64,000 nucleotides of DNA, from positions 124,001-188,000 of the forward strand of contig NZ_JAGGPJ010000027.1 of NCBI RefSeq assembly GCF_018613875.1. Reading direction: 5' to 3'. Below are positions 1-64,000 of this stretch, piece after piece (the first letter of the stretch is position 1; the number at the start of each line of letters is the position of its first letter). The position numbers and the translations under genes were made by a program. The notes under the pieces are model-generated. The model had not been told where the DNA came from and made no database searches. It saw nothing but the letters and a program-made list of their open reading frames with translations. The DNA is from Arthrobacter sp. ISL-28 (lineage in GTDB: Bacteria > Actinomycetota > Actinomycetes > Actinomycetales > Micrococcaceae).

Positions 1-3061
<3,061 letters not shown>

Positions 3062-3065
<4 letters not shown>

Positions 3066-3967
3066 CGAACGGACGTACTTCCCCGACTCACCAGGACGCT
3101 GCCCGCGTCCTGGTGACTCCCGGAACCGGTAACGGGCTCGCAGATGTCTTCCGGTCGCGGTTCCTTCTGAAACTCCTGGTGCGCAAGGAACTTAGGATCC
3201 GATACCGCGGGTCAGTCCTCGGGCTGCTCTGGACCTACGTGAAGCCCGGAGTGCAGTTCGTTGCCTTCTACATTGCACTGGGCGTTTTCCTGGGGCTTGA
3301 ACAGAGCCCGACGAACCGGGGCGGATTGCCCAACTACGCCGTGTACCTGTTCTCGGGAATAATCCTGGTGAACTTCTTCACGGAGTCCCTGAGCACGGCG
3401 ACGCGCTCGATCGTCAACAACAGCGGCTTGATCAACAAGATCTACCTGCCGCGGGAACTGTTTCCCGTGTCCTCGGTGTGGGTCTCGGCGGTGCATTTCT
3501 TTCCGCAGCTGTTTGTCCTTGTCGTGGCGTGCGTGTTCACCGGCTGGCGGCCCGGCCCGCTGGAGGCGGTGACCGCCGTCGCCGGTTTCCTCATCATCGC
3601 GCTGCTCGCCACCGGGCTGGGTCTGTTCTTCGGGGCAGTCAACGTTTACTTCCGTGACTCAGAAAACCTGGTCGACCTCATCCTGCTGATCGCAACCTGG
3701 ATAGCGCCGGTGCTTTATTCCTGGCGCATGGTTCAGGACAAGGCAGGGGAGTTCTGGTTTTCGGTCTACCAGCTCAACCCCCTTGCGGTGGCGGTGGAAG
3801 CCTTCCATCATGCGTTCTGGCTCCCCACAACTGCCGGGGCAGAGGGAAGCCCGCCCAACCTGCTCACGGTGTGGATTCCCGTGGGGCTAATCGTCTCGCT
3901 TGCCATTCTCATCCTCGGCCAGTGGACTTTCCGGCGGCTTGAGGGCCGCTTCGCACAGGAGCTGTGA
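3062..3967 (+). CDS. Polysaccharide ABC exporter, permease (Wzm/TagG type)
   Basis: ABC-2 type membrane subunit expected to export the lipid-linked glycan made by the preceding enzyme. The 301-residue protein begins with a cytosolic segment ending in RKELRIRYRGSVLGLLW, the amphipathic entry helix typical of Wzm/RfbA proteins, followed by about six hydrophobic helices. GTG start overlaps the GlfT2 stop by 4 bp. In mycobacteria the homologous pair (Rv3783/Rv3781 type) exports galactan, which fits the neighbours here; the substrate is inferred from context only. Confidence 0.9.
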
Positions 3968-3970
3968 GCC

Positions 3971-4699
3971 TTGACCACCGCTATTGAAATTCGCAACATC
4001 AACAAGCAATTCGTCCTGCGGCACACCCGCTCGCTCAAAGAAGCCCTCGTGTGGCTCCTGCGGGGCCGCAAGGGTGACCTGGTGAAGAAGTTCCATGCCC
4101 TCCGCGACCTGTCCATCGACGTCGAACATGGTGAGACTGTCGCACTGCTGGGGCTTAACGGCTCCGGGAAGTCAACGCTCCTGAAACACATCTCGGGAGT
4201 CATGCGTCCTGATTCCGGCACTGTCCGCACCGGCGGCAAGGTGGCAGGGCTGATTGAAGTAGGAGCCGGTTTCCATCCCGACCTTTCAGGGCGGGACAAT
4301 GTCTTCCTCAATGGAGCAATCCTCGGAATGACAGAGGAGCAGATCAAGGAGAAATTCGACTCCATCGTTGAATTTGCCGAAATCGGTGAGTTCATAGATA
4401 CCGAGGTCAAGTTCTATTCTTCAGGAATGTATCTGCGGCTGGCATTTTCCGTTGCCGTCCACACGGACCCGGATGTTTTTCTCGTCGATGAAATCTTGGC
4501 CGTCGGGGATGAGCCGTTCCAAAAGAAGTGCCTTGCGAAAATCAAGGAACTGGCAGAGGCGGGAAAGACCCTGATCGTCGTGAGCCACGACCTGGATCTG
4601 GTATCCCATGTGTGCGAACGCGGGGTGCTGCTCGAGCACGGACGCGTGGTCATGGACGGACCGGTGGATGACGTGATCAGCAGGCTGCGCAACCGCTAG
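3971..4699 (+). CDS. Polysaccharide ABC exporter, ATPase (Wzt type)
   Basis: Energises the permease encoded 3 bp upstream. Walker A is LLGLNGSGKST near residue 63, the signature is represented by FYSSGMYLRLAFSVA, Walker B by DVFLVDEILAVGD, and the switch histidine by VVSHDLD, all characteristic of the Wzt/RfbE/TagH subgroup. At 242 residues it lacks the extra C-terminal carbohydrate-binding domain found in some Wzt proteins, so it probably does not gate export by recognising a terminal cap. The start is TTG at 3971, chosen because it follows the permease stop directly and begins the conserved N-terminus. Confidence 0.92.
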   Translation: MTTAIEIRNINKQFVLRHTRSLKEALVWLLRGRKGDLVKKFHALRDLSIDVEHGETVALLGLNGSGKSTLLKHISGVMRPDSGTVRTGGKVAGLIEVGAGFHPDLSGRDNVFLNGAILGMTEEQIKEKFDSIVEFAEIGEFIDTEVKFYSSGMYLRLAFSVAVHTDPDVFLVDEILAVGDEPFQKKCLAKIKELAEAGKTLIVVSHDLDLVSHVCERGVLLEHGRVVMDGPVDDVISRLRNR

Positions 4700-4817
4700 C
4701 GCATTGGCGGACCGCCGGCCTGCTCAATATTTATGCCCTGTTCCGCGGGAACCGGGCACGCTCAGCTGTGCTGCAGTCGGCGGCTGATACACCTGGAAGT
4801 GACTAATTGGAGGAAAT

Positions 4818-6815
4818 GTGTCCTGGCTCGAGACCTTGCCAGCTTTGCTTGCCGCGTTGGCAGTCGTGCTCCTGCCGGGTGCGGCCTTGGCTTGGGCCCT
4901 GGGGTTTAGGCGGACCAGCCTCTTCGGCTTGGCCCCGCTGCTTTCCCTGACCCTTGCAGGTGTCGGGGCCGTGGCGGCGGGGTGGCTCAAGGTGCCTTGG
5001 GGTCCCGGAGTGGTACTGGTGGTTACCCTGCTCGTATCCGCCGGCGCCTGGTTCCTGACGCGCTGGCGGACGCCCGCCGAAACGCCATTGCCGGAGCGCT
5101 GGACAGTCGCGGCCACCGCCATCGCCGGCGCCGGTCTCGGCGCCCTGATTATTGGCCGGCGCATCACCCAGCTGGTCGGTGCGCCCGACAACATCTCGCA
5201 GCGCTATGACAACGTCTTCCATCTCAACGCCGTCCGCTACGTCCTGGACACCGAAAACGCCTCCTCGCTGGACCTCGGCCGGATGGGAGGCGGCGGAGGC
5301 GGACGCTCCTCAATCTATCCGGCCGTCTGGCATTCCCTGTGCGCCCTGGTCACGCAACTGACGGGGGCTGAGGTTGCGGTCTCGGTCAACGTGGTGAACA
5401 TCGTGGCAGGGGCTGTCATCTGGCCCATTTCCATTGTCTTCCTGACCCGGGTGGTCCTTGGCCCCCGACTCATCGCGCTGTTGGCGGCCGGCGTGGTCTC
5501 CGCAGGTTTCATGGCCTTCCCTTATCTCCTGCTCGTTTGGGGACCCCTGTTCCCGAACCTGCTGTCGGCCAGCGTCCTTCCGGCAGTCATCGCCACGGTA
5601 GTCCTGGTGTGCCGGAGCGCCCCATCCCTTGATGAACCGCGACTGCGCTCATGGCTCGCGCTGTTGCTCGGCTTGCCTGGCCTGGCGTTGTCCCACATGA
5701 GTTCGGTGAACGCGCTCATCGCGTTCACCGCACCGATATTGCTGTGGAAACTGGCAGCCCACCTGAGGGGGCTGGCGCAGCGCCGGGCACCGATGGCCCA
5801 GTACGCCGTCCCCGTGCTCTCTACCTTGGCTGCGGCAGCCGTGGCCGCAGTCATCTGGCAGGCAGTGCGGCCCGGATTCTACGGCCGCTGGAAACCGCAT
5901 CAGACGGTGGCCGGTGCTGTCGGCGAAGTCATAGGCAACGCACCCATGGGAACGAACGTGGCGGTGCTGATCTCGGTGCTTGCCGTCATGGGACTGGTCG
6001 CCATCGTACGGCGGCCACAGCACCTGTGGCTCGTGGGTTGCTACTTCATGGCAGGCTTCCTGTACGTGGTGGGTGCCGGCTTCGGCTCCGGCTGGGCCAG
6101 GGAGTTTTTCACCGGCACCTGGTACCAGGACACGAATAGGCTGGCCGCCTACCTTCCGATCTTTGCGACAGTCCTGGCCGCCCTTGGGGCCAGCGCCGGA
6201 GTTGACGCCGCCAGGACGTGGTTTGCTGCGTCGGATGGACGGCTGAGGACATTCCTGCAGGGCAGGCTCCCCGCCATTCAGGTCTCCCGCGGGCTGCGCC
6301 TGCAGGACCTGGCTGGGGGGCTTGTGGTGTGTACAGTCCTTGTGTTGCTGACCCAGATGGGAACCGTCCGGAACTACATCGTGGACAGCAAGATCTTCTA
6401 CGTGCGCGACACCAAGGATTCGATCCTGTCGTCCGACGAGTACAAACTCCTTGACCGGCTCGCCACGGAGGTCCCGAAGGACGCCGTCATCGCTGTGAAC
6501 CCCTGGAACGGGGGATCCCTGGCATATGCCTTCGCGGACCGCCAGGTGCTTGAGTTCCATCAGACCCAGCGCATGAACAACGACATGCGGATCGTCGCCC
6601 AGGATCTGGCAGAAGCTGACCGAAGTCCCCAGGTATGCGATGCCGTGCGGAGGCTGAAGGTGTCCTACGCCTTGGACTTCGGAAACCAGTACTTGCTGAA
6701 CCATCCGTCCAGCCTGAGGTACCCAGGCCTGCAGGACCTGGAGACCTCAAAGGCAGTTGAGCTTGTTGACCAGGAAGGTGAAGCGAAGCTCTTCAAGGTC
6801 ACGGCCTGCACCTAG
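4818..6815 (+). CDS. Large polytopic membrane protein (DUF6541-like)
   Basis: A 665-residue integral membrane protein with about 11-13 hydrophobic helices in the first 520 residues, then a soluble C-terminal domain (TEVPKDAVIAVNPWNGGSLAYAFADR region). The architecture resembles GT-C-like or lipid-linked glycan-processing proteins, and I recognise the actinobacterial DUF6541-type pattern that commonly sits in glycan clusters. GTG start at 4818 is supported by GGAGGA at 4809-4814. It follows the exporter after a 118-bp gap and is closed by a strong terminator at 6833. Biochemical function is unknown; a role in glycan assembly is inference from position. Confidence 0.8.
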   Translation: MSWLETLPALLAALAVVLLPGAALAWALGFRRTSLFGLAPLLSLTLAGVGAVAAGWLKVPWGPGVVLVVTLLVSAGAWFLTRWRTPAETPLPERWTVAATAIAGAGLGALIIGRRITQLVGAPDNISQRYDNVFHLNAVRYVLDTENASSLDLGRMGGGGGGRSSIYPAVWHSLCALVTQLTGAEVAVSVNVVNIVAGAVIWPISIVFLTRVVLGPRLIALLAAGVVSAGFMAFPYLLLVWGPLFPNLLSASVLPAVIATVVLVCRSAPSLDEPRLRSWLALLLGLPGLALSHMSSVNALIAFTAPILLWKLAAHLRGLAQRRAPMAQYAVPVLSTLAAAAVAAVIWQAVRPGFYGRWKPHQTVAGAVGEVIGNAPMGTNVAVLISVLAVMGLVAIVRRPQHLWLVGCYFMAGFLYVVGAGFGSGWAREFFTGTWYQDTNRLAAYLPIFATVLAALGASAGVDAARTWFAASDGRLRTFLQGRLPAIQVSRGLRLQDLAGGLVVCTVLVLLTQMGTVRNYIVDSKIFYVRDTKDSILSSDEYKLLDRLATEVPKDAVIAVNPWNGGSLAYAFADRQVLEFHQTQRMNNDMRIVAQDLAEADRSPQVCDAVRRLKVSYALDFGNQYLLNHPSSLRYPGLQDLETSKAVELVDQEGEAKLFKVTACT

Positions 6816-6832
6816 GCCGCCCCACGGGCATT

Positions 6833-6886
6833 AAAAGACCTCGGGAGCAGTCCGCTGTAATGCGGGCTCGCTCCGGAGGTCTTTTT
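6833..6886. terminator. Bidirectional Rho-independent terminator
   Basis: AAAAGACCTCGGGAGC at 6833-6848 pairs with GCTCCGGAGGTCTTTT at 6870-6885 with one mismatch. A-run on the left and T-run on the right let it work on both strands, separating the convergent membrane-protein gene and wecB. Confidence 0.88.
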
Positions 6887-6892
6887 GCGTGC

Positions 6893-7960
6893 CTAGTCCG
6901 TGCCGAATGCCTCGATCAGCGCCGCAACCGTGCGCTCAGCCGCCTTGCCGTCGCCATAGGGGGTTGCCTCCGTTGCAGCCGGCATAGGACGCCTGACAGC
7001 ATCGGCGAGGACGCTCAGGTCCCTGCTGACGAGGACGTTCCAGCCCAGTTCGACCGTCTCCACCCATTCGGTTTCCGGCCGGATGGTGGTGCACGGCGTG
7101 CGGAGCAGGAAGGCCTCCTTCTGCAGTCCGCCGGAGTCGGTAATGACGCCGGCGCTGTTCCGGACAGCCTGCACCAGCTGCGGATAGGCCAACGGCGAAG
7201 CTACCCGCAGCGCACCCTGATCAAGATCAAGTCCATGCTGCGCTGCCAGGTTGACGAGCCGCGGATGGGCCAGCAGGAATACCGGCTTCCCCAGGCTGCC
7301 CAGGGACCGGAGGATGGCGGCCAGGCGCTCCGGCGAATCTGTATTGTCTGGCCGGTGGATGGTGCAGACGTAGTACTCGCCCGGTGCTGCGTCAACGGGC
7401 AGAGGCTCGTTGCCGGCGTCGAGCATGTCCCGGACTTTGAAGAGAACGTCCGTCATGACGTCACCCACCAATACGGTTCGCTCCGCGAGGCCTTCCGTCG
7501 CCAAGTGCTTGACCGCCACCTCCGTCGGCGCCAGCAAAAGATCGGCACTGTGGTCCGTCAGGACGCGGTTGTGCTCTTCCGGCATCCGCCGGTTGAACGA
7601 CCGAAGCCCTGCCTCCAGATGTGCAACAGGGATGTGCATCTTGATGGCCGCAATCGCCGCGGCGAGGGTGGAATTCGTGTCGCCGTAGACGAGGACACAG
7701 TCAGGAGCGGACTTCTCGAGGATCTCCTCGAGGCCGTGCAGCATGGCCCCGGTCTGGGCGCCGTGCTTCCCGGAGCCGACGCCGAGATTGAAGTCGGGAG
7801 CAGGAATGCCGAGGTCACGGAAGAAAACGTCGCTCATGAGCTCGTCATAATGCTGCCCCGTGTGGGCGATCAGGTGTTCTGCCCGGCCCTTCATCGCGGA
7901 AGCGATGGGTGCGAGTTTGACGAATTGGGGGCGCGCGCCAACGACGCTGAGAATACGCAT
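6893..7960 (-). CDS. wecB: UDP-N-acetylglucosamine 2-epimerase, non-hydrolysing
   Basis: Interconverts UDP-GlcNAc and UDP-ManNAc, supplying ManNAc for surface glycans. The 355-residue protein matches the family length and shows its text: VVGARPQFVKLAP at the N-terminus, IAHTGQHYDELMS, LVYGDTNSTLAAA, HLEAGLRSFNRRMPEEHNR with the family's catalytic acidic and histidine residues, and DSGGLQKEAFLL near the C-terminus. No ribosome-binding site is visible; TAAAGT lies 7 nt before the ATG, so the transcript is probably leaderless. Confidence 0.95.
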   Translation of the reverse strand: MRILSVVGARPQFVKLAPIASAMKGRAEHLIAHTGQHYDELMSDVFFRDLGIPAPDFNLGVGSGKHGAQTGAMLHGLEEILEKSAPDCVLVYGDTNSTLAAAIAAIKMHIPVAHLEAGLRSFNRRMPEEHNRVLTDHSADLLLAPTEVAVKHLATEGLAERTVLVGDVMTDVLFKVRDMLDAGNEPLPVDAAPGEYYVCTIHRPDNTDSPERLAAILRSLGSLGKPVFLLAHPRLVNLAAQHGLDLDQGALRVASPLAYPQLVQAVRNSAGVITDSGGLQKEAFLLRTPCTTIRPETEWVETVELGWNVLVSRDLSVLADAVRRPMPAATEATPYGDGKAAERTVAALIEAFGTD

Positions 7961-8014
7961 GAAAACGACTTTACCGTTCCGCTTGGAGGGGCCGACAATC
8001 GGGGCTATTCATGG

Positions 8015-9157
8015 TCACGCCTGCGGGAGCAACCGCCGCAGGATTTCCCGTTCCGTATCTTCATCGACCTTCGAGCTCAGTTCCAAGGCGGAGGCGTGGG
8101 CGTTGGCCTTGCTGGTGGTGATCCTGTTCCTGTCGAGCTGTTTGAGCGTCCTGGCGAGCGATTCCGGTGAGAAGTCTTCGGTGACCGCGCCCAGGTCATA
8201 GCGCTCAATCAGCCGGGAGGTCTCGGGTGAGGGACTGAAAACGATTGCCAGACGGGCCTGGACGAAGTCGAAGAACTTGTTCGGCAGCATCAGCGCGTGG
8301 TTCCGCGTTTGCGGCGGAAGGCTGAAGATCCCGACGTCGTACGCGTTGAGTACGCTGGGCAGTTCCGCAGGGCTGACGGGCGGATGGAAGGTGACCTTGT
8401 TCGGGCCGGAGGCGAGGGATTCGAGGACCCGGAGGTATGTCCCTCCGTCCCGCGCGGGAACGAGGTAGAAGTCCAGGCTGTATCCGGGGCCGAGCATGCC
8501 AACGGCCTGGATCATTCCTTCCAGGTTCCTTCCCGGCACTGCGGCTCCGCTGTGGACGAGCCGGATCGTGTCAGGGGATTCAGCGCTGGGACGGAGTTCC
8601 TCGAACGCCCGTGCATTCCGGACCGTCGCGGTGGTGCACCCGAATTCCTGTTCATAAAGGCGGGCAATGGAGTCGTTGACCACGGTCACGGCCTGCGTCC
8701 GGGGCAGGTACTTGGCGCAGACATACGTCATGAACGGCTTGATCAACAGCCGCCAGGACAGGACGTGGACCCGCTCCTCGGGTGCCCACTCGTGCATGTC
8801 GCCCCAGACAGGTGCCCCGCCGGCCACATGGTGGGCCAGGGGAAGCGCACGGGCTTCGTTGGCGACGACGAGATCGAAGGTACGACCGGCGACAAGGTCC
8901 GCAGCCGCGCGCACGGCCGGTGCTTTGAGCTCAAGGTGTTTGTAGGACCGCACCGCAAGAAGCGCCACCCCGGCCAGCGTCTGGGGCAGGGACGGGAGCG
9001 CGGAGTCTATCCGGAGGTGTTCGGCTGCGGCATCCGGTTTGTCACCGTAACCGAGGGTGGTTACGTCGCCGAACTCAGCCAGGACGTCGAGTTGCCGGAG
9101 CACCCGCGCATCGGCCTTGATATCGGAAAACGAAATGCAGAGGATTCTTGGGCGCAT
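8015..9157 (-). CDS. GT-B fold glycosyltransferase (GT4-like)
   Basis: Predicted to transfer a sugar from a nucleotide donor in glycan assembly. The 380-residue protein has a Rossmann-like start (ILCISFSDIKADARVLRQL), an acceptor-side domain, then a donor-side half with VHSGAAVPGRNLEGMIQAVGML and LPNKFFDFVQARLAIV preceding a late acidic region, as in GT4 enzymes; the classic EX7E motif is not clear. It reads in the same direction as wecB, 54 bp upstream, but has its own probable leaderless promoter (TAGAAT, 6 nt before ATG). Donor and acceptor are unknown. Confidence 0.82.
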   Translation of the reverse strand: MRPRILCISFSDIKADARVLRQLDVLAEFGDVTTLGYGDKPDAAAEHLRIDSALPSLPQTLAGVALLAVRSYKHLELKAPAVRAAADLVAGRTFDLVVANEARALPLAHHVAGGAPVWGDMHEWAPEERVHVLSWRLLIKPFMTYVCAKYLPRTQAVTVVNDSIARLYEQEFGCTTATVRNARAFEELRPSAESPDTIRLVHSGAAVPGRNLEGMIQAVGMLGPGYSLDFYLVPARDGGTYLRVLESLASGPNKVTFHPPVSPAELPSVLNAYDVGIFSLPPQTRNHALMLPNKFFDFVQARLAIVFSPSPETSRLIERYDLGAVTEDFSPESLARTLKQLDRNRITTSKANAHASALELSSKVDEDTEREILRRLLPQA

Positions 9158-9268
9158 TGTTCAATTCTACGGGTGGGCCGGCATGCGGCTTTGCCTCAGC
9201 GGCCGTCGCAGCGCCGTCCGGCAGGCCCGGCTTCGAATCCTGCATGCCTGTTATGCGATACTTGCGTA
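9158..9268. promoter_or_regulatory. Divergent leaderless promoter pair
   Basis: On the minus strand TAGAAT (9064-9069 offset: 9164-9169) ends 6 nt before the ATG at 9157. On the plus strand GATACT at 9257-9262 ends 6 nt before the GTG at 9269. No Shine-Dalgarno precedes either start. Both therefore look like leaderless sigma-A-type promoters firing divergently from a 111-bp gap. Confidence 0.6.
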
Positions 9269-9934
9269 GTGAGTCGTACTTGGATTGTCATCCCTCTGTT
9301 CAACGAGGCCCCTGTCATCGGCTCCGTCATCAAAGACCTTTTGCCGGAGTTTCCACATGTCGTGTGCGTTGATGACGGAAGCACTGACACCTCGGCCCAG
9401 GCCGCCCGCGCAGCGGGCGCTGTGGTGGTGCAGCATCCGGTGAACCTCGGCCAGGGAGCAGCACTCCAGACCGGTTTCGAGTACGTGCTCCAGGACCCCG
9501 AGATGTCCTGCGTGGTGACCTTCGACGCCGACGGCCAGCACCGCGTGAGCGACGCCGCAGCCATGGTGGCCAGGATCCAAAGCGGAGAAGCCGACGTCGT
9601 CCTCGGCTCCCGGTTCCTCGACTCGCGCACACGCATCGGTCCGGTCAAGAGAATGGTGCTGCGCACTGCCGCGGTGCAGTCCCGCTGGAGTACCGGCATG
9701 CCGCTCACGGATGCCCACAACGGTCTCCGGGCTTTCAACCGTCACGTGGTTTCGAACATCCACCTCACACAGAACAGGATGGCCCACGCCTCAGAGCTGA
9801 TTCAGATCCTTGCTGCTCTGAAGCCGAGATGGACTGAGCACCCGGTGGAGATCATCTACACCCAGTATTCGAAGTCGAAGGGCCAGTCACTTCTCAATTC
9901 CGTCAACATTCTGGCGGACCTGCTTTTTAGGTAG
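9269..9934 (+). CDS. GT2 glycosyltransferase, DPM1/polyprenyl-phosphate type
   Basis: Predicted to load a sugar on a polyprenyl phosphate or start chain growth. The 221-residue protein carries IVIPLFNEAPVIGSVIKDL, VCVDDGSTDTSAQAARA, the metal-binding FDADGQH and GSRFLDSR, all typical of GT2 dolichol-phosphate-mannose-synthase-like enzymes. The open frame continues far upstream, but that extension is the complement of the neighbouring gene; GTG at 9269 is chosen because the conserved strand starts there and a -10-like GATACT sits 6 nt before it. The DUF2304 gene follows 5 bp downstream, a common GT2 partner. Confidence 0.9.
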   Translation: MSRTWIVIPLFNEAPVIGSVIKDLLPEFPHVVCVDDGSTDTSAQAARAAGAVVVQHPVNLGQGAALQTGFEYVLQDPEMSCVVTFDADGQHRVSDAAAMVARIQSGEADVVLGSRFLDSRTRIGPVKRMVLRTAAVQSRWSTGMPLTDAHNGLRAFNRHVVSNIHLTQNRMAHASELIQILAALKPRWTEHPVEIIYTQYSKSKGQSLLNSVNILADLLFR

Positions 9935-9939
9935 ACCCC

Positions 9940-10407
9940 ATGATCATCATCGTTCAAGTAGTCCTGGTTCTTGTCGTTATTTTCTTCTCGCTCATGCTCG
10001 TGCGGGGAGGATCAAACGCGAAGCATATGGCCGTGCGCCGCATCATGGTGATGCTCTTCGCCATTTCAGCGGTCCTGTCCATTTTCTTTCCGACGCTTCT
10101 TAGCCAGTTGGCCCGCCTCGTAGGCGTCGGCAGAGGCACCGACCTCATGCTGTATGCCTTCATCGTCTCCTTCCTCGTGTACATGTCTACAACGCATCAG
10201 CGCTTCCGGCAGACTGAGACCACGCTGACCAAGCTCTCCCGGCGGATCGCCCTGGATGAGGCGGAACGCCCATGGGAGAGCATGCCCGCAGTCCCAGGGT
10301 CCGGCGTCTCCGCGCCCGCAGTCCCAGGGTCCGCAGTCCCAGGGGCCGGAGTGTCAGGTCAGACGTCCAAGGAGACGGTGGCCTCCCACCCCGGACAGGG
10401 ACTGTGA
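9940..10407 (+). CDS. DUF2304 membrane protein with repeated tail
   Basis: A 155-residue protein with three hydrophobic helices in the first 90 residues and the DUF2304 pattern (small membrane partner of GT2 enzymes). The function is unknown; because DUF2304 genes usually follow a GT2 gene, it may help anchor or activate that enzyme. The last 45 residues are a low-complexity Pro/Ala/Val/Gly tail coded by imperfect 20-bp repeats. The stop overlaps the next GTG start by 4 bp, so three genes are coupled. Confidence 0.82.
   Translation: MIIIVQVVLVLVVIFFSLMLVRGGSNAKHMAVRRIMVMLFAISAVLSIFFPTLLSQLARLVGVGRGTDLMLYAFIVSFLVYMSTTHQRFRQTETTLTKLSRRIALDEAERPWESMPAVPGSGVSAPAVPGSAVPGAGVSGQTSKETVASHPGQGL
10284..10349 (+). 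repeat. 20-bp tandem repeats in the DUF2304 tail
   Basis: GCCCGCAGTCCCAGGGTCCG occurs at 10284-10303 and 10314-10333, with a partial third copy at 10331-10349. It encodes PAVPGS/AVPG units. The repeat length is not a multiple of three but the 30-bp period is, so copy changes of whole periods keep the frame. Confidence 0.8.
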
Positions 10408-11408
10408 GGCAGGACAGGAAGGATCTACGCGTCCTCCATGTCAATGACTGTGCCTTCTATGCCCATCGAGTCCTGGAGGACGCCCGGAAACGGGGCTTGC
10501 CGTGGGGCTTCTATCCAAGGGCCGTAGCGGATTCCAGCCGTGCAGGTCTTGCCGGCAAACTGGACTATGCCCGGCAGGGCCTTGCATGGCTGGCGGGCCT
10601 CGCCAGCCGCTCGCTCCGAGTGGACCTGCTGCACATCCACTCGGGCAGCATGCTGCACCACACCCGGTTCGTTCCGAAGAAATATGTCCTGACGCTGCAC
10701 GGGACGGACATCCGCACCCTTCAGTACGACCCACGCTGGCAAAAGTCCATCCAGCAGGGTGTCAGGGGTGCAGCAGCGGTGATGTACACCACGCCCGATC
10801 TGCGGGAGCATGTCGCTGGGCTCCGCGCAGACGCGATTTACCTGCCAGTGCCCATCACCACCGGCAGCCTGCCTGCCAGGCAGGTGGATGCTTCCCGCAG
10901 CCCGCGGATATTTTTTGTTTCCCGCTGGGATGATTCCAAGGGAGCGGCCGAGCAGCTGGACACCGCCCGCGAACTCGTCCGGCTCAGCCGGGGCCGGTAC
11001 GAGGTGCTGGGACTGGACTGGGGGCCGTACGCCCTCAAAGCAGCGGAATCCGGCGTCACCCTCGTCCCGAAGATGAGCCATCAGGGGTTCCTGGAATTCC
11101 TCGGCGGGTGCTCGCTGGCGGTCGGCCAGTCCTCAGGGCTGTTGGGCTCCAGCGAGCTGGAAGCCTTGGGCATGGGTGTTCCGCTGTATATGCCGTTGGT
11201 GCCCGGCCTTTATCCGAATAATCCGCCGGTAGGGTGGGGCGGGCCTACGGACCCCGCCGGGCTGGCCGAGTGCATCACCACCGAGCTCTTCGACGGCTCT
11301 GATCTGGAGCAGCGGGCATCAGTAGGTGTGGACTGGATTGAAAAGCACCACTCCACCGCGGCCACCGTGGACAAGCTGTTGGCAATCTACGGGCAGGCGC
11401 TTCGGTAG
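10404..11408 (+). CDS. Glycosyltransferase, paralogue A of a three-copy family
   Basis: GT-B-like protein of 334 residues. It shares with the genes at 13406 and 16319 the order VLHVNDCAF, DLLHIHSG, LHGTDIR, TPDL, SRWDDSKGAAEQL, GLDWG, VGQSSGLLG and SELEALGMG. GTG at 10404 is chosen over upstream starts because it overlaps the DUF2304 stop (GTGA) and sits just before the conserved core. This copy is the most divergent of the three (for example HVNDCAFYAH instead of HLFDCADVG). Donor and acceptor sugars are unknown; a role in the surrounding glycan pathway is inference. Confidence 0.82.
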   Translation: MRQDRKDLRVLHVNDCAFYAHRVLEDARKRGLPWGFYPRAVADSSRAGLAGKLDYARQGLAWLAGLASRSLRVDLLHIHSGSMLHHTRFVPKKYVLTLHGTDIRTLQYDPRWQKSIQQGVRGAAAVMYTTPDLREHVAGLRADAIYLPVPITTGSLPARQVDASRSPRIFFVSRWDDSKGAAEQLDTARELVRLSRGRYEVLGLDWGPYALKAAESGVTLVPKMSHQGFLEFLGGCSLAVGQSSGLLGSSELEALGMGVPLYMPLVPGLYPNNPPVGWGGPTDPAGLAECITTELFDGSDLEQRASVGVDWIEKHHSTAATVDKLLAIYGQALR

Positions 11409-11433
11409 TTCGACTCACCTGCCCGAAGCCACT

Positions 11434-11958
11434 TCAGGCGGCCGGCTGGGTGTGTCGAAATCTCGCTGCGAAGACCTTTTCCGCTGCCTGCAGGCCGAAG
11501 TAGGCTTCCGCAACTTTCCCGGCACGGAGCGTCTGCCAGGCCGTCCGAACGGCCGGCAGGTCGGCAGCCAGCAGGACATCCGCTGAAGCAAGAATTGCCA
11601 TGGCCGCGGGATCGGCCTGTACTGCCCGCCAGAACACCCGTGACGGATCGGTGGGGCCGAGGGACAGCAGGAGCCGGCCCAACGGCGATTTGCTCAACAC
11701 AGCTTCAATCCGTGTCAACGGCAGGGCCGCCAGGACGCGGTCCAGCAGGGGAGTGCGGGACGGTGACACTGCATGTGCCGCCGATATCTCCGGTCCTCCG
11801 GAGGCGGGAAGCAGCGAGAGCAGCGAGACACGGACATCCCGTCCGCTTGCCCGGCTTAGCGCGCTGTGCGGTGACGCCTCACCGAGGGCAGAACGGAACA
11901 GCTGCTCCGGCACGGAACGCGAGCCGACGACAATGACGACGTTCAAGGGTTCATCCAC
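11434..11958 (-). CDS. Hypothetical protein linked to a glycosyltransferase
   Basis: A 174-residue soluble protein that I do not recognise. Its ATG overlaps the last 8 bp of the upstream glycosyltransferase, so it is translationally coupled to it. It begins with a short hydrophobic strand (LNVVIVVGSRS) and has an Ala/Leu-rich helical body ending AAEKVFAARFRH. No catalytic motif, signal peptide or membrane helix is evident. The coupling suggests an accessory role to that glycosyltransferase. Confidence 0.65.
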   Translation of the reverse strand: MDEPLNVVIVVGSRSVPEQLFRSALGEASPHSALSRASGRDVRVSLLSLLPASGGPEISAAHAVSPSRTPLLDRVLAALPLTRIEAVLSKSPLGRLLLSLGPTDPSRVFWRAVQADPAAMAILASADVLLAADLPAVRTAWQTLRAGKVAEAYFGLQAAEKVFAARFRHTQPAA

Positions 11959-13291
11959 GGTTGGCCTCCGCCACTAGTTCTGTCAGATGCCCGATGCGGG
12001 GCTGCAATTGCTTGTCCCTGGAAAGGTGGTCCGCCCACGCCTGGTTCCTCGCGTAGTCGCCAGGGGTCATGACGGCCGCGCGCTGAGCCGCCTTGAGGAT
12101 TGTCTCTGAGATGCTTTCGGGCAAGAGATCCGGAACGGGGAACCAGTCCTGGTGGCCGGTGAGGATGGAAGTGCAGGCCGTCTCCGGATGGTGCAGGGAG
12201 GCGATGGGAAGTCCGCTCGCTGCGTATTCGAAGACTTTTCCGCTGGTCACGTACTTGCTCCGGCCCAGAATGAGCATAAGGGCGTCGAAGCTCTTGTACT
12301 TGTCGGCTACGGCCGTTTTGCTGACGGGGCCCTCATAGCTCACACCGTCGCCGGCATATTCCTTCAGGAGAGCCAGGATGGCTGGGTCGGGCTCGGCGTA
12401 GTGACCGAGCCTGCCGTGGATCTCGAACCGGGAATTGCGCACAAGCTCGGAACGGCTGCGGGCGATCCTCCAGCCCTCAAGGGACTCCCGCAGTGGCATT
12501 GGCCCGTAAATGGTCCCGAGATAGCCAAACACGAGACCATCAGCGGGGGACCGGGTCGGTTTGGAGATGCCGGCGAAGGCTTGGGCGAAGTCCGCATCAA
12601 AAGCGTTCGCCACCACACGGAATCGCTCCGATCCCTCCGGATAGTTTTCGGCGTGCCAGTCACGGATCGGGGCGTTCACGAACCAGACTTCGGCAGCCGA
12701 GCCGAGCAGCTTCTTCTCCAGCCTCGCTGACCGGCTGAACCGGGAGCCGACGAATGTATCGGTATAGACATTGAGGTGCCAGGTGTCGCGGTAGTCCATG
12801 ACGTACGGCACGCCGGCAGTCTTGTGCAGGTGCCAGCCGGGAACGAAATCGACGTTCGGGTTTGCCGTGCCGATCACCAGGTCGACTGGATCGCTCTTGT
12901 GGATTCGGTCCGTTTCCTTGAGCAAAGCGTGCTTCCAGCCTCCGTAGACAGGCTCCGGGAAGGCGAGGCGGTCTGACTTTGCACGGGCGAACGACCAAAG
13001 GAGGTTTGACGCTATCCTCATCCGTGACCATTTGGCGAGGTCGGGCTCGCCACGCACCCAGCTGAACGGCGCCCGAACAATGTCGAGGCGCGGATCCACC
13101 TTGAGCTCCAGCTCAATGTCCGTGCCGGTCTGATACTCGAACACTTCCCGGGTGGCAGTCAGAACCGTCACCTTCCAACCTGCCTCAACGAAGGCGTTGG
13201 CTGTGGCCAGAGCGCGGTACACACCGGCCCCCCTCGAGGGAGGGAACCCCCAAGCGACGTACAACAGGTGGGGGCGCTTCGGTGAACTCAC
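11951..13291 (-). CDS. GT4-type glycosyltransferase
   Basis: A 446-residue GT-B protein. The N-terminus LLYVAWGFPPSRGAGVYRALATANAFVEAGWKVTVLT is the typical GT4 acceptor-domain start with the glycine-rich loop, and the C-terminal half has VFGYLGTIYGPMPLRESLEGW and GKVFEYAASGLPIASL, where the acidic residue of the donor site is expected. GTG start at 13291 is supported by GGAAGGAA about 5 nt upstream, unlike many neighbours that look leaderless. It forms a two-gene operon with the overlapping hypothetical gene. Substrate unknown. Confidence 0.85.
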   Translation of the reverse strand: MSSPKRPHLLYVAWGFPPSRGAGVYRALATANAFVEAGWKVTVLTATREVFEYQTGTDIELELKVDPRLDIVRAPFSWVRGEPDLAKWSRMRIASNLLWSFARAKSDRLAFPEPVYGGWKHALLKETDRIHKSDPVDLVIGTANPNVDFVPGWHLHKTAGVPYVMDYRDTWHLNVYTDTFVGSRFSRSARLEKKLLGSAAEVWFVNAPIRDWHAENYPEGSERFRVVANAFDADFAQAFAGISKPTRSPADGLVFGYLGTIYGPMPLRESLEGWRIARSRSELVRNSRFEIHGRLGHYAEPDPAILALLKEYAGDGVSYEGPVSKTAVADKYKSFDALMLILGRSKYVTSGKVFEYAASGLPIASLHHPETACTSILTGHQDWFPVPDLLPESISETILKAAQRAAVMTPGDYARNQAWADHLSRDKQLQPRIGHLTELVAEANRG

Positions 13292-13405
13292 TAAATTCCT
13301 TCCGGTGTTCTGACCGTATTACTGTACCGTCCCGCCTCTGTGACCCTGCAATGACGCTGTAAAGCCGGCCCGGTGGGGGCCGCACGTGTCTGCTAGGTTC
13401 GAACC

Positions 13406-14410
13406 ATGGCGAGAAACGACGGGAATCCGCGGGTAGTTCATCTTTTTGATTGTGCAGATGTAGGAGCCACACTGGTCCGGGCCGCCCGGGCCCAAGGGCA
13501 GCCGTGGAGCTACTTGCCGGCCAGGGACACCGCATACGACGGCGTCGATCTGCAGGGACGGGCCAACAGGCTGCGGGGCGTTGCCGGCTGGACTGCCCGG
13601 CGCTGGGCGCTGACGTTGCCGGCCGACCTGCTCCACATCCACTTTGGTACCCGGGTGGACATCGCGACACGCTGGCCTCGGCGCAGCTTTGTGGTCCACC
13701 TCCACGGCACCGATATCAGGGAGTTCTACCAGGATCCGCGGCAGCGGGCGAAAATCCAGTGGGGCGCCGATAATGCCCAGGCGGTTTTCTATGCCACCCC
13801 GGACCTGGCGGAGTACGCACTGCCCGCCCGCTCCGACGCCCGCTACCTGCCCAATCCGGTGGACGTTGCGGAACTGCCCGGCTGGCAGCCGGCACCGGAA
13901 CCCCGCATTGTTTTTGCCTCCCGCTGGGGAGCAGCCAAGGGCGGAACCGAGCAGCTTGAACTGGCCTCGCAGCTGGCACGGGCGGTGCAGGGGACCGGCA
14001 TCCGGCTGCAGGGGCTGGACTGGGGCGAGAACGCCGCAAAGGCTGCGGAGCTCGGCGTCGAACTCGTTCCCGTGATGAGTAAAACCGCTTACCTGCAGTG
14101 GCTGGCGAAGGCCCATACCGTCGTCGGGCAGTCCACCGGTTTGCTGGGCATGAGCGAACTTCAGGCGCTGGCTATTGGTGTCCCGACGGCATCTAATGTG
14201 CGTCCGGGACTCTACCCCGGCGCCGTACCAGTGGTGGGAAGGGGTTCTTTGGAGGAGCAGGTTGATTCCATTGTGGCCGCTGCGAAGGATGCCCGGGCGG
14301 TTTCGGCAACATTGGGGGCTCGAGCCTGGATTGCAGAGCACCACGACCCGGACAAGATCGTTCAGGAGTTGGCCGCAGTCTATTCCTCGCTCCCAGCAGG
14401 AAGGCCCTAG
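13406..14410 (+). CDS. Glycosyltransferase, paralogue B of a three-copy family
   Basis: A 334-residue GT-B-like protein, closely similar to the gene at 16319 and more distantly to that at 10404. Shared landmarks are VVHLFDCADVG, LLHIHFGTR, HLHGTDIREFY, WGADNAQAV, FASRWGAAKGGTEQL, GLDWGENA and VGQSTGLLGMSELQALAIG. The gene stands alone; TAGGTT at 13394-13399 ends 6 nt before the ATG, indicating a leaderless transcript. It converges with the ABC exporter gene, only 6 bp apart. Sugar specificity cannot be read from sequence. Confidence 0.85.
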   Translation: MARNDGNPRVVHLFDCADVGATLVRAARAQGQPWSYLPARDTAYDGVDLQGRANRLRGVAGWTARRWALTLPADLLHIHFGTRVDIATRWPRRSFVVHLHGTDIREFYQDPRQRAKIQWGADNAQAVFYATPDLAEYALPARSDARYLPNPVDVAELPGWQPAPEPRIVFASRWGAAKGGTEQLELASQLARAVQGTGIRLQGLDWGENAAKAAELGVELVPVMSKTAYLQWLAKAHTVVGQSTGLLGMSELQALAIGVPTASNVRPGLYPGAVPVVGRGSLEEQVDSIVAAAKDARAVSATLGARAWIAEHHDPDKIVQELAAVYSSLPAGRP

Positions 14411-14416
14411 CAGGGA

Positions 14417-16198
14417 CTAGCTGAGGCCTGCCAGTGCGGCCTGGACAGCGAAGTCCGGAACGCTCTCCACGACTTCGTCGAATGAGCCTTGGGCGACCAC
14501 CCGGCCGTCACGCATGAAGAAGACGATGTCTGCGTCGCGGATGGTGGACAGGCGGTGGGCTACGGTAATGACCGTCACTTCACCGTGCAGTTCGCGGATG
14601 GCTTTCGTTACGGCTGCTTCCGTGCTCGTGTCCAGTGCGCTGGTTGCCTCATCCATCACCAGGACATTGGGCTCGTTGTAGAGGGCCCGGGCGATGCCAA
14701 GCCGCTGGCGCTGGCCGCCGGAGAGGGCAAGGCCGCGTTCTGCAATCATGGCATCGATGCCGCCCTCACGGCCCAGAACTGTGTCAAGAAGCTGGGCCCG
14801 GCGCAAAGCGGCCGTCACCTTGTCCGGATCGACGTTGGCAGGGTTCCACGTCAGCGCCACGTTCTGGCCCACGGTCGCGTCAAAGAGGGAAACTTCCTGG
14901 GGAACGTAGCCAATCCGCTTCCGCCAGTCGTCAAGCACGAAGTCCATGTTCTGGCCGGCGACCTCGATATACCCGTCACTGGGTTCCAGCAGACCCAGAA
15001 GAATGTCCACCAGAGTGGATTTGCCCGCACCGGAGGAACCGACCAGCGCTACATGGGTTCCGGCGGGAATCGTCATATTCACGCCGCTGAGTGCAGGCTG
15101 TTCCGCGTTCGGGTAGCTGAAGGAGACGTCGTGAAGCACGATGTCCGTTTTGCCGGGGCCAAGCTCACGCTGCGGCCGTTCGGCTGCTTTCGTGGCGAGG
15201 AACTCTTCGCCGCTCTTGATGTCGCGCATCACCTGGTGTGCAAACGAGGCGCTCGAGTTCGCCTGGGACTGGACGGCCTGAAGCCTGGTCAGCGACGGGA
15301 CCAGGCGGAAGCCTGCAACGGCAAATAGCCCGATGGCGCTTACAGCTCCGGCCGGTCCGCCGTTAGCCAGCCCGACGCCGCCCACTAGTGCAAAGCCAAC
15401 GATCAAGGCAGCTTCAAGAACGTAGCGCGGCACCTGCGCCAGGAAGATTGATTGGGCGCGGGCAGCGGAACTGCGCGTTCGCGTCACGTTGACCTGCTCC
15501 TGCACATCGCCGGCCCGGCCCGCAAGGGTCAGCTCCTTCAGCGCGTTCATGGCCTCCGTCAGCATCGTGACGGTACGGCCAGACCACTTCCGGTTCTCCC
15601 GGCCGGCGTTGACGGACTTGGGGGAAATGACACGCGCCAGAAGGAAAGCGATAAGACCCAGATAGGACAGAGTCACGATGGCGATCAGTGGCTCCGCGAC
15701 GAAAAGCACGACGATGACGGCCAACAGTGTGCCAAACTCGCCGAACAGCGTCATGGCCGGGATCAGGACGCCGGACACCGTGATGCCAACGCCGACGTCG
15801 ACCATGCGGATGAGCTCGCTGGAGTTTTTCTTGAGGCGGTTTTCCCAAGGGGAGGCAAGGTAAGCGGCAAACAGCCGGTTGCCGATGGCGACTTCGTGCT
15901 GGGCGAAGCGGCGGGTGGCGACGCGCAGCAGGAGGACGGCCAGGGCGCCCTTGAGAACGATGAGGGTGCAGACCCCGACGAGGATGGGCAGCACATGCTC
16001 GGAGACATCTCCGAAGAGGGGAAGCGTCACCCGCTTGTTGGCTACGAGCGACGGCAGCAGCAAGGCGATCATTCCCAGGGCGACCATGTCCAGGACCGCC
16101 AAACATGCACTGGCTATGCCATAGCTGAGCAGGAACCGCCTGCTCCCGGCAGGCAGGGTCGATAGCAAGGGCCGCAGTACTGCAAATAGATTTTTCAT
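14417..16198 (-). CDS. ABC exporter with fused membrane and ATPase domains
   Basis: A 593-residue half-transporter: six-helix type IV exporter membrane domain (about 20-310) and a nucleotide-binding domain with GSSGAGKST (Walker A), LSGGQRQRLGIARALY (signature), VLVMDEATSALD (Walker B) and TVAHRLSTIRD (H-loop). It probably works as a homodimer that flips a lipid-linked glycan or other amphipathic substrate, as MsbA/PglK-like proteins do; lying between two paralogous glycosyltransferase genes supports a glycan-related substrate but does not prove it. TAATCT lies 9 nt before the ATG, consistent with a leaderless start. Confidence 0.9.
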   Translation of the reverse strand: MKNLFAVLRPLLSTLPAGSRRFLLSYGIASACLAVLDMVALGMIALLLPSLVANKRVTLPLFGDVSEHVLPILVGVCTLIVLKGALAVLLLRVATRRFAQHEVAIGNRLFAAYLASPWENRLKKNSSELIRMVDVGVGITVSGVLIPAMTLFGEFGTLLAVIVVLFVAEPLIAIVTLSYLGLIAFLLARVISPKSVNAGRENRKWSGRTVTMLTEAMNALKELTLAGRAGDVQEQVNVTRTRSSAARAQSIFLAQVPRYVLEAALIVGFALVGGVGLANGGPAGAVSAIGLFAVAGFRLVPSLTRLQAVQSQANSSASFAHQVMRDIKSGEEFLATKAAERPQRELGPGKTDIVLHDVSFSYPNAEQPALSGVNMTIPAGTHVALVGSSGAGKSTLVDILLGLLEPSDGYIEVAGQNMDFVLDDWRKRIGYVPQEVSLFDATVGQNVALTWNPANVDPDKVTAALRRAQLLDTVLGREGGIDAMIAERGLALSGGQRQRLGIARALYNEPNVLVMDEATSALDTSTEAAVTKAIRELHGEVTVITVAHRLSTIRDADIVFFMRDGRVVAQGSFDEVVESVPDFAVQAALAGLS

Positions 16199-16318
16199 AC
16201 AAGGATCAGATTACTTGAGAATGCTACGGCGCCACGTATCGGGTAAGCGAGGGCAGCTCTGATGGGCCCGGGGCAGCGGCCGCGTCGACGGCAGGCTGGC
16301 AATGTTAGGCTAGCCCCC

Positions 16319-17311
16319 GTGGCGAAAACAAATGAAGAACCATCTGTTGTTCATTTCTTCGATTGTGCGGACGTCGGGAAGACGTTAGTTGCATACGGGA
16401 AACGGGCGGGTTATCGGTGGTGGCACCGTCCGGCTTTATCGCCCGGCTTGGGGGGTGTCGTCCCGAAAGGACCCCTACAGCGCACTGCTGCGGTAACGTC
16501 GTGGCGGATCCGCCGGACGATTGAGGCGCTGCGTGCCGATCTTATGCACGTGCACTTCGGTACTCGAGGCGGGGTAGCGAATAGCCGACCGGTGATCCCT
16601 TTTGTCATGCACTGGCACGGCACCGACATTAGGACGACCTATCAGACGCCCGAGGGCCGCCCCGGTATTCAATGGGGTGCCGACCACGCCGCGGCCGTCG
16701 TCTATTCGACTCCCGATCTGCGGCAGCACGCAGAACCTGTTCGCCCTGACGCCATTTATCTGCCGAACCCGGTGGACTGGATGGAACTGCCGGCATGGAA
16801 ACCGTCGGGCCCGCCCCGTGTGCTCTTTGCTTCCCGTTGGGAGGATGCCAAAGGCGGCGCTGAACAACTCAAAATTGCTGCTGCGATCAAGGACGTCACT
16901 AACGGGCAAGTGATTCTTGAGGGCCTGGACTGGGGTAACCGGGCAGACGAGGCGCGGTCGCTGGGAATCAACCTGATTCCTACGATGGCGAAGCCCGCGT
17001 ATCTCCGGTGGCTGTCAGGCGCTCACTGCGTGGTAGGCCAGTCTGCTGGAATCTTGGCGATGAGCGAACTGCAGGCTCTCGCGATGGGGATACCGGTAGT
17101 AATGAATGTTGGCGATGATTACTATAAAAATCCCCCTGTACTGTCAGGCGGCAGCCCCGAAGATCTCGCCGCCCATGTATTGCATACATTGGAGGATCCG
17201 CTTGCCCTTTCCGCACAGGTAAAGGGAAGGGAATGGGTGGAGCAGTACCACGGTCCAGACGTAGCAGTTGAAGCGATGGCCGCCATATATCGGCGGGTAA
17301 TGGAAAAATGA
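16319..17311 (+). CDS. Glycosyltransferase, paralogue C of a three-copy family
   Basis: A 330-residue GT-B-like protein nearly collinear with paralogue B: VVHFFDCADVGKTL, LMHVHFGTRGG, HWHGTDIRTTY, WGADHAAAV, FASRWEDAKGGAEQL, GLDWGNRA and VGQSAGILAMSELQALAMG. The GTG at 16319 is preferred to the upstream ATG at 16262: it aligns with the start of paralogue B, and TAGGCT at 16306-16311 ends 7 nt before it. Codon use is less GC-rich than in its neighbours, which suggests separate acquisition rather than a recent tandem copy. Confidence 0.83.
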   Translation: MAKTNEEPSVVHFFDCADVGKTLVAYGKRAGYRWWHRPALSPGLGGVVPKGPLQRTAAVTSWRIRRTIEALRADLMHVHFGTRGGVANSRPVIPFVMHWHGTDIRTTYQTPEGRPGIQWGADHAAAVVYSTPDLRQHAEPVRPDAIYLPNPVDWMELPAWKPSGPPRVLFASRWEDAKGGAEQLKIAAAIKDVTNGQVILEGLDWGNRADEARSLGINLIPTMAKPAYLRWLSGAHCVVGQSAGILAMSELQALAMGIPVVMNVGDDYYKNPPVLSGGSPEDLAAHVLHTLEDPLALSAQVKGREWVEQYHGPDVAVEAMAAIYRRVMEK

Positions 17312-17381
17312 TCCGCCGCACGCGGCTTCGTCCCAGCCAGCTGCGTCCCGCCGACCGGATCCACCTGTCACGGTAGATCAG

Positions 17382-20300
17382 CTAGTACGAGATGGGGTGG
17401 CCCTCGATAGTTTCCCCGCCGGATACCGCGGTGCCCCAGGATCCGCCGGTGATCGGATAGTAGCGGACCTGCCCTGAGCTCAGGACTCCCAAGATTCCCT
17501 TGCTTCCGGTGCCGGCGTAACCGGTCTTGCCGGAGAAGTGCGGCACTGATCCCCAACCGGAGCCGACCACCTTTCTGACTTCGGACAGGAAAGTTCCGGC
17601 GCCACCGGAGCGGAAGAGCCGCATGTACCCGGCGATGTTTGCCGCAAGCAGGTCCTGGTTGCCGTCCGAGTCAAAGTCGGTCATGGCAATCCGTAGACCG
17701 TTCCAGCCGGTGCCGATCCTGCGTGCAGCCGCCAAGGCCGTGCCGCTGGGGTTTGCCCAGTAGTAGAGATTCCCCGCCGTGTCCGTGCCCACGAAACCCG
17801 GATGCCGGGAGCCGCGTTCCCAGCGCCCTGTAATGAAAGTGATTCCCGCCCAGCCGGCGCCGGCAGGAGTGACGGTCCGGGTGAAGCCGCCGGTGTCGGA
17901 GCCGAGGTAAACCTTTACCGCGCCGGAGGTCCATTGCCCCACGACGTCGGAAATCCCGTCGGCGTCCCAGTCCGCCACATGGAGACTCTTGAGTCCCGTC
18001 CAGCCGGTTCCGATCTGGTACCGGTTACCCAGACCGACCGCGCCGGTCGCCGGATAGTTCCAGAGGCGCCCCGCCGCATCTGCTGTTACGACGTCGGCTG
18101 GTCCGCTGAGGGGCGCGGTGCGCGTGATCGTGGCGCTGCCGGCGATGAGTAAGCCTTTCCAGCCTGCGGAGATTTTCTGCCCCGCCCCGAATGTCATCCG
18201 GTTGACGGGGTAGTGGATGAGCTCCCCGGCAAGGTTGCGTGCCATCAGTCCGGTGGCTTCGGCTGAGGTGAACCCGGTGTGCGCGCTGACGCTGGTAAAC
18301 GCGGCCCACCCCTTCGCGATTACGGGACGTGCCTCGACGATGAACGCGCCGGCCCCCGTGGAGCGGTAAACCGAGAACTGGCCGACGTAGTCTATGACGC
18401 CGATGTCCTGGTTGCCGTCGCCGTCGTAGTCCGCCATGACGGGCTTCATCCGCACAAACCCGGTACCGACGGTCCGGGCGGCGTCCAGCCCGCCTGAAGC
18501 CAGAGCGCCCTGGTAGGTCAGTATGCCATCGGGATGCCTGGCGATGATGCCCGGGTAGGCCGACGACCGGATCCACCGGCCGACCGTGATCTCGCTGCCC
18601 GCCCAGCCGGACTCTGCCAGCGTGACGGGAGGCGCGAAACCGCCGTCCGGCAAACCGGCATAGACGTCGAGGCCACCGTCATTCCACTGGACGAGCAGGT
18701 CGTGCACCTTGTCGGCTGTCCAGTCAGTGACGTGGACGGACTTCGCATCCGTGAACCCGGTTCCGATCCTGGTGGGTGGGCCAAGCGAGCCGTTCGCGGC
18801 TGCCTGACGGTTCAGGTTTCCAGCTGTGTCGACGGTGACGAGATCGGATGCTGACTGGATGGACGGGGTTGCTTCAGCAGGAGGGGGAGTCGGCTGGGCT
18901 GGAATGAGGTTGATGTCTTCGCCGCCGGCGATGAGGTATCCGTTCCAGCCGTTTCCGACGTCGAATGCCTGCCCCCAGGAACCCGTACCCGTGAGGGGGT
19001 AGTGCCGCAAGCTCCCGTCGGCGGAGCGTGCCATCAGGCCCACGGAACGGTATCCGGTGTAGCCGTTGGAGACGCTGATGCTGGTCATGGCGTTCCAGCC
19101 GTTGCCTACGGTCTCGCGGGATTCGCTGATGAAGCCGCCGGTGCCGTTTGAGCGGAACAGCTTCAGGGCTCCGCCAGCATCCTGTGCGAGGAGGTCCTGG
19201 TGTCCGTCGCCGTCGAAATCGACCATGGTCAGATTGAGGTTCGCCCAGCCCTGGCCGATCTGACTGTTGCCGCCAAGGCCTGCTCCGGAGTTGTTGGACC
19301 AGAGGCGCAGGATGCCGGCGGAATCTCGGGTCAGGATCTGCGGGTAGCGGCTGCCGGTGATCCAATGGCCGATGCTCAGCTGGTAGCCGTCCCAGCCAGC
19401 CGAGGCGAGGACCGGACCGGTGGCGAAACCGCCTCCGGGTAGCCCTAGATAGACGTTCACCTTCCCCGATTTCCATTGGGCGACGACGTCGAGGACGTTG
19501 TCCGAGTTCCAGTCCACCGCGTCCACTGACCGGAGTCCGGTCCACCCCTGACCGATCTGGCGGCGGCTTGCCAGCGTTCCGTTCCCTGTGGCCGGGTATC
19601 TCCAGAGGACGCCCGTGCCGTCAACTGCGACGACGTCGGCTTCGGACGGTATTGACGGTGTGGGGACCGTGGCGTCAGCGACGGAGGCAAAGCGCCGGAG
19701 GGAAGCGAAATCGCCATTCCAGATATTGGAGTCGCCCGCGAAGGGTCCGGTGCTGCTGTACTGCCAGAAACTATAGTTGCTCCACCCTGGCGGCAAGGCG
19801 CCGGGGGACGTAGTCGGAGAGGAGGGATAGGACGCGATCCAGAGCGGATACTTTCCGAAGCCGGCGGAACTTCCGGTACAGCGTTTCCACCAGTCTGTGG
19901 TGGAGTAAATCACGGGGTACCGTCCGGTCAGCGACCGTACAGTATTGCCAAATTCGGCGATCCACGCCACCATTTTGGCGCCGGCCATGTTGTAGCAGGT
20001 GTCGCCGAAATAGAAGCCGTCAATGGTCCGGGCGGCGTAGGGGTTGTATTCGATATCCAGCACAGGGGGAAGCGTGGAGCCGTCGGCCGTCCAGGCCCCG
20101 CCGTTGGCGACGAAATAGCGTGCCTGGTCCGCCCCGGAGGACCAGTTCGGGATCGCGAAGTGGTAGGAACCGCGGATCATGCCGACATTCCGGGACCCGT
20201 CGTACTGCTGCGAGAACCGTTCATTCAGGTAATAGTTGCCCTCGCTGGCTTTAACATAGGCGAAGCGCGAACCTTGGTTCCACTGCCCCTGCCAGTCCAC

Positions 20301-20717
20301 CGTTCCCTGGTGGGCGCTGACATCCTGGCCGGCGACACCGAAAGAGGGGCGCCAGTGGGCCGGATCGTATGCTTCCGTCGTCATCCGTGCCGATGCATCT
20401 TCGGTCTGCGCACGGTATGGTGCGGCTGAGCGTTCGCCCGCGGTCTTCTGGGGGTAGGCTTCTCCCATGGCGGCGCCGCCGGCGGGAATAGCCTTGCGCA
20501 TCGCAGCCTTCATGGCGTCCGACGTGCCAGGCCCGCTGCTGTCAGGGGACTCCCGGACGACCTGCGCCCCGGGTACAACCTGGACGGAGCCAGCTGATGC
20601 GGCTGCGGGATCCGCTACTAATGCGAGGCTGATAACCGCGGCGCAGAGGTAGCTCCAGCGCCTGGGCGGATGCTTCTCGGCGGCTGCCGCTCCGCGTGGT
20701 CGTCGGGGAAGGTCCAT
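17382..20717 (-). CDS. Secreted GH25 muramidase with triplicated FG-GAP/VCBS-like repeat blocks
   Basis: A secreted cell-wall hydrolase of 1,111 residues. A basic N-terminus and hydrophobic stretch ending ADPAAASA form a signal peptide. A GH25 domain follows (roughly 120-340): GQDVSAHQGTVDWQ, FAYVKASEGNYY, VLDIEYN with the catalytic Asp-Glu pair, and WIASYP. Three blocks of about 240 residues then repeat the order of rich WxxYPATGxG, GTGWTGLKS, DWDADGISDVVGQW and DFDSDGNQDLLA motifs, calcium-loop-bearing propeller repeats that probably bind wall glycans. The ATG at 20717 is chosen for the AGGAG 5 nt upstream and the signal peptide. Confidence 0.9.
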   Translation of the reverse strand: MDLPRRPRGAAAAEKHPPRRWSYLCAAVISLALVADPAAASAGSVQVVPGAQVVRESPDSSGPGTSDAMKAAMRKAIPAGGAAMGEAYPQKTAGERSAAPYRAQTEDASARMTTEAYDPAHWRPSFGVAGQDVSAHQGTVDWQGQWNQGSRFAYVKASEGNYYLNERFSQQYDGSRNVGMIRGSYHFAIPNWSSGADQARYFVANGGAWTADGSTLPPVLDIEYNPYAARTIDGFYFGDTCYNMAGAKMVAWIAEFGNTVRSLTGRYPVIYSTTDWWKRCTGSSAGFGKYPLWIASYPSSPTTSPGALPPGWSNYSFWQYSSTGPFAGDSNIWNGDFASLRRFASVADATVPTPSIPSEADVVAVDGTGVLWRYPATGNGTLASRRQIGQGWTGLRSVDAVDWNSDNVLDVVAQWKSGKVNVYLGLPGGGFATGPVLASAGWDGYQLSIGHWITGSRYPQILTRDSAGILRLWSNNSGAGLGGNSQIGQGWANLNLTMVDFDGDGHQDLLAQDAGGALKLFRSNGTGGFISESRETVGNGWNAMTSISVSNGYTGYRSVGLMARSADGSLRHYPLTGTGSWGQAFDVGNGWNGYLIAGGEDINLIPAQPTPPPAEATPSIQSASDLVTVDTAGNLNRQAAANGSLGPPTRIGTGFTDAKSVHVTDWTADKVHDLLVQWNDGGLDVYAGLPDGGFAPPVTLAESGWAGSEITVGRWIRSSAYPGIIARHPDGILTYQGALASGGLDAARTVGTGFVRMKPVMADYDGDGNQDIGVIDYVGQFSVYRSTGAGAFIVEARPVIAKGWAAFTSVSAHTGFTSAEATGLMARNLAGELIHYPVNRMTFGAGQKISAGWKGLLIAGSATITRTAPLSGPADVVTADAAGRLWNYPATGAVGLGNRYQIGTGWTGLKSLHVADWDADGISDVVGQWTSGAVKVYLGSDTGGFTRTVTPAGAGWAGITFITGRWERGSRHPGFVGTDTAGNLYYWANPSGTALAAARRIGTGWNGLRIAMTDFDSDGNQDLLAANIAGYMRLFRSGGAGTFLSEVRKVVGSGWGSVPHFSGKTGYAGTGSKGILGVLSSGQVRYYPITGGSWGTAVSGGETIEGHPISY

Positions 20718-20965
20718 GGAAACTCCTGAACCAAAGAGGACCCGGCATATGCGGCCCCCGGTTCGCGTATCGTGACTCAGTTTGCGGTTGCTGCTGCTTA
20801 GCAGCGGCAACCGTCAAGGATGCTCCCACGGTACCACTCGTGGTGCTGGAGTGGTCAACGGTCTTGATGTGACTGATGTTGCCGATGTTTCCGAGGGAGA
20901 GGACACGACGACGACGCGGGCGCCGCAAGACGCTGCTTCTTAGCGCCCAGACCTGCTCAGCGGCG
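20718..20965 (-). promoter_or_regulatory. Upstream region of the muramidase gene
   Basis: No gene is supported here. On the minus strand TTGACC is followed 19 nt later by TACCGT, a possible promoter, and GCTGCTTAGCAGC near 20797 forms a short palindrome. It likely holds the muramidase promoter and a long leader with the AGGAG site. Confidence 0.35.
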
Positions 20966-21010
20966 CGGTCAGAGCCTGCTGGAAATACCCGGTCAGAGCC
21001 TGCTGGAAAT
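20966..21010. repeat. 21-bp direct repeat across the acyltransferase stop codon
   Basis: The 21-bp unit starting CGGTCAGAGCCTGCTG occurs at 20966-20986 and 20990-21010. The right copy encodes the last codons and stop of the acyltransferase; the left copy lies just past the stop. It looks like a recent tandem duplication. Confidence 0.8.
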
Positions 21011-23110
21011 GAAGGGAACGAGCGCCCGCGCATATTCTGCGCTTATGTGTGAGTGGTCCCGGAAGACAATGATCGAGCCGATCACCGGATAGCAGAGCTT
21101 CGGGTCGCAGAATTGCTCGCGAAGGGAAACCCATTTCACTCCTTCGCGCCCCATCGCCTCGCCGGCACGGCCGATCACGGTGTTGTCCGGATAGGCTTTG
21201 GGCCGGGGCATCGCGCAGGCCAAGGCATTGTCGGGATTCTTAGCGAGACACGTGGGCACATACTCACCATTGGTGCGGGGCACATCATCGAAGGCCACGA
21301 CCTTCTTGCCGGCCGCCATCCAGCCCCGCCAGCGGTCCTTGAAGCCGTCAATGGCAGGATCCTGCAGGGCCTTATCCTGGGGAGAGGCGAACGTGTATGC
21401 GGTGGAATAGGCTGCAGTGAAGACCGTGGAAATGCTCTTATCAGCCACTAGTTGCTGATTCACTTTTTGGTTCCAGGCCACGCAGGAACGCTGGTTGACG
21501 TCGTTTTTCTCAGCGGGCAGGACTCGGACCGCGGTCGTCGCAGGGCACGAAGCCTTGGTGTAGGTCTTGACATGCCAGTTCCGCTCTGCTGCCAGCGCGT
21601 CAAGGGCGGGGAACCAGGCAGTGGCGTGCGAGTCGCCGACGACCGCCACGGTGGCCTTAGCCTTGTCAGGCTCAACACCAAGGCCGCAGCTGACAATGTC
21701 GGTGCCCGCGAGGCCGGTCTGGCATCCCTTGTAAAGGGGCTCGGTGTTCTGTTTCGCTACGAGCGCCGGTCCGGGATTCGGGGGCTCATTTCCTGTCACT
21801 GGGCCGCAATCGTTGCCGGACGCAAGTGCTCCTGGACCATAGCAGGGGCCAAGCTCCGCTGCGGGCGCCCCGCCCGGCGAGACGTAGGCAGCAGCAGTGA
21901 GCCCAAAACACAGGGCGACGGTCACGGCCATGCCGCCACCGGTAAATGCATAGGCCCGCCGGGAAGTCCGGAGCAGTGGGCCCCGGCGAAGAGGATCCTC
22001 GATTGTCAGTTTGGTAATCCAAGCCAAAAGCACGGAAGCAAGGAGCAGCAGTACCTTCTCCAGCGTGGCGAGGTCGTGGCTCAGAATGTAGGGCGCAAAA
22101 ACGATCAGAGGCCAGTGCCAAAGGTACAGGCCGTAGGATACGTCGCCCAGAAAGGTCATAGGCCGGCGGGAAAGCCACCAGCGTGGGCTGAGTGCCGCCG
22201 TGCTTCCACTGCAGACCAGGACGAGAGCTGTACCGGCCACCGGAACTGCGGCCGTCCAGCCGGGAAAGGGAGTTGAGCCGCTATAGGCCAAGGACGCAAA
22301 CGCGATCAGCGCCAGTCCTGCCCAAGCGAAGGCAGTCGCCCGTCGCCCCTGGAATTGGCGACTTCCGAAGATGAGGGCCACAAGGCCGCCGGCCGCGAAT
22401 TCCCAGACGCGGGTGGGAGTCACAAAGTAAGCCACGGAGGGGCTCTGCGAAGTCAGGGTTACCGAATAGATGAGCGAGACAGCGCCGATGACTGCGATGC
22501 CGGCGATCATCGCGCTGCGCGATGATGTGAACATGGTCCGGCCGGCAGCTGCGCGTCGCCGCGAAAGGTAGAGCAATGCGGCGATCAGGATGGGCCACAC
22601 GAAATAGAACTGTTCCTCCACCGAGAGTGACCAGTAGTGCTGTGCCGCGGTGGCGTCGTTGTCCAGCGCGGAGTAGTCCACTGAATCTCCGGCCAGGATC
22701 CAGTTCTGCACGTAAAGAACGCTGGCGCCGATTTGACGGGCAGATACCTCCCACAGCGTGGAGGGAACCCATAAGGCCACCCCGAGCAGCGAGACCAAGA
22801 GTACAAAGATGGACGCCGGGAGCAGCCGGCGGATCCTTCGTGCCCAGAACCGGAGGAGTCCAATCGGGGAGCCGTCGCGCACGTCGCGGTACATGTGCGA
22901 GGTGATCAGGTATCCGGAAATCACGAAGAAGACGTCGACCCCGATATAGCCGCCAGTGAGGCGCTGCGGCCAGAGGTGGTACAGAACGACGACAAGGACG
23001 GCAACAGCCCGCAACCCTTGGATCTCCGGTTGGAATTGTCCGTTTTGAATGGCCCCGCTGGCGGTTTCCGACCGTCGAGTGGGCGCTTCTAGGGTTCGGG
23101 TGGAAGTCAC
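20993..23110 (-). CDS. Membrane acyltransferase 3 with C-terminal SGNH domain (OafA type)
   Basis: Transfers acyl groups, usually acetyl, to a surface polysaccharide across the membrane. The 705-residue protein starts with the AT3 core: IQGLRAVAVLVVVLYHLW with the conserved histidine, then GGYIGVDVFFVISGYLIT, RFWARRIRRLLPA, and SLSVEEQFYFVWP, spread over ten helices to about residue 400. A periplasmic SGNH domain follows with VVGDSHA (catalytic Ser) and the late FRDHSHIS Asp/His block. The open frame runs on into galE antisense; the GTG at 23110 is chosen because TAAACT lies 8 nt before it and the core begins 20 residues later. Confidence 0.9.
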   Translation of the reverse strand: MTSTRTLEAPTRRSETASGAIQNGQFQPEIQGLRAVAVLVVVLYHLWPQRLTGGYIGVDVFFVISGYLITSHMYRDVRDGSPIGLLRFWARRIRRLLPASIFVLLVSLLGVALWVPSTLWEVSARQIGASVLYVQNWILAGDSVDYSALDNDATAAQHYWSLSVEEQFYFVWPILIAALLYLSRRRAAAGRTMFTSSRSAMIAGIAVIGAVSLIYSVTLTSQSPSVAYFVTPTRVWEFAAGGLVALIFGSRQFQGRRATAFAWAGLALIAFASLAYSGSTPFPGWTAAVPVAGTALVLVCSGSTAALSPRWWLSRRPMTFLGDVSYGLYLWHWPLIVFAPYILSHDLATLEKVLLLLASVLLAWITKLTIEDPLRRGPLLRTSRRAYAFTGGGMAVTVALCFGLTAAAYVSPGGAPAAELGPCYGPGALASGNDCGPVTGNEPPNPGPALVAKQNTEPLYKGCQTGLAGTDIVSCGLGVEPDKAKATVAVVGDSHATAWFPALDALAAERNWHVKTYTKASCPATTAVRVLPAEKNDVNQRSCVAWNQKVNQQLVADKSISTVFTAAYSTAYTFASPQDKALQDPAIDGFKDRWRGWMAAGKKVVAFDDVPRTNGEYVPTCLAKNPDNALACAMPRPKAYPDNTVIGRAGEAMGREGVKWVSLREQFCDPKLCYPVIGSIIVFRDHSHISAEYARALVPFISSRL

Positions 23111-23221
23111 AACGAGCAAGTTTATCGCGCCCCTGCAGGGGACCGCGAACCGGGGGTGTTGTCTCCAGGGAGGTGAAGGCCTGGAGTTCACGGGGTCCCG
23201 GCACGTCCTAGACTTGGGGCC

Positions 23222-24247
23222 ATGAAGGTTTTGGTCACCGGGGGAGCCGGCTATATCGGATCGCATACTGTGCTTTGTCTTCTTGAGGACGGGCACAATG
23301 TGGTGGTGTTGGACAACCTGATGAATTCCAGTGTCGAGGCCGTGCGGCGCGTTGAGGAACTCACGGGCAAGCAAGTGGATTTCCGGGAAGGCGACCTGCT
23401 GGACGCGAATGCCGTCGACGCCGTGTTCGCTGAAGGCGGCTTCGACGCCGTCATCCACTTTGCCGGGCTGAAGGCGGTGGGGGAGTCCGTGGAGAAGCCT
23501 CTCTGGTACTACAAGAACAACGTTGTGGGCACGCTGAACCTGCTCGAAAGCATGGAGAAGGCCGGCGTGCGCCGGCTCGTGTTCAGCTCCTCCGCCACCG
23601 TCTACGGCGCGTCCGAGCACGTTCCCCTGATCGAGAAGTCGCCGCTGGACGCTACCAATCCGTATGGCAGGACCAAGGAACAGATTGAGGACATCCTCTC
23701 TGACCTGAGCGCGGCGGATCCGCGCTGGAGCGTTGCTTTACTCCGTTACTTCAACCCGGTCGGTGCGCACGAGTCCGGGCGGATCGGCGAAGACCCCCGC
23801 GGCATCCCCAACAACCTCCTGCCGTTTGTGGCCCAGGTAGCTGTGGGGCGGCGGGAGAAGGTCATGGTGTTCGGCAACGACTACCCCACGCCCGACGGCA
23901 CCGGGGTCCGGGACTATATCCACGTCATGGACCTCGCCGCAGGCCACCTCGCTGCCCTGCATTATCTGGAAACGAAGACGGGTGCTTTCCGCTGGAACCT
24001 CGGCACCGGCCGGGGCTCGTCGGTGCTGGAAGTCATCCGGGCTTTCGGCGCCGCGGCGGGGCACCCGATTCCCTACGAATTCGGGCCCCGGCGGCCGGGT
24101 GACGCGGCCGTCAGCTACGCTGACGCCTCGGCAGCCCTTGCCGAGCTCGGCTGGTCGGCGCGCCGGGATCTGGCGCAAATGTGTGAGGACCACTGGCGTT
24201 GGCAAAGCTCCAACCCCTTCGGTTACGCTGGGGATTCCGCCAGCTGA
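23222..24247 (+). CDS. galE: UDP-glucose 4-epimerase
   Basis: Makes UDP-galactose, which glf then converts to UDP-Galf, linking the two ends of this cluster. The 341-residue SDR enzyme begins MKVLVTGGAGYIGSH (NAD-binding GxxGxxG), has FAGLKAVGES, SSSATVYG with the catalytic serine, NPYGRTKEQIE with the YxxxK pair, and RYFNPVGAHESGRIGEDP. TAGACT at 23209-23214 ends 7 nt before ATG, so the message is probably leaderless. It diverges from the acyltransferase gene, also predicted leaderless. Confidence 0.96.
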   Translation: MKVLVTGGAGYIGSHTVLCLLEDGHNVVVLDNLMNSSVEAVRRVEELTGKQVDFREGDLLDANAVDAVFAEGGFDAVIHFAGLKAVGESVEKPLWYYKNNVVGTLNLLESMEKAGVRRLVFSSSATVYGASEHVPLIEKSPLDATNPYGRTKEQIEDILSDLSAADPRWSVALLRYFNPVGAHESGRIGEDPRGIPNNLLPFVAQVAVGRREKVMVFGNDYPTPDGTGVRDYIHVMDLAAGHLAALHYLETKTGAFRWNLGTGRGSSVLEVIRAFGAAAGHPIPYEFGPRRPGDAAVSYADASAALAELGWSARRDLAQMCEDHWRWQSSNPFGYAGDSAS

Positions 24248-24511
24248 GCTCCCTTCGGAATTGTCAGTTCCCGGGAACGTGTAGCCGATCTTGGCCCCTG
24301 ACCCCTCCATGGCCTGATGGGTGGGGGCTGGGGGAAGGGCCAGCGGACGCCCCAACCACTCCATCATCTTTTTTCTGCCCGTAGCTCTTTCAATCCTGAC
24401 CCCGGCTCTTTGAGGGGCCTACGCGTTGCCGGCGATGACCAGATAGGCGTGGTGCCCTTACCCCGCCGTGTATGACCGGGAACCCCAATATGAGGCAAGG
24501 AACGATCATTC

Positions 24512-25549
24512 ATGAAACCGCAAACTTCGCTTGTCCTGGTGCGCCCAGGCAGGTCCGGGGCACTGGATTTTCTTCGGGTTCTCGGAATCATGGCTGTCGT
24601 CGTGGGCCACATAGGTGCTTGGTCCGGGCCCCTTATTCGCGAATCGATTTACACATGGCATGTCCCGCTATTCTTTTTCCTTTCGGGATATTTATGGACC
24701 GAGGGCCGGGGCCTGATTGCTGAGGCAAATAAACGTGCGAGAACCTTGCTGATTCCATACGCCGTGTGGCTTGCAGTAGCGGGCGTGTGGTGGCTGTCGC
24801 AGAAGCAGGTCGTCTACGGCGGGGACATTCGCAGACTGGTATTGGGCGGCTCGTATATCGGTGGAACGTTCGCCGCCTTTTGGTTCGTCACGGCGCTTTT
24901 TGTTGCAGTCGTTGTTGTCAGGGCAATGCAGCGATTACCTCTTTGGGTGCAATGGGTGCTTTCCCTGGCTGCATTGACCACTGCGACCATAGATTCCGAA
25001 ACCGTCGCGAAGATCCCATTGTCAGCCGGGGTTGGGTGCGCATGCATTGTGTTCGTTCTCGCCGGTCGTGAATTCAAGAAAGTTCGCTTCAATATTCAGC
25101 GGCCGCTCATCACAGGACTGCTTCTCCTTCTCGGCTGCAGCGCTGTTATCCTCGCAGGCTGGTCCACCTACCTCGACATGAAGCAAGCTCTCTTTGGCAT
25201 CCCGGCGATAACCGTCGTAATTGCCATCGCCATCTGTTCTGCTTTAGTCCTTATTGCAGAAGCAGTAATTCCAGCGCTAGGAGCTCGGGTGAACGCGGCG
25301 GTCAGTACATTGGCCAGCTGTGGTTTCATGGTGGTTCTGACCCATGCCGTCGTACTAGTGGAACTGACCAAGCTTAACGTGCCACCGTGGCTGGTTCTGG
25401 TCTTTTGTCTGGTTGGAACCTGGATTCCTGCATTGCTCATCCTCAGGACACGGCTGGCGCCTTACCTTCTTGGTTCGCCACGGAGGGGTCCCCGAACTGC
25501 GCAGCCGCACTCAAGCGTTGATGCTCCTGCTTCCTCGGAGATGAAATGA
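24512..25549 (+). CDS. Membrane acyltransferase family 3 protein
   Basis: A 345-residue polytopic protein with the AT3 start SGALDFLRVLGIMAVVVGHIGAW (histidine conserved) and WHVPLFFFLSGYLW, followed by about ten helices and no SGNH domain. It likely acylates a glycan or lipid intermediate on the cell surface. Codon use is visibly less GC-rich than in flanking genes, suggesting horizontal acquisition. The ATG at 24512 has AAGGAA upstream at a rather long spacing. The 264-bp gap after galE shows no further gene. Confidence 0.85.
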   Translation: MKPQTSLVLVRPGRSGALDFLRVLGIMAVVVGHIGAWSGPLIRESIYTWHVPLFFFLSGYLWTEGRGLIAEANKRARTLLIPYAVWLAVAGVWWLSQKQVVYGGDIRRLVLGGSYIGGTFAAFWFVTALFVAVVVVRAMQRLPLWVQWVLSLAALTTATIDSETVAKIPLSAGVGCACIVFVLAGREFKKVRFNIQRPLITGLLLLLGCSAVILAGWSTYLDMKQALFGIPAITVVIAIAICSALVLIAEAVIPALGARVNAAVSTLASCGFMVVLTHAVVLVELTKLNVPPWLVLVFCLVGTWIPALLILRTRLAPYLLGSPRRGPRTAQPHSSVDAPASSEMK

Positions 25550-25699
25550 GTCCGATAAGGCAGGTATAGGCCAGTTGATTCGGCAAATTCATTCCGAGGC
25601 GTCGACTTTTCCACAGATGATCTGCCATGACTTTGCCTTCTGATCCCGATCATCTAGCTTTAACCCAATTGGACTGCCTCCGCTGGGGGCGGCGGTCGT

Positions 25700-26935
25700 A
25701 TGGGGGACCTCATGGAAGCTGTGCGGATAGTCGAGGACGAGGTCCGGGAGCTGATTCGCAGGCGCGGTCTTGATCCGCTGAGCCAGACCGGCGAGGTGCG
25801 GCGGCTGGTAGACGCGGCTGTGAGTGATTATGACGAGCGGGCCCTCATGGGTCCGCTTCCGCCCCTCGGCCCTCTGGAGCCAGCCCGCAGGTTCGTTTTC
25901 GACGCCGTTGCCGGCTTCGGTGCCCTACAGCCTCTGCTGGATGATCCCACCATCGAGGAAGTCTGGCTGAACGCGCCCACGGAGATCTACGTGGCCCGGA
26001 ACGGGGAATCCGAACTGACGTCACTCAGCCTCACGGACCAGCAGGTCCGCGACCTGGTGGAGCGCATGCTGAAAAGCTCGGGACGGCGCCTGGACATGTC
26101 ATCGCCCTTTGTGGACGCCGCCTTGCCTGACGGGTCCCGGCTCCACGTGGTCATTCCGGACGTGACAAGGCGGCATTGGGCGATCAATATCCGCAAGTTC
26201 GTGGTCAAGGCGAGCCGTCTGGAGCACCTCGTTGAGCTGGGCACTTTGACGCCCCAGTCGGCGCGGTTTCTCGGTGCAGCCGTTGCGAGCGGACTCAACA
26301 TCCTCGTGTCGGGGGCCACCCAGGCAGGCAAGACCACGATGCTGAACTGCCTCGCAGCCAGCATCGGGAGCCGTGAGCGGGTTATTACGGTGGAGGAAAT
26401 CTTCGAGCTCCAGTTTCCGCTGCGCGACGTCGTGGGACTCCAGTGTCGGCAGCCGAATCTGGAGGGGGAGGGCGAGATCCCGCTGCGGCGGCTGGTCAAA
26501 GAGGCCCTCCGGATGCGCCCGGACCGCCTGGTGGTCGGAGAGGTGCGGGAAGCCGAGAGCCTTGACATGCTCATCGCCTTGAATTCCGGGTTGCCGGGAA
26601 TGTGCACGGTCCATGCAAACTCGGCCCACGATGCCGTGACCAAGATCTGCACCCTTCCGCTGCTGGCGGGCGACAACATCTCGAGTGCCTTTGTTGTCCC
26701 GACAGTGGCCTCATGCATTGACCTTGTTGTCCACTGCAGCCGGCAGGCAAACGGCCGACGGCAGGTGACGGAAATCCTTTCCCTTGGTAAAAGGGTCGAG
26801 AACGGCATTATCGAGTCGTCCATGGTTTTCTCCATGATCGAGGGCCAGCTCCAGCCACGCGCCAACTCGATGCCCGCGGCGGAGAAGTTCGGGAGAGCAG
26901 GCTATGACGTTGCAGCCCTCCTGGAAGCACGTTGA
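25700..26935 (+). CDS. tadA: Tad pilus assembly ATPase (TadA/CpaF)
   Basis: Hexameric secretion ATPase that drives Tad/Flp pilus assembly. The 411-residue protein has an N-terminal helical domain, the VEEVW-like IEEVWLNAPTEIYV segment, Walker A GATQAGKTT near 206, an Asp box in VITVEEIFEL, Walker B RPDRLVVGEVRE, and the His box MCTVHANSAHDAV. ATG at 25700 or 25712 are both possible (GGGGGA lies before the second). It is the first gene of tadABC with 4-bp overlaps; the rest of the locus resumes at 46.7 kb beyond the integrative element. Confidence 0.93.
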   Translation: MGDLMEAVRIVEDEVRELIRRRGLDPLSQTGEVRRLVDAAVSDYDERALMGPLPPLGPLEPARRFVFDAVAGFGALQPLLDDPTIEEVWLNAPTEIYVARNGESELTSLSLTDQQVRDLVERMLKSSGRRLDMSSPFVDAALPDGSRLHVVIPDVTRRHWAINIRKFVVKASRLEHLVELGTLTPQSARFLGAAVASGLNILVSGATQAGKTTMLNCLAASIGSRERVITVEEIFELQFPLRDVVGLQCRQPNLEGEGEIPLRRLVKEALRMRPDRLVVGEVREAESLDMLIALNSGLPGMCTVHANSAHDAVTKICTLPLLAGDNISSAFVVPTVASCIDLVVHCSRQANGRRQVTEILSLGKRVENGIIESSMVFSMIEGQLQPRANSMPAAEKFGRAGYDVAALLEAR

Positions 26936-27789
26936 TGGCCCCGTTTCTTGGGGTGCTGGCCGGGGCGGGACTATTCCTCATATGGTGGTCCGCCTGGGAC
27001 CGGCCTGAAACCGCCCAACGTACCCACCGGACCAGCCGCCTGCAGGACCTGTTGCTGGCCGCGGGAGTCGAAAAAGTCACCGGCGCGGGTCTTGTCGGCA
27101 GTTGCCTGGGGCTCGGTTTGTTCGTGACGCTGGTGTTCTTCGTCGGAAGTAACTCGTGGCCGATTTCCTTCTGCTTCGGGCTGTTTGGAGCCTGGCTTCC
27201 AGTCGTGGTGGTGAGGTGGCGGGCCCGACGGCGAACAGCAGTTTTGCGGCGACTCTGGCCTGACGTGGTGGATCACCTAAGGTCCGCCATCAGGGCGGGC
27301 CTGTCCTTGCCGGAGGCCCTGATCCAGCTGGGCGAGAAAGGGCCGGAAGAACTCCGCCACGTGTTCCGCGACTTCGGCTCCGACTACCGGGCGGGCGGCC
27401 AGTTCGATGGTTCCCTGAACAGGCTCAAGGAGCGGCTGGCCGATCCCGTCGCCGACCGCATCATCGAGGCATTGAGACTCACGAGGGAGGTGGGAGGCTC
27501 GGACCTCGGAAAACTCCTGGGGACCCTGGCCGAATTCCTTCGTGAAAGTGCCAGGACCCGAAGCGAACTGGAGGCCCGGCAGTCCTGGACCGTCAACGCA
27601 GCCCGCCTCGCCGTCGCTGCTCCCTGGATCGTCATGCTGTTGCTGGCCACCCGTCCGGAAGCGGTGGCGGCCTACAACACGCCGATGGGAGCGGTGGTTC
27701 TCATCGGTGGCCTTATGGTTTCCCTGGTCTGCTACTCCGTCATGCTGCGGATCGGCGCGTTGCCCGAAGAAGAGAGAGTGCTGCGATGA
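26932..27789 (+). CDS. tadB: Tad pilus inner-membrane platform protein TadB
   Basis: Type II secretion F-domain membrane protein that forms the platform turned by TadA. The 285 residues contain two hydrophobic N-terminal helices, the T2SSF helical domain (LWPDVVDHLRSAIRAGLSLPEALIQLGEKGP, with FDGSLNRLKERLADPVADRIIEALRL), and two C-terminal helices. ATGA overlap with tadA and with tadC indicates one tightly coupled operon. Confidence 0.9.
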   Translation: MMAPFLGVLAGAGLFLIWWSAWDRPETAQRTHRTSRLQDLLLAAGVEKVTGAGLVGSCLGLGLFVTLVFFVGSNSWPISFCFGLFGAWLPVVVVRWRARRRTAVLRRLWPDVVDHLRSAIRAGLSLPEALIQLGEKGPEELRHVFRDFGSDYRAGGQFDGSLNRLKERLADPVADRIIEALRLTREVGGSDLGKLLGTLAEFLRESARTRSELEARQSWTVNAARLAVAAPWIVMLLLATRPEAVAAYNTPMGAVVLIGGLMVSLVCYSVMLRIGALPEEERVLR

Positions 27790-28727
27790 CGACTGTGCCG
27801 GCCGCGGCCGTCGTGTGCGGCCTGATTCTCGGCGCCGGACTGTGGCTGCTTCTCCTGCGCCTCCCGTTCATGCGGCCCATCAGCTTTGCGGAACGCATCG
27901 CCCCGCAGCTCAAATCGCAGAACCTGGAGTCCAGGCTGCTGAGGGCCGCAGACCAAAACCTCACCCCCTTCGGCCCGCTTGAGCGCATTCTGCGGCCGCT
28001 GATCAGGGACGGGATGGCGAAGCTGGGCAAACTCAATCTTGGATCCGCCGCGCTCGCCCGCAGGCTTGCGCAGGCCGGAATCAGTAAATCCCCGATTCAT
28101 TTCCGCGCCGAACAGGTGCTGTGGGCCGTATGCGGTTTCGTCGCCGCCGTGGGCCTGATCGCGCTGGGTGCGGTGACCGGGAGATTCAGCCCGATGCTGG
28201 CCGTCGTGTTATCGGCGGGAAGCGCGCTCGGCGGATTTCTGTTCCGCGACTATTGGCTGGGAGTGCAGGTCAGGAAGCGGGAAGCAAGGATGATGGCTGA
28301 GTTTCCGAGCCTGGCCGAGCTCATGGCGCTCGCCGTGGGCGCCGGTGAAAGCGCCACCGGTGCTCTGGACCGGGTCTGCAGAAGCGCCCGCGGCGAGCTG
28401 TCCAAGGAGTTCGGAAAAGTGCTCGCTGAAACACGTGCGGGCAAGCCGCTGGTGGAGGCACTGCAGGAGTTCTCCGCCCGGACGGACCTCGGACCACTCA
28501 TCCGGTTCGTTGACGGAATCATCGTCGCAGTGGAGCGGGGGACGCCCTTGGCTGAGGTATTAAGGGCCCAGGCCCAGGACGTCAGGGACACCGCCAAACG
28601 CGAATTGATGGAGTCAGCGGGAAAGAAGGAAATCGCGATGATGGTGCCGCTTGTCTTTGGCGTGCTTCCCCTGACCGTCGTATTCGCCGTGTTCCCCGGT
28701 CTGGCCGCGCTGAGCCTGAGTCTGTGA
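27786..28727 (+). CDS. tadC: Tad pilus inner-membrane platform protein TadC
   Basis: Second T2SSF-type platform protein, 313 residues. It has an N-terminal helix, a pair of helices near 110-155, the F domain (MMAEFPSLAELMALAVGAGESATGALDRV, with GKPLVEALQEFSARTDLGPLIRFVDGIIVAVERGTPLAEVL), and a C-terminal helix. It overlaps tadB by 4 bp. Downstream, 69 bp away, lies the broken pilin-like gene, the usual next member of actinobacterial tad loci. Confidence 0.9.
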   Translation: MTTVPAAAVVCGLILGAGLWLLLLRLPFMRPISFAERIAPQLKSQNLESRLLRAADQNLTPFGPLERILRPLIRDGMAKLGKLNLGSAALARRLAQAGISKSPIHFRAEQVLWAVCGFVAAVGLIALGAVTGRFSPMLAVVLSAGSALGGFLFRDYWLGVQVRKREARMMAEFPSLAELMALAVGAGESATGALDRVCRSARGELSKEFGKVLAETRAGKPLVEALQEFSARTDLGPLIRFVDGIIVAVERGTPLAEVLRAQAQDVRDTAKRELMESAGKKEIAMMVPLVFGVLPLTVVFAVFPGLAALSLSL

Positions 28728-28796
28728 CCCAAGAACATCCGGCAAGAAAGCGCATTCTCTTCAACAAGTATCCGCACCTCAAAGAAACGGAAGCAA

Positions 28797-28940
28797 ATGA
28801 CATCCATGACCAAGCACGGAATCGCACTTGTCCGCGGGCTGACGGCGCGCATCAAGGGAACGGACGCTCCCATCCGGCCGCCCCAAAGTGGTGATCGCGT
28901 CCACGGCGATCATGCCGAACGTGGAGACGTTCCCGGGTGA
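28797..28940 (+). pseudogene. 5' part of a Tad-locus pilin-like gene, split by an integrative element
   Basis: ATG at 28797 opens a 47-codon frame (MTSMTKHGIALVRGLTARIKG... ending AERGDVPG) whose TGA stop is made from the TG core plus the element's first base. The missing remainder lies at 46704-46812. Joining the halves at TG gives GDVPG-W-VMITLM in frame, an 83-residue small protein with a basic N-terminus and one hydrophobic helix, as expected for the small pilin-like protein between tadC and tadE. In the present state only the non-hydrophobic part can be made, so the protein should be non-functional. Confidence 0.8.
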
Positions 28941-28958
28941 GGGGTGATATTCCGATAC
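28925..28958. other. attL of the serine-integrase element
   Basis: Host sequence GGAGACGTTCCCGGG ends at 28937, the TG core is 28938-28939, then 6 bp (AGGGGT), then the arm GATATTCCGATAC at 28946-28958. The same arm occurs inverted exactly 6 bp inside the right TG core. Confidence 0.82.
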
Positions 28959-29066
28959 CGATGTCTTCGAGCCGTTGAAAATGTTCGTAATCAGGCGGCG
29001 GTCCGAGCCTCCGAGACTGCGGCGAGCTACCAAACCGCTTTCAGTTTGAATAGGTAAGCTTCATTC

Positions 29067-30287
29067 ATGGGGGACCACCAGACTATAGGGCTAACGCAGC
29101 GGCAAACGCATCGAGAAAGAATTCTTTCAGTCTTGTCCGAAGAGCCATCGGGCAGCCTTCGGAGGGCTCACGCATTGCAACGGCTCGCCGCGGTGTTTGC
29201 TTGGTCAGATGAAGACAACAAGCCTCGAGAAACCCGACCGTGGGAGACGAAGTGGGAGAACCGGGCTAGTTTCGAGCGAGCAGAGATGGTTCGCGCAGGA
29301 TTGCTGGAAGAGGACGAGTACGGGCAATGGACGCTCTCGGCTGCCGGCTGGGAGCAAGCACGTGAGGTACGCCGCAGGAACCGGCCTGACCACGGTGACG
29401 AATTCATGCGGCGAGAAGCGATGTGGGAGGCTCTGCTCGCTGCTGGGGGTCCTGGTGACGTCAGCGCAGGACTGATCCGCGACCTAGGCATCTACGCGGG
29501 AGCCCGAGGCATCTACGTGAATCAGGACCGGACTAAATCCACTGTGGCGCCGAACGGGATAGCGTTGTCTTTCCTCCATACGGGGAGAAGTTTCTCGGAC
29601 GAGCTGACTGAAGACGGTGTCCTGTACCGCTATCCCAAGACGAATCGCCCAGGCGACGACAAGTTTGAAGTGGCTGCTGCGAAAGCAGCATACCGGTCGG
29701 GCTTGCCCGTGTTCGTGGTAGGGCCGGGAAGTACTTTGACCAAACGTATCGTGTACAGAGGGTATGTCGAACGTTTTGACGACGAACTTGGCGCCTTGCT
29801 CATTACTTTCACTCAGGATGAACTGCCGCCCCCGCCGCCTGAGCGTGAGGACGAGAATCCTTTCACCCTGACGGACGAGGCTTCCAAGCGTACCTACAGT
29901 CTGAGACAGAATCGGCCCAACCAAGGTCGATTCGCGATGAAGGTCTTCCAGCGTTACGGCACCGCCTGCGCAGTCTGCGGGCTCGACGTCTATGGCCTCG
30001 TGCAGGCCGCCCATCTTCGGGCCAAGAAGCGAAGCGGTAGTGACGATGAACGTAATGGTCTACCGTTGTGCGCGAACCACCACCTCGCGTTCGACCGGCT
30101 CCTCTGGGCGATAGAACCAGGGACGCTTAAGCTAGCGAGCCGCCACAGCGGCCCTGACCTCGGTGAGCTCGGAATTTCGAAGCCTGATCTGACACACCTG
30201 AAACGTAAACCGCACGATGGATCGGTCGCTGACAGTTGGCAGGAGTGGAAAAAGGGGCAACCCGATCTTCTCGATACGGGGACGTAG
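29067..30287 (+). CDS. HNH endonuclease with N-terminal winged-helix and sensor-like middle domain
   Basis: A 406-residue probable modification-dependent nuclease. Residues 1-110 resemble an Mrr-type winged helix (SLRRAHALQRLAAVF...GQWTLSAAGWEQAREV). The middle (about 125-260) has RSFSDELTEDGVLYRYPKT, the type of fold seen in SRA-like or ASCH-like base readers of McrA-type enzymes. The HNH domain at 300-345 has CAVCG, AAHLRAKK and LCANHHLAFD, giving the two cysteines and catalytic histidines. TAAGCT at 29055-29060 ends 6 nt before the ATG. First cargo gene of the element. A restriction role is inferred. Confidence 0.8.
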   Translation: MGDHQTIGLTQRQTHRERILSVLSEEPSGSLRRAHALQRLAAVFAWSDEDNKPRETRPWETKWENRASFERAEMVRAGLLEEDEYGQWTLSAAGWEQAREVRRRNRPDHGDEFMRREAMWEALLAAGGPGDVSAGLIRDLGIYAGARGIYVNQDRTKSTVAPNGIALSFLHTGRSFSDELTEDGVLYRYPKTNRPGDDKFEVAAAKAAYRSGLPVFVVGPGSTLTKRIVYRGYVERFDDELGALLITFTQDELPPPPPEREDENPFTLTDEASKRTYSLRQNRPNQGRFAMKVFQRYGTACAVCGLDVYGLVQAAHLRAKKRSGSDDERNGLPLCANHHLAFDRLLWAIEPGTLKLASRHSGPDLGELGISKPDLTHLKRKPHDGSVADSWQEWKKGQPDLLDTGT

Positions 30288-30458
30288 AGCACCGATGCCC
30301 AAATGAACAAGTTGTAGTCGGCCGGCAGGAAATTCCATGACGCGCGCGACGGACTATTACCAGCTTGGTGCTACTCAGGGTGGGTCGACTTCGTCGACGT
30401 CGATGTGGATGGCGATCAGGTTGCCCTTGATAAAATGCGGTAACTGATTGGGGACATC

Positions 30459-31625
30459 GTGACCGAGGTACTTCCACCGCTCAACGCCGCCATACTCGTC
30501 GGAAATGGCCTGAGTATCGCTTTCAACCCCGAGTTGAATCTTGCAGCGATCACGAAAGAAATGATCGCGCGGATGGAGAGTGCGACCGAAGATGGGGACA
30601 AGGTCGTCCATGCCATGAATGAGATCGCGCGGCGAGCGGTCTCGGAAGGCGAGGTTACAGATGAGGACTTTGAAAAACTGGTCGGCGCATTTGATTCCCA
30701 AGTCTTGACCCTCGACGAACTCAGCAAGTTAGCGGATCTTGTGGCGCGCGAGGACACTGACCTGCGTAAGTCGATTCAGGACGTAGCGGCTTTCAGCCAG
30801 AAGGTCCGAGATATGGGTATTAGCTACGTGCTGGAAGTCATCATGGAACGTTCACGTGGAGACTGGACACTTCATGACGAGATGCATCAACTTGTCGAAG
30901 CCATCATCGACAGCTTCGGTGGCAACATCCATATCGGCAACCTCAACTACGACACCCTCCTACTTTCGGCATTAAAGGCTGTGGATGCACCGATGTCCGA
31001 CATGGGCCACGGCTACTCTCAGTTCTCGATCAAGGTCAAGGATGAGGACGACCCGGACGACGAGGGCGTGCCCTATATAGTCACTCGCCTGCGGACGGTG
31101 GCAAATTTTCCGGCTGGTCCCAGGTACCGAGTAAAGCTTCTGCATCTGCATGGATCTCTCACGTATTGGCACAGCGTCGAAAGCGATCTTCATTTCAAGG
31201 CGCCGGTGGACTTGCTTCGAAATCACTCCATGTGGGCGGGACTGCGCGACAGTGAACCCAAGTTTCGGCCGACCGTGGTTCTAGCAAACCAGAGGGACAA
31301 GGCCCATCACGTCGGGCGCTACCCGTTCAGATTGGCATATGAAACATTTCAGAAGGGGCTTCACGAGTCCCAACACTGGATGGTTATTGGTTACTCCTTT
31401 AGGGATGCGTGTGTGAACGATATCCTGCGCAACGAGTTCATCCGGCGGAAGGTGAAACCTCAGGTGCTCGTGTCCACATATGGCGATTTCCCTACTACAG
31501 AGGAAGTGGAACTGGCATTTGGATGGGGTGCAGAAGACGAGAGTTCCAGTCACTGGTTGACCATCAACCGTGAAGGGGCCAGGGGACTTCAAGAATCTGT
31601 GGATTGGGCTGTTTTCACTTCTTAG
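30459..31625 (+). CDS. SIR2-like domain protein, probable NAD-depleting defence effector
   Basis: A 388-residue stand-alone SIR2-like protein. Landmarks: ILVGNGLSIAF at 11-21 (NAD-binding glycine/serine loop), GNLNYDTLL near 160 (Asn-Asp pair), KLLHLHGSLTYW near 227 (catalytic His), and WMVIGYSFRD near 306, the pattern of anti-phage SIR2 proteins rather than deacetylases (no zinc cysteines are seen). Such proteins typically hydrolyse NAD+ on infection. GTG at 30459 is chosen as the residue just before the SIR2 core. It converges with a small membrane protein gene that could be a partner; no separate sensor domain is evident. Confidence 0.78.
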   Translation: MTEVLPPLNAAILVGNGLSIAFNPELNLAAITKEMIARMESATEDGDKVVHAMNEIARRAVSEGEVTDEDFEKLVGAFDSQVLTLDELSKLADLVAREDTDLRKSIQDVAAFSQKVRDMGISYVLEVIMERSRGDWTLHDEMHQLVEAIIDSFGGNIHIGNLNYDTLLLSALKAVDAPMSDMGHGYSQFSIKVKDEDDPDDEGVPYIVTRLRTVANFPAGPRYRVKLLHLHGSLTYWHSVESDLHFKAPVDLLRNHSMWAGLRDSEPKFRPTVVLANQRDKAHHVGRYPFRLAYETFQKGLHESQHWMVIGYSFRDACVNDILRNEFIRRKVKPQVLVSTYGDFPTTEEVELAFGWGAEDESSSHWLTINREGARGLQESVDWAVFTS

Positions 31626-31834
31626 AGGTCCGACCTTCATTCGGTGAAGCTGACGGCGGCGACGTGCTCATCTCAGGGCCAGCAGCAAGGCACTTCCAGA
31701 CCTGCCGAAACGGTCCTTCAGGCGTGATCCAAATCCTTTGCGGATCGGGGCGACTGCGAGGCAGCAGAGGCCCGGGGCGATGCGGCAATGGGCGGACCGG
31801 AGGACAGACGCGTTCAAGTCCCTCAGCTGGGGCG

Positions 31835-32290
31835 TTAGTCCTTAACGCCGAGGTCGCGCCGGACGGCTTCAACAAAGCTGTCGTAATTTTTGACGAGAAT
31901 GTCATGAGCCGCCTGAGCGTCTGCCGTTCTCTTCTCGGATTGCTGTTGGCTCAGTATCGAGAGGCATGCTTGTATGTCGCTCATCACCGTTCGCATCGCC
32001 TTCTTGACGCGGTTTGGGCCAAGTACATTGACGGGCGTTATGAAGCTCGAATCCTCCGGTACATCTCTGGCCGGCTTTTCCTGGATCAGTGCTGCCAGGG
32101 CATCTACGGCAGCAGAAAGGCTGCCTACCGCTGCAACGTACTCTTTTTGCTTCTCGTTACGCAGCCACTGCCAATGCTCAGTTGCCTTCCCAAGCGTTGA
32201 CCCCACCCAACTACCGATAAGTGCGAAAAGGCCCGTTCCCAGCGGTACCAGCAGCCACCACCATTGCCCTTGCCTGATCAAGTCGTCCAT
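31835..32290 (-). CDS. Small membrane-anchored helical protein (copy 1)
   Basis: About 151 residues: one N-terminal transmembrane helix (WWWLLVPLGTGLFALIGSWVGS) followed by a cytosolic helical domain beginning EHWQWLRNEKQKEYVAAV. The gene at 34583 has the same layout and the same TEHxQWLRNEKxKxY signature. Function is unknown; such proteins are frequent beside actinobacterial defence genes. The ATG at 32290 is preferred because TACGTT ends 6 nt before it; a GTG 15 bp further upstream is the alternative. It converges with the SIR2 gene. Confidence 0.68.
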   Translation of the reverse strand: MDDLIRQGQWWWLLVPLGTGLFALIGSWVGSTLGKATEHWQWLRNEKQKEYVAAVGSLSAAVDALAALIQEKPARDVPEDSSFITPVNVLGPNRVKKAMRTVMSDIQACLSILSQQQSEKRTADAQAAHDILVKNYDSFVEAVRRDLGVKD

Positions 32291-32452
32291 GGAGCAAACG
32301 TACACAATGAAGCGGTGCGGGCCTGCCAGGTCTTAACTGGCGCATTTTCCTCGAAAAGCGCGGATCGAGGCCAACAATGCGGGAAGGCGTTCCGTCAGCG
32401 CCCTTTACGGAGAGGGCAGCGGCAAAGGATGGGAAGGGTCTACCGACGTGAA

Positions 32453-33166
32453 TCAGCTCCGAAATTGGAACGCCCACCGCTCCACTTCATCTGCGCCGAC
32501 GGTCCTGGTGGCCATCGAGAGCTCCTTCGCCCAAGCGCCCATCACATACAAGGCCGCTTCGTAGGTGCTGAACGTGTAGTTGGTCGAGTTTGGTGTAAAA
32601 ACAGGCCACGGAGTGTAGTGATGCAGTGTGGCCAGGACACGGTTGTCGACAATCAAGCACGGATGGCTGAGATGTCCCTCGCCAGCGAAATAGAGATACT
32701 TGGTGAAGAAGTTCGGTCCCAGGGATCCGATAGCGTTCGCCCGGGGCTGGAATGTCAGGAATGCCTGTTCTGGGTCAGTGATCGACAGTTTTGCTGCTTT
32801 TTGTAGCAGACAACCAATCTTGTCCGGTTTCTTCTCCACGGAATGAATGCGGCGTGTTGTGTTCCGATGATTCGATCCTGTGCCCCAAGCTAGTGAGTGC
32901 CAAAGTAGGCGAAAGGCGCTCCTTCCACTTTCGTCGTCGCGAGCATCGGCGGCCATGGAGAAGAGGCGGCCGCGGTCTATCAAGCCCTCATCAGTTTCTC
33001 CGTTGGTGCCAACGACCGGACTTCCGGGTAGGTGCGCAATTCTCTGATTCCACCAGCCAAGGTTCAGCTTGAACCCATGATTTTCTATCGCATTCATCCG
33101 GGAGTTGCTTTCTACCCACTCCCGAAGCGATAAAGGGGCTGGCGGTATTGTACGAGGCTCGTTCAT
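32453..33166 (-). CDS. OGG-like HhH-GPD DNA glycosylase fold protein
   Basis: A 237-residue protein whose centre reads SLGPNFFTKYLYFAGEG then LSHPCLIVDNRVLATL. This matches the helix-hairpin-helix/GPD signature of OGG-type glycosylases: K156 sits where the catalytic lysine of OGG1 lies and D174 where its catalytic aspartate lies. The rest is poorly recognisable. Activity on damaged or phage-modified bases is inference. ATG at 33166 is chosen over one 21 bp upstream because TATCGT ends 6 nt before it. It lies among defence genes, which favours an anti-phage rather than housekeeping repair role. Confidence 0.65.
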   Translation of the reverse strand: MNEPRTIPPAPLSLREWVESNSRMNAIENHGFKLNLGWWNQRIAHLPGSPVVGTNGETDEGLIDRGRLFSMAADARDDESGRSAFRLLWHSLAWGTGSNHRNTTRRIHSVEKKPDKIGCLLQKAAKLSITDPEQAFLTFQPRANAIGSLGPNFFTKYLYFAGEGHLSHPCLIVDNRVLATLHHYTPWPVFTPNSTNYTFSTYEAALYVMGAWAKELSMATRTVGADEVERWAFQFRS

Positions 33167-33414
33167 TGCATCACGATAGCTGACCATGGGGGTGCCGTCT
33201 GAGTGAAGGCTGGGCCGCCCTTAAAAGCCTAAATGGCCCTCCTAAGCTCCTGATTTAGCAGACAGGGTAAATATCCCCAGTGAGTGACGTTAGGCCTTCA
33301 AAAGGGCTTTTACGGCCGGATGCGACCGTTTGGCGGCACTGAGCGCCGCTATTTTCAGCATTATGCACCGCCGCGTCCAGGAGGAGATCGCGGGGATAAA
33401 CAAGACGGCCATGC

Positions 33415-34452
33415 CTATCGGCTGTCAGCAGGGCGTCCAGCCTGTCCGCCTTCAGTAAGCGGGTGTCTATACGCCGTCGGAACCAGTGTGGAGCGGCTTG
33501 GCACCCAGCTCGACCAGTATCGCCAACGTCCGCCTGAGCAATTGAGGCCTGTATCCAAGTCGATCTGGTCGATCACTATCAGCATGGTTCTCTGGTCTTC
33601 GGCGTGTCGCACTTCGCCCTCAGTTATGTCTACTGCCAGGCGCTCTGTAGTGCTGCCCTTGACCTCGATGTGAGTGATTTCATTTCCCCGGATCACCGTT
33701 ACATCCCACGCCTCGGTCGCGCCTACATCCGCGGTGGCAAAGCCGAGAGACTCAAAGTGATCAATCACCTGCTTCACGGCATACTGCTCGACAGCCTTGC
33801 GGCGATCCGGATCCGGCTGGCGGCCGTAGCCTGATCGACCACTTTTGGAGGTACTTGGGCGAGTCCTAGGCGTTGGCTCGTCAGCCGGTACATCAACGGC
33901 TACCTGTCCGAGTTCCTTTAGGTCCGGCATGGCATCGACGAGGGCCGCAGGAAACTTGACTAGATAAGCCTGTGCCGCGCGTATGGCGCGCTTATCCGAG
34001 ATGGCGAAGGGGAAATACAGTGGTTTCTTACCGTGAACGGCGATGAGTTCGCTGCGAATACTTCTAATAGTCGGTTCTAAGGCCCGCACAGCGGAAAGGG
34101 GTATCGGTGCCTTCAACTCGCGATACCCCTGAAGCATTGCTTCCCAAGCGTCCTCCTGTCCATGCGCAGGCCGCTGCCGCCCGTAACTACCTCTGCTTTG
34201 CCATTCTAGAGACGAGGCTACGGCGCTCGAGCTGCAGTGGGAGTATCCAGTTAATGCTGGACCGTGATTTTTTCGCCAGTGCAGAACGATGTCGCCTGGC
34301 CTGACATAGCGCACCGTCTCGTAAGACCATTCCTCCAGCCCTGCATCGTTGACCTGGGGAGCAATCAGATTTTCACCGATAAGGTCCCGATTGGAGATCT
34401 CCATCCAATAACGCTCGCGGCTATCAGCCTTCCACCATTCGTTTATCGCCAT
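33415..34452 (-). CDS. EVE-like / DUF3883 PD-(D/E)XK protein, putative modification-dependent restriction enzyme
   Basis: About 345 residues. The N-terminal domain (INEWWKADSRERYWMEISNR then VRPGDIVLHWRK) resembles EVE/YTH-like readers of modified bases. After a Ser/Arg/Pro linker the C-terminal domain has the DUF3883 pattern: RKAVEQYAVKQVIDHFESLG, EAWDVTVIRGNEITHIEVKGST, with the Asp and the ExK of a PD-(D/E)XK nuclease site. Together these suggest recognition of modified DNA and cleavage, a type IV restriction logic. The ATG at 34452 is chosen because TATGCT ends 7 nt before it; in-frame starts at 34464 and 34530 exist. Confidence 0.7.
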   Translation of the reverse strand: MAINEWWKADSRERYWMEISNRDLIGENLIAPQVNDAGLEEWSYETVRYVRPGDIVLHWRKNHGPALTGYSHCSSSAVASSLEWQSRGSYGRQRPAHGQEDAWEAMLQGYRELKAPIPLSAVRALEPTIRSIRSELIAVHGKKPLYFPFAISDKRAIRAAQAYLVKFPAALVDAMPDLKELGQVAVDVPADEPTPRTRPSTSKSGRSGYGRQPDPDRRKAVEQYAVKQVIDHFESLGFATADVGATEAWDVTVIRGNEITHIEVKGSTTERLAVDITEGEVRHAEDQRTMLIVIDQIDLDTGLNCSGGRWRYWSSWVPSRSTLVPTAYRHPLTEGGQAGRPADSR

Positions 34453-34582
34453 GCTTGTCAGCATAGAACGCGCAGTTAGCCGGTGGGCCGAAGGTGCTCT
34501 TGTGGCGAAGCCCGGCGGCAAGTCCCACACAACTGCAAGCGGTCATGTGATATGCCGCACCGCTACGTCAATCTAGTTGGGT

Positions 34583-35179
34583 TCAGTAGCGCTGTTCAGT
34601 CCCTCGCATCTCAGAAATGGACGGGCCCGGGGGATGTAAGTGACTCGAACCTAACTCACGAGGCGGATGCCGTCTCTTGGCGCGGATATGTTTGACGGCG
34701 GACCAAACATCAGCGAATCGGGTGGGGCCGTCAGAAACGCTTAGATCTCGGCGAATTTTCTCGTGAAGTCGTTTAGTGAGGCGTGATATCTCTTGTCTTA
34801 CTTCGGACTCCGTGCCGAAGTACTGCCATTTACGTCCCGGTTGCAATCCCCGACGCATTAATGAGAGTTGATACTGAAGGCTTTCGATCTGGATTGCTTC
34901 CATGTGAACGGTTAGCGGCGCTAGAAGCGCAACCCGATCCAAAACCAGAAGGCGCTCGATTCGCGCCGTTTCCTCGGACGCTGATTCCAGCGGGGCCCGG
35001 GAATCTCTGATGATGGCATTAAAACTGTGGCAGACTTCGAGAAAATCTTCATAGGCCTTCATCTTCTCGTTGCGAAGCCACTGCTTGTGTTCTGTAGTCC
35101 GTGTAAAAAATGCGCCTAGAAGGCTCCCGGACAAGGCCGCAGCAGCAGCTATCAGGGCGATCTGAAGGTCTTGAGGCAT
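34583..35179 (-). CDS. Small membrane-anchored helical protein (copy 2)
   Basis: A 198-residue protein with an N-terminal transmembrane helix (IALIAAAAALSGSLLGAFF) and a long cytosolic helical region beginning TEHKQWLRNEKMKAYEDFLEV, the same signature as the gene at 31835. The last 40 residues are basic and Pro-rich. TAAGTT ends 6 nt before the ATG. It is read in the same direction as the DUF3883 gene downstream, 131 bp away, but each seems to have its own promoter. Function unknown. Confidence 0.68.
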   Translation of the reverse strand: MPQDLQIALIAAAAALSGSLLGAFFTRTTEHKQWLRNEKMKAYEDFLEVCHSFNAIIRDSRAPLESASEETARIERLLVLDRVALLAPLTVHMEAIQIESLQYQLSLMRRGLQPGRKWQYFGTESEVRQEISRLTKRLHEKIRRDLSVSDGPTRFADVWSAVKHIRAKRRHPPRELGSSHLHPPGPSISEMRGTEQRY

Positions 35180-35321
35180 GGCTACAACTTACTCAGGGCA
35201 GAGACCTCGAGGGAAAATGGGCTGGTCCTGCCGGGACATAGATGTGCTTCAGAGCCGCCTCGTCTCGGGAACGGGTTGTAAGCGTCGCTTTCAACAACGT
35301 TCTCTTTGCCCGCGAGAGGAT

Positions 35322-36716
35322 CTATGCCGCGTCGGACGAGTCTTCAGCTTCATCTGCGCTATTCTCCGATACGGCTGCCTTGCTGCCCAGACGCACTGCC
35401 AGCCATTCCGATGTTGCGACTTCCAATTGGTGCGCCTGGTTGCGAAGCGAGTCCGCACGGGATCTGGCCTCTTGAACGATAGCAGCTAAACGTTCTTGCT
35501 CCGGCAGGTCGGGAACGGGGATAGGAAGGGCTTTGACGTCCGAACTGTTGATCGTCGCGAGGTTCGTCGTTTGCTTGGCACAGTCATCAAAGTACCAACG
35601 TCCGGCAGGACCATGCATGTATGCAAAAACGAATTCTGGCAGCAACCGCTTACGGTTTACTCGAACGCGCAGGACGTGGTTCTGATGAACACAACCTTCT
35701 ATCTCGCCGTTCCAGATTGCAGGTCTACCGACGAGCTCGCGACTATTGCCTTCGCATAGGAGGAGGTCGCCTGGTTCAAGTTCGTACTGCTTCGCGTTTT
35801 GCGGGGGCACATCAATTTGCTTCATGACATCTAGGTCTAGGAATCCGTCCTGAACATTGGCCACGCGCAAGTATGGTCTGGCATTGGCACCAGGACGATT
35901 GGTTGGGCTCTTCGTAACACCGTAAGCCACTTCGGACAGCCCCTTTTGCCCGAGTGGGTGCAATTGTCCATCGGAAGTAATTTCCTGCACCGCACCCTGC
36001 TTGGCTGCCATCCCCTTCCGAACGGACCAGCGGGAGATCTTGCTTCTTTGTACGTCGAAGGGCCCACGAATGGTTTCGAAGTCTGGAACACGAATGCCGA
36101 GAAATTCCAGCATCTCAGCTCCCGCCTTCGTTATGAGGGGCAGGGCTTCGTTTCTCAGATCAAGGGCTTCTCGATTACGGGCGGCAAGTTCTTTGAGCAA
36201 GGCGTCCTGTTCAGGAAGCCCTGGCACAGGAAGCAATAGCTTCTCAAACTCCTCTGCTGGGAGTCTCTTTCGCCCACTGTGACCGATCACTTGCGCATTG
36301 ATTTGGGCGCGGAAGACAGAAGTTCTACAGAGGAGGCGCATGTAGGCGGGACGCACCAGTCCAGGATTAGAAAGGTCGTAGATGGGGTATTCAGACGAAA
36401 AGGCTAGGTCCTGCTCGTCATCACCGAGCACACCGATCGCGCCGTTACGGACATCGATCCGGCTGAAGACGACATCGCCGGGGCGTGCCCGAAACGTGCT
36501 GCCCTTGCTCGTCCTCTTCGCATTTCTTAGAGAGATCTGTCCCCCAAAATCGATGCTACCCAGTGGAATGTTGCCGGCCGCAGGCTCTATGCGCCGCGTA
36601 GCTAGTTCACTCACGGGGCGAAGCATGTGGACTACTGTGGGCGCCCATGACGGAACATCATGGGACTTGACGTCCCAGCGTGCGAGGCCTGCGCGCCATA
36701 CTGACAAAACTCGCAT
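35322..36716 (-). CDS. hsdS: Type I-like restriction-modification specificity subunit
   Basis: A 464-residue S subunit with two target-recognition domains, each followed by a conserved helix: LLPVPGLPEQDALLKELAARNREAL near 170 and IPVPDLPEQERLAAIVQEA near 420. It reads the DNA site for the methylase/nuclease encoded immediately upstream. The ATG shares its A with the last base of the upstream TGA stop (TGATG), so translation is coupled; the longer open frame upstream belongs to the overlap with that gene. No separate HsdR gene is present nearby. Confidence 0.88.
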   Translation of the reverse strand: MRVLSVWRAGLARWDVKSHDVPSWAPTVVHMLRPVSELATRRIEPAAGNIPLGSIDFGGQISLRNAKRTSKGSTFRARPGDVVFSRIDVRNGAIGVLGDDEQDLAFSSEYPIYDLSNPGLVRPAYMRLLCRTSVFRAQINAQVIGHSGRKRLPAEEFEKLLLPVPGLPEQDALLKELAARNREALDLRNEALPLITKAGAEMLEFLGIRVPDFETIRGPFDVQRSKISRWSVRKGMAAKQGAVQEITSDGQLHPLGQKGLSEVAYGVTKSPTNRPGANARPYLRVANVQDGFLDLDVMKQIDVPPQNAKQYELEPGDLLLCEGNSRELVGRPAIWNGEIEGCVHQNHVLRVRVNRKRLLPEFVFAYMHGPAGRWYFDDCAKQTTNLATINSSDVKALPIPVPDLPEQERLAAIVQEARSRADSLRNQAHQLEVATSEWLAVRLGSKAAVSENSADEAEDSSDAA

Positions 36717-39133
36717 CAGACCACCGCGCCCGAGGAGGCTGTAAGGGACAGGGAATTGCGGCTCCATTCCCGGAAGGCCTCAAGAACACTGGGTAGTTCA
36801 TTGGGCACGGAATCGCCGGTGACGCCTGTGGACGTGATGCCGGCATGCTCAACTTCCGCCATGAAGATTGGGTAGTCGTCCAGCTGCTTGGCAGCAGCGG
36901 TTATGCGCTCCGCCTTTTCTTTCTCCAACTCCCGAATAATCGTGTCCCGGGTCTTTGTAGCTGCCTTCACTGCCGCACGCTCATCCTTGTTGAGGAGGCT
37001 GTTCCATGTTCGTCGTGCAGCGTTGAGACGGGCTGTGTCAGAGCGATCGAGATACGCGTCTGCCAGGGCTTGCTGGGCGTTAAGGGCGTCTCCGGCGTTG
37101 ATGCCATGCGACTCTAGCGTTTCGCAGAGCTGTTCGGTTGCCTTCGTGCGCAATGGTTCAAAGACTGTTTGTTCGAGTTCTTCAGAAGCTGTAATAAGAG
37201 CTTGTTTCCAAGCCACTCGATCCTCTGCCGTGAATCGCTCGAGCAGGACAATCGAGGTCTTGACGGTCGCTTTGGCGCTCGCGAATACCTCCTGGGGCAG
37301 CGAGATGACTGCCCGCAGCCGTGCAGTGCCCTCTATGTAATCCCGGAACCATTCAAGGCTGGGATTATTGAGGAGTCCGTCCGGCAAGACAATGGCCACA
37401 CGACCTCCTGGCTTGAGAAGGCGGATGGCACGCTCGACGAACAGAGATTCTGTGGGACGGGAATTCCTCACCTGGGAAGTTGCAGTTTCGCCTCCGACTG
37501 GGTTTCGACCGATATCGAATAGCTGCAGGATGGGCCACTTCTCACGTTCAGCGATTGCGAGTTGAGCGCGACTTGCTGCCCAATGTTCTCCATACCTTGC
37601 TGCATTGATTGCGGCATCGTCCTCGGACTCCACCATGCGCGTCTGGGTGGTATCCCCGGTCAGCTGGTCTGCTGTAACCGTTGCCCCGAATGGGGGATTT
37701 GTCAGTACGACATCGAATCTATTCTCAAGGAGGCCTCCGGTATCGAGCAGTCCATCGTGAAAATAGATGCCGCCGTGTCCGTCGCCATGCATGATCATGT
37801 TCATTTTGCTTGTGCGCGCAGCGCGCGCTTCCGCGTCCGATCCGAAAATGCACTCCCGTGAAAGACGTCCCAAACGGGAAGTCGAGTCTTCCATATCCAG
37901 GCTCGCATTCAGAGCATGCTTATTCTCATCGATAGCGTCGGCAAGCCGCGCGTCGTCCCAGCTTTCGTGCGCCGCCTGGGCTTGCAACTTTGCAATAGCT
38001 GCATCTTTCTCATCTTGGACCGAACGCTCTATCTGGTCCCGGACGTATTCGAAGGTCCTTATGAGGAAGCCACCTGTTCCGCTTGCCGGGTCGCATACGA
38101 GCTCGTCTTCGCGCGGGTCGACTAACCCGACCATAAAGTCCACGATTGGACGGGGGGTAAAGAACTGGCCAAGTTCTCCACGGAATGTCTGTCCAAGGAA
38201 TTGCTCGAAGGCAATGCCTTTGATGTCGTCACTGGTGGCTGAAAGGTTGAATCGCTCGAGCTTTTCGACGAGGCGTCGGAACGTGGCGTAGCTGATGTTC
38301 AGACGATCGCCCTTCTCGAAGAGTCGGTCGCTCTTCAACCCCTTCTTGGTGTCATCGAAGAGATCTGTCATGACTTCGTCGGCACGACTCCGTCGAACCT
38401 TCGCGTACCTGTCCATATAGTCGCGCGTGAAGCGATCGCCCTCTGCACCTCGTTCGAAGTACATCTTGATGAACAGAACCTTTGAGATCTCGTCAAACGC
38501 TGCGCCTGGATCCAACTTATGGTTATCGCGCAGGATGGCATGGCACTCGTGAAGGAGCTTCCGAAATTCGTCTCGCGAAAAAGCTTTCGTGGCCGCCCGG
38601 ATAGCCTCTAGGCGTTTGGCGTCCGAGAGGTCTTCGGCGTGGGGCGCGTCCTCTATATCGACTCGCGTGCCTGGTGCACCAGGAACTAGGCGAAACGCTC
38701 GGGTTTCCTTCTCGTTGTGTGCGACCATGAATTCGCAGCCAACGGCTCTCGCATAGCTTTCACCCTGGGAATAATCGGCGGGGACGATCGTGACGTGCTC
38801 TGCTTTAGTTTCAACGACGAGCACGTAGTCGCGGTTTGCAGTAAGCGCATCTTCATCCTTGGCAACTACGATATCGGCCTTCGGTGACCCGTGGCCGTGC
38901 ATGGTGCGCTTTTCCTGCGCCATCTGCTTCAGTGAATATCCGTAGCGTGAGTGCAGCCTGTGGATGAACCTCTGCCGAACAACCTCCTCCGGTTTCGCCT
39001 GGAGCCATTTACCTCGGAGCGGCGCCCATACAAAGCCGTTGACTATCTGGATGACGTCAGCCCCTTCGCCGAAGTGTGATGTTGGGGGGCTCGTCGGCTT
39101 GGCAGTCGAACCGGCTGCGCTCTTTTTCGGCAT
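36716..39133 (-). CDS. hsdM: N6-adenine methylase fused to an N-terminal nuclease-like domain
   Basis: An 805-residue protein. Residues about 40-150 form a type I R-subunit N-terminal-like domain with KADIVVAKDED and VLVVETKAEHV, giving the D and ExK of a PD-(D/E)XK site. An HsdM helical domain follows, then the methylase with DPASGTGGFLIRTFEY (SAM motif I) and VVLTNPPFGA (NPPF). The C-terminus is helical. With the S subunit this may both methylate and cut, as BcgI-type IIB/IIG enzymes do, since no helicase subunit is seen. Strong AAGGAG site 4 nt before the ATG. Confidence 0.87.
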   Translation of the reverse strand: MPKKSAAGSTAKPTSPPTSHFGEGADVIQIVNGFVWAPLRGKWLQAKPEEVVRQRFIHRLHSRYGYSLKQMAQEKRTMHGHGSPKADIVVAKDEDALTANRDYVLVVETKAEHVTIVPADYSQGESYARAVGCEFMVAHNEKETRAFRLVPGAPGTRVDIEDAPHAEDLSDAKRLEAIRAATKAFSRDEFRKLLHECHAILRDNHKLDPGAAFDEISKVLFIKMYFERGAEGDRFTRDYMDRYAKVRRSRADEVMTDLFDDTKKGLKSDRLFEKGDRLNISYATFRRLVEKLERFNLSATSDDIKGIAFEQFLGQTFRGELGQFFTPRPIVDFMVGLVDPREDELVCDPASGTGGFLIRTFEYVRDQIERSVQDEKDAAIAKLQAQAAHESWDDARLADAIDENKHALNASLDMEDSTSRLGRLSRECIFGSDAEARAARTSKMNMIMHGDGHGGIYFHDGLLDTGGLLENRFDVVLTNPPFGATVTADQLTGDTTQTRMVESEDDAAINAARYGEHWAASRAQLAIAEREKWPILQLFDIGRNPVGGETATSQVRNSRPTESLFVERAIRLLKPGGRVAIVLPDGLLNNPSLEWFRDYIEGTARLRAVISLPQEVFASAKATVKTSIVLLERFTAEDRVAWKQALITASEELEQTVFEPLRTKATEQLCETLESHGINAGDALNAQQALADAYLDRSDTARLNAARRTWNSLLNKDERAAVKAATKTRDTIIRELEKEKAERITAAAKQLDDYPIFMAEVEHAGITSTGVTGDSVPNELPSVLEAFREWSRNSLSLTASSGAVV

Positions 39134-39545
39134 TTGTCTCCTTGTGAAATTTCCAGCTCATGTGTGTCGCAGGCCAGCCGCTGAAGCCGCTTGGCAGCTG
39201 CCCCCCGCTGGCTGCCAGGGAAGCGATAGCCCCAGGAACCAGCATTCTTGTGGTTGTGGGCGGCGCAGTCGTTGGGGTTGCCGGCCAGTTCGGCGACAAA
39301 CCTATCCGTAATGCGTCATGCACATGAGTCCGACTACCAACAATAGCGAACCAGACAGGGCAGGGTTTGGTTGCCCACGCGGGATAGGCAGCTCTTGCAG
39401 TGAACCGGAGGGCATCTCCGTCGAGACTGTGGCCCCACAGTTCGTCAACAAGCCAACCGCGCTGCTCCACCGTCCTCACTATCTTCACCTCCAGCTCGTG
39501 GACATGCGAAAGCCTAAGCGTAGGGCCCGACAGTCCTTGCTCCAC
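39057..39545 (-). CDS. Doubtful hypothetical ORF upstream of the methylase
   Basis: A 162-codon frame that overlaps the first 77 bp of the methylase gene. The middle (ELEVKIVRTVEQRGWLVDELWGHSLDGDALRF) looks protein-like, but the tail has biased composition and there is no recognised domain or clear ribosome-binding site. It may be a decayed gene. It occupies most of the 578-bp stretch 39134-39711, in which I see no better candidate. Confidence 0.25.
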   Translation of the reverse strand: MEQGLSGPTLRLSHVHELEVKIVRTVEQRGWLVDELWGHSLDGDALRFTARAAYPAWATKPCPVWFAIVGSRTHVHDALRIGLSPNWPATPTTAPPTTTRMLVPGAIASLAASGGQLPSGFSGWPATHMSWKFHKETNAEKERSRFDCQADEPPNITLRRRG

Positions 39546-39711
39546 GCTTTGCGGTTACCAGCATTCTTGTAATGCCGATGGACTTGCAGCCGGTCTCGAG
39601 AAACAGGAGATAAGCGCAGCCGTAGCCAGCAATGATGCGGTAATCGGGATGGCGATGAGGCGCAGACGAAGGTCTTCCAACAGGAATCAGCATCAGACTA
39701 GTCTCGGCGCT

Positions 39712-40320
39712 TCAACGGGAGTAAGGATTTGAGCTCCACTTAGCAAACCAGGCGTCTTGGTCCGCGCTGTCTTGCCTAACTCTTTCCCAATAGGGAGGGA
39801 CGTGCTCCGTTATTTTGTGGACTCGGCCACGCTCATCGCGTTTCCATCGCTGCCCCATAGTGTCGGTGAAACTTACGCAGGGAATGCCAAAAAGCGCATC
39901 TGAGCCCTCATCAGGTTCGCTGGGCGGTCCATATGGGTGCCGACGATGAAGGATTCGTCCCTCAACGGTCATGCCCGGGTTCACTATCTGGAGATCAAAT
40001 GGGCTTTGGTCGCTTCTTTCGGTGGCAGCCATAGCAACAATGACGTCGTAGACCGGTTGGCTCCCGCCATTCTTAACCTTGACCGTAAGGTCGAAAGAAG
40101 TTTCCGCTCCTAAATCCTCATCTTCCTCGTTTGGATCAAAGCGTCGAACGCCACAAAACCACGCTGACACTTGGTCGGCCGAAATGCGTATCGCTCGTTC
40201 TTCCGCCTCCTGTCTCGCCCGTCGCTCGTGTGCAAGAAGCCGCATAGCGACCAGCAGCGCACCTACCGTGCCGAGTGCGCTAAAGATAGCCGCCCATGTG
40301 TTCATCAATGACATGTCCAT
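39712..40320 (-). CDS. Membrane-anchored hypothetical protein with beta-rich domain
   Basis: A 202-residue protein: one N-terminal membrane helix (WAAIFSALGTVGALLVAMRLLAH), a basic/acidic coiled segment, then a beta-rich domain with FDLTVKVKNGGSQPVYDVIVAM and PGMTVEGRI, resembling domains that carry the phrase of internal-facing immunoglobulin-like folds. The gene at 59505, in the other island, has the same layout (helix plus YEISVHNATSHPLRMVEVKY). Function unknown. Several in-frame ATGs lie within the first six codons. Confidence 0.62.
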   Translation of the reverse strand: MDMSLMNTWAAIFSALGTVGALLVAMRLLAHERRARQEAEERAIRISADQVSAWFCGVRRFDPNEEDEDLGAETSFDLTVKVKNGGSQPVYDVIVAMAATERSDQSPFDLQIVNPGMTVEGRILHRRHPYGPPSEPDEGSDALFGIPCVSFTDTMGQRWKRDERGRVHKITEHVPPYWERVRQDSADQDAWFAKWSSNPYSR

Positions 40321-40581
40321 GGGCTATGTTCTCGTCTTCGCGGATCGTGACAGCTTAGGGACACGGTCCAATGGAATAGAGTCACCGACACGTCAGCCGT
40401 AGTTGTCGACTCGAAGTCTTGGGCGTCGCAAAAACGATCGTTTCTTAAGACACTTGTGCAAGCTCGCCTTGCCTGCCTCACATCCGCCTGTTTCCGGCCT
40501 TTTTCTAATCTTGAAAACCCGTCTCAAAACCAGTAGTCTCAAAACACTATTTGATACGGCTTTTCGAGATAGGGGAGATCG

Positions 40582-41133
40582 GTGGCAGTCATCGGTTACG
40601 CAAGGGTTTCAACTGCCGAGCAGAATCTGGAGTTGCAAACCGCAGCTCTGAAAGACGCGGGCGCAATCCGGATCTACGCTGACAAGGGTGTAAGCGGGAG
40701 CGCCGTCGAGCGACCGGAACTTACAAAACTTCTTGATCGTCTTGACGAAGGTGATGTCCTCACCGTTTGGAAACTGGACAGGCTTGGCCGCAATACACGT
40801 CACGTTCTGACGGTTGTCGATGAACTGCGGAACCGGGGTGTCAGTTTCAGGTCCCTCACGGAGGGCCTGGACACTACTGGACCAATGGGTACCGCCATGC
40901 TCACCATCATGGCCGCCTTCGCCCAACTCGAAAGGGACACGATCATCGAGCGAACGCGCGCAGGGCTGAAGGAGGCTGCCAAAAACAACAGGCACGGTGG
41001 ACGTCCACGAAAAGTGGATGGCGCTGCAGCGGTGAGAGCCGCAGATCTCAAAGCCAAAGGTCTCAGCGCGAACGACATCGGGAAGATGCTGGGGGTCTCG
41101 AGGGCAACGGTTTACCGCTATCTTGCGAGCTAG
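40582..41133 (+). CDS. Small serine recombinase (resolvase/invertase family)
   Basis: A 183-residue Tn3/Hin-type recombinase. Catalytic serine S10 in IGYARVSTAEQN, the LDRLGRNTRH and AQLERDTIIERTRAGL regions, and a C-terminal helix-turn-helix (GLSANDIGKMLGVSRATVYRYL). It could resolve multimers of the element's circular form or be the remnant of a transposon. GTG start with GGGGAGA upstream. It lacks the zinc ribbon of the large integrase, so it is not the integrase of the element. Confidence 0.93.
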   Translation: MAVIGYARVSTAEQNLELQTAALKDAGAIRIYADKGVSGSAVERPELTKLLDRLDEGDVLTVWKLDRLGRNTRHVLTVVDELRNRGVSFRSLTEGLDTTGPMGTAMLTIMAAFAQLERDTIIERTRAGLKEAAKNNRHGGRPRKVDGAAAVRAADLKAKGLSANDIGKMLGVSRATVYRYLAS

Positions 41134-41294
41134 TGCTGATGGTGAGGGCCCGTGTGATGTTTGTGGGACGCGGGCCTTTGCAAAGTCAGTAAACTCCAAT
41201 CATCGCCTAGGACGGCTGGCCGCTCCTCAAATGCGATGAGCCCCAATCTAGCTCCGGACGTAATGATCAACGCGTCGAAGGAGTCAACGGTCGT

Positions 41295-41480
41295 TTAGCT
41301 TCGAGCCGGCTTCTTCGGTTCCCGCTCCTCGACGCCCTTCCAACGGCCCGGTGTCGACTTCGACGCCAGGTAGTTCGCATCGCCGTCGTACTTGTCGTAG
41401 CGATCGGTTCGATCGTTGTACTGCTGGTATCGGTCTTTCTGCTGACCGATCCGGTAGCCTTCACCGGTGTTCTTCCCCAA
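41295..41480 (-). CDS. Small hypothetical protein downstream of the resolvase
   Basis: A 61-residue frame starting at TTG 41480 with GGGAG about 8 nt upstream: LGKNTGEGYRIGQQKDRYQQ..., rich in Tyr, Asp and Lys, then KYDGDANYLASKSTPGRWKGVEERE. I have the impression of a short conserved family found near mobile genes, but cannot name it. The open frame extends further upstream without a better start. The gene converges with the resolvase. Confidence 0.5.
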   Translation of the reverse strand: MGKNTGEGYRIGQQKDRYQQYNDRTDRYDKYDGDANYLASKSTPGRWKGVEEREPKKPARS

Positions 41481-42047
41481 CGTGCATCTCCCGAAATCGT
41501 GTCGTATGTTCGCGGGAGAAGTATATCTGGCCGACCCTGTTGGTCCATCCTCGGGTTCCGGAACGCTCGCAACTACATGACCCGATCGCTGATCGGAGGC
41601 GGTGACTTCGGTCAAGAGCTCGTGACGTAATGGACCGAAGCAACTAGTCCTGACGAGAGGGCTTTCAGACTTCTACTTACAAAAATTTGACGAACCGGCG
41701 GCGCGCGGCGCGGTTATCTAGTACTCGATGGTTCCTACGATTTACAAGATTTCCGCAAGTGCACGCCCATGAAGGGAACGGGGGTACGCTCGCGCAAGCG
41801 CCTAATTGAAGACCTGCTGCGGGGGGGCAGCTTTGGAAACTTTCGGGGTGCATTTTCGCCGGGTAGGACAGGCTCCTTCGCCGGGTTGTTGACTGAAGTC
41901 TTAATATGACCAATTGTCAACCTGTGGGGCCATGAATCTCGCCCCAGGATCTGAGCCTTTGGGGGAGTGACTCACAGAACCTCCTATTCATGGAACCTTC
42001 CCCGCTGGTCGAATCCAAAGGAGTCAGTACTAGGAAGTTACACCCTT
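41481..42047. other. 567 bp without a supported gene
   Basis: Only short frames with unlikely composition occur on either strand. The segment is less GC-rich than the host DNA and contains no tRNA, array or obvious promoter that I can identify. It separates the resolvase module from the replication module. Confidence 0.5.
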
Positions 42048-42083
42048 GGAAGTAGCAGCCCTATAACTAGGGCTGCTACTTCC
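42048..42083. terminator. Perfect 16-bp hairpin at the end of the next gene
   Basis: GGAAGTAGCAGCCCTA at 42048-42063 pairs with its complement at 42068-42083 around a TAAC loop. The minus-strand gene at 42083 ends in its base. There is no T-run, so it may act as a Rho-dependent or weak terminator, or stabilise the message. Confidence 0.6.
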
Positions 42084-42562
42084 TAACTAGTGAGTTTGTC
42101 TTCTCTAAGTAGTCCCGATGGTGATTGCTCGCTCTGGCTGGCTGAAGGGCCGACCATCTCACGGCTGTAGTATCGGGAAACTCGTCGGACTTCATGATTA
42201 ATCAACAGGTCATCCATGACATAGGCCCAAGTTCCCCCTCCGCCGTGGAATTCTCCTCCGCATGAGCAGGTGCAGTCATCCCTGACAGCACCCTGGCAGG
42301 AGTGGGTGCACACTTGCGTGACGGAGTACTCCCTTATAACCCACACTCCGCCGTACAAGGTTTGAAGGGCTGCCGCCAGATTTTCCCGGTGGCGCTTGGC
42401 GAGCATCCACCAGACCTTCCCGGCGTTGTCCACGGTCCACTCGAGGTGGACTCTACTTCCCAGGACTTCTTTCAGGAATTCCCTCGTCCACTTCCCGCCG
42501 TCCGGAAAGTTCACATAGAGCTTGGTCCTATCGATAAAACTGTAAATCGTTGCTTGAGACAT
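42083..42562 (-). CDS. Cys/Gly-rich hypothetical protein
   Basis: A 159-residue protein of unknown function. The centre reads CTHSCQGAVRDDCTCSCGGEFHGGG, a cluster of cysteines and a histidine that could bind zinc; similar CxCGGxxHG motifs occur in small proteins of actinobacterial phages and plasmids. The N-terminal half (SFIDRTKLYVNFPDGGKW) looks like a compact alpha/beta domain. ATG at 42562 has AAGGAA about 8 nt upstream. Next to the putative replication region. Confidence 0.65.
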   Translation of the reverse strand: MSQATIYSFIDRTKLYVNFPDGGKWTREFLKEVLGSRVHLEWTVDNAGKVWWMLAKRHRENLAAALQTLYGGVWVIREYSVTQVCTHSCQGAVRDDCTCSCGGEFHGGGGTWAYVMDDLLINHEVRRVSRYYSREMVGPSASQSEQSPSGLLREDKLTS

Positions 42563-42699
42563 GTTCCGATTCCTTCGGATAGATCTGATACTGCATGGAA
42601 TCGTCGCTTCGTCTTTTCGTCGTTATGTTGAGATTGCTGAGTTTGTTCAGCATCCTGTTTGCCTCTTTGTGTACTCCTTCCTAGGGCTTTGGTCTGTTC

Positions 42700-42862
42700 G
42701 CCAGGTCTGCATGCAGGTCAATAGGCTGCACAGACCTGCCTAAACCTGCACAGACCTGCTCTATGGCTGCAACAACTTGCACAGCACGCTATTTGCGCCT
42801 TCACCTGCACGCCTGCACACCCCCCCGTAGGGGGTGCAGTGCAGGCAGGCAGCAGATGATTG
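42700..42862. other. Iteron-like repeats, candidate replication origin
   Basis: CTGCACAGACCTGC is repeated exactly at 42726-42739 and 42746-42759 (20-bp period). Related forms flank it: GGTCTGCATGCAGGTC near 42703, TTGCACAGCACG near 42789, CACCTGCACGCCTGCAC near 42811. A hairpin with C7/G5 arms lies at about 42814-42842 just past the RepA-like stop and may end that transcript. Phased repeats beside a replication ATPase gene suggest an oriV for the excised circle. Confidence 0.5.
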
Positions 42863-42863
42863 G

Positions 42864-44372
42864 TTAGGCAGTCTGATGAGACGAGTAGTCAGGAGAGACG
42901 ATCATCCACTTGGGACGGGTATCGCTACCGAGATTCTGAATGACTCCCTGAGCTTCAAGGGTCTTGAGGTGATCGCCAACGGTATTGCGGTTGATTCCGG
43001 TAGCCAGGGCGATTCCCTGAGCAGACGTGGCACCATCCTGAATTGCTCTTCGGACTCGGCTCACATCCAGTACTCCCAGACGTTCAGCGCGTTCCTTAGT
43101 GCTTAGCTGAGCACCATCCGGAACAGCAACACCGCCTGAACCCGAGCCACCGGAGAAGAGGACAGTCTCAATGGTGTAGTTGAGCTTCTTGTCCGGATCT
43201 TTGGAGCCCTTGACCTTCTCGAATGACAGGGTACGAGTACCGGTCGCGTTCTTGGTGAGCTTGATTAGAAGGTCCATCATTGCCTTCTGGGCGGAAGCGC
43301 CACGTCCTGAGCCGGAATCCTTCTTGCCTTCGTGGTGCACTAGCAGGGCAAGGAACTGCCCCTCTGTTGCCCAGTCCTGAATGGGCTTGAGAGCTGCCAC
43401 CATGTCTACGTTGGAGTTCTCATCCACACCTGACAGGATGTTGGCCTGAGGATCGAAGACCACAAGAGAAGGGTTGATACCGGCACCCTTGACCTTCGAC
43501 CTCATAGCTTCCAGCCCGAAGAGGCCAGGAGCCACGTCTAGCGAGGTCCCAATAGTGAGCGTCTGACCTACGCCTGCATCCCAGGCCAGGAAACCCGAGG
43601 TATCCGCACCAGGGTGTTTGGCCTTCCACGCCTCAACCATGTCCCAAAACGGTTGTCCGCCTTCAGCTGCGATATACAGTACGTGGGATGGTCCCTTGGT
43701 GTTAAGAGGGAGCCCCTGCCACTTATCCAGTCCAGCACAGATGCTCAGTGCGAGGTCAACCACCGCAATTGTCTTACCGGCTGATGACTGCCCGTAGAGC
43801 TGTCCGATGCCTACTGAAGGGATGTGATCCTGAACAAGGTGAGGCAGTGCCACTCGCTCTGCAAGATAAGCCGTTGTGAGGAAGGGTGTGTCTTTTGTGA
43901 TGCCTACCGGAATCTCATCAAGTTCTGACTTGAGGATCTTGCTCAGGGCATCCAGCGACGATGCACTGTGCAGCTTCATGTTCATCGAGAAGTGCTGAGT
44001 GAAGAGACCCGACTGGTCATCGTCACCTGTGGCAGTGCGTTTCAGAAGCCCGATTTGCTTGGTTACGCCTTCGAGGATGCCGCCGTAGATGTTCGCGACC
44101 TGCTTGATGGTTTTGTGGATAAACCAGTCGCCTTCGGTCTTGCGGTACTCGATCCCATCCCATACGTACCAACTCGCTTCGGCCTTGACGTAGACGGCCT
44201 TCCCGGTCAGGAAGGGGGCGAGTTCACCTGCTACTCCAAGCTCGGTGGTCGGGAGACTTCTGGCTGTTTCTTCTAGCTTTGTCCTACTCCAGCTACTGAT
44301 GAGCTGCTTCTGAACCTCGGTGCTGAAGATATTTTCGAGAATCTGATTCTCAGTTGTGATGGATGTTTCCAT
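42864..44372 (-). CDS. RepA-like AAA ATPase/helicase with C-terminal winged helix
   Basis: A 502-residue protein. The N-terminal 180 residues are of unknown fold with a WYVWDGIEYRKTEGDWF segment recalling D5-type primase/helicase N-domains. The ATPase core is RepA/RecA-like: GQLYGQSSAGKTIAVVDLALS near 192 (Walker A), LYIAAEGG, LVVFDPQANILSG (Walker B) and LALLVHHEGKK. A C-terminal helix-turn-helix (GIALATGINRNTVGDHLKTLEAQG) could bind the nearby repeats. Likely the replication initiator or helicase of the element. Confidence 0.78.
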   Translation of the reverse strand: METSITTENQILENIFSTEVQKQLISSWSRTKLEETARSLPTTELGVAGELAPFLTGKAVYVKAEASWYVWDGIEYRKTEGDWFIHKTIKQVANIYGGILEGVTKQIGLLKRTATGDDDQSGLFTQHFSMNMKLHSASSLDALSKILKSELDEIPVGITKDTPFLTTAYLAERVALPHLVQDHIPSVGIGQLYGQSSAGKTIAVVDLALSICAGLDKWQGLPLNTKGPSHVLYIAAEGGQPFWDMVEAWKAKHPGADTSGFLAWDAGVGQTLTIGTSLDVAPGLFGLEAMRSKVKGAGINPSLVVFDPQANILSGVDENSNVDMVAALKPIQDWATEGQFLALLVHHEGKKDSGSGRGASAQKAMMDLLIKLTKNATGTRTLSFEKVKGSKDPDKKLNYTIETVLFSGGSGSGGVAVPDGAQLSTKERAERLGVLDVSRVRRAIQDGATSAQGIALATGINRNTVGDHLKTLEAQGVIQNLGSDTRPKWMIVSPDYSSHQTA

Positions 44373-44478
44373 GTCCAGTAATGCTTTCTATCAAATTTTC
44401 TGCTCATTCGAGCCTTTCGTTTGTTTTGAATTTATTTTTTCCTTGGCGCTTTGGCCGGCTGAGGGTGGTGCTTAAGAC

Positions 44479-44646
44479 CTACATAGCTTGTTCCTTTTCT
44501 AGTTGGGCGATGGCACTCTGGACCTGACGCTTCGTCTCTTCGGTCTCAGCGAGAGCGGCCTGTAGGCGCTGAATCTTCTGCTGAGTTCTGGTGAGCTTGA
44601 ACCTTGCTCGGGTAAGGGGTGTTCGCTCGTACTTGCCTTTTCCCAT
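44479..44646 (-). CDS. 55-residue coiled-coil protein
   Basis: ATG at 44646 with GAGGAAGG about 7 nt upstream opens MGKGKYERTPLTRARF, then a continuous predicted coiled coil (QQKIQRLQAALAETEETKRQVQSAIAQLEKEQ) to the TAG at 44479. It lies 106 bp upstream of the RepA-like gene and reads the same way. A role in regulation or replication is possible; a short basic-plus-coiled-coil protein could also be a recombination directionality factor, but nothing in the sequence proves this. Confidence 0.65.
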   Translation of the reverse strand: MGKGKYERTPLTRARFKLTRTQQKIQRLQAALAETEETKRQVQSAIAQLEKEQAM

Positions 44647-45109
44647 TCGGGAACCTTCCTCTTGTTTGGTTTTGTAGTATCCATTGTATCACATGAGGCG
44701 GGAGAGGGCAAATCTTATACCAGCAAGCCTTCCATGTCAACCAGTAGGGCCAGTGAATTTTCCATAGTCCAAGGAGGGAATTGCTGAGCGGCGAGGCTGG
44801 CTTTAGCGCCCGCGCGGGCCTAAGCGGAGCAGATCGGAGAGTTCCGAACTCTCTAGCCTATCAGCTTCCGGCTCAGGATCCAAATTTGGGCGAATCGCAA
44901 CCGCAGCCGTTCCACGCCGCCCTCGGAGTGCCCGAGCCGGAGGGCAGGTGCGGTTCCCCTTCCCGGGCAACTATCTGTCGCGCGCTCCTCGGTGTCTGCC
45001 GTAGGTTGCCCAGGAGCCGTGAGGCTCGGTCAGGCTTACTTCCAATGGGCCTGGGTCCTCCGTCGTCACTCAGTTCCGCAAAGCTGCGGGTGGGTCAGCG
45101 CTGCCAAGG
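44647..45109. other. 463 bp without a supported gene
   Basis: Open frames on the plus strand here (for example 44781-45152) have Arg/Ser/Pro-biased composition and no ribosome-binding site. The DNA is GC-rich with several short inverted repeats. It may hold the promoter for the coiled-coil/RepA-like transcript at its left end. Confidence 0.45.
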
Positions 45110-45148
45110 AAAAAAAGAACCGCGCCGGCTCGGGGCCGACGCGGCTCT
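45110..45148 (-). terminator. Rho-independent terminator of the integrase gene
   Basis: On the minus strand GAGCCGCGTCGGC, a short CCCGAG loop region and GCCGGCGCGGTTC form a stem with single mismatches, followed by seven T residues (A-run at 45110-45116 on the plus strand). It starts about 20 bp after the integrase stop. Confidence 0.85.
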
Positions 45149-45169
45149 CTGAGGTTGCGGAAACATCCC

Positions 45170-46672
45170 TCACGTCAAGCCTAGGGCGTCCCTCAATGCA
45201 GGGCTCAGCTCGGCCTCATTAATTTCGACTGCATCTGTGTTGAGGTCTGCAAGCTGCAGCATTAGGTCTGACGGAAAGAGCGTCACGAATTCGGGGCGGA
45301 AGCGAGCGCCTTGCGGACCACGCTTCACCACGATGCCCTTATACAGGGACTGAACTATGGTGCGCTGCTTCTCCACAGAGATATCGTTCCAGCGGCCCCA
45401 GAGGGCTTCTGCGCCTTGGGAAGCCATCTCAGGAAGCAGTCCCGCAAATGAGGTCTCACGAATGATCTCGACTAGCCGTGCATCGATATCGCCCACCTTC
45501 CTGGCGTGTGCGGCTTCCTTCTTTGCGATCATCACGGGTGACAGTCCTGCCTCCGCCGCCTCGTCCATCCACGCGTCGTGATCCCTGATCGTCGATATCC
45601 GTTCAAGACGGAGCTTTGCTGCTGTTTCGGCTCCGTCAGGGTGGATGACCTTCTCAGCGCCCTGATGCATGAAGAGGTACAGAAACTTTTCCACAACAAA
45701 TTTTTCAAGGGGCACTGCGGCCCTGCTTACGTGTCCCGGCGTGGGACACCTGTAGGCCCGAGGGCTTCCCGGCCCGCCGCGATAGCTGACATTCAGGCCT
45801 CCACCACATGTTCCGCATGTGGCGATGCCAGTCAGAAGGTGTGGATTGTGTCGGGTTCCCTGTACGCCGCGCTTACCGGTCTTTTGAGATTCGATAAGGC
45901 TCTGTATGTCGTTAAAAGTTTCTTCATCTAGCAGAGGCTCCCAGCCATCCATGGTGTAGGTAGTGCCCTGATAAACGCGCTTCCCTGTCAGTCGTGGAGC
46001 GGTGAAGAAGTTACGCACGGTTCCCGGAGTCCAGTCTTTGCCCCCTGCGCCTTTGCTCTTTGGCGTCTGGAATCCAGTGGCGTTCCAGTCCTTCGCGACT
46101 TGGAAGAAAGTCTTCTCACCCTTGGCAAGTCCCGCTGCGGCTGTCCGGATAGCTTCCGCTTCGCCCGCAACAAGCTTGCCGGTGATTCGGTCGTTACCGA
46201 AGACTGGGCGGGAGTAGTGCCACTTACCGTCCTTGGCGTTGGCAAGGTTCTTGAGCTTCTGGAACTCCGCTTTCTTCTCACCTTCGGCAGCGTCTATGAC
46301 GGAGCGAATCAGGGTAAGCATGGTTGAGTCTCCGCTTGAGAAATCCAACTTTCCGCCATCCTCCATGTGTCCGGTAATGCCAGCGGCCTTGAGGCGAAGG
46401 GTGTCCATCACGTCGCGTGACAGGCGGCTTGCGCGGTAGGCGACAACAACAGGAGGAGCGTCTTTAAGCATGCGCTCAAAGTCGGGCCGGATACCTCCGT
46501 CGGTTGCGCTCTTGTCATTGTCCTTATAGATCTCACCTACCAGCCACCTTTTGGAGAGAATGTAGGCAGTGCAGGCCCTCACCTGTTCCTCTACGGTCTT
46601 ACCCTCTTCAGAAGTCCCTTTGCGCTTGTCGCTGCTGAGTCGGGCATAAATCGCTGCGGTGGTTTGCTCCAT
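45170..46672 (-). CDS. int: Large serine integrase
   Basis: A 500-residue large serine recombinase that should catalyse attP x attB integration. Resolvase domain: catalytic S13 in AAIYARLSSDKRK, and YRASRLSRDVMDTL. Recombinase domain near 175-300 (TGKLVAGEAEAIRTAAAGLAKGE, TPGTVRNFF...LTGKRVYQG). Zinc ribbon near 320-350: GIATCGTCGGGLNV and YRCPTPGHVSR. A coiled-coil motif follows. Its start lies 30 bp inside the right TG core. Minus-strand TACTCT ends 7 nt before the ATG and overlaps the attachment arm, so the promoter is part of attR/attP. No directionality factor gene is recognisable. Confidence 0.95.
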   Translation of the reverse strand: MEQTTAAIYARLSSDKRKGTSEEGKTVEEQVRACTAYILSKRWLVGEIYKDNDKSATDGGIRPDFERMLKDAPPVVVAYRASRLSRDVMDTLRLKAAGITGHMEDGGKLDFSSGDSTMLTLIRSVIDAAEGEKKAEFQKLKNLANAKDGKWHYSRPVFGNDRITGKLVAGEAEAIRTAAAGLAKGEKTFFQVAKDWNATGFQTPKSKGAGGKDWTPGTVRNFFTAPRLTGKRVYQGTTYTMDGWEPLLDEETFNDIQSLIESQKTGKRGVQGTRHNPHLLTGIATCGTCGGGLNVSYRGGPGSPRAYRCPTPGHVSRAAVPLEKFVVEKFLYLFMHQGAEKVIHPDGAETAAKLRLERISTIRDHDAWMDEAAEAGLSPVMIAKKEAAHARKVGDIDARLVEIIRETSFAGLLPEMASQGAEALWGRWNDISVEKQRTIVQSLYKGIVVKRGPQGARFRPEFVTLFPSDLMLQLADLNTDAVEINEAELSPALRDALGLT

Positions 46673-46679
46673 GCAGGCA

Positions 46680-46715
46680 AGAGTATCGGAATATCTCGAC
46701 GTGGGTCATGATTAC
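46680..46715. other. attR of the serine-integrase element, overlapping the int promoter
   Basis: Arm GTATCGGAATATC at 46683-46695, 6 bp (TCGACG), TG core at 46702-46703, then host GGTCATGATTACC. The integrase -10 (TACTCT on the minus strand, 46680-46685) overlaps the arm, and its -35 position falls on host DNA beyond the core. Confidence 0.8.
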
Positions 46716-46812
46716 CCTGATGTCGGCGGTGCTCGTGGCCGCGCTGCTTGCCCTCGCCGGGCCGGCGCTGGAGGCAATGTTCAACCAAGCTATGGACACG
46801 GTCGGACAATAG
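46704..46812 (+). pseudogene. 3' part of the split Tad-locus pilin-like gene
   Basis: Continues the frame of 28797-28937 after the TG core: (W)VMITLMSAVLVAALLALAG, one membrane helix, then PALEAMFNQAMDTVGQ and a TAG stop 3 bp before tadE. This is the hydrophobic, assembly-competent half of the protein. Without its 5' half it lacks the native start and leader; a translation start at its internal ATG (46708) is conceivable but has no ribosome-binding site. Confidence 0.82.
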
Positions 46813-46815
46813 GCT

Positions 46816-47211
46816 GTGATCCCGGTTGCCGCGGACGGCCCTGGGCGCGAGCGAGGATCTGCGGTCGTCGATTTTGTCCTGGTGGGCGGGTTGCTCACGA
46901 TGTTCTTCCTGGCCATCATCCAGCTCGCGCTGGTGCTGCATGTCCGCAATACGCTGATTGACGCCGCCGCTTCCGGCGCGCGGTATGGCACCCTTGCAGA
47001 CCGCAATGCCGGCGATGCGCGGCAACGCACTGGTGAACTCATCGGAACAGCGCTCAACGACGGCTTCGCGCAGGACATCCGGACACGTGAGGTCACATTT
47101 CAGGGGCTGCGCACACTCGAGGTGACGGTCAGGGCGCCGATGCCAGTGATTGGCCTCATTGGCCCGCGCGACTGGCTGGAGGTTAGGGGCCATGCGGCAA
47201 TCAACAGGTGA
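46816..47211 (+). CDS. tadE: TadE-like pilus pseudopilin
   Basis: A 131-residue protein. The N-terminus RERGSAVVDFVLVGGLLTMFFLAIIQLALVLHVRN is the TadE signature with a single membrane helix; the rest is a small periplasmic domain. GTG start lies 3 bp after the pilin-like stop, implying coupling in the uninterrupted locus. In its present state transcription from tadABC would have to pass the 17.8-kb insertion, whose end carries no obvious terminator for plus-strand reading, so expression of this half may depend on a new promoter. Confidence 0.88.
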   Translation: MIPVAADGPGRERGSAVVDFVLVGGLLTMFFLAIIQLALVLHVRNTLIDAAASGARYGTLADRNAGDARQRTGELIGTALNDGFAQDIRTREVTFQGLRTLEVTVRAPMPVIGLIGPRDWLEVRGHAAINR

Positions 47212-47885
47212 CCGGCAACCGGCGACTCAGCGGCAACCGCCAATTCAGCGGCACTCGGCCACTGAGCCGGGCAGGGAAGGCTTCTGCCCAGGCGAAAGCC
47301 AGGCATGGCCCGGCCGTGCGGCACAGATCATTGCAGACCGCGTGTGCGAGGCGCTGTGCGTTGATCGCGGACGTCCGAGCCAGGACGCGGGCGCAGCCAA
47401 GGGCTTGAAGCAGGAAGCCTGGAAATCATCGAGCGGCGTCGCAGGCCGGCAAAGCTCACAACGGGATGATGCCAGGCAGCGGGGGAGCGCCGTCGTCGAG
47501 TTCACCTTCCTGGGGCTGCTCCTCATGGTGCCGGTGGTGTATTTCATCATCACCGTCGGCCAGCTACAGGGGGGGTTCATTTGCTGTCGTGGGAGCTGCC
47601 GACCAAGCGGCGAAGGTTTTCGTGGCCCAGCCCGACGAAGCTTCCGGACGGGCCGCAGCAGAGCAGGCCGCCGTCCTGGCCCTCGCCGACTACGGCCACT
47701 CCGTCGAAAACGCACGCGTGGAAGTGAGCTGCGATCGCGGCAACTGCATGGCGGCGGGGTCTGCGGTCACGGTGACCGTCCACCTAAGCGTTCCTCTTCC
47801 CTTTGTCCCTTTCAGCAAAGCGTTCCGACTGAACGCCAGCCAGCTGCACGCGACAGCAACCCAAATCGTGGGCAGGTTCCGTTGA
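47192..47885 (+). pseudogene. Second TadE/F-like gene with a +1 frameshift in a G7 run
   Basis: ATG at 47192 (AGGGG upstream) overlaps tadE. The first part ends QRGSAVVEFTFLGLLLMVPVVYFIITVGQLQGG, a complete TadE/F membrane helix. At the G7 run (47569-47575) the frame is lost; removing one G continues with SFAVVGAADQAAKVF to IVGRFR and a stop at 47885, a normal C-terminal domain. So the gene is either truly inactive, slippery in a G-run, or affected by a sequencing indel. A long low-complexity Gln/Pro/Arg leader precedes the membrane helix, which is unusual. Confidence 0.8.
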
Positions 47886-48373
47886 CGTCCGCCGTTCGGA
47901 GCCGTCCACCCGCCATGACAGGCGAGACCAGGAGTGCCATGGGGACCGAGGACGGGCAGATGACCATGCTCATCATCGGCTTCGTCATGTTGGCACTTTT
48001 GGTCAGCACCGTGGTGATGGCCGCCTCCAGCCTCTACATTGGGCACAAGAAACTCCTGTCACTGGCGGACGGCGCATCGATGGCCGCCGCGGGCAGCTAC
48101 ACGCTGGGCCAGGTGGAAACCGCGGGCGGCGTTCCAACTGCTGTGTTGAGCGGGGACCGCATCCGAAACGTCGCCGGCGACTATCTCACCCGGACTGGCG
48201 CGTTTGGGCGCTTCGACGGACTGGCCGTCTCTGCGGCGACGGGCTCGCCTGACGGCTCCACCGCCGTCGTTGTTCTGACTGCGGTAGTTCATCCTCCGGT
48301 GGTGAACTTCCTCGTACCGGATGGCATAAGAATCGAGGCGGCGTCAACGGCACGGTCCAGGCTCACGCGCTGA
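47882..48373 (+). CDS. TadG-like / TadE-locus secreted membrane protein
   Basis: About 163 residues from TTG at 47882, which overlaps the preceding TGA (TTGA); ATG at 47915 is the alternative. GQMTMLIIGFVMLALLVSTVVMAASSLYIGHKKLLSLADGASMAAAG is the pattern of the Flp-locus helicase/secretion-neighbourhood or TadG N-terminal family (Rv3654c-like): a membrane helix followed by a short extracellular domain. Last gene of the tad locus in this window; no prepilin peptidase gene is visible here. Confidence 0.82.
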   Translation: MTSAVRSRPPAMTGETRSAMGTEDGQMTMLIIGFVMLALLVSTVVMAASSLYIGHKKLLSLADGASMAAAGSYTLGQVETAGGVPTAVLSGDRIRNVAGDYLTRTGAFGRFDGLAVSAATGSPDGSTAVVVLTAVVHPPVVNFLVPDGIRIEAASTARSRLTR

Positions 48374-48504
48374 ACCGGGGCGGACAGCTGCCGTCCCGCA
48401 TTCACCGGTTGGCCGTCCCGCATTCACGAACCGGCGCCAGTCTTCATCGGCGCCAATCTACACCGTCCGGTGGGAGGAGACGGATAGCGTAGGCTTAAAT
48501 AACC

Positions 48505-49620
48505 ATGGCTCAAATAGATTTTTCTGCAGAGATCCGCGCATTGCGCGCCACTTACACCTCCATTGAGAACGTCACCAATGTCGAGGCGCTGAAGGAAGAG
48601 ATCGCAGAACTGAGCGAGCGGGCCGGGGAACCCAACCTGTGGGACGATCCCGCGGCCGCGCAGGTGATAACCTCACGCCTCTCGCACCGGCAGTCCGAAC
48701 TTGAGCGACTGAACACCCTGGCCTCCCGCATCGACGACCTCGAGGTGCTCGTGGAGTTGGGCCAGGATGAGGACGACGCCGATTCCATGGGCGAGGCCGC
48801 AGCCGAACTCGAGTCGATCCAGAAATCCCTGAAGGAGCTTGAGGTCGTCACGCTGCTCTCCGGCGAATACGACGAGCGCGAAGCCGTGGTGACCATCCGC
48901 TCCGGGGCAGGCGGCGTGGACGCCGCTGATTTCGCGGAAATGCTCCTCCGGATGTATTTGCGCTGGGCCGAGCGGCACGGTTATCCCACCACCGTCATGG
49001 ATACGTCCTATGCCGAGGAAGCCGGGCTCAAGTCGGCGACCTTCGAAGTCAATGCGCCTTATGCCTTCGGTACTCTAAGCGTCGAGGCCGGCACGCACCG
49101 GCTTGTCAGGATCAGTCCCTTTGACAATCAGGGACGCCGCCAGACGTCGTTCGCTGCGGTGGAAGTCATTCCGCTGATCGAGCAGACCGACTCCATCGAC
49201 ATCCCGGACAACGAGATCCGAGTGGACGTCTTCAGGTCCTCCGGCCCGGGCGGCCAGTCGGTCAACACCACGGACTCCGCGGTCCGGCTGACCCACATCC
49301 CCACGGGCACGGTCGTGTCCATGCAGAACGAAAAGTCACAGCTGCAGAACCGGGCAGCCGCCATGCGCGTGCTCCAGTCCCGGCTCCTGCTCCTTAAGAA
49401 GGAGCAGGAGGACGCTGAAAAGAAGGCTTTCGCCGGTGATGTCAAAGCCTCGTGGGGCGACCAGATGCGGTCCTACGTCCTGAACCCCTACCAAATGGTC
49501 AAAGACCTCCGGACTGAGCACGAGGTCGGCAACACCTCGGCGGTGTTCGACGGCGCGATCGACGACTTCATCGAAGCCGGCATCCGCTGGCGCACGGACA
49601 ACCGGAACGCCGAAAAGTAG
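48505..49620 (+). CDS. prfB: Peptide chain release factor 2
   Basis: Terminates translation at UGA and UAA. The 371 residues include the SPF tripeptide in [14 protein letters not shown] that reads stop codons, and [22 protein letters not shown] with the catalytic GGQ. The frame is continuous from ATG at 48505, so the programmed frameshift used by many bacterial prfB genes is absent, as is usual in Actinobacteria. TAGGCT lies 9 nt before the ATG (possible leaderless start). The upstream spacer has two copies of GCCGTCCCGCATTCAC about 21 bp apart. Confidence 0.97.
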
Positions 49621-49822
49621 GTCCTGGCCCCCGGTGTCCGGTCCCGAAGCATAGGCCGGGCATCCTGCTCCAATAGTGCGACACGCCCCTCTGACTCACC
49701 CGGGAGCACCTTTCGTGCTGGGTATAGTCGAGAAGCCGGAGCTCTCCTTCCCCCAAGAGAAAGCCCCCGCACCGGTTGCAGACCGGGCCGTCGAGGCCTT
49801 GTCCTGCAGGGTACATAGGATC

Positions 49823-50662
49823 ATGATCCGTTTCGAAAATGTCACCAAGGTCTACGACCAGACGACCCGGCCTGCGCTGGATTCTGTCACCCTTGAAATA
49901 GACCGTGGTGAATTTGCCTTCCTCGTCGGCGCATCCGGATCCGGCAAGTCCACGTTCCTGCGCCTCGTGCTTAAGGAAGACCGCGCCACGTCCGGCTCCG
50001 TGTACGTCGCGGGGCAGAACGTCGCCAACATCTCCAGCTGGCGCGTGCCGAGGCTGCGCCGCGGCATCGGCGTCGTATTCCAGGACTTCCGGCTGCTCCC
50101 GCAGAAGAACGTGTTTGCGAACGTCGCGTTCGCCATGCAGGTCATCGGCAAGAGCCGCAGCGTCATCCGGGACACCGTCCCCGAAGTCCTTAAGACGGTG
50201 GGCCTGGAAGGGAAGGAGAAGCGGATGCCGCACGAGCTCTCGGGCGGTGAACAGCAGCGCGTCGCCATCGCCCGCGCCGTGGTCAACCGGCCCGGCATCC
50301 TGCTGGCAGACGAGCCCACCGGCAACCTCGACCCCACGACCTCCATGGGGATCATGGGCGTGCTGGACAAGATCAACCAGAACGGCACTACAGTGGTTAT
50401 GGCCACGCACGACGACGACATCGTGAACGAAATGCGCAAGCGCGTCGTGGAGTTAAAGAACGGCGTGGTCATCCGCGACGAAGCCCGGGCCCTTTACACG
50501 TCGATGATCCCCGTCGTCGGCCAGTCCCGCAGGCTCAAGGATGCCAGCGGCCGGGACGAGGCCGGAAGAGAGCTGCCCGATATCTTGCCAAGCGCGTCCT
50601 CCGAAACGTACGCAACCAACCGTACGGATACGACCAACCGTTCTGGGGAGGGCCGGCAGTGA
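49823..50662 (+). CDS. ftsE: Cell division ATPase FtsE with C-terminal extension
   Basis: ATPase of the FtsEX complex that activates wall hydrolases at the septum. 279 residues: GASGSGKST (Walker A), [16 protein letters not shown] (signature), [13 protein letters not shown] (Walker B), ATHDDDIV. The usual protein is about 229 residues; the last 50 here ([26 protein letters not shown]...) are a low-complexity polar tail. Start at ATG 49823 is chosen because [10 protein letters not shown] is the conserved N-terminus; the longer frame upstream is spurious. It overlaps ftsX by 4 bp. Confidence 0.95.
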
Positions 50663-51573
50663 GGCTCCAGTTCATCCTCGGGGAAATCGGCAGCGGTCTC
50701 CGCCGGAACATGTCCATGGTGGTGTCGGTCATCCTCGTCACCTTCGTATCACTGACTTTCGTCGGCGCTGCCGGAATGCTCCAGCTGCAGATCAACCAGA
50801 TGAAGGGCTACTGGTACGACAAAGTCCAGGTGGCGATCTTCCTGTGCGGTGAGGGTTCGACGGCGCCTGGTTGCGCTTCGGGGTCGGCGACGCCCGAGCA
50901 GCAGGACAATTTGCGGACGCTTCTTGAATCGCCGGCAGTTTCCCAGTACATCAACGACTTCCAGTTCGAGTCCAAGGAAGACGCCTACAAGCACTTCAAG
51001 GAGCAGTTTTCGAACTCTCCCATCGTGGACTCCGTCACTCCCGACCAGCTTCCCGCGTCTTTCCGGATCAACATGAAAGATCCTGAAAAGTACCGGATCA
51101 TCAGCGAGACCTTCTCCTCCCAGCCGGGTGTGGAAACGGTGATCGATCAGCGGCAGGTCCTGGAGAGGCTGTTTTCCGTCATGAACGCAGCCTCGCTGGT
51201 GGCAGTCATCATCGCCGGCGTCATGACGGTCTGCGCAATCCTGCTCATTGCCACCACCATCAGGCTTTCGGCATTCAGCCGCCGCCGCGAGACCGGCATT
51301 ATGAGACTCGTTGGCGCGTCGAAGACGGTGATCCAGCTGCCGTTCATCCTGGAAGGCGTCATCGCAGCAGTGATCGGTGCTGCCCTGGCGTCAGTCACCC
51401 TCTGGGCCGTGGCGCACTTCTTCCTGGGCGAGTACATGTCCAAGCAATACCCGGACACGGCATTTATTTCGCCCGCGCAGACCCTGCTGCTGGCACCGGT
51501 ACTCATCGGCCTGGGCGTAGTCTTGGCTGGTACTTCATCTCTGCTCACTCTCCGCCGATACTTGAGGGTGTAG
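50659..51573 (+). CDS. ftsX: Cell division membrane protein FtsX
   Basis: A 304-residue permease-like partner of FtsE with an N-terminal helix ([22 protein letters not shown]), a large extracellular domain (about 50-165) that binds and activates a peptidoglycan hydrolase, and three C-terminal helices including [30 protein letters not shown] start overlaps ftsE; the next gene, an M23 peptidase with a coiled coil, follows closely and is its probable target. Confidence 0.95.
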
Positions 51574-51600
51574 GTCTCAATGAATGTCGAAGGAATGCAT

Positions 51601-53022
51601 ATGATTGTGAAGCCCGGCCGACACCTGCCGGACGCCCCTGTGGGACGCCAACGCAGAATCATCAGTGCCGCCCTCGCGCTGGTGCTGGCCGCCGGACTCG
51701 CGTCATCTGCCCCGGCCACTTTCGCGGACGACCTGGAAGACCAGCAGGCCGCGCTTAATGCTGAAGCGGCCCGTGTCCAGCAGTCCCTGGAATTCGTGGA
51801 TGCCAAGATTTCGAAGGCGGCAGCGGACCTTGTGATTTTCCGTGGCCAGCTCCCGGGTGCCCAGCAAGCGCTGCTCGAGGCCCAGGGCCGGGTGGCGAGT
51901 GCGGTGAAGGAAGTGGAAGCACTTGCCGCCCGCGTCGACCTTGCCCAGCAGAACAAGGCGAAAATCACCCAGCAGCTCGAGTCGGACAAGCAGAAGATAG
52001 CCAGCACCAAGAAGCTGATTGGCCAGATCGCCACCCAGGCCTACAAGTCCGGAGGCGTGCCTTCCAACCTGACGCTATTCTTCGGCTCGAACAACACCGG
52101 CAGCCTCACCGACACCATCGACCTGGCGGACCAGGCCATGCGCAGCCAGAACTCCGCGATGGATAAGCTGAGCCAGCAGAACGCCACCAATGTGAATTCG
52201 CAGGCCCGCCTGGAAGCGGTTGAGGCTGAAATCAAGGACCTCAAGTCCAAGGCTGACGCGGCGCTGGCGAAAGAGAAAGCCGCCCGCGATGAGGCAGCGG
52301 CCAAGAAGGCCAAGGTGGACAAGCTCATTGCGGACACCGCGCGCCTGAATAAGCAACTGGAAGCTGCCAAGCCGGGCATCCAACGGAAGCTTGCCGCGGT
52401 CAAGGCGCGACAGGAAGCAGTTGCTGCCGAAATCGTAGAGCGCGACCGGAAGCTGCGTGAGGCCTGGCTCGCGGAGCAGCGGCGTATCGCCGAGGCGGCC
52501 CGTGCCCAGGCCGAGGCCGATGCCCGCGCCCGCGGTGATGCAGAAGCCGCCGCCCGGGCCCGGCGGCCCTACGTGCCGCCCGCTCCCGGCTCGCCATCGG
52601 CCTTTGGCCTACGCCACCCTTTCGCCGACGGCGTCCCGATCACGTCAGGATTCGGGTGGCGGGCAACGCCGCCCGGGACCGTGGACTTCTACGGCTCCGG
52701 AGGGTACATGCACACGGGCATCGACTTCGGTGCTGCCTGCGGGACACCGGTCTACGCGCCGGCTGCGGGCACGGTGTTCTCAGCCGGCTGGGCGGATGAC
52801 GGCGGCGGGAACAACGTCAAGATCTCCCACGGCGTAGTCCAGGGCAACTCACTGACAACCATCTACTACCACAACTCAAGCGTCGTGGTCTCGGTGGGGC
52901 AGCGGGTCAGTCAGGGACAATTGATCGCATACTCGGGTACTACCGGTAACTCGACCGGCTGCCACTCGCACTTTGAGACATGGCTGAATGGCGAAGCGGT
53001 TGACCCCATGCGTCTCCTGTAA
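51601..53022 (+). CDS. Secreted M23 peptidase with coiled-coil domain (FtsEX-linked)
   Basis: A 473-residue EnvC-like hydrolase. A signal peptide (IISAALALVLAAGLASSAPATFA) is followed by a long coiled coil (about 45-300) for FtsX binding, an Ala/Arg linker, and an M23/LytM domain with HTGIDFG (HxxxD) and HSHFETWL (HxH), the zinc ligands, so it should be catalytically active. Start at 51601 is favoured because GAAGGA lies 6 nt upstream; 51580 and 51595 are alternatives. It sits directly after ftsX, consistent with activation by FtsEX. Confidence 0.92.
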   Translation: MIVKPGRHLPDAPVGRQRRIISAALALVLAAGLASSAPATFADDLEDQQAALNAEAARVQQSLEFVDAKISKAAADLVIFRGQLPGAQQALLEAQGRVASAVKEVEALAARVDLAQQNKAKITQQLESDKQKIASTKKLIGQIATQAYKSGGVPSNLTLFFGSNNTGSLTDTIDLADQAMRSQNSAMDKLSQQNATNVNSQARLEAVEAEIKDLKSKADAALAKEKAARDEAAAKKAKVDKLIADTARLNKQLEAAKPGIQRKLAAVKARQEAVAAEIVERDRKLREAWLAEQRRIAEAARAQAEADARARGDAEAAARARRPYVPPAPGSPSAFGLRHPFADGVPITSGFGWRATPPGTVDFYGSGGYMHTGIDFGAACGTPVYAPAAGTVFSAGWADDGGGNNVKISHGVVQGNSLTTIYYHNSSVVVSVGQRVSQGQLIAYSGTTGNSTGCHSHFETWLNGEAVDPMRLL

Positions 53023-53129
53023 CGGCAACGGTCCCGGCATCCTAGCCTTGGGACGACTGCCGTAGACTGGAATGACCTTGCTGCGGGACAGCCGAGGCAG
53101 CCAATTTTTCAAGATCCGAGGAGTTGACC

Positions 53130-53600
53130 GTGCCGAAAGAAAGTGGCCGGAAGGTAGTGGCCACCAACCGGAAGGCCCGGCATGACTATCATGTCCTGGA
53201 CACCTATGAGGCTGGCATTGCCCTGATGGGAACCGAGGTGAAGTCCCTGCGGGAAGGCCACGCCTCCATGGTCGACGGTTTCTGCACCTTCTATAACGAT
53301 GAGCTGTGGATGGAGGGAATCCACATCCCCGAGTACAACCAGGGGAGCTGGACCAACCACGCCGCCCGTCGCCGCCGCAAGCTGCTGCTGCACCGCGAGG
53401 AGCTCATCAAGATCTCCCATAAGATCAGGGAGTCCGGGTTTACGATCGTGCCGCTGCAGCTGTACTTCCTGGACGGCCGCGCCAAAGTTGAGATCGGGAT
53501 TGCCCGCGGTAAGAAGGATTACGACAAGCGTCAGACCCTGCGCGAGCAGCAGGACAAACGTGAAGCGCTCCGGGTAATGAGGGAACGCAACCGCCGCTAG
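53130..53600 (+). CDS. smpB: tmRNA-binding protein SmpB
   Basis: Binds tmRNA and brings it to stalled ribosomes. The 156 residues carry the OB-fold landmarks NRKARHDYHVLDTYEAGIALMGTEVKSLR, IPEYNQGSW, and the basic C-terminal tail GKKDYDKRQTLREQ...MRERNRR that enters the mRNA channel. GTG at 53130 is chosen because GAGGAG is 6 nt upstream; TTG at 53124 directly abuts that site. ssrA follows 93 bp downstream. Confidence 0.96.
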   Translation: MPKESGRKVVATNRKARHDYHVLDTYEAGIALMGTEVKSLREGHASMVDGFCTFYNDELWMEGIHIPEYNQGSWTNHAARRRRKLLLHREELIKISHKIRESGFTIVPLQLYFLDGRAKVEIGIARGKKDYDKRQTLREQQDKREALRVMRERNRR

Positions 53601-53636
53601 GGCTATCCGTGAGGAATTATTCACCGTGGGGATGCG

Positions 53637-53680
53637 TTATGATGAGTAGCCCGGCAGGAAGTTGAATGTCCTGCCGGTTT
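53637..53680 (+). promoter_or_regulatory. Putative ssrA promoter and smpB-end hairpin
   Basis: TATGAT at about 53638-53643 is a good -10 box upstream of tmRNA. CCGGCAGGA at 53651-53659 pairs with TCCTGCCGG at 53669-53677, a 9-bp stem followed by TTT, which may end smpB transcription or be a processed tmRNA leader. Confidence 0.5.
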
Positions 53681-53693
53681 GGTAACAAAATAC

Positions 53694-54062
53694 GGGGATG
53701 ATCGGTTTCGACGATGTTAGTCGCGACAGGTGAAGCGGGCCGAGGATGCAGAATTATCTCGTAAACGCTGTCTGCAAACCAATAAGTGCCGAATCTAAGC
53801 GCACTGACTTCGCTCTTGCTGCCTAAGCAGTAAGACAGTCCGTCAGCCCGAGGTTGCTATCGCCCCGGATCCTGGCGTCATTTAGATAGCCACTGCTGTT
53901 TGCCCTCGTCATCGGGGCAAACGGGACTCTTAGATGACTGGGCCCGGATCAGCCGCCTGTTTGCAGGACGGCTGGGGCCGAGAAAATCCGACGCAAACTG
54001 CGCCCGGAGAAGCCCTGACAACACGACATCGGACGGGGGTTCAATTCCCCCCATCTCCACCA
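53694..54062 (+). ncRNA. ssrA: Transfer-messenger RNA
   Basis: The acceptor stem GGGGATG at 53694-53700 pairs with CATCTCC near 54052-54058, followed by encoded ACCA. The 3' part has the T-arm GGGGGTTCAATTCCCCC. The tag frame at 53788-53826 encodes AESKRTDFALAA and a TAA stop, the degradation tag with the usual ALAA end. A pseudoknot-rich middle follows. About 369 nt, the normal length. The 3' end is also the left boundary of an island that begins with recombinase genes. Confidence 0.96.
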
Positions 54063-54175
54063 GACAGATTTAGGGAGCATCTTCTTACTCCTTGAATCGC
54101 ATGCGGTCTGCTACTGTCTTCCACACGAGAGGAGGCGCCGGCTAATCACCGGGGCCATCGGGCGGGGGGCCAGCA

Positions 54176-55669
54176 TTGCGAACCGTAGTTATTGACCGGC
54201 ATGTGCTCGGTGTCGAAGGCCTGCCCCTCCCACAGGGACAGGCCTTCGACGTTTCCGGGGCCCGCGAGATTTTTGACGACAGAAGACTGCCGGACGGCTT
54301 CCCCTTCGTCGTTGATGACGACGGCGGCGTCAGCGGCTGCCGCTTCCTGAATCAGTACCTGCTCGATGCCCAGGAGCAGAATGCCTTTGACTTGGGCAAC
54401 ATTCGGCGTTTCCACGTGTACCATCTCTCGCGGTTGCTTCGTTACATTCGGCGTCGGCGGGCGCAAGAGCTTGCTGAACTGGCAGGACAGCCAGTGGAGG
54501 ACTGGCTGGAGAAACACGGGGAACCGAAGATCGACTTGATCCACGCGACGCGCAAGGATCTCGTGGGTTACCGCGACAGCCGCCAGAGCGCCGTCGAGTT
54601 CACTACCCTCGACACAGAGCTGGGTTGCCTGGCCTCCTTCTTCCGCTATGCCACTGCTATGGGCTGGGTCCGGTTCAATCCGTTTCCGCAATGGGGGGAC
54701 CGGAATACGCTCATGTCCGGGAAACGGAAGGTCCGTCAGGCCCGCTTTCTCACTACAGCCCAAACCGCGCACTTCTTGGCTGCAGGTTTGCGGGGCGATG
54801 GATCCGACGCGGAGTCTCTTCCCGCCTCCCCGGAACGGGATTACGTGTACGGGCTGCTGCTGGCGGCTACCGGCCTCCGCCGGGAGGAGGGCGCGCTCAT
54901 ACTCGATAATGAGATCCCGCCGCTATCAGGAATGCCCGCAGACGGGGTGCACGTCTTCGAACGCACCGGCAAGATGGGTGTCATCCGCTCTATCTACGTA
55001 ACTGCCGAGGTCGCCCGGGCCGTCGACCTCTACCGTCAGACCGAGCGGGCAGCCCTCGTCCGGCGCCACCAGAAATCCCTACGCAACTTCCGCCGTGAGG
55101 GGCGGCTCTTAATCTTTGACGGATTTACCCGGCTCCGCGGCCAGCCTGCCGTCGTCAACGGCGGCCACGCCCGCTCCACGCTGGGCCTGACCGACGAGGA
55201 CCGCGCCCGCGCCGTCCGGATCCTGGATGACGGCAGCATAGAACCGCTCGGGTTGTTCATCGCTCGGGGGTTGCCGCCGGTGCCGGCGTACTGGAACGAG
55301 CTGTTCGCTGACGCCCGCGACCGGGTGTTCGAGCTCGGCGGCCCCAACCGGCCTCCAGCACATCTCACTGTCACACCCCACACCTTCCGCCATACCTTCG
55401 CCGTGACGATGCTGGCCGCGCTGATGCGGGAGGGACGCGAACGGGCCGGCGATCCCTACTTGCTACTGGCCAACCCGGTGCTGACAGTCAAGGAGCTGCT
55501 GGGTCATGCCAGCGTGTCCACCACGTACCAATACCTCTACGCGGCCGAGACCTGGCAGGGGGAGGTCCCACGGGCGCTGCGTTCGCTGGCCGCCGGACTT
55601 GTCGGACACACCACCGCCGGGGACCCCAGCGATGAGGTACAGAACAGTGAAGGTCAGGAGGAGGTATGA
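54176..55669 (+). CDS. Tyrosine recombinase 1 of a three-gene set
   Basis: A 497-residue tyrosine recombinase immediately downstream of ssrA. An N-terminal SAM-like core-binding domain (LEKHGEP...FFRYATAMGWVRFNPF) is followed by the catalytic domain with the first arginine in LLLAATGLRREEGAL, HTFRHTFAV (HxxR), and LGHASVSTTYQYLY (His and nucleophile Tyr). So all main catalytic residues are present. The TTG start at 54176 lacks a convincing ribosome-binding site. ATGA overlap with the next gene couples the set. Confidence 0.9.
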   Translation: MRTVVIDRHVLGVEGLPLPQGQAFDVSGAREIFDDRRLPDGFPFVVDDDGGVSGCRFLNQYLLDAQEQNAFDLGNIRRFHVYHLSRLLRYIRRRRAQELAELAGQPVEDWLEKHGEPKIDLIHATRKDLVGYRDSRQSAVEFTTLDTELGCLASFFRYATAMGWVRFNPFPQWGDRNTLMSGKRKVRQARFLTTAQTAHFLAAGLRGDGSDAESLPASPERDYVYGLLLAATGLRREEGALILDNEIPPLSGMPADGVHVFERTGKMGVIRSIYVTAEVARAVDLYRQTERAALVRRHQKSLRNFRREGRLLIFDGFTRLRGQPAVVNGGHARSTLGLTDEDRARAVRILDDGSIEPLGLFIARGLPPVPAYWNELFADARDRVFELGGPNRPPAHLTVTPHTFRHTFAVTMLAALMREGRERAGDPYLLLANPVLTVKELLGHASVSTTYQYLYAAETWQGEVPRALRSLAAGLVGHTTAGDPSDEVQNSEGQEEV

Positions 55670-57372
55670 CACGAGGTTCCTACAGCACCCCGGAAAGCAC
55701 CGCCGGCCTGGCCCCGGCAGCTGCCCTAGCCCTCGGTGACTCCCGCACCTATGTCTGGCACGACTACGGGCACATCGCCATGTCGTCGATCACGCCTTCG
55801 GACTTCCTCCTGCCCGTGCTTGCTTCACAGCTTGCTGACAAGTGGTTGGAGGTAGCCCACGAGAATGGGAATGTAATGAAGGAATTGCTGGCATCGGTAC
55901 GCAAATTCCTCACCCATGTGGGGCAGCAACCCTACTTAGCCGCAGGGACGTCGTCATTCGGGCTTTGCGATCTGCGCCGTCGGCACCTCGACGCGTGGGA
56001 GATGGATCTACTTGCGGAGCATCGGGAAGCCAAGACCGACACCTACTACCGCCATGCCGTTTACCTCTTCGCCCTGCTCGACCGCATCCACCTCGATGCC
56101 CCCGACATATTGCACGCGGAAGTTACGCGCCGCTTAGAGAGCGCTACCCGGCTTAGCCACCACCGGAACGAAGGCTTGCCCGCATTCGCGCCCCGCGAGG
56201 TCCGCCAGCTACGTTCACAGGCCCATCGACTTGTCTACGGCCACCTTCGCCTCTGGGCGGACGGGGAACCGGAACCTGCCCCGTCCCCTCGAGTGCTGGT
56301 CGCCGCCCACGTCCTGCTGAGTCTGGCAACCGGAGAGCCGCCGGAGGTAATCCGCGCCCTCAAGGTGGACCACGTCATCGCGACAGCCTCGGCTGAGCAC
56401 GACCGGGCCGTCGACCACATGACGCCCCCGGCCAGGCTCGCGTGGCTGGCCCAACGGAATCTTGTAGACCAGTATGCTGTCACTTGGACGAAGAACCGGG
56501 CGCGGGAGAGCTACCAGGACGTCTACACCCGGCACGACCACGCGGCCCATAGGACTTTGACGGCGCTTATCCGGCTGACCGCAGGACTGCGGGAGAGTAG
56601 CGGCCTTCCCTCCATCTGGCAGCAGGAGTGGTCGGACGGCCGGATCACCGAGCCGGTCTGGAACTCTGATGCATTTCGGCTTCGCCGATGGATCGATGAC
56701 GCGGACTTGGCGGTCAGCGAACCCCAGGTCTGGGGTCGGTTCCGCAAGCCCGTGGTCGCAGGGGAGGCCCTGGCCAACCCGCGCCGCTACTTGACCAGCA
56801 AACGTCGGCACGGGGCCGAGACCTTCTTCAGGCATTACACCAACAGTGAGGTCCTCCGTGCCGAAGCGGGACGCCTGCTGCTTGAGAGCGCCAACGCCAT
56901 GTTCGAGGCGGCGTTGGCTGGACCCACTGTGGTGACTCCGGAAGCCGAACAGCTGCTTACCGAGGGCCAGGAAGCACCCGGCCTCGACGCGGCCACCGCA
57001 ACCTCCCTGCTTCACGGCGACCTCGACGGCCCCCACGCTGCATGCCGCGACCCCAAGGACAGCCCCTTCGAGGCGCCGGGGGAGATCTGCACCAAATCGA
57101 TGACCGGAACCTGCTTCGGCTGCGGCAACGCCATCATCACCCGGCACCACCTGCCGGCGGCGCTGGCCATCGCCGAGGTTGCCGACCCGGCCCGCGCCGC
57201 CGACCCCCAGGTCTGGCTCGACCACTGGAAGCCAATCTACGAAATCATCACCCAGATGATCCTGCCCGCATTCCCTCCAGAAGCCGTGGAAGCAGCCCGG
57301 CAGCGCGTCGCGTCAGTGCCACTCGACTTTGGCACACGCAACGACATGCGGGGTACCGATGACGAGACCTGA
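55666..57372 (+). CDS. Tyrosine-recombinase-like protein 2, incomplete catalytic set
   Basis: A 568-residue protein. The layout resembles a tyrosine recombinase: core-binding-like helices (SVRKFLTHVG...YRHAVYLFALLDRI), LLSLATGEPPEVIRAL where the usual TGLR arginine is replaced, and KRRHGAETFFRHYTNS which resembles the LGHxSxxTTxxHY box with His and Tyr. The C-terminus has a possible zinc cluster (CTKSMTGTCFGCGN...HH). It is probably a structural partner rather than an independent recombinase, as seen in Tn554-like and trio systems. Overlaps both neighbours. Confidence 0.75.
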   Translation: MTRGSYSTPESTAGLAPAAALALGDSRTYVWHDYGHIAMSSITPSDFLLPVLASQLADKWLEVAHENGNVMKELLASVRKFLTHVGQQPYLAAGTSSFGLCDLRRRHLDAWEMDLLAEHREAKTDTYYRHAVYLFALLDRIHLDAPDILHAEVTRRLESATRLSHHRNEGLPAFAPREVRQLRSQAHRLVYGHLRLWADGEPEPAPSPRVLVAAHVLLSLATGEPPEVIRALKVDHVIATASAEHDRAVDHMTPPARLAWLAQRNLVDQYAVTWTKNRARESYQDVYTRHDHAAHRTLTALIRLTAGLRESSGLPSIWQQEWSDGRITEPVWNSDAFRLRRWIDDADLAVSEPQVWGRFRKPVVAGEALANPRRYLTSKRRHGAETFFRHYTNSEVLRAEAGRLLLESANAMFEAALAGPTVVTPEAEQLLTEGQEAPGLDAATATSLLHGDLDGPHAACRDPKDSPFEAPGEICTKSMTGTCFGCGNAIITRHHLPAALAIAEVADPARAADPQVWLDHWKPIYEIITQMILPAFPPEAVEAARQRVASVPLDFGTRNDMRGTDDET

Positions 57373-59314
57373 CCCCGTAGTTGCCGCGCACCCCTGCGTC
57401 TTCACCCCCGGCGAACCAGTCTGGGCACTGGAAATGGACGGACCCCGCTACGGCCAGACCATCTGGGACTTCGGCCCCCTAGTGAAGCGCACGTCCCAAG
57501 GAGAGCGCAGGATAGATTTCGTCGAAATCCCGGAAGGTTATCGCGCCGATGCGCCAGACCTTTTGATGGTACTTGCCCAACCCGACCACCCAGCCGTCAT
57601 CGAGGCCGGGATCGTCCGCCGTGCCAACCCCGCTCCGACCTGCACCATTTACAACACCTACCTTTACCTCCGCGCCCTCGCTCGGTGGGGAAAAGCCCGG
57701 TCCCTGCTGTCATTCCGGGCTTGGCGACAACAGGATTGTGACGATTTCCTGGTCGATCTCGAGGCCGGACGGCACCGCGAGAATGGACACGGCCTATCGC
57801 CTGCCACGATCCGTAACTACCTGGTAGTACTTAAACTGCTCTATGACTGCCGGTCTGTTCTGCCTGAGGGTTTGTCCTTCCGGCCATGGGGCGCGCGGAG
57901 CGCCAGTGACGTCTCCGGCGCTGGCGAACGTCAAAGGGTTGAGAACGAGAACGCACCGCTTGCCTGGGACCTGTGGGCACCGCTGGTGGCCGCATCGTGG
58001 GCGATTGTGGACAAATGGTCGGTCGACGTCATCGCTGCCGTACGTGCCCGACGGAATCTGCCGCAGCAGGTTTCCACACCCGCCGGCACGAATGCCTTCA
58101 ACGTTATTGCAGCTTGGTCTGCGAACAGTGGAAAACTGCCGCTTCACACCGGCTTCGGCCGAAGCCCCGGCCAGCGCGGCGAGATAAATAAGACGCTGTT
58201 ATGCAGAGTGCTGGGCATACACGACTCCGTCCTGAACAGGGCCAACCACAACTACCGTCAGGAGGCAGAGGACCTGCTGGCTTCAGCCGCGATGGACCAG
58301 CACCGCGCAGTCTTTGGGGGACTAGTCGAGCCCTCGGTCCTCGTCACTCACGAGGACGGCACCCGCTCCCCGTGGGTTGCCGAGATCGGTCTCGGGGAGA
58401 CCGAGTACTTCGCCAGCGTGCTTCGCGCTGCGTGCTACGTCATCATCGCGTCTCTCACCGGGATGCGGGACGGTGAGATACAAGAGCTGCAATGCGACTC
58501 CATAACTAGGCGGGATGGGTTGCCGGCACTGGCAAGCATCGAGCACAAGGGCAACGACAGCCTGGAAGGGGAGGCACGTGCCTGGTGGGCACCGCAGCCT
58601 GTGATCCGCGCCTGCGAGGTGCTCACCGAAGTCAGTCCCCACCCCGCCTATCTGTTCGCGCGCAGTGCCACGAACGCGGGCTCTTACGACGGCGACCGGG
58701 ACCTTCCCCGCCTCATCGCCTTCGTCAACGACGATCCGCAGACACGGCCTGGACGGGGTGCGGGCCTAGGTGTCCGTCCGATCAACACGACGGGTTCCGA
58801 GAGCATCAACGCGGACACGCTGCGCCGTTCCTTCGCGGTCTACTCCACAACCAAGCCCGGAGCCGAACTCGGCCTGGGCATCCAATTGGGCCACTCAGCC
58901 TGGCGCATGACCAGCGGGTACTTCAGCGACGGCCAACAGCAGGCAGTCAAGCATTTGGACGCTACCCGCAAGGGCATTCTCCGTACACAGGTCGCGGCAC
59001 TCATCACGGACACAGCCCCTGTCGCCGGGCCAGCCGCCCGGCACATCACCGCCTTCCGCGCCCAGGTCATCGCCGACCCATCCCGCGCCGACCACATCGC
59101 CGACACTGTAGCGGACCGTTACCACCCCGGTATCACGAATGATTGCATATGGAACGTCGCCACCAGCGGCTGTGGAACCGACGGGCCGCACCTGAATGAC
59201 CACATCTGTATCGGACTTGACTGCTTTAACGCACTCCTAAGGTGGTCTTCGATGAAGAATCCCCTTACAGGACAGCTGAAGCCCATGCCCCACTTTCAGG
59301 CGATGTGTCTCTAG
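57359..59314 (+). CDS. Tyrosine recombinase 3 of a three-gene set
   Basis: A 651-residue recombinase with IIASLTGMRDGEIQELQCD (first Arg), TLRRSFAVYSTT (second Arg box) and LGHSAWRMTSGYFSDG (His, Tyr). The C-terminus has CGTDGPHLNDHICIGLDCF, a Cys/His cluster. ATG at 57359 overlaps the preceding gene by 14 bp and has GGGG upstream; the frame extends to 57329. Very long for this family because of an extended N-terminal arm. The three genes together probably mediate integration at the tmRNA 3' end. Confidence 0.85.
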   Translation: MTRPDPVVAAHPCVFTPGEPVWALEMDGPRYGQTIWDFGPLVKRTSQGERRIDFVEIPEGYRADAPDLLMVLAQPDHPAVIEAGIVRRANPAPTCTIYNTYLYLRALARWGKARSLLSFRAWRQQDCDDFLVDLEAGRHRENGHGLSPATIRNYLVVLKLLYDCRSVLPEGLSFRPWGARSASDVSGAGERQRVENENAPLAWDLWAPLVAASWAIVDKWSVDVIAAVRARRNLPQQVSTPAGTNAFNVIAAWSANSGKLPLHTGFGRSPGQRGEINKTLLCRVLGIHDSVLNRANHNYRQEAEDLLASAAMDQHRAVFGGLVEPSVLVTHEDGTRSPWVAEIGLGETEYFASVLRAACYVIIASLTGMRDGEIQELQCDSITRRDGLPALASIEHKGNDSLEGEARAWWAPQPVIRACEVLTEVSPHPAYLFARSATNAGSYDGDRDLPRLIAFVNDDPQTRPGRGAGLGVRPINTTGSESINADTLRRSFAVYSTTKPGAELGLGIQLGHSAWRMTSGYFSDGQQQAVKHLDATRKGILRTQVAALITDTAPVAGPAARHITAFRAQVIADPSRADHIADTVADRYHPGITNDCIWNVATSGCGTDGPHLNDHICIGLDCFNALLRWSSMKNPLTGQLKPMPHFQAMCL

Positions 59315-59504
59315 ACTCTTCGCCTCGTGTCCTGGGGATTAGAGACTCATTGGTATGTAGTGTCTAGTGAAGTTTTACGGGCAGGTCATGCGGCAATCCG
59401 AGGATTCCAGAACGACGAGACATCTGGTCGTGGTTCCACGAAACTACCCGGCGCCCGGTGGAGGATCGGCTTACGGGGACGTTGGGCCAACCTGCCATTC
59501 GAGA

Positions 59505-60065
59505 TCAAACGGTTCCGTGAAATCGCTCAAGCTTGCGGACCTCATCACCAGACAGGAAATCCGGGCTGCCGATGCGCCGGTTCCATATTCGGTTTTGCGA
59601 GTCTCTGTATCGGAGGAAGTAGAAGTTGTCGAACTCCGATAGGTCCGTCGTCATTGCCGGCACCGATGCGATCCCAGTGTCACCGGGACGAATAGACACG
59701 TCACCCGTCTGCGAGGACCGGGCGAGCCTCAATTGCCACTCGGTGCCGTCCCAGTACTTGACTTCGACCATGCGGAGTGGATGTGACGTCGCGTTATGTA
59801 CTGAAATTTCGTAGGTGAAAGGAGTGCTCATACCACCCACGAGCCGGTAGTCGCTTGTTAGAAGTCCGGGCTCTTCTTTGCGCTTACGGACTGCGCGAAC
59901 ACACCACACTAGAAAGGCGATGAAGGCCAGCACCACGGGAACTACAACACCCAGACCTCCAAAGCCGTCGGTGAACTCGAGCTTCCCGAAGAAGTCACCG
60001 ATTGGGTCCGGACTGCTCGAAGGCGACGGTGACGGGAATCCTCCGAGAGGCACAAAATTTGGCAC
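59505..60065 (-). CDS. Membrane-anchored hypothetical protein
   Basis: A 186-residue protein: a short Pro/Ser-rich N-terminus, a transmembrane helix (GLGVVVPVVLAFIAFLVWCVRAV), and a beta-rich cytosolic or external domain (TYEISVHNATSHPLRMVEVKYWDGTEWQL, with FYFLRYRDSQNRIW). The layout resembles the gene at 39712. TATCCT ends 6 nt before the GTG at 60065, so it is likely leaderless. Function unknown; island cargo. Confidence 0.65.
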   Translation of the reverse strand: MPNFVPLGGFPSPSPSSSPDPIGDFFGKLEFTDGFGGLGVVVPVVLAFIAFLVWCVRAVRKRKEEPGLLTSDYRLVGGMSTPFTYEISVHNATSHPLRMVEVKYWDGTEWQLRLARSSQTGDVSIRPGDTGIASVPAMTTDLSEFDNFYFLRYRDSQNRIWNRRIGSPDFLSGDEVRKLERFHGTV

Positions 60066-60213
60066 TCGCTTAGGATAGCGTGAGCCGTATGAAGGAGCCC
60101 GCGAAGAACCCCGTTTCGAGCGTGCGCCGACAAACTGCTCAAACCCGCACTAGGCATGCGCCGCACTATTGGGAGTCCGGCCTACGAACGTCCGGTTAAG
60201 GATGGCCCACTTC

Positions 60214-61773
60214 CTATCGTTTGGATCTGCGCTGTTGTCGTTTGGATTCCCGCTGTCGGACCCGTTTGGCTGCTACGTGGAGGTAGGAGGCTTCCCGACG
60301 TGACTCGATGCGGGTAGCGAGGTATGGAGCCATGGTGGCGAGTGCTCCCACGGCTGCGCCGGAAATCCCTGGCAACCCTCCAGTGCTGGCTATGCCCATG
60401 CCGATCGCGGAGCCGGTCGCGGGGATGATTCCGGACAAGAGACGGTTTGTTTTGATGCGCTTAGTCAGCAACTGGGAGGCGTCCTCGATCTCTTGTGCGA
60501 CTTGCGTGACCGCATCGACTTCCTGGCTGGTGTCCTGGGCTGTCATGAGCGCTCTTCGGATGCGTTTCCGGAGGTCCTGGATGGGCTCCTCATGCCGCAG
60601 CAGGGACGCCAGCCCGGTGCTGGAGAGATCACTCAGCATCGGGATGTCCGCCCAGATAGCCGCCTGCGCTGGGTGGGGTGCGAGGGGTGCGGCGCGGCGT
60701 TGCAACAGTCGAGCCTCGAAAGGGGAGGCGGAGACGTACTGAGCGCCGAAGACATCGGCGGACACCAGACGTTCGTTGGTGCGCTGCACATAGTAGGAAA
60801 TGGCATCGTTTTGGACCTTGTTTATCCACGCCGTGTAGTCATAGTCGGCTTCGTAACGCTGCAGCAGTCTGGAGGTGAATTGTCCATTCGCTTTATCCAC
60901 GCTTTGGCGGTCGATACGGGCGTGAAACCACATCTGGGGATACACTTCCAGGTCGTCCTTCACGGAGCCGAAGATGACTTCCCGAGCTGTGGGCCCCTCC
61001 AATACGAGTTGGCTGCGAATGAACTCAACGATCTCTGCCCTTTGGAGGTCCTGCGCTGTGCGCTCGTGGACACTACGTCCCTGGACCGCACGGCTGACGC
61101 CGTCGGGTATCGGAATCACGACGCCCGCCGCCAATAGATTCTTGTGCTTGAGGTGCTTTAGCGCAGCCTCTCTCAGGGAGCGGTTGGTGGGGCCAGTTGA
61201 CACAGCTTTGAGGAGGTTGTCGGGAATAAGGACATGGTCCGCCAGCAGAAGTGTGCGGCTGAGGAAAACATCGGCTTCCAGTTCCTCGTTCCATAGAAGT
61301 GTTCTGTCTTTATGCTTTTCGGTGAGGCTACTGGCGGTTTGCAGCGTTAGTATGGCCAGATTGAGGACACTATCCAAGTGGGCGTCTGAGATGGAAGATT
61401 CATTATCCGGGCAGGTCGCAAGCTCCTTGAGGACTTCCACCCGGAGTTTGCCCAGAGCTTCCGGACTCTTAGCTGAACCTTCTTGCCGGGTGTGGGCGGC
61501 CAGGCGTTCAAGCTCGCTGTATCGGACTGCTCTAGGGCCGGGTTCCGTAGTTGGTGCCATAATTGGCATACCGCCGGCGGGCATCATCCGTGGCAATACG
61601 GAGCGGGCCATACGGGTGGTCGGGCTCAGCCAGACGGAATCGCCCTCATCTTCCGGTACCGGGTCGCCTGGCTGTGAGCGCGGACTATGCAGTCTCCGAT
61701 GGCAAAGGCGGTAGGTCTTTCCCGATCCACACCAGCATGGGTCTTGACGATTTAGTGGTGTCAGCGGATCCAC
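60214..61773 (-). CDS. SEC-C motif protein with C-terminal hydrophobic hairpin
   Basis: A 519-residue protein of unknown function. The N-terminus DPCWCGSGKTYRLCH is a SEC-C zinc-binding motif. A long helical region follows (about 80-420), and near 455-495 a Gly/Ala-rich hydrophobic pair (LLSGIIPATGSAIGMGIAS, GAAVGALATMAPYLATRI) could insert in the membrane; the C-terminus is very basic. In islands such proteins may be toxins or defence effectors, but this is a guess. No ribosome-binding site or partner gene is clear. Confidence 0.7.
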   Translation of the reverse strand: MDPLTPLNRQDPCWCGSGKTYRLCHRRLHSPRSQPGDPVPEDEGDSVWLSPTTRMARSVLPRMMPAGGMPIMAPTTEPGPRAVRYSELERLAAHTRQEGSAKSPEALGKLRVEVLKELATCPDNESSISDAHLDSVLNLAILTLQTASSLTEKHKDRTLLWNEELEADVFLSRTLLLADHVLIPDNLLKAVSTGPTNRSLREAALKHLKHKNLLAAGVVIPIPDGVSRAVQGRSVHERTAQDLQRAEIVEFIRSQLVLEGPTAREVIFGSVKDDLEVYPQMWFHARIDRQSVDKANGQFTSRLLQRYEADYDYTAWINKVQNDAISYYVQRTNERLVSADVFGAQYVSASPFEARLLQRRAAPLAPHPAQAAIWADIPMLSDLSSTGLASLLRHEEPIQDLRKRIRRALMTAQDTSQEVDAVTQVAQEIEDASQLLTKRIKTNRLLSGIIPATGSAIGMGIASTGGLPGISGAAVGALATMAPYLATRIESRREASYLHVAAKRVRQRESKRQQRRSKR

Positions 61774-62143
61774 CAGGCTCCTTCCAAGAGGTTTTAAACG
61801 GCCCGAGATGTGTCCCCGACTTGGGTTTCATTCTCTCTGCAAAGAGCTGTGCCTGCTACCTTGCCCTGGCTGGCCTCACTGCTCCGGTCGCCAAATCATG
61901 GCTTGACGTGAATGCAACCGCCGCCCGGTCGGGGTGTTTCCTCAAGGATGCATGCTTCATGAGACGGATCCTGTTTGGCAGGCAGCTCGCATGATAGTTA
62001 ATCCCCGTATTAGGGAGGACACTTGACCCGTGCATGTTGCGCGTAATGGGAGACGCTGCCGAGGAAGACACGGCCGTTCTGACAGTTGATTCCACCTCTG
62101 TGGTGAGTCGAGACATCCTTCACGGATGAGTCGAGTCATCGGT
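61774..62143. other. 370 bp without a supported gene
   Basis: No frame with convincing composition. Near the right end GAGTCGAGACATC (62105) and GAGTCGAGTCATC (62128) form an imperfect direct repeat that probably belongs to the end of the adjoining IS481-type remnant. Confidence 0.45.
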
Positions 62144-62177
62144 AACACCCCGGTCTTAAGACCGGGGTGTTTTTCTT
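62144..62177. terminator. Perfect 28-bp palindromic terminator
   Basis: AACACCCCGGTCTT and AAGACCGGGGTGTT at 62144-62171 form a perfect 14-bp stem with T-rich DNA on the right and A's on the left, so it can stop transcription on both strands. It lies just beyond the transposase remnant. Confidence 0.82.
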
Positions 62178-63019
62178 TGTCTGGGTTGGTAGTCCCGGGT
62201 GGGGTCGATGGTGAGTTGCCGGATGATCTCGCCGGTGGCGGTATCGCTGATAGTGACGTCGGTGTCGTGGATGAGCATCAGGACGTGTTTGCCGGCGTGG
62301 GCCCGGCCGATGCCGATGTGGCGGAGCCGGCCTGCGTGGCGGAGGGTGAGTTTGCCGAACCGGTCCACGCGGTCGATGCGCTGTCGCCAGTGGTCTCCTT
62401 GTCTGGCTCCTGCGGGGGGCGGCTTTGGGTGTTGAGCTGTAGGCGCCGGCTGGGGTGCGCCGGTCCAGGGCGCGGTGGGGGCGTTCGTGGTTGTAGATCT
62501 GCCGGAACTTGTCCAGCTGTTCGTTGAGGTCCTCGATGGTATGGGCGCGGGCCTGTCCGATCAGCCAGCGTTTGAGGGTCTGGTGGAACCGTTCGATTTT
62601 GCCTTGGGTCTGGGGGTGGTTCGGGGCGCCGTTCTTCTGGGTGATGCCCAGGGCGTGGAGCTGGTGTTCGAAGGCGTTCCGTCCGCCTCTGCCGCCGGCC
62701 AGGCGGGTGGTGTAGACCATGCCGTTGTCCGTCAGTGTCGAGGCAGGTAGCCCGTACTCGGCGGCGCAGGCCAGGAACGTGGCCACGACCGCGGTGACGG
62801 TGACGGGCCGGTAGGCGGTGCAGGCGAGCAGGTAGCGGGAGTGGTCATCGAGGAAGTTCAGGATCTCGGTGTCGGTGCCGTCGGCCAGGGCCCAGTGGGT
62901 GAAGTCGGATTGCCAGGTTTCGTTGGGCTGGTGCGCTTCGAAGCGGTGCAGCGAGGCTTTCGGGCGCTTCTTCGGTTCCGGGGTGATCAGCCCGTTGCTG
63001 TGCAGGATCCGGCGAAAGC
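62156..63019 (-). pseudogene. IS481-family transposase remnant, N-truncated and frameshifted
   Basis: The rve integrase core is intact in sequence: NETWQSDFTHWAL (first Asp), LTDNGMVYTT (second Asp) and PNHPQTQGKIERFHQTLKRW (Glu). The N-terminal helix-turn-helix region is missing: the frame begins abruptly at RRILHSNGLITPEPKKRP. Near 62414-62419 a run of six C (minus strand) breaks the frame; removing one C continues to VDRFGKLTLRHAG...TRDYQPRQ, the normal C-terminus. The element is therefore inactive. Confidence 0.82.
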
Positions 63020-63317
63020 GTGTCTCGCGGTGATCCCTCGCACCCGCACCGCCGGCACCACCGGTCCGGCTCCACGACCCGGCAGGCCAGCACTGTCCGG
63101 TCAGGCTCAAGGCGCTGTCCAACGACTTCGAGGCCCAGCCCGTCGAGACGGGCGAACGTGGTCAGGTCAGGGCAAACGAAGGTAGCGTTAGGCACGTCGA
63201 GGTCTTCCGGATGGGCAGTGTGAGAACTTCCATCATCGGAAGACCTCGATCGTTATCCGGCCACCGACGCGCCGACCGCTCTCACACCCCGACTACACCC
63301 TCATCTGTGAAGAGCCC
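63020..63317 (-). pseudogene. ISL3-family transposase N-terminal remnant with its terminal repeat
   Basis: GTG at 63195 starts MPNATFVCPDLTTFARLDGL..., continuing to DRWCRRCGCEGSPRDT, the zinc-binding N-terminus of ISL3 transposases, then breaks into the IS481 remnant at about 63019. Upstream, the minus-strand GGGCTCTTCACAGATGAGG at 63299-63317 looks like the element's terminal inverted repeat. Only about 58 residues remain, so a deletion or insertion fused two IS remnants. Confidence 0.75.
63197..63249. repeat. 13-bp inverted repeat upstream of the ISL3 remnant
   Basis: TCGAGGTCTTCCG at 63197-63209 and its exact complement at 63237-63249 with a 27-bp spacer, directly before the transposase start. 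It could limit read-through translation of the transposase or be a transposase binding site. Confidence 0.65.
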
Positions 63318-63331
63318 GATAACGTTGCCTT

Positions 63332-64000
63332 ATGACCGGTATCAACCAAACGCTCAGCTACAGGACCCGCGCGAACCACTTCAAGAACGGGATCGCGATG
63401 GGCGGACACCTCTGGCTTCAGGAAGGACCTCAGTCGGAACTGGTTTTCCGTGCGCACGGCATCTTCCAGCGTCGATATGAGCTGCGCCTCATGCTCTCGA
63501 AAGTCAGGTCCTTCGTTGGCGGCACGGGAGGTGCGGTGACGGGCTCGCGCTGGACCCTGACACTGGCGGATGGGACTGTCGAGGAGTTCCTTGTGGCAGG
63601 GCGCACCGGACTCCGAGAGGCGCTGCTGTCCGTCCACTCCAACGCTAGGAACCACTCGATTCCTACGGGCGACCCGTCGGACTTACCTCGCTCTCGCCCC
63701 GACCAACCTGCCAGCCTTCCGGCGGGGACTGCCAACAGCCACGTCCGCCGGGTTGAGACTGCGTCGGCGCAGTCTCAAAAGGATTCCGAACTGCCCTTGA
63801 GAGCCGCGATCACCGCGACCCCGCAACTCCCGGGCTTCAAGCACCTGCGCGTAATCGGATTCTCCACGGCGCTCAAGAGGTTCGCCCAGGCTGTCCCTCG
63901 GAGCGAAGGGGGTTACGGACTCGACGTCGAAGGAAGCGTTATCAGTTGGGAGTCGCGTACTGGCCTCGTCAGCGAGTCGCAGAACGACGTGTACGAACCC
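63332..64000 (+). CDS. Hypothetical protein, runs off the window end
   Basis: ATG at 63332 opens a frame of at least 223 codons that is still open at the last base. The first 100 residues (GGHLWLQEGPQSELVFRAHGIFQRR...SRWTLTLADGTVEEFLV) look like a PH/GRAM-like beta domain; a polar linker with SAQSQKDSEL follows, then a second domain with LRVIGFSTALKRFAQAV. I do not recognise the family. TAACGT at 63320-63325 ends 6 nt before the ATG, immediately beyond the ISL3 terminal repeat, so the IS end may supply the -35 region. Confidence 0.7.
   Translation, partial: MTGINQTLSYRTRANHFKNGIAMGGHLWLQEGPQSELVFRAHGIFQRRYELRLMLSKVRSFVGGTGGAVTGSRWTLTLADGTVEEFLVAGRTGLREALLSVHSNARNHSIPTGDPSDLPRSRPDQPASLPAGTANSHVRRVETASAQSQKDSELPLRAAITATPQLPGFKHLRVIGFSTALKRFAQAVPRSEGGYGLDVEGSVISWESRTGLVSESQNDVYEP

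What the first reader, a model, noticed from the sequence alone, without database searches (positions are those of the whole stretch)
32453..33166. OGG-type glycosylase fold in a defence island with both catalytic residues kept
SLGPNFFTKYLYF and CLIVDNRVLATL align with the HhH-GPD block, with K156 and D174 in the catalytic positions. A glycosylase in this context may remove modified bases from phage DNA, giving abasic sites. It could cooperate with the nearby nucleases that may read modified DNA.
Basis: partly seen in the sequence, partly recalled or inferred. Interest (0 to 1): 0.62.

Follow-up and report, generated by a model that had tools for sequence, protein, structure and literature searches.

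The report
Actinobacterial defence-island DNA glycosylase of OGG type
A mobile DNA element in an Arthrobacter-like bacterium carries a gene that looks like a DNA-repair enzyme which clips out damaged bases, and its relatives often sit among virus-defence genes, so it may clip modified bases out of invading viral DNA, although this is untested.

Summary
ORF 32453-33187 (minus, 244 aa) is a strong Pfam PF21790 'OGG' match (165 bits). Its AlphaFold2 model is confident (pLDDT 94); the closest solved structures are 8-oxoguanine glycosylases of subfamily OGG2 (Z 9.8-10.9), and a divergent homologue repeats this. The C-terminal lysine with which OGG2 enzymes sense 8-oxoguanine is absent.
The gene is cargo of a 17.8-kb element (28940-46701) with a serine integrase, mapped against empty sites. 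The family is patchy, occurs on plasmids, abuts the type IV enzyme GmrSD in four genomes (three tree positions) and lies in DISARM-like or methylase gene runs; 63 of 79 loci show none of these.
Best reading: a defence glycosylase that excises a modified base from invading DNA, like Brig1/Brig3 in logic but with an HhH fold. Activity and substrate are inferred. Co-operation with this window's own neighbours is not supported. New variant of a known kind.

The parts
32453..33187 (-). OGG-like DNA glycosylase, 244 aa (alternative start at 33166); K163, D181, E236, F240 predicted active-site residues
   Evidence: PF21790 165 bits; AF2 pLDDT 94.3; OGG2 structures Z 9.8-10.9; conservation
28940..46701 (.). 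17.8-kb integrative element that carries the gene, between tadC and prfB
   Evidence: Empty sites of three same-genus genomes: L213 aligns to 28324-28939 and 46702-47216 with a 2-base overlap; all three stop at 46702 on the right, the left end is exact in L213 only; tadC-prfB gap 19.8 kb against 1.7-2.2 kb in 27 of 30 genomes with both genes
45170..46672 (-). large serine recombinase, probable integrase, about 30 bases from the right end of the element
   Evidence: Resolvase + Recombinase + Zn_ribbon_recom domains, the last just under its cut-off
42864..44372 (-). AAA_25 ATPase with a weak helix-turn-helix end, probable replication or maintenance gene of the element
40582..41133 (+). small serine resolvase
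   Evidence: PF00239 165 bits
36716..39133 (-). fused HSDR_N nuclease and N6 adenine methylase (BcgI-like arrangement; that name is recalled)
35322..36767 (-). restriction specificity subunit (HsdS-like)
34583..35179 (-). 198-aa protein with an N-terminal hydrophobic segment, no family over its cut-off
33415..34530 (-). NOV_C nuclease-like protein with a sub-threshold EVE-like N-terminal half
   Evidence: NOV_C E 3.4e-6; EVE E 0.026, under its cut-off
31835..32305 (-). 156-aa protein with an N-terminal hydrophobic segment, no family
30459..31625 (+). SIR2-like protein of the defence kind
   Evidence: SIR2_2 just under its cut-off; PADLOC SIR2 models, best E 8.9e-9
29067..30287 (+). HNH_2 nuclease with Mrr_N domain

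Best explanation
It is a defence DNA glycosylase of helix-hairpin-helix (OGG2-like) architecture. The enzyme flips a modified base of invading DNA into a pocket formed by E236 and F240. D181 and K163 break the bond between base and sugar, leaving an abasic site that blocks replication or is cut by host or partner nucleases. Host DNA is spared because it lacks the modified base. Computed: predicted fold, family-wide conservation of four pocket and catalytic positions, mobility, defence neighbourhoods of part of the family. Inferred: catalysis, the abasic outcome, the substrate and any phage phenotype.
For: PF21790 165 bits. Two confident models, pLDDT 94.3 and 94.6, whose first four structural matches are entries of three OGG2 enzymes (Z 9.8-10.9 and 9.0-10.2; next rows 7.8 and 6.7). 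The aligned end residues place E236/F240 (E224/F228 in the second model) on hOGG1 Q315/F319 and MjaOGG2 D194/W198, the base-contacting pair described in PMC3397491. K 29 of 31, D 31 of 31, E 30 of 31 rows. Patchy: 20 of 149 relatives and 16 of 396 phylum genomes, the window's own included in both. Mobile: 17.8-kb element and 24 of 72,556 plasmid records; not found in phage records or by one motif scan of viral contigs. Defence context: within 10 kb, GmrSD in 8 loci (abutting in 4), a DrmD-like helicase in 9, Type ISP enzymes in 7 of 79 loci, against 0 of 40 control stretches with the same queries; genome-wide GmrSD is rare, 79 places in 148 genomes. The four GmrSD-abutting copies fall in three tree positions. 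Precedent: Brig1 and Brig3 show that base excision defends against phages.
Against: No activity or phage data exist. Sequence profiles do not link the family to Nth or MutY, and Foldseek alone gives no significant hit. The Z-scores lie in a range that the tool warns can mean only a common arrangement for helical proteins. Two of 31 rows lack the lysine, one of them (L010) beside the GmrSD-linked pair L079/L105 in the tree. 63 of 79 loci have none of the five restriction/DISARM clusters, and of 122 immediate flank genes scanned only a few are restriction genes (N6_Mtase 3, GmrSD_C 3, HNH_2 3, Mrr_cat 2). In this window the gene is not tightly coupled to its neighbours. PADLOC has no model for it.
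Confidence: 0.58

Rival explanations
1. A restriction glycosylase: it excises a normal base within a sequence unless a partner methylase has modified that site (the R.PabI logic, recalled), working with a neighbouring methylase.
For: In L101 an N6 methylase ORF overlaps the glycosylase ORF by 4 bases and DrmD/DrmMI follow; in L079 and L105 a type IIG methylase lies upstream; Type ISP enzymes within 10 kb in 7 loci. The window holds a methylase and specificity subunit on the same strand. Base-excision restriction enzymes exist (PMC10273834: start of abstract, term search).
Against: No single methylase type is constant, and most loci have none of the methylase clusters counted. The window's methylase has its own nuclease domain. 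The four plasmid regions looked at have no methylase annotated next to the gene.
Confidence: 0.12
2. An ordinary 8-oxoguanine or oxidative-damage repair enzyme that happens to ride on mobile elements.
For: Closest folds are 8-oxoguanine glycosylases; catalytic and pocket residues kept; the Pfam family bears that name.
Against: The OGG2 C-terminal sensor lysine is missing: tails after F240 are 2 to 76 residues long, and 1 of 67 rows ends in lysine. Patchy presence and defence neighbours do not suit housekeeping repair.
Confidence: 0.14
3. Not a glycosylase: a base-modifying or base-reading relative of the HhH fold, such as the phage amino-acid:DNA transferases, or a DNA-binding regulator.
For: Phage PaMx11 gp46 glycinyltransferase is matched at Z 7.0 and a mycobacteriophage amino acid:DNA transferase is the top, non-significant viral hit (E 0.25).
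Against: The Lys and Asp of glycosylases are both kept in nearly all rows and the OGG2 structures rank above it; it is not among the 50 listed for the second model.
Confidence: 0.1

Closest known systems
OGG2 8-oxoguanine DNA glycosylases (MjaOGG2, SsoOGG2, TmaOGG2)
   Same: Closest fold, aligned from about residue 17 to the end; Lys/Asp pair; acid plus aromatic base-pocket pair at equivalent places; no OGG1 A-domain
   Different: 12-14% identity in the structural alignments; no C-terminal sensor lysine; two short strands near the N-terminus; defence and mobile-element context
Brig1 and Brig3 anti-phage DNA glycosylases (PMC11078745, PMC13160076)
   Same: Predicted logic: excise a modified base from phage DNA to leave abasic sites; defence islands; Brig1 homologues mostly in actinobacteria
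   Different: Brig1/Brig3 are described as uracil/AAG-type glycosylases, Brig3 with a mixed alpha/beta core; this one is almost all helical. Substrate here unknown
Pfam PF21790 'OGG'
   Same: Member: 165 bits over nearly the whole profile
   Different: The Pfam entry line says only 'putative OGG-like'; it states no defence role
GmrSD type IV restriction enzymes
   Same: Genomic partner of the family in several genomes; cleaves modified phage DNA (PMC4619093 abstract)
   Different: Unrelated protein; not present beside the window gene
Qng1/DUF2419 queuosine-5'-monophosphate salvage enzyme
   Same: Weak structural match in both models (Z 6.1-6.6); binds a 7-deazaguanine nucleotide (entry titles) and splits its base off (recalled)
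   Different: Acts on a nucleotide in salvage, not on DNA; Z is in the range of chance arrangements

Membership tests
Pfam PF21790 OGG | Profile score above the curated cut-off over the domain | tested here: met
   165.1 bits against 27, profile positions 2-201 of 201
OGG2 8-oxoguanine glycosylase | OGG2 fold without A-domain | tested here: met
   Four entries of three OGG2 enzymes are the best matches of two models
OGG2 8-oxoguanine glycosylase | Catalytic Lys and Asp | tested here: met
   K 29 of 31, D 31 of 31 rows; 18 residues apart in the window protein. Superposition on the catalytic atoms was not seen, as the tools print no residue pairs
OGG2 8-oxoguanine glycosylase | Strictly conserved C-terminal lysine whose carboxylate senses N7-H of 8-oxoG (PMC3397491) | tested here: not met
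   Window protein ends QFRS four residues after F240; 1 of 67 rows ends in lysine and tails vary from 2 to 76 residues
OGG1 | N-terminal A-domain | tested here: not met
   Model residue 16 pairs with hOGG1 115 in nearly all OGG1 rows, leaving 15 residues before it; one row (2NOZ) starts at hOGG1 31
HhH-GPD superfamily (PF00730) by sequence | Detectable profile match | tested here: not met
   No PF00730 in Pfam scan at E 1; hhalign to Nth and MutY not significant, with low-diversity templates. Structure comparison says otherwise
Brig1/Brig3 defence glycosylases | UDG/AAG-type fold | tested here: inconclusive
   Searches list OGG-type and other HhH structures, which does not exclude one; Brig sequences were not compared
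Brig1/Brig3 defence glycosylases | Excision of a modified phage base and phage protection | not testable with these tools
   Needs protein and phages
Restriction glycosylase (R.PabI kind) | Sequence-specific excision blocked by a cognate methylase | not testable with these tools
   Methylase neighbours vary

The most novel reading that the evidence does not exclude
PF21790 is a family of defence glycosylases aimed at hypermodified guanine, above all 7-deazaguanines (dPreQ0 and its kin) of actinobacteriophages: the acid E236 would read the guanine face as the acids of OGG2 and AGOG do, while the N7-H sensor of 8-oxoG enzymes has been dropped because a 7-deaza base has no N7. In some genomes it would work as a unit with GmrSD and a DISARM-like helicase and methylase. 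Clues: Mycobacterium phage Rosebush carries dPreQ0 at about 28% of its G (PMC6884629), and Qng1, which handles a 7-deazaguanine nucleotide, is a weak structural match of both models.
Probability: 0.12. Interest if true: 0.82.

Novelty: new variant of a known kind. Interest (0 to 1): 0.56.

Why it matters
Base excision as phage defence is known from enzymes of the uracil-glycosylase kind. If this family does the same with the helix-hairpin-helix fold, a second glycosylase fold has been recruited for immunity. The family is widespread in Actinomycetota and on plasmids, yet the window protein matches no PADLOC or NCBIfam model, and the plasmid copies looked at are annotated as hypothetical proteins. 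The repeated junction with GmrSD would allow a direct test of whether glycosylases and type IV nucleases act together on modified DNA.

Tried and rejected
Family searches: NCBIfam and PADLOC give nothing for the protein; PHROGs only a match at E 0.34 over 8 residues; no PDB sequence relative; no phage record; no viral-contig relative. Foldseek alone: best PDB hit hOGG1 at E 0.97, best viral hit E 0.25, so the fold claim rests on VIA-align and on its repeat with a second homologue. Brig1 family: considered first because of the defence-glycosylase literature; its papers describe a UDG/AAG-type enzyme, so membership was not claimed. No UDG or AAG structure appeared in the lists; that absence proves nothing. 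Apparent long fusions: in L028, L068, L079 and L105 the N-terminal extension has the wrong codon-position G+C, so it is probably upstream read-through; L027 and L104 are unclear. A conserved partner from the window: tblastn of ten neighbouring window proteins against the 141 other loci held then found only HNH, HSDR_N-methylase and resolvase matches. Direct repeats of 12 bases at the element ends: none; inverted repeats at the junctions: none. The kinase cluster near 14 loci was not counted as defence: one member matches PADLOC PD-T4-6 models, another is a penicillin-binding-protein kinase.

Control and counting limits: of 150 flanking genes called in 79 loci, 122 were scanned, to stay under the residue limit; the 28 left out include the GmrSD neighbours of L079 and L105. 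PADLOC at E 1e-30 rang for 71 families, against 1 family (mad3, 3 genes) for all 123 control genes, but the number of flank genes with a hit is not printed. The 0 of 40 control used queries taken from glycosylase loci and is biased towards them; the control stretches come from 11 genomes that also have a family match. The genome-wide counts are independent. The DrmD model is promiscuous (139 of 148 genomes); 6 places score above 1000 bits. Cluster 3 includes DrmD fragments (131 and 256 aa in L095 and L086). The 79 loci were chosen with the motifs [GA]ADEVERW and GP[NA]FFTKxL, so invariance of those letters in A3 is partly by construction; A1 comes from profile hits. Eight profile hits (L008, L018, L019, L020, L023, L037, L038, L039: fragments, stops or weak) were left out of A1.

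Full report
What is there. The ORF at 32453-33187 (minus strand, 244 aa; 237 aa from the MNEP start at 33166) matches Pfam PF21790, 'Putative 8-oxoguanine DNA glycosylase OGG-like protein', at 165 bits over nearly the whole profile. No NCBIfam or PADLOC model matches it. The window lies in a 5.0-Mb genome with one such gene. Two genomes that the tool labels 'same genus' hold copies identical, in the compared region, to those of Arthrobacter sp. MAHUQ-56 and Pseudarthrobacter sulfonivorans, so the host is an Arthrobacter-like actinomycete.

Fold and active site. An AlphaFold2 model built on 66 of the 79 loci plus the window protein has mean pLDDT 94.3. VIA-align puts four entries of three OGG2 enzymes first: 3KNT Z 10.9 over 170 residues at 3.4 A, 3N0U 10.9, 3FHG 10.1, 3FHF 9.8, followed by an endonuclease III at 7.8. 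A second model, of the divergent L105 homologue (26% identical to the window protein in that alignment), gives the same four at 10.2, 9.9, 9.3 and 9.0, the next at 6.7. The tool warns that values under about 13 can be trivial for helical proteins; that one subfamily fills the first four places twice argues against it. Foldseek alone is not significant, and profile comparison with Nth and MutY fails. In the window model, residue 244 pairs with hOGG1 323, MjaOGG2 202 and CacOGG1 286; if the last helix has no gap, F240 falls on F319, W198 and F282 and E236 on Q315, D194 and Q278, which PMC3397491 describes as the residues that stack on and face the flipped base (found passages). The second model gives the same mapping for E224 and F228. 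In 31 rows chosen by profile K is kept in 29, D in 31, E in 30 and F in the 27 that reach it; in the 67-row alignment E is invariant and residue 240 is aromatic in 66.

What is missing. OGG2 enzymes tell 8-oxoG from G through the carboxylate of a strictly conserved C-terminal lysine (PMC3397491). The window protein ends QFRS, four residues after F240; the 67 tails run from 2 to 76 residues without a common end, and one ends in lysine. OGG1's A-domain is absent too. So the catalytic pair looks preserved while the known 8-oxoG sensors of OGG1 and OGG2 are not, and the protein is not filed as an OGG2 enzyme.

Mobility. Between tadC (ends 28727) and prfB (starts 48505) the window has 19.8 kb. Of 31 same-genus genomes searched, 30 have both genes, and 27 of the 30 have 1.7-2.2 kb between them (distances worked out by hand from the listed places). 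The other two besides the window's own, G004 and G029, have 13.5 and 11.6 kb with tadC split near codon 285-290, so the region is used more than once. Three empty sites align to the window on both sides: in L213 neighbouring bases correspond to 28939 and 46702, and all three stop at 46702; on the left L214 and L215 stop earlier, at 28832 and 28727. The element is therefore 28940-46701, 17,762 bases by L213, ending about 30 bases from a large serine recombinase (45170-46672). G+C is 56.5% at 28.9-41.2 kb against 62.8% before it and 61.0% after it, the latter figure including the element's last 5.5 kb. On plasmids the gene occurs in 24 of 72,556 records, 11 of them predicted conjugative. It was not found in 50,697 phage records or by one motif scan of viral contigs.

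Distribution and company. The family is patchy: 20 of 149 relatives (19 over the cut-off) and 16 of 396 genomes drawn across the phylum, the window's own counted in both. In the 79 loci, restriction or DISARM genes recur within 10 kb: DrmD-like helicase in 9, GmrSD in 8, Type ISP enzymes in 7, DrmMI in 4, type IIG in 3 (4; an overlap rule dropped L105); 16 loci have at least one of the five and 63 have none (cluster identities checked on one to four members each). With the same queries at 150 bits the count is 15 of 79, against 0 of 40 control stretches of 20 kb. Independent base rates: GmrSD_N has 79 places in 50 of 148 class genomes and Type_ISP_C 26 places in 21 of 148; taking about 4.7 Mb a genome (my estimate), the 1.48 Mb of the 79 loci should hold about 0.2 and 0.06, against 8 and 7 seen; related loci are not independent, so this is rough. 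Four copies abut or overlap GmrSD: L065 (glycosylase 10004-10783, GmrSD from 10786), L079 (DrmD-like helicase, type IIG methylase, a DUF2510 gene, glycosylase, GmrSD), L105 (the same order without the DUF2510 gene, with a PLD-like gene behind) and L080 (GmrSD to 9674, glycosylase from 9689). In L105 an ATG of the glycosylase begins on the last base of the methylase gene; in L101 an N6 methylase ORF overlaps the glycosylase ORF by 4 bases and DrmD and DrmMI follow (DrmMI there by cluster only). On a tree of 110 copies these four lie in three places: L079 with L105 (hosts of different families, so the run has moved), L080 and L065. McrBC lies just upstream in L076 and an HNH nuclease in L084. 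Against this, ordinary genes are common in the immediate flanks.

The window's own neighbours. The same strand carries an HSDR_N-methylase with a specificity subunit, a NOV_C protein with a weak EVE-like half and two small proteins with hydrophobic N-termini; the other strand an HNH/Mrr_N protein and a SIR2-like protein. None was found as a constant companion of the glycosylase elsewhere, and gaps of 227 and 147 nt separate the gene from its neighbours. So the island looks like a collection of defence genes, and the case for a unit with these nucleases is not made.

Mechanism and novelty. The best-supported account is a glycosylase that removes a modified base from invading DNA and leaves abasic sites, as Brig1 and Brig3 do with a different fold. 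Searches of the paper library for this family found nothing: 'PF21790' and 'OGG fold protein' have no paper, and combinations of glycosylase, HhH-GPD and defence terms list Brig papers and base-excision restriction enzymes but, in the listings seen, no OGG-like defence enzyme. The library lacks most subscription papers. The substrate is open. An acid at position 236 fits a guanine-like face, and loss of the N7-H sensor fits a base read in another way; 7-deazaguanines of actinobacteriophages are the boldest candidate, with the weak Qng1 match as a hint.

Noticed in passing
28727-48505: The tadC-prfB interval takes inserts more than once: two other same-genus genomes (G004, G029) have 13.5 and 11.6 kb there with tadC split near codon 285-290.
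   Followed up: partly
31835-32305 and 34583-35179: Two small proteins with a hydrophobic N-terminus share a motif of the kind TEHxQWLRNEK and belong to no family; they stand on either side of the glycosylase/NOV_C pair.
   Followed up: no
L043:9983-10726 and L008: The copy on Arthrobacter NtRoot plasmids is in two pieces, annotated as two hypothetical proteins in five records; a sixth, near-identical match (NZ_CP089294.1) has no annotation, and L008 reads one TGA inside. The gene seems to decay there.
   Followed up: no
L044:7534-10699: In the closest named relative (Arthrobacter sp. SF27) the ORF as called overlaps by 44 bases the end of an AAA_13 gene that matches PADLOC PDC-S06 candidates.
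   Followed up: partly
L041, L042, L051, L063: Four Rhodococcus loci share many genes around the glycosylase; in three the next big gene is grouped with protein kinases although annotated on the plasmids as an ABC transporter substrate-binding protein.
   Followed up: no
L113:7817-8872 and the mycobacterial clade L098, L102, L107, L108, L113: A mycobacterial clade of the family; L113 has whiA nearby and its cluster has members in four loci, perhaps a fixed chromosomal copy.
   Followed up: no
L079:460-12554 and L105:1966-12560: DrmD-like helicase, type IIG methylase, glycosylase and GmrSD in one run, in an Isoptericola and a Sphaerisporangium; looks like a DISARM-like variant with a glycosylase.
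   Followed up: partly
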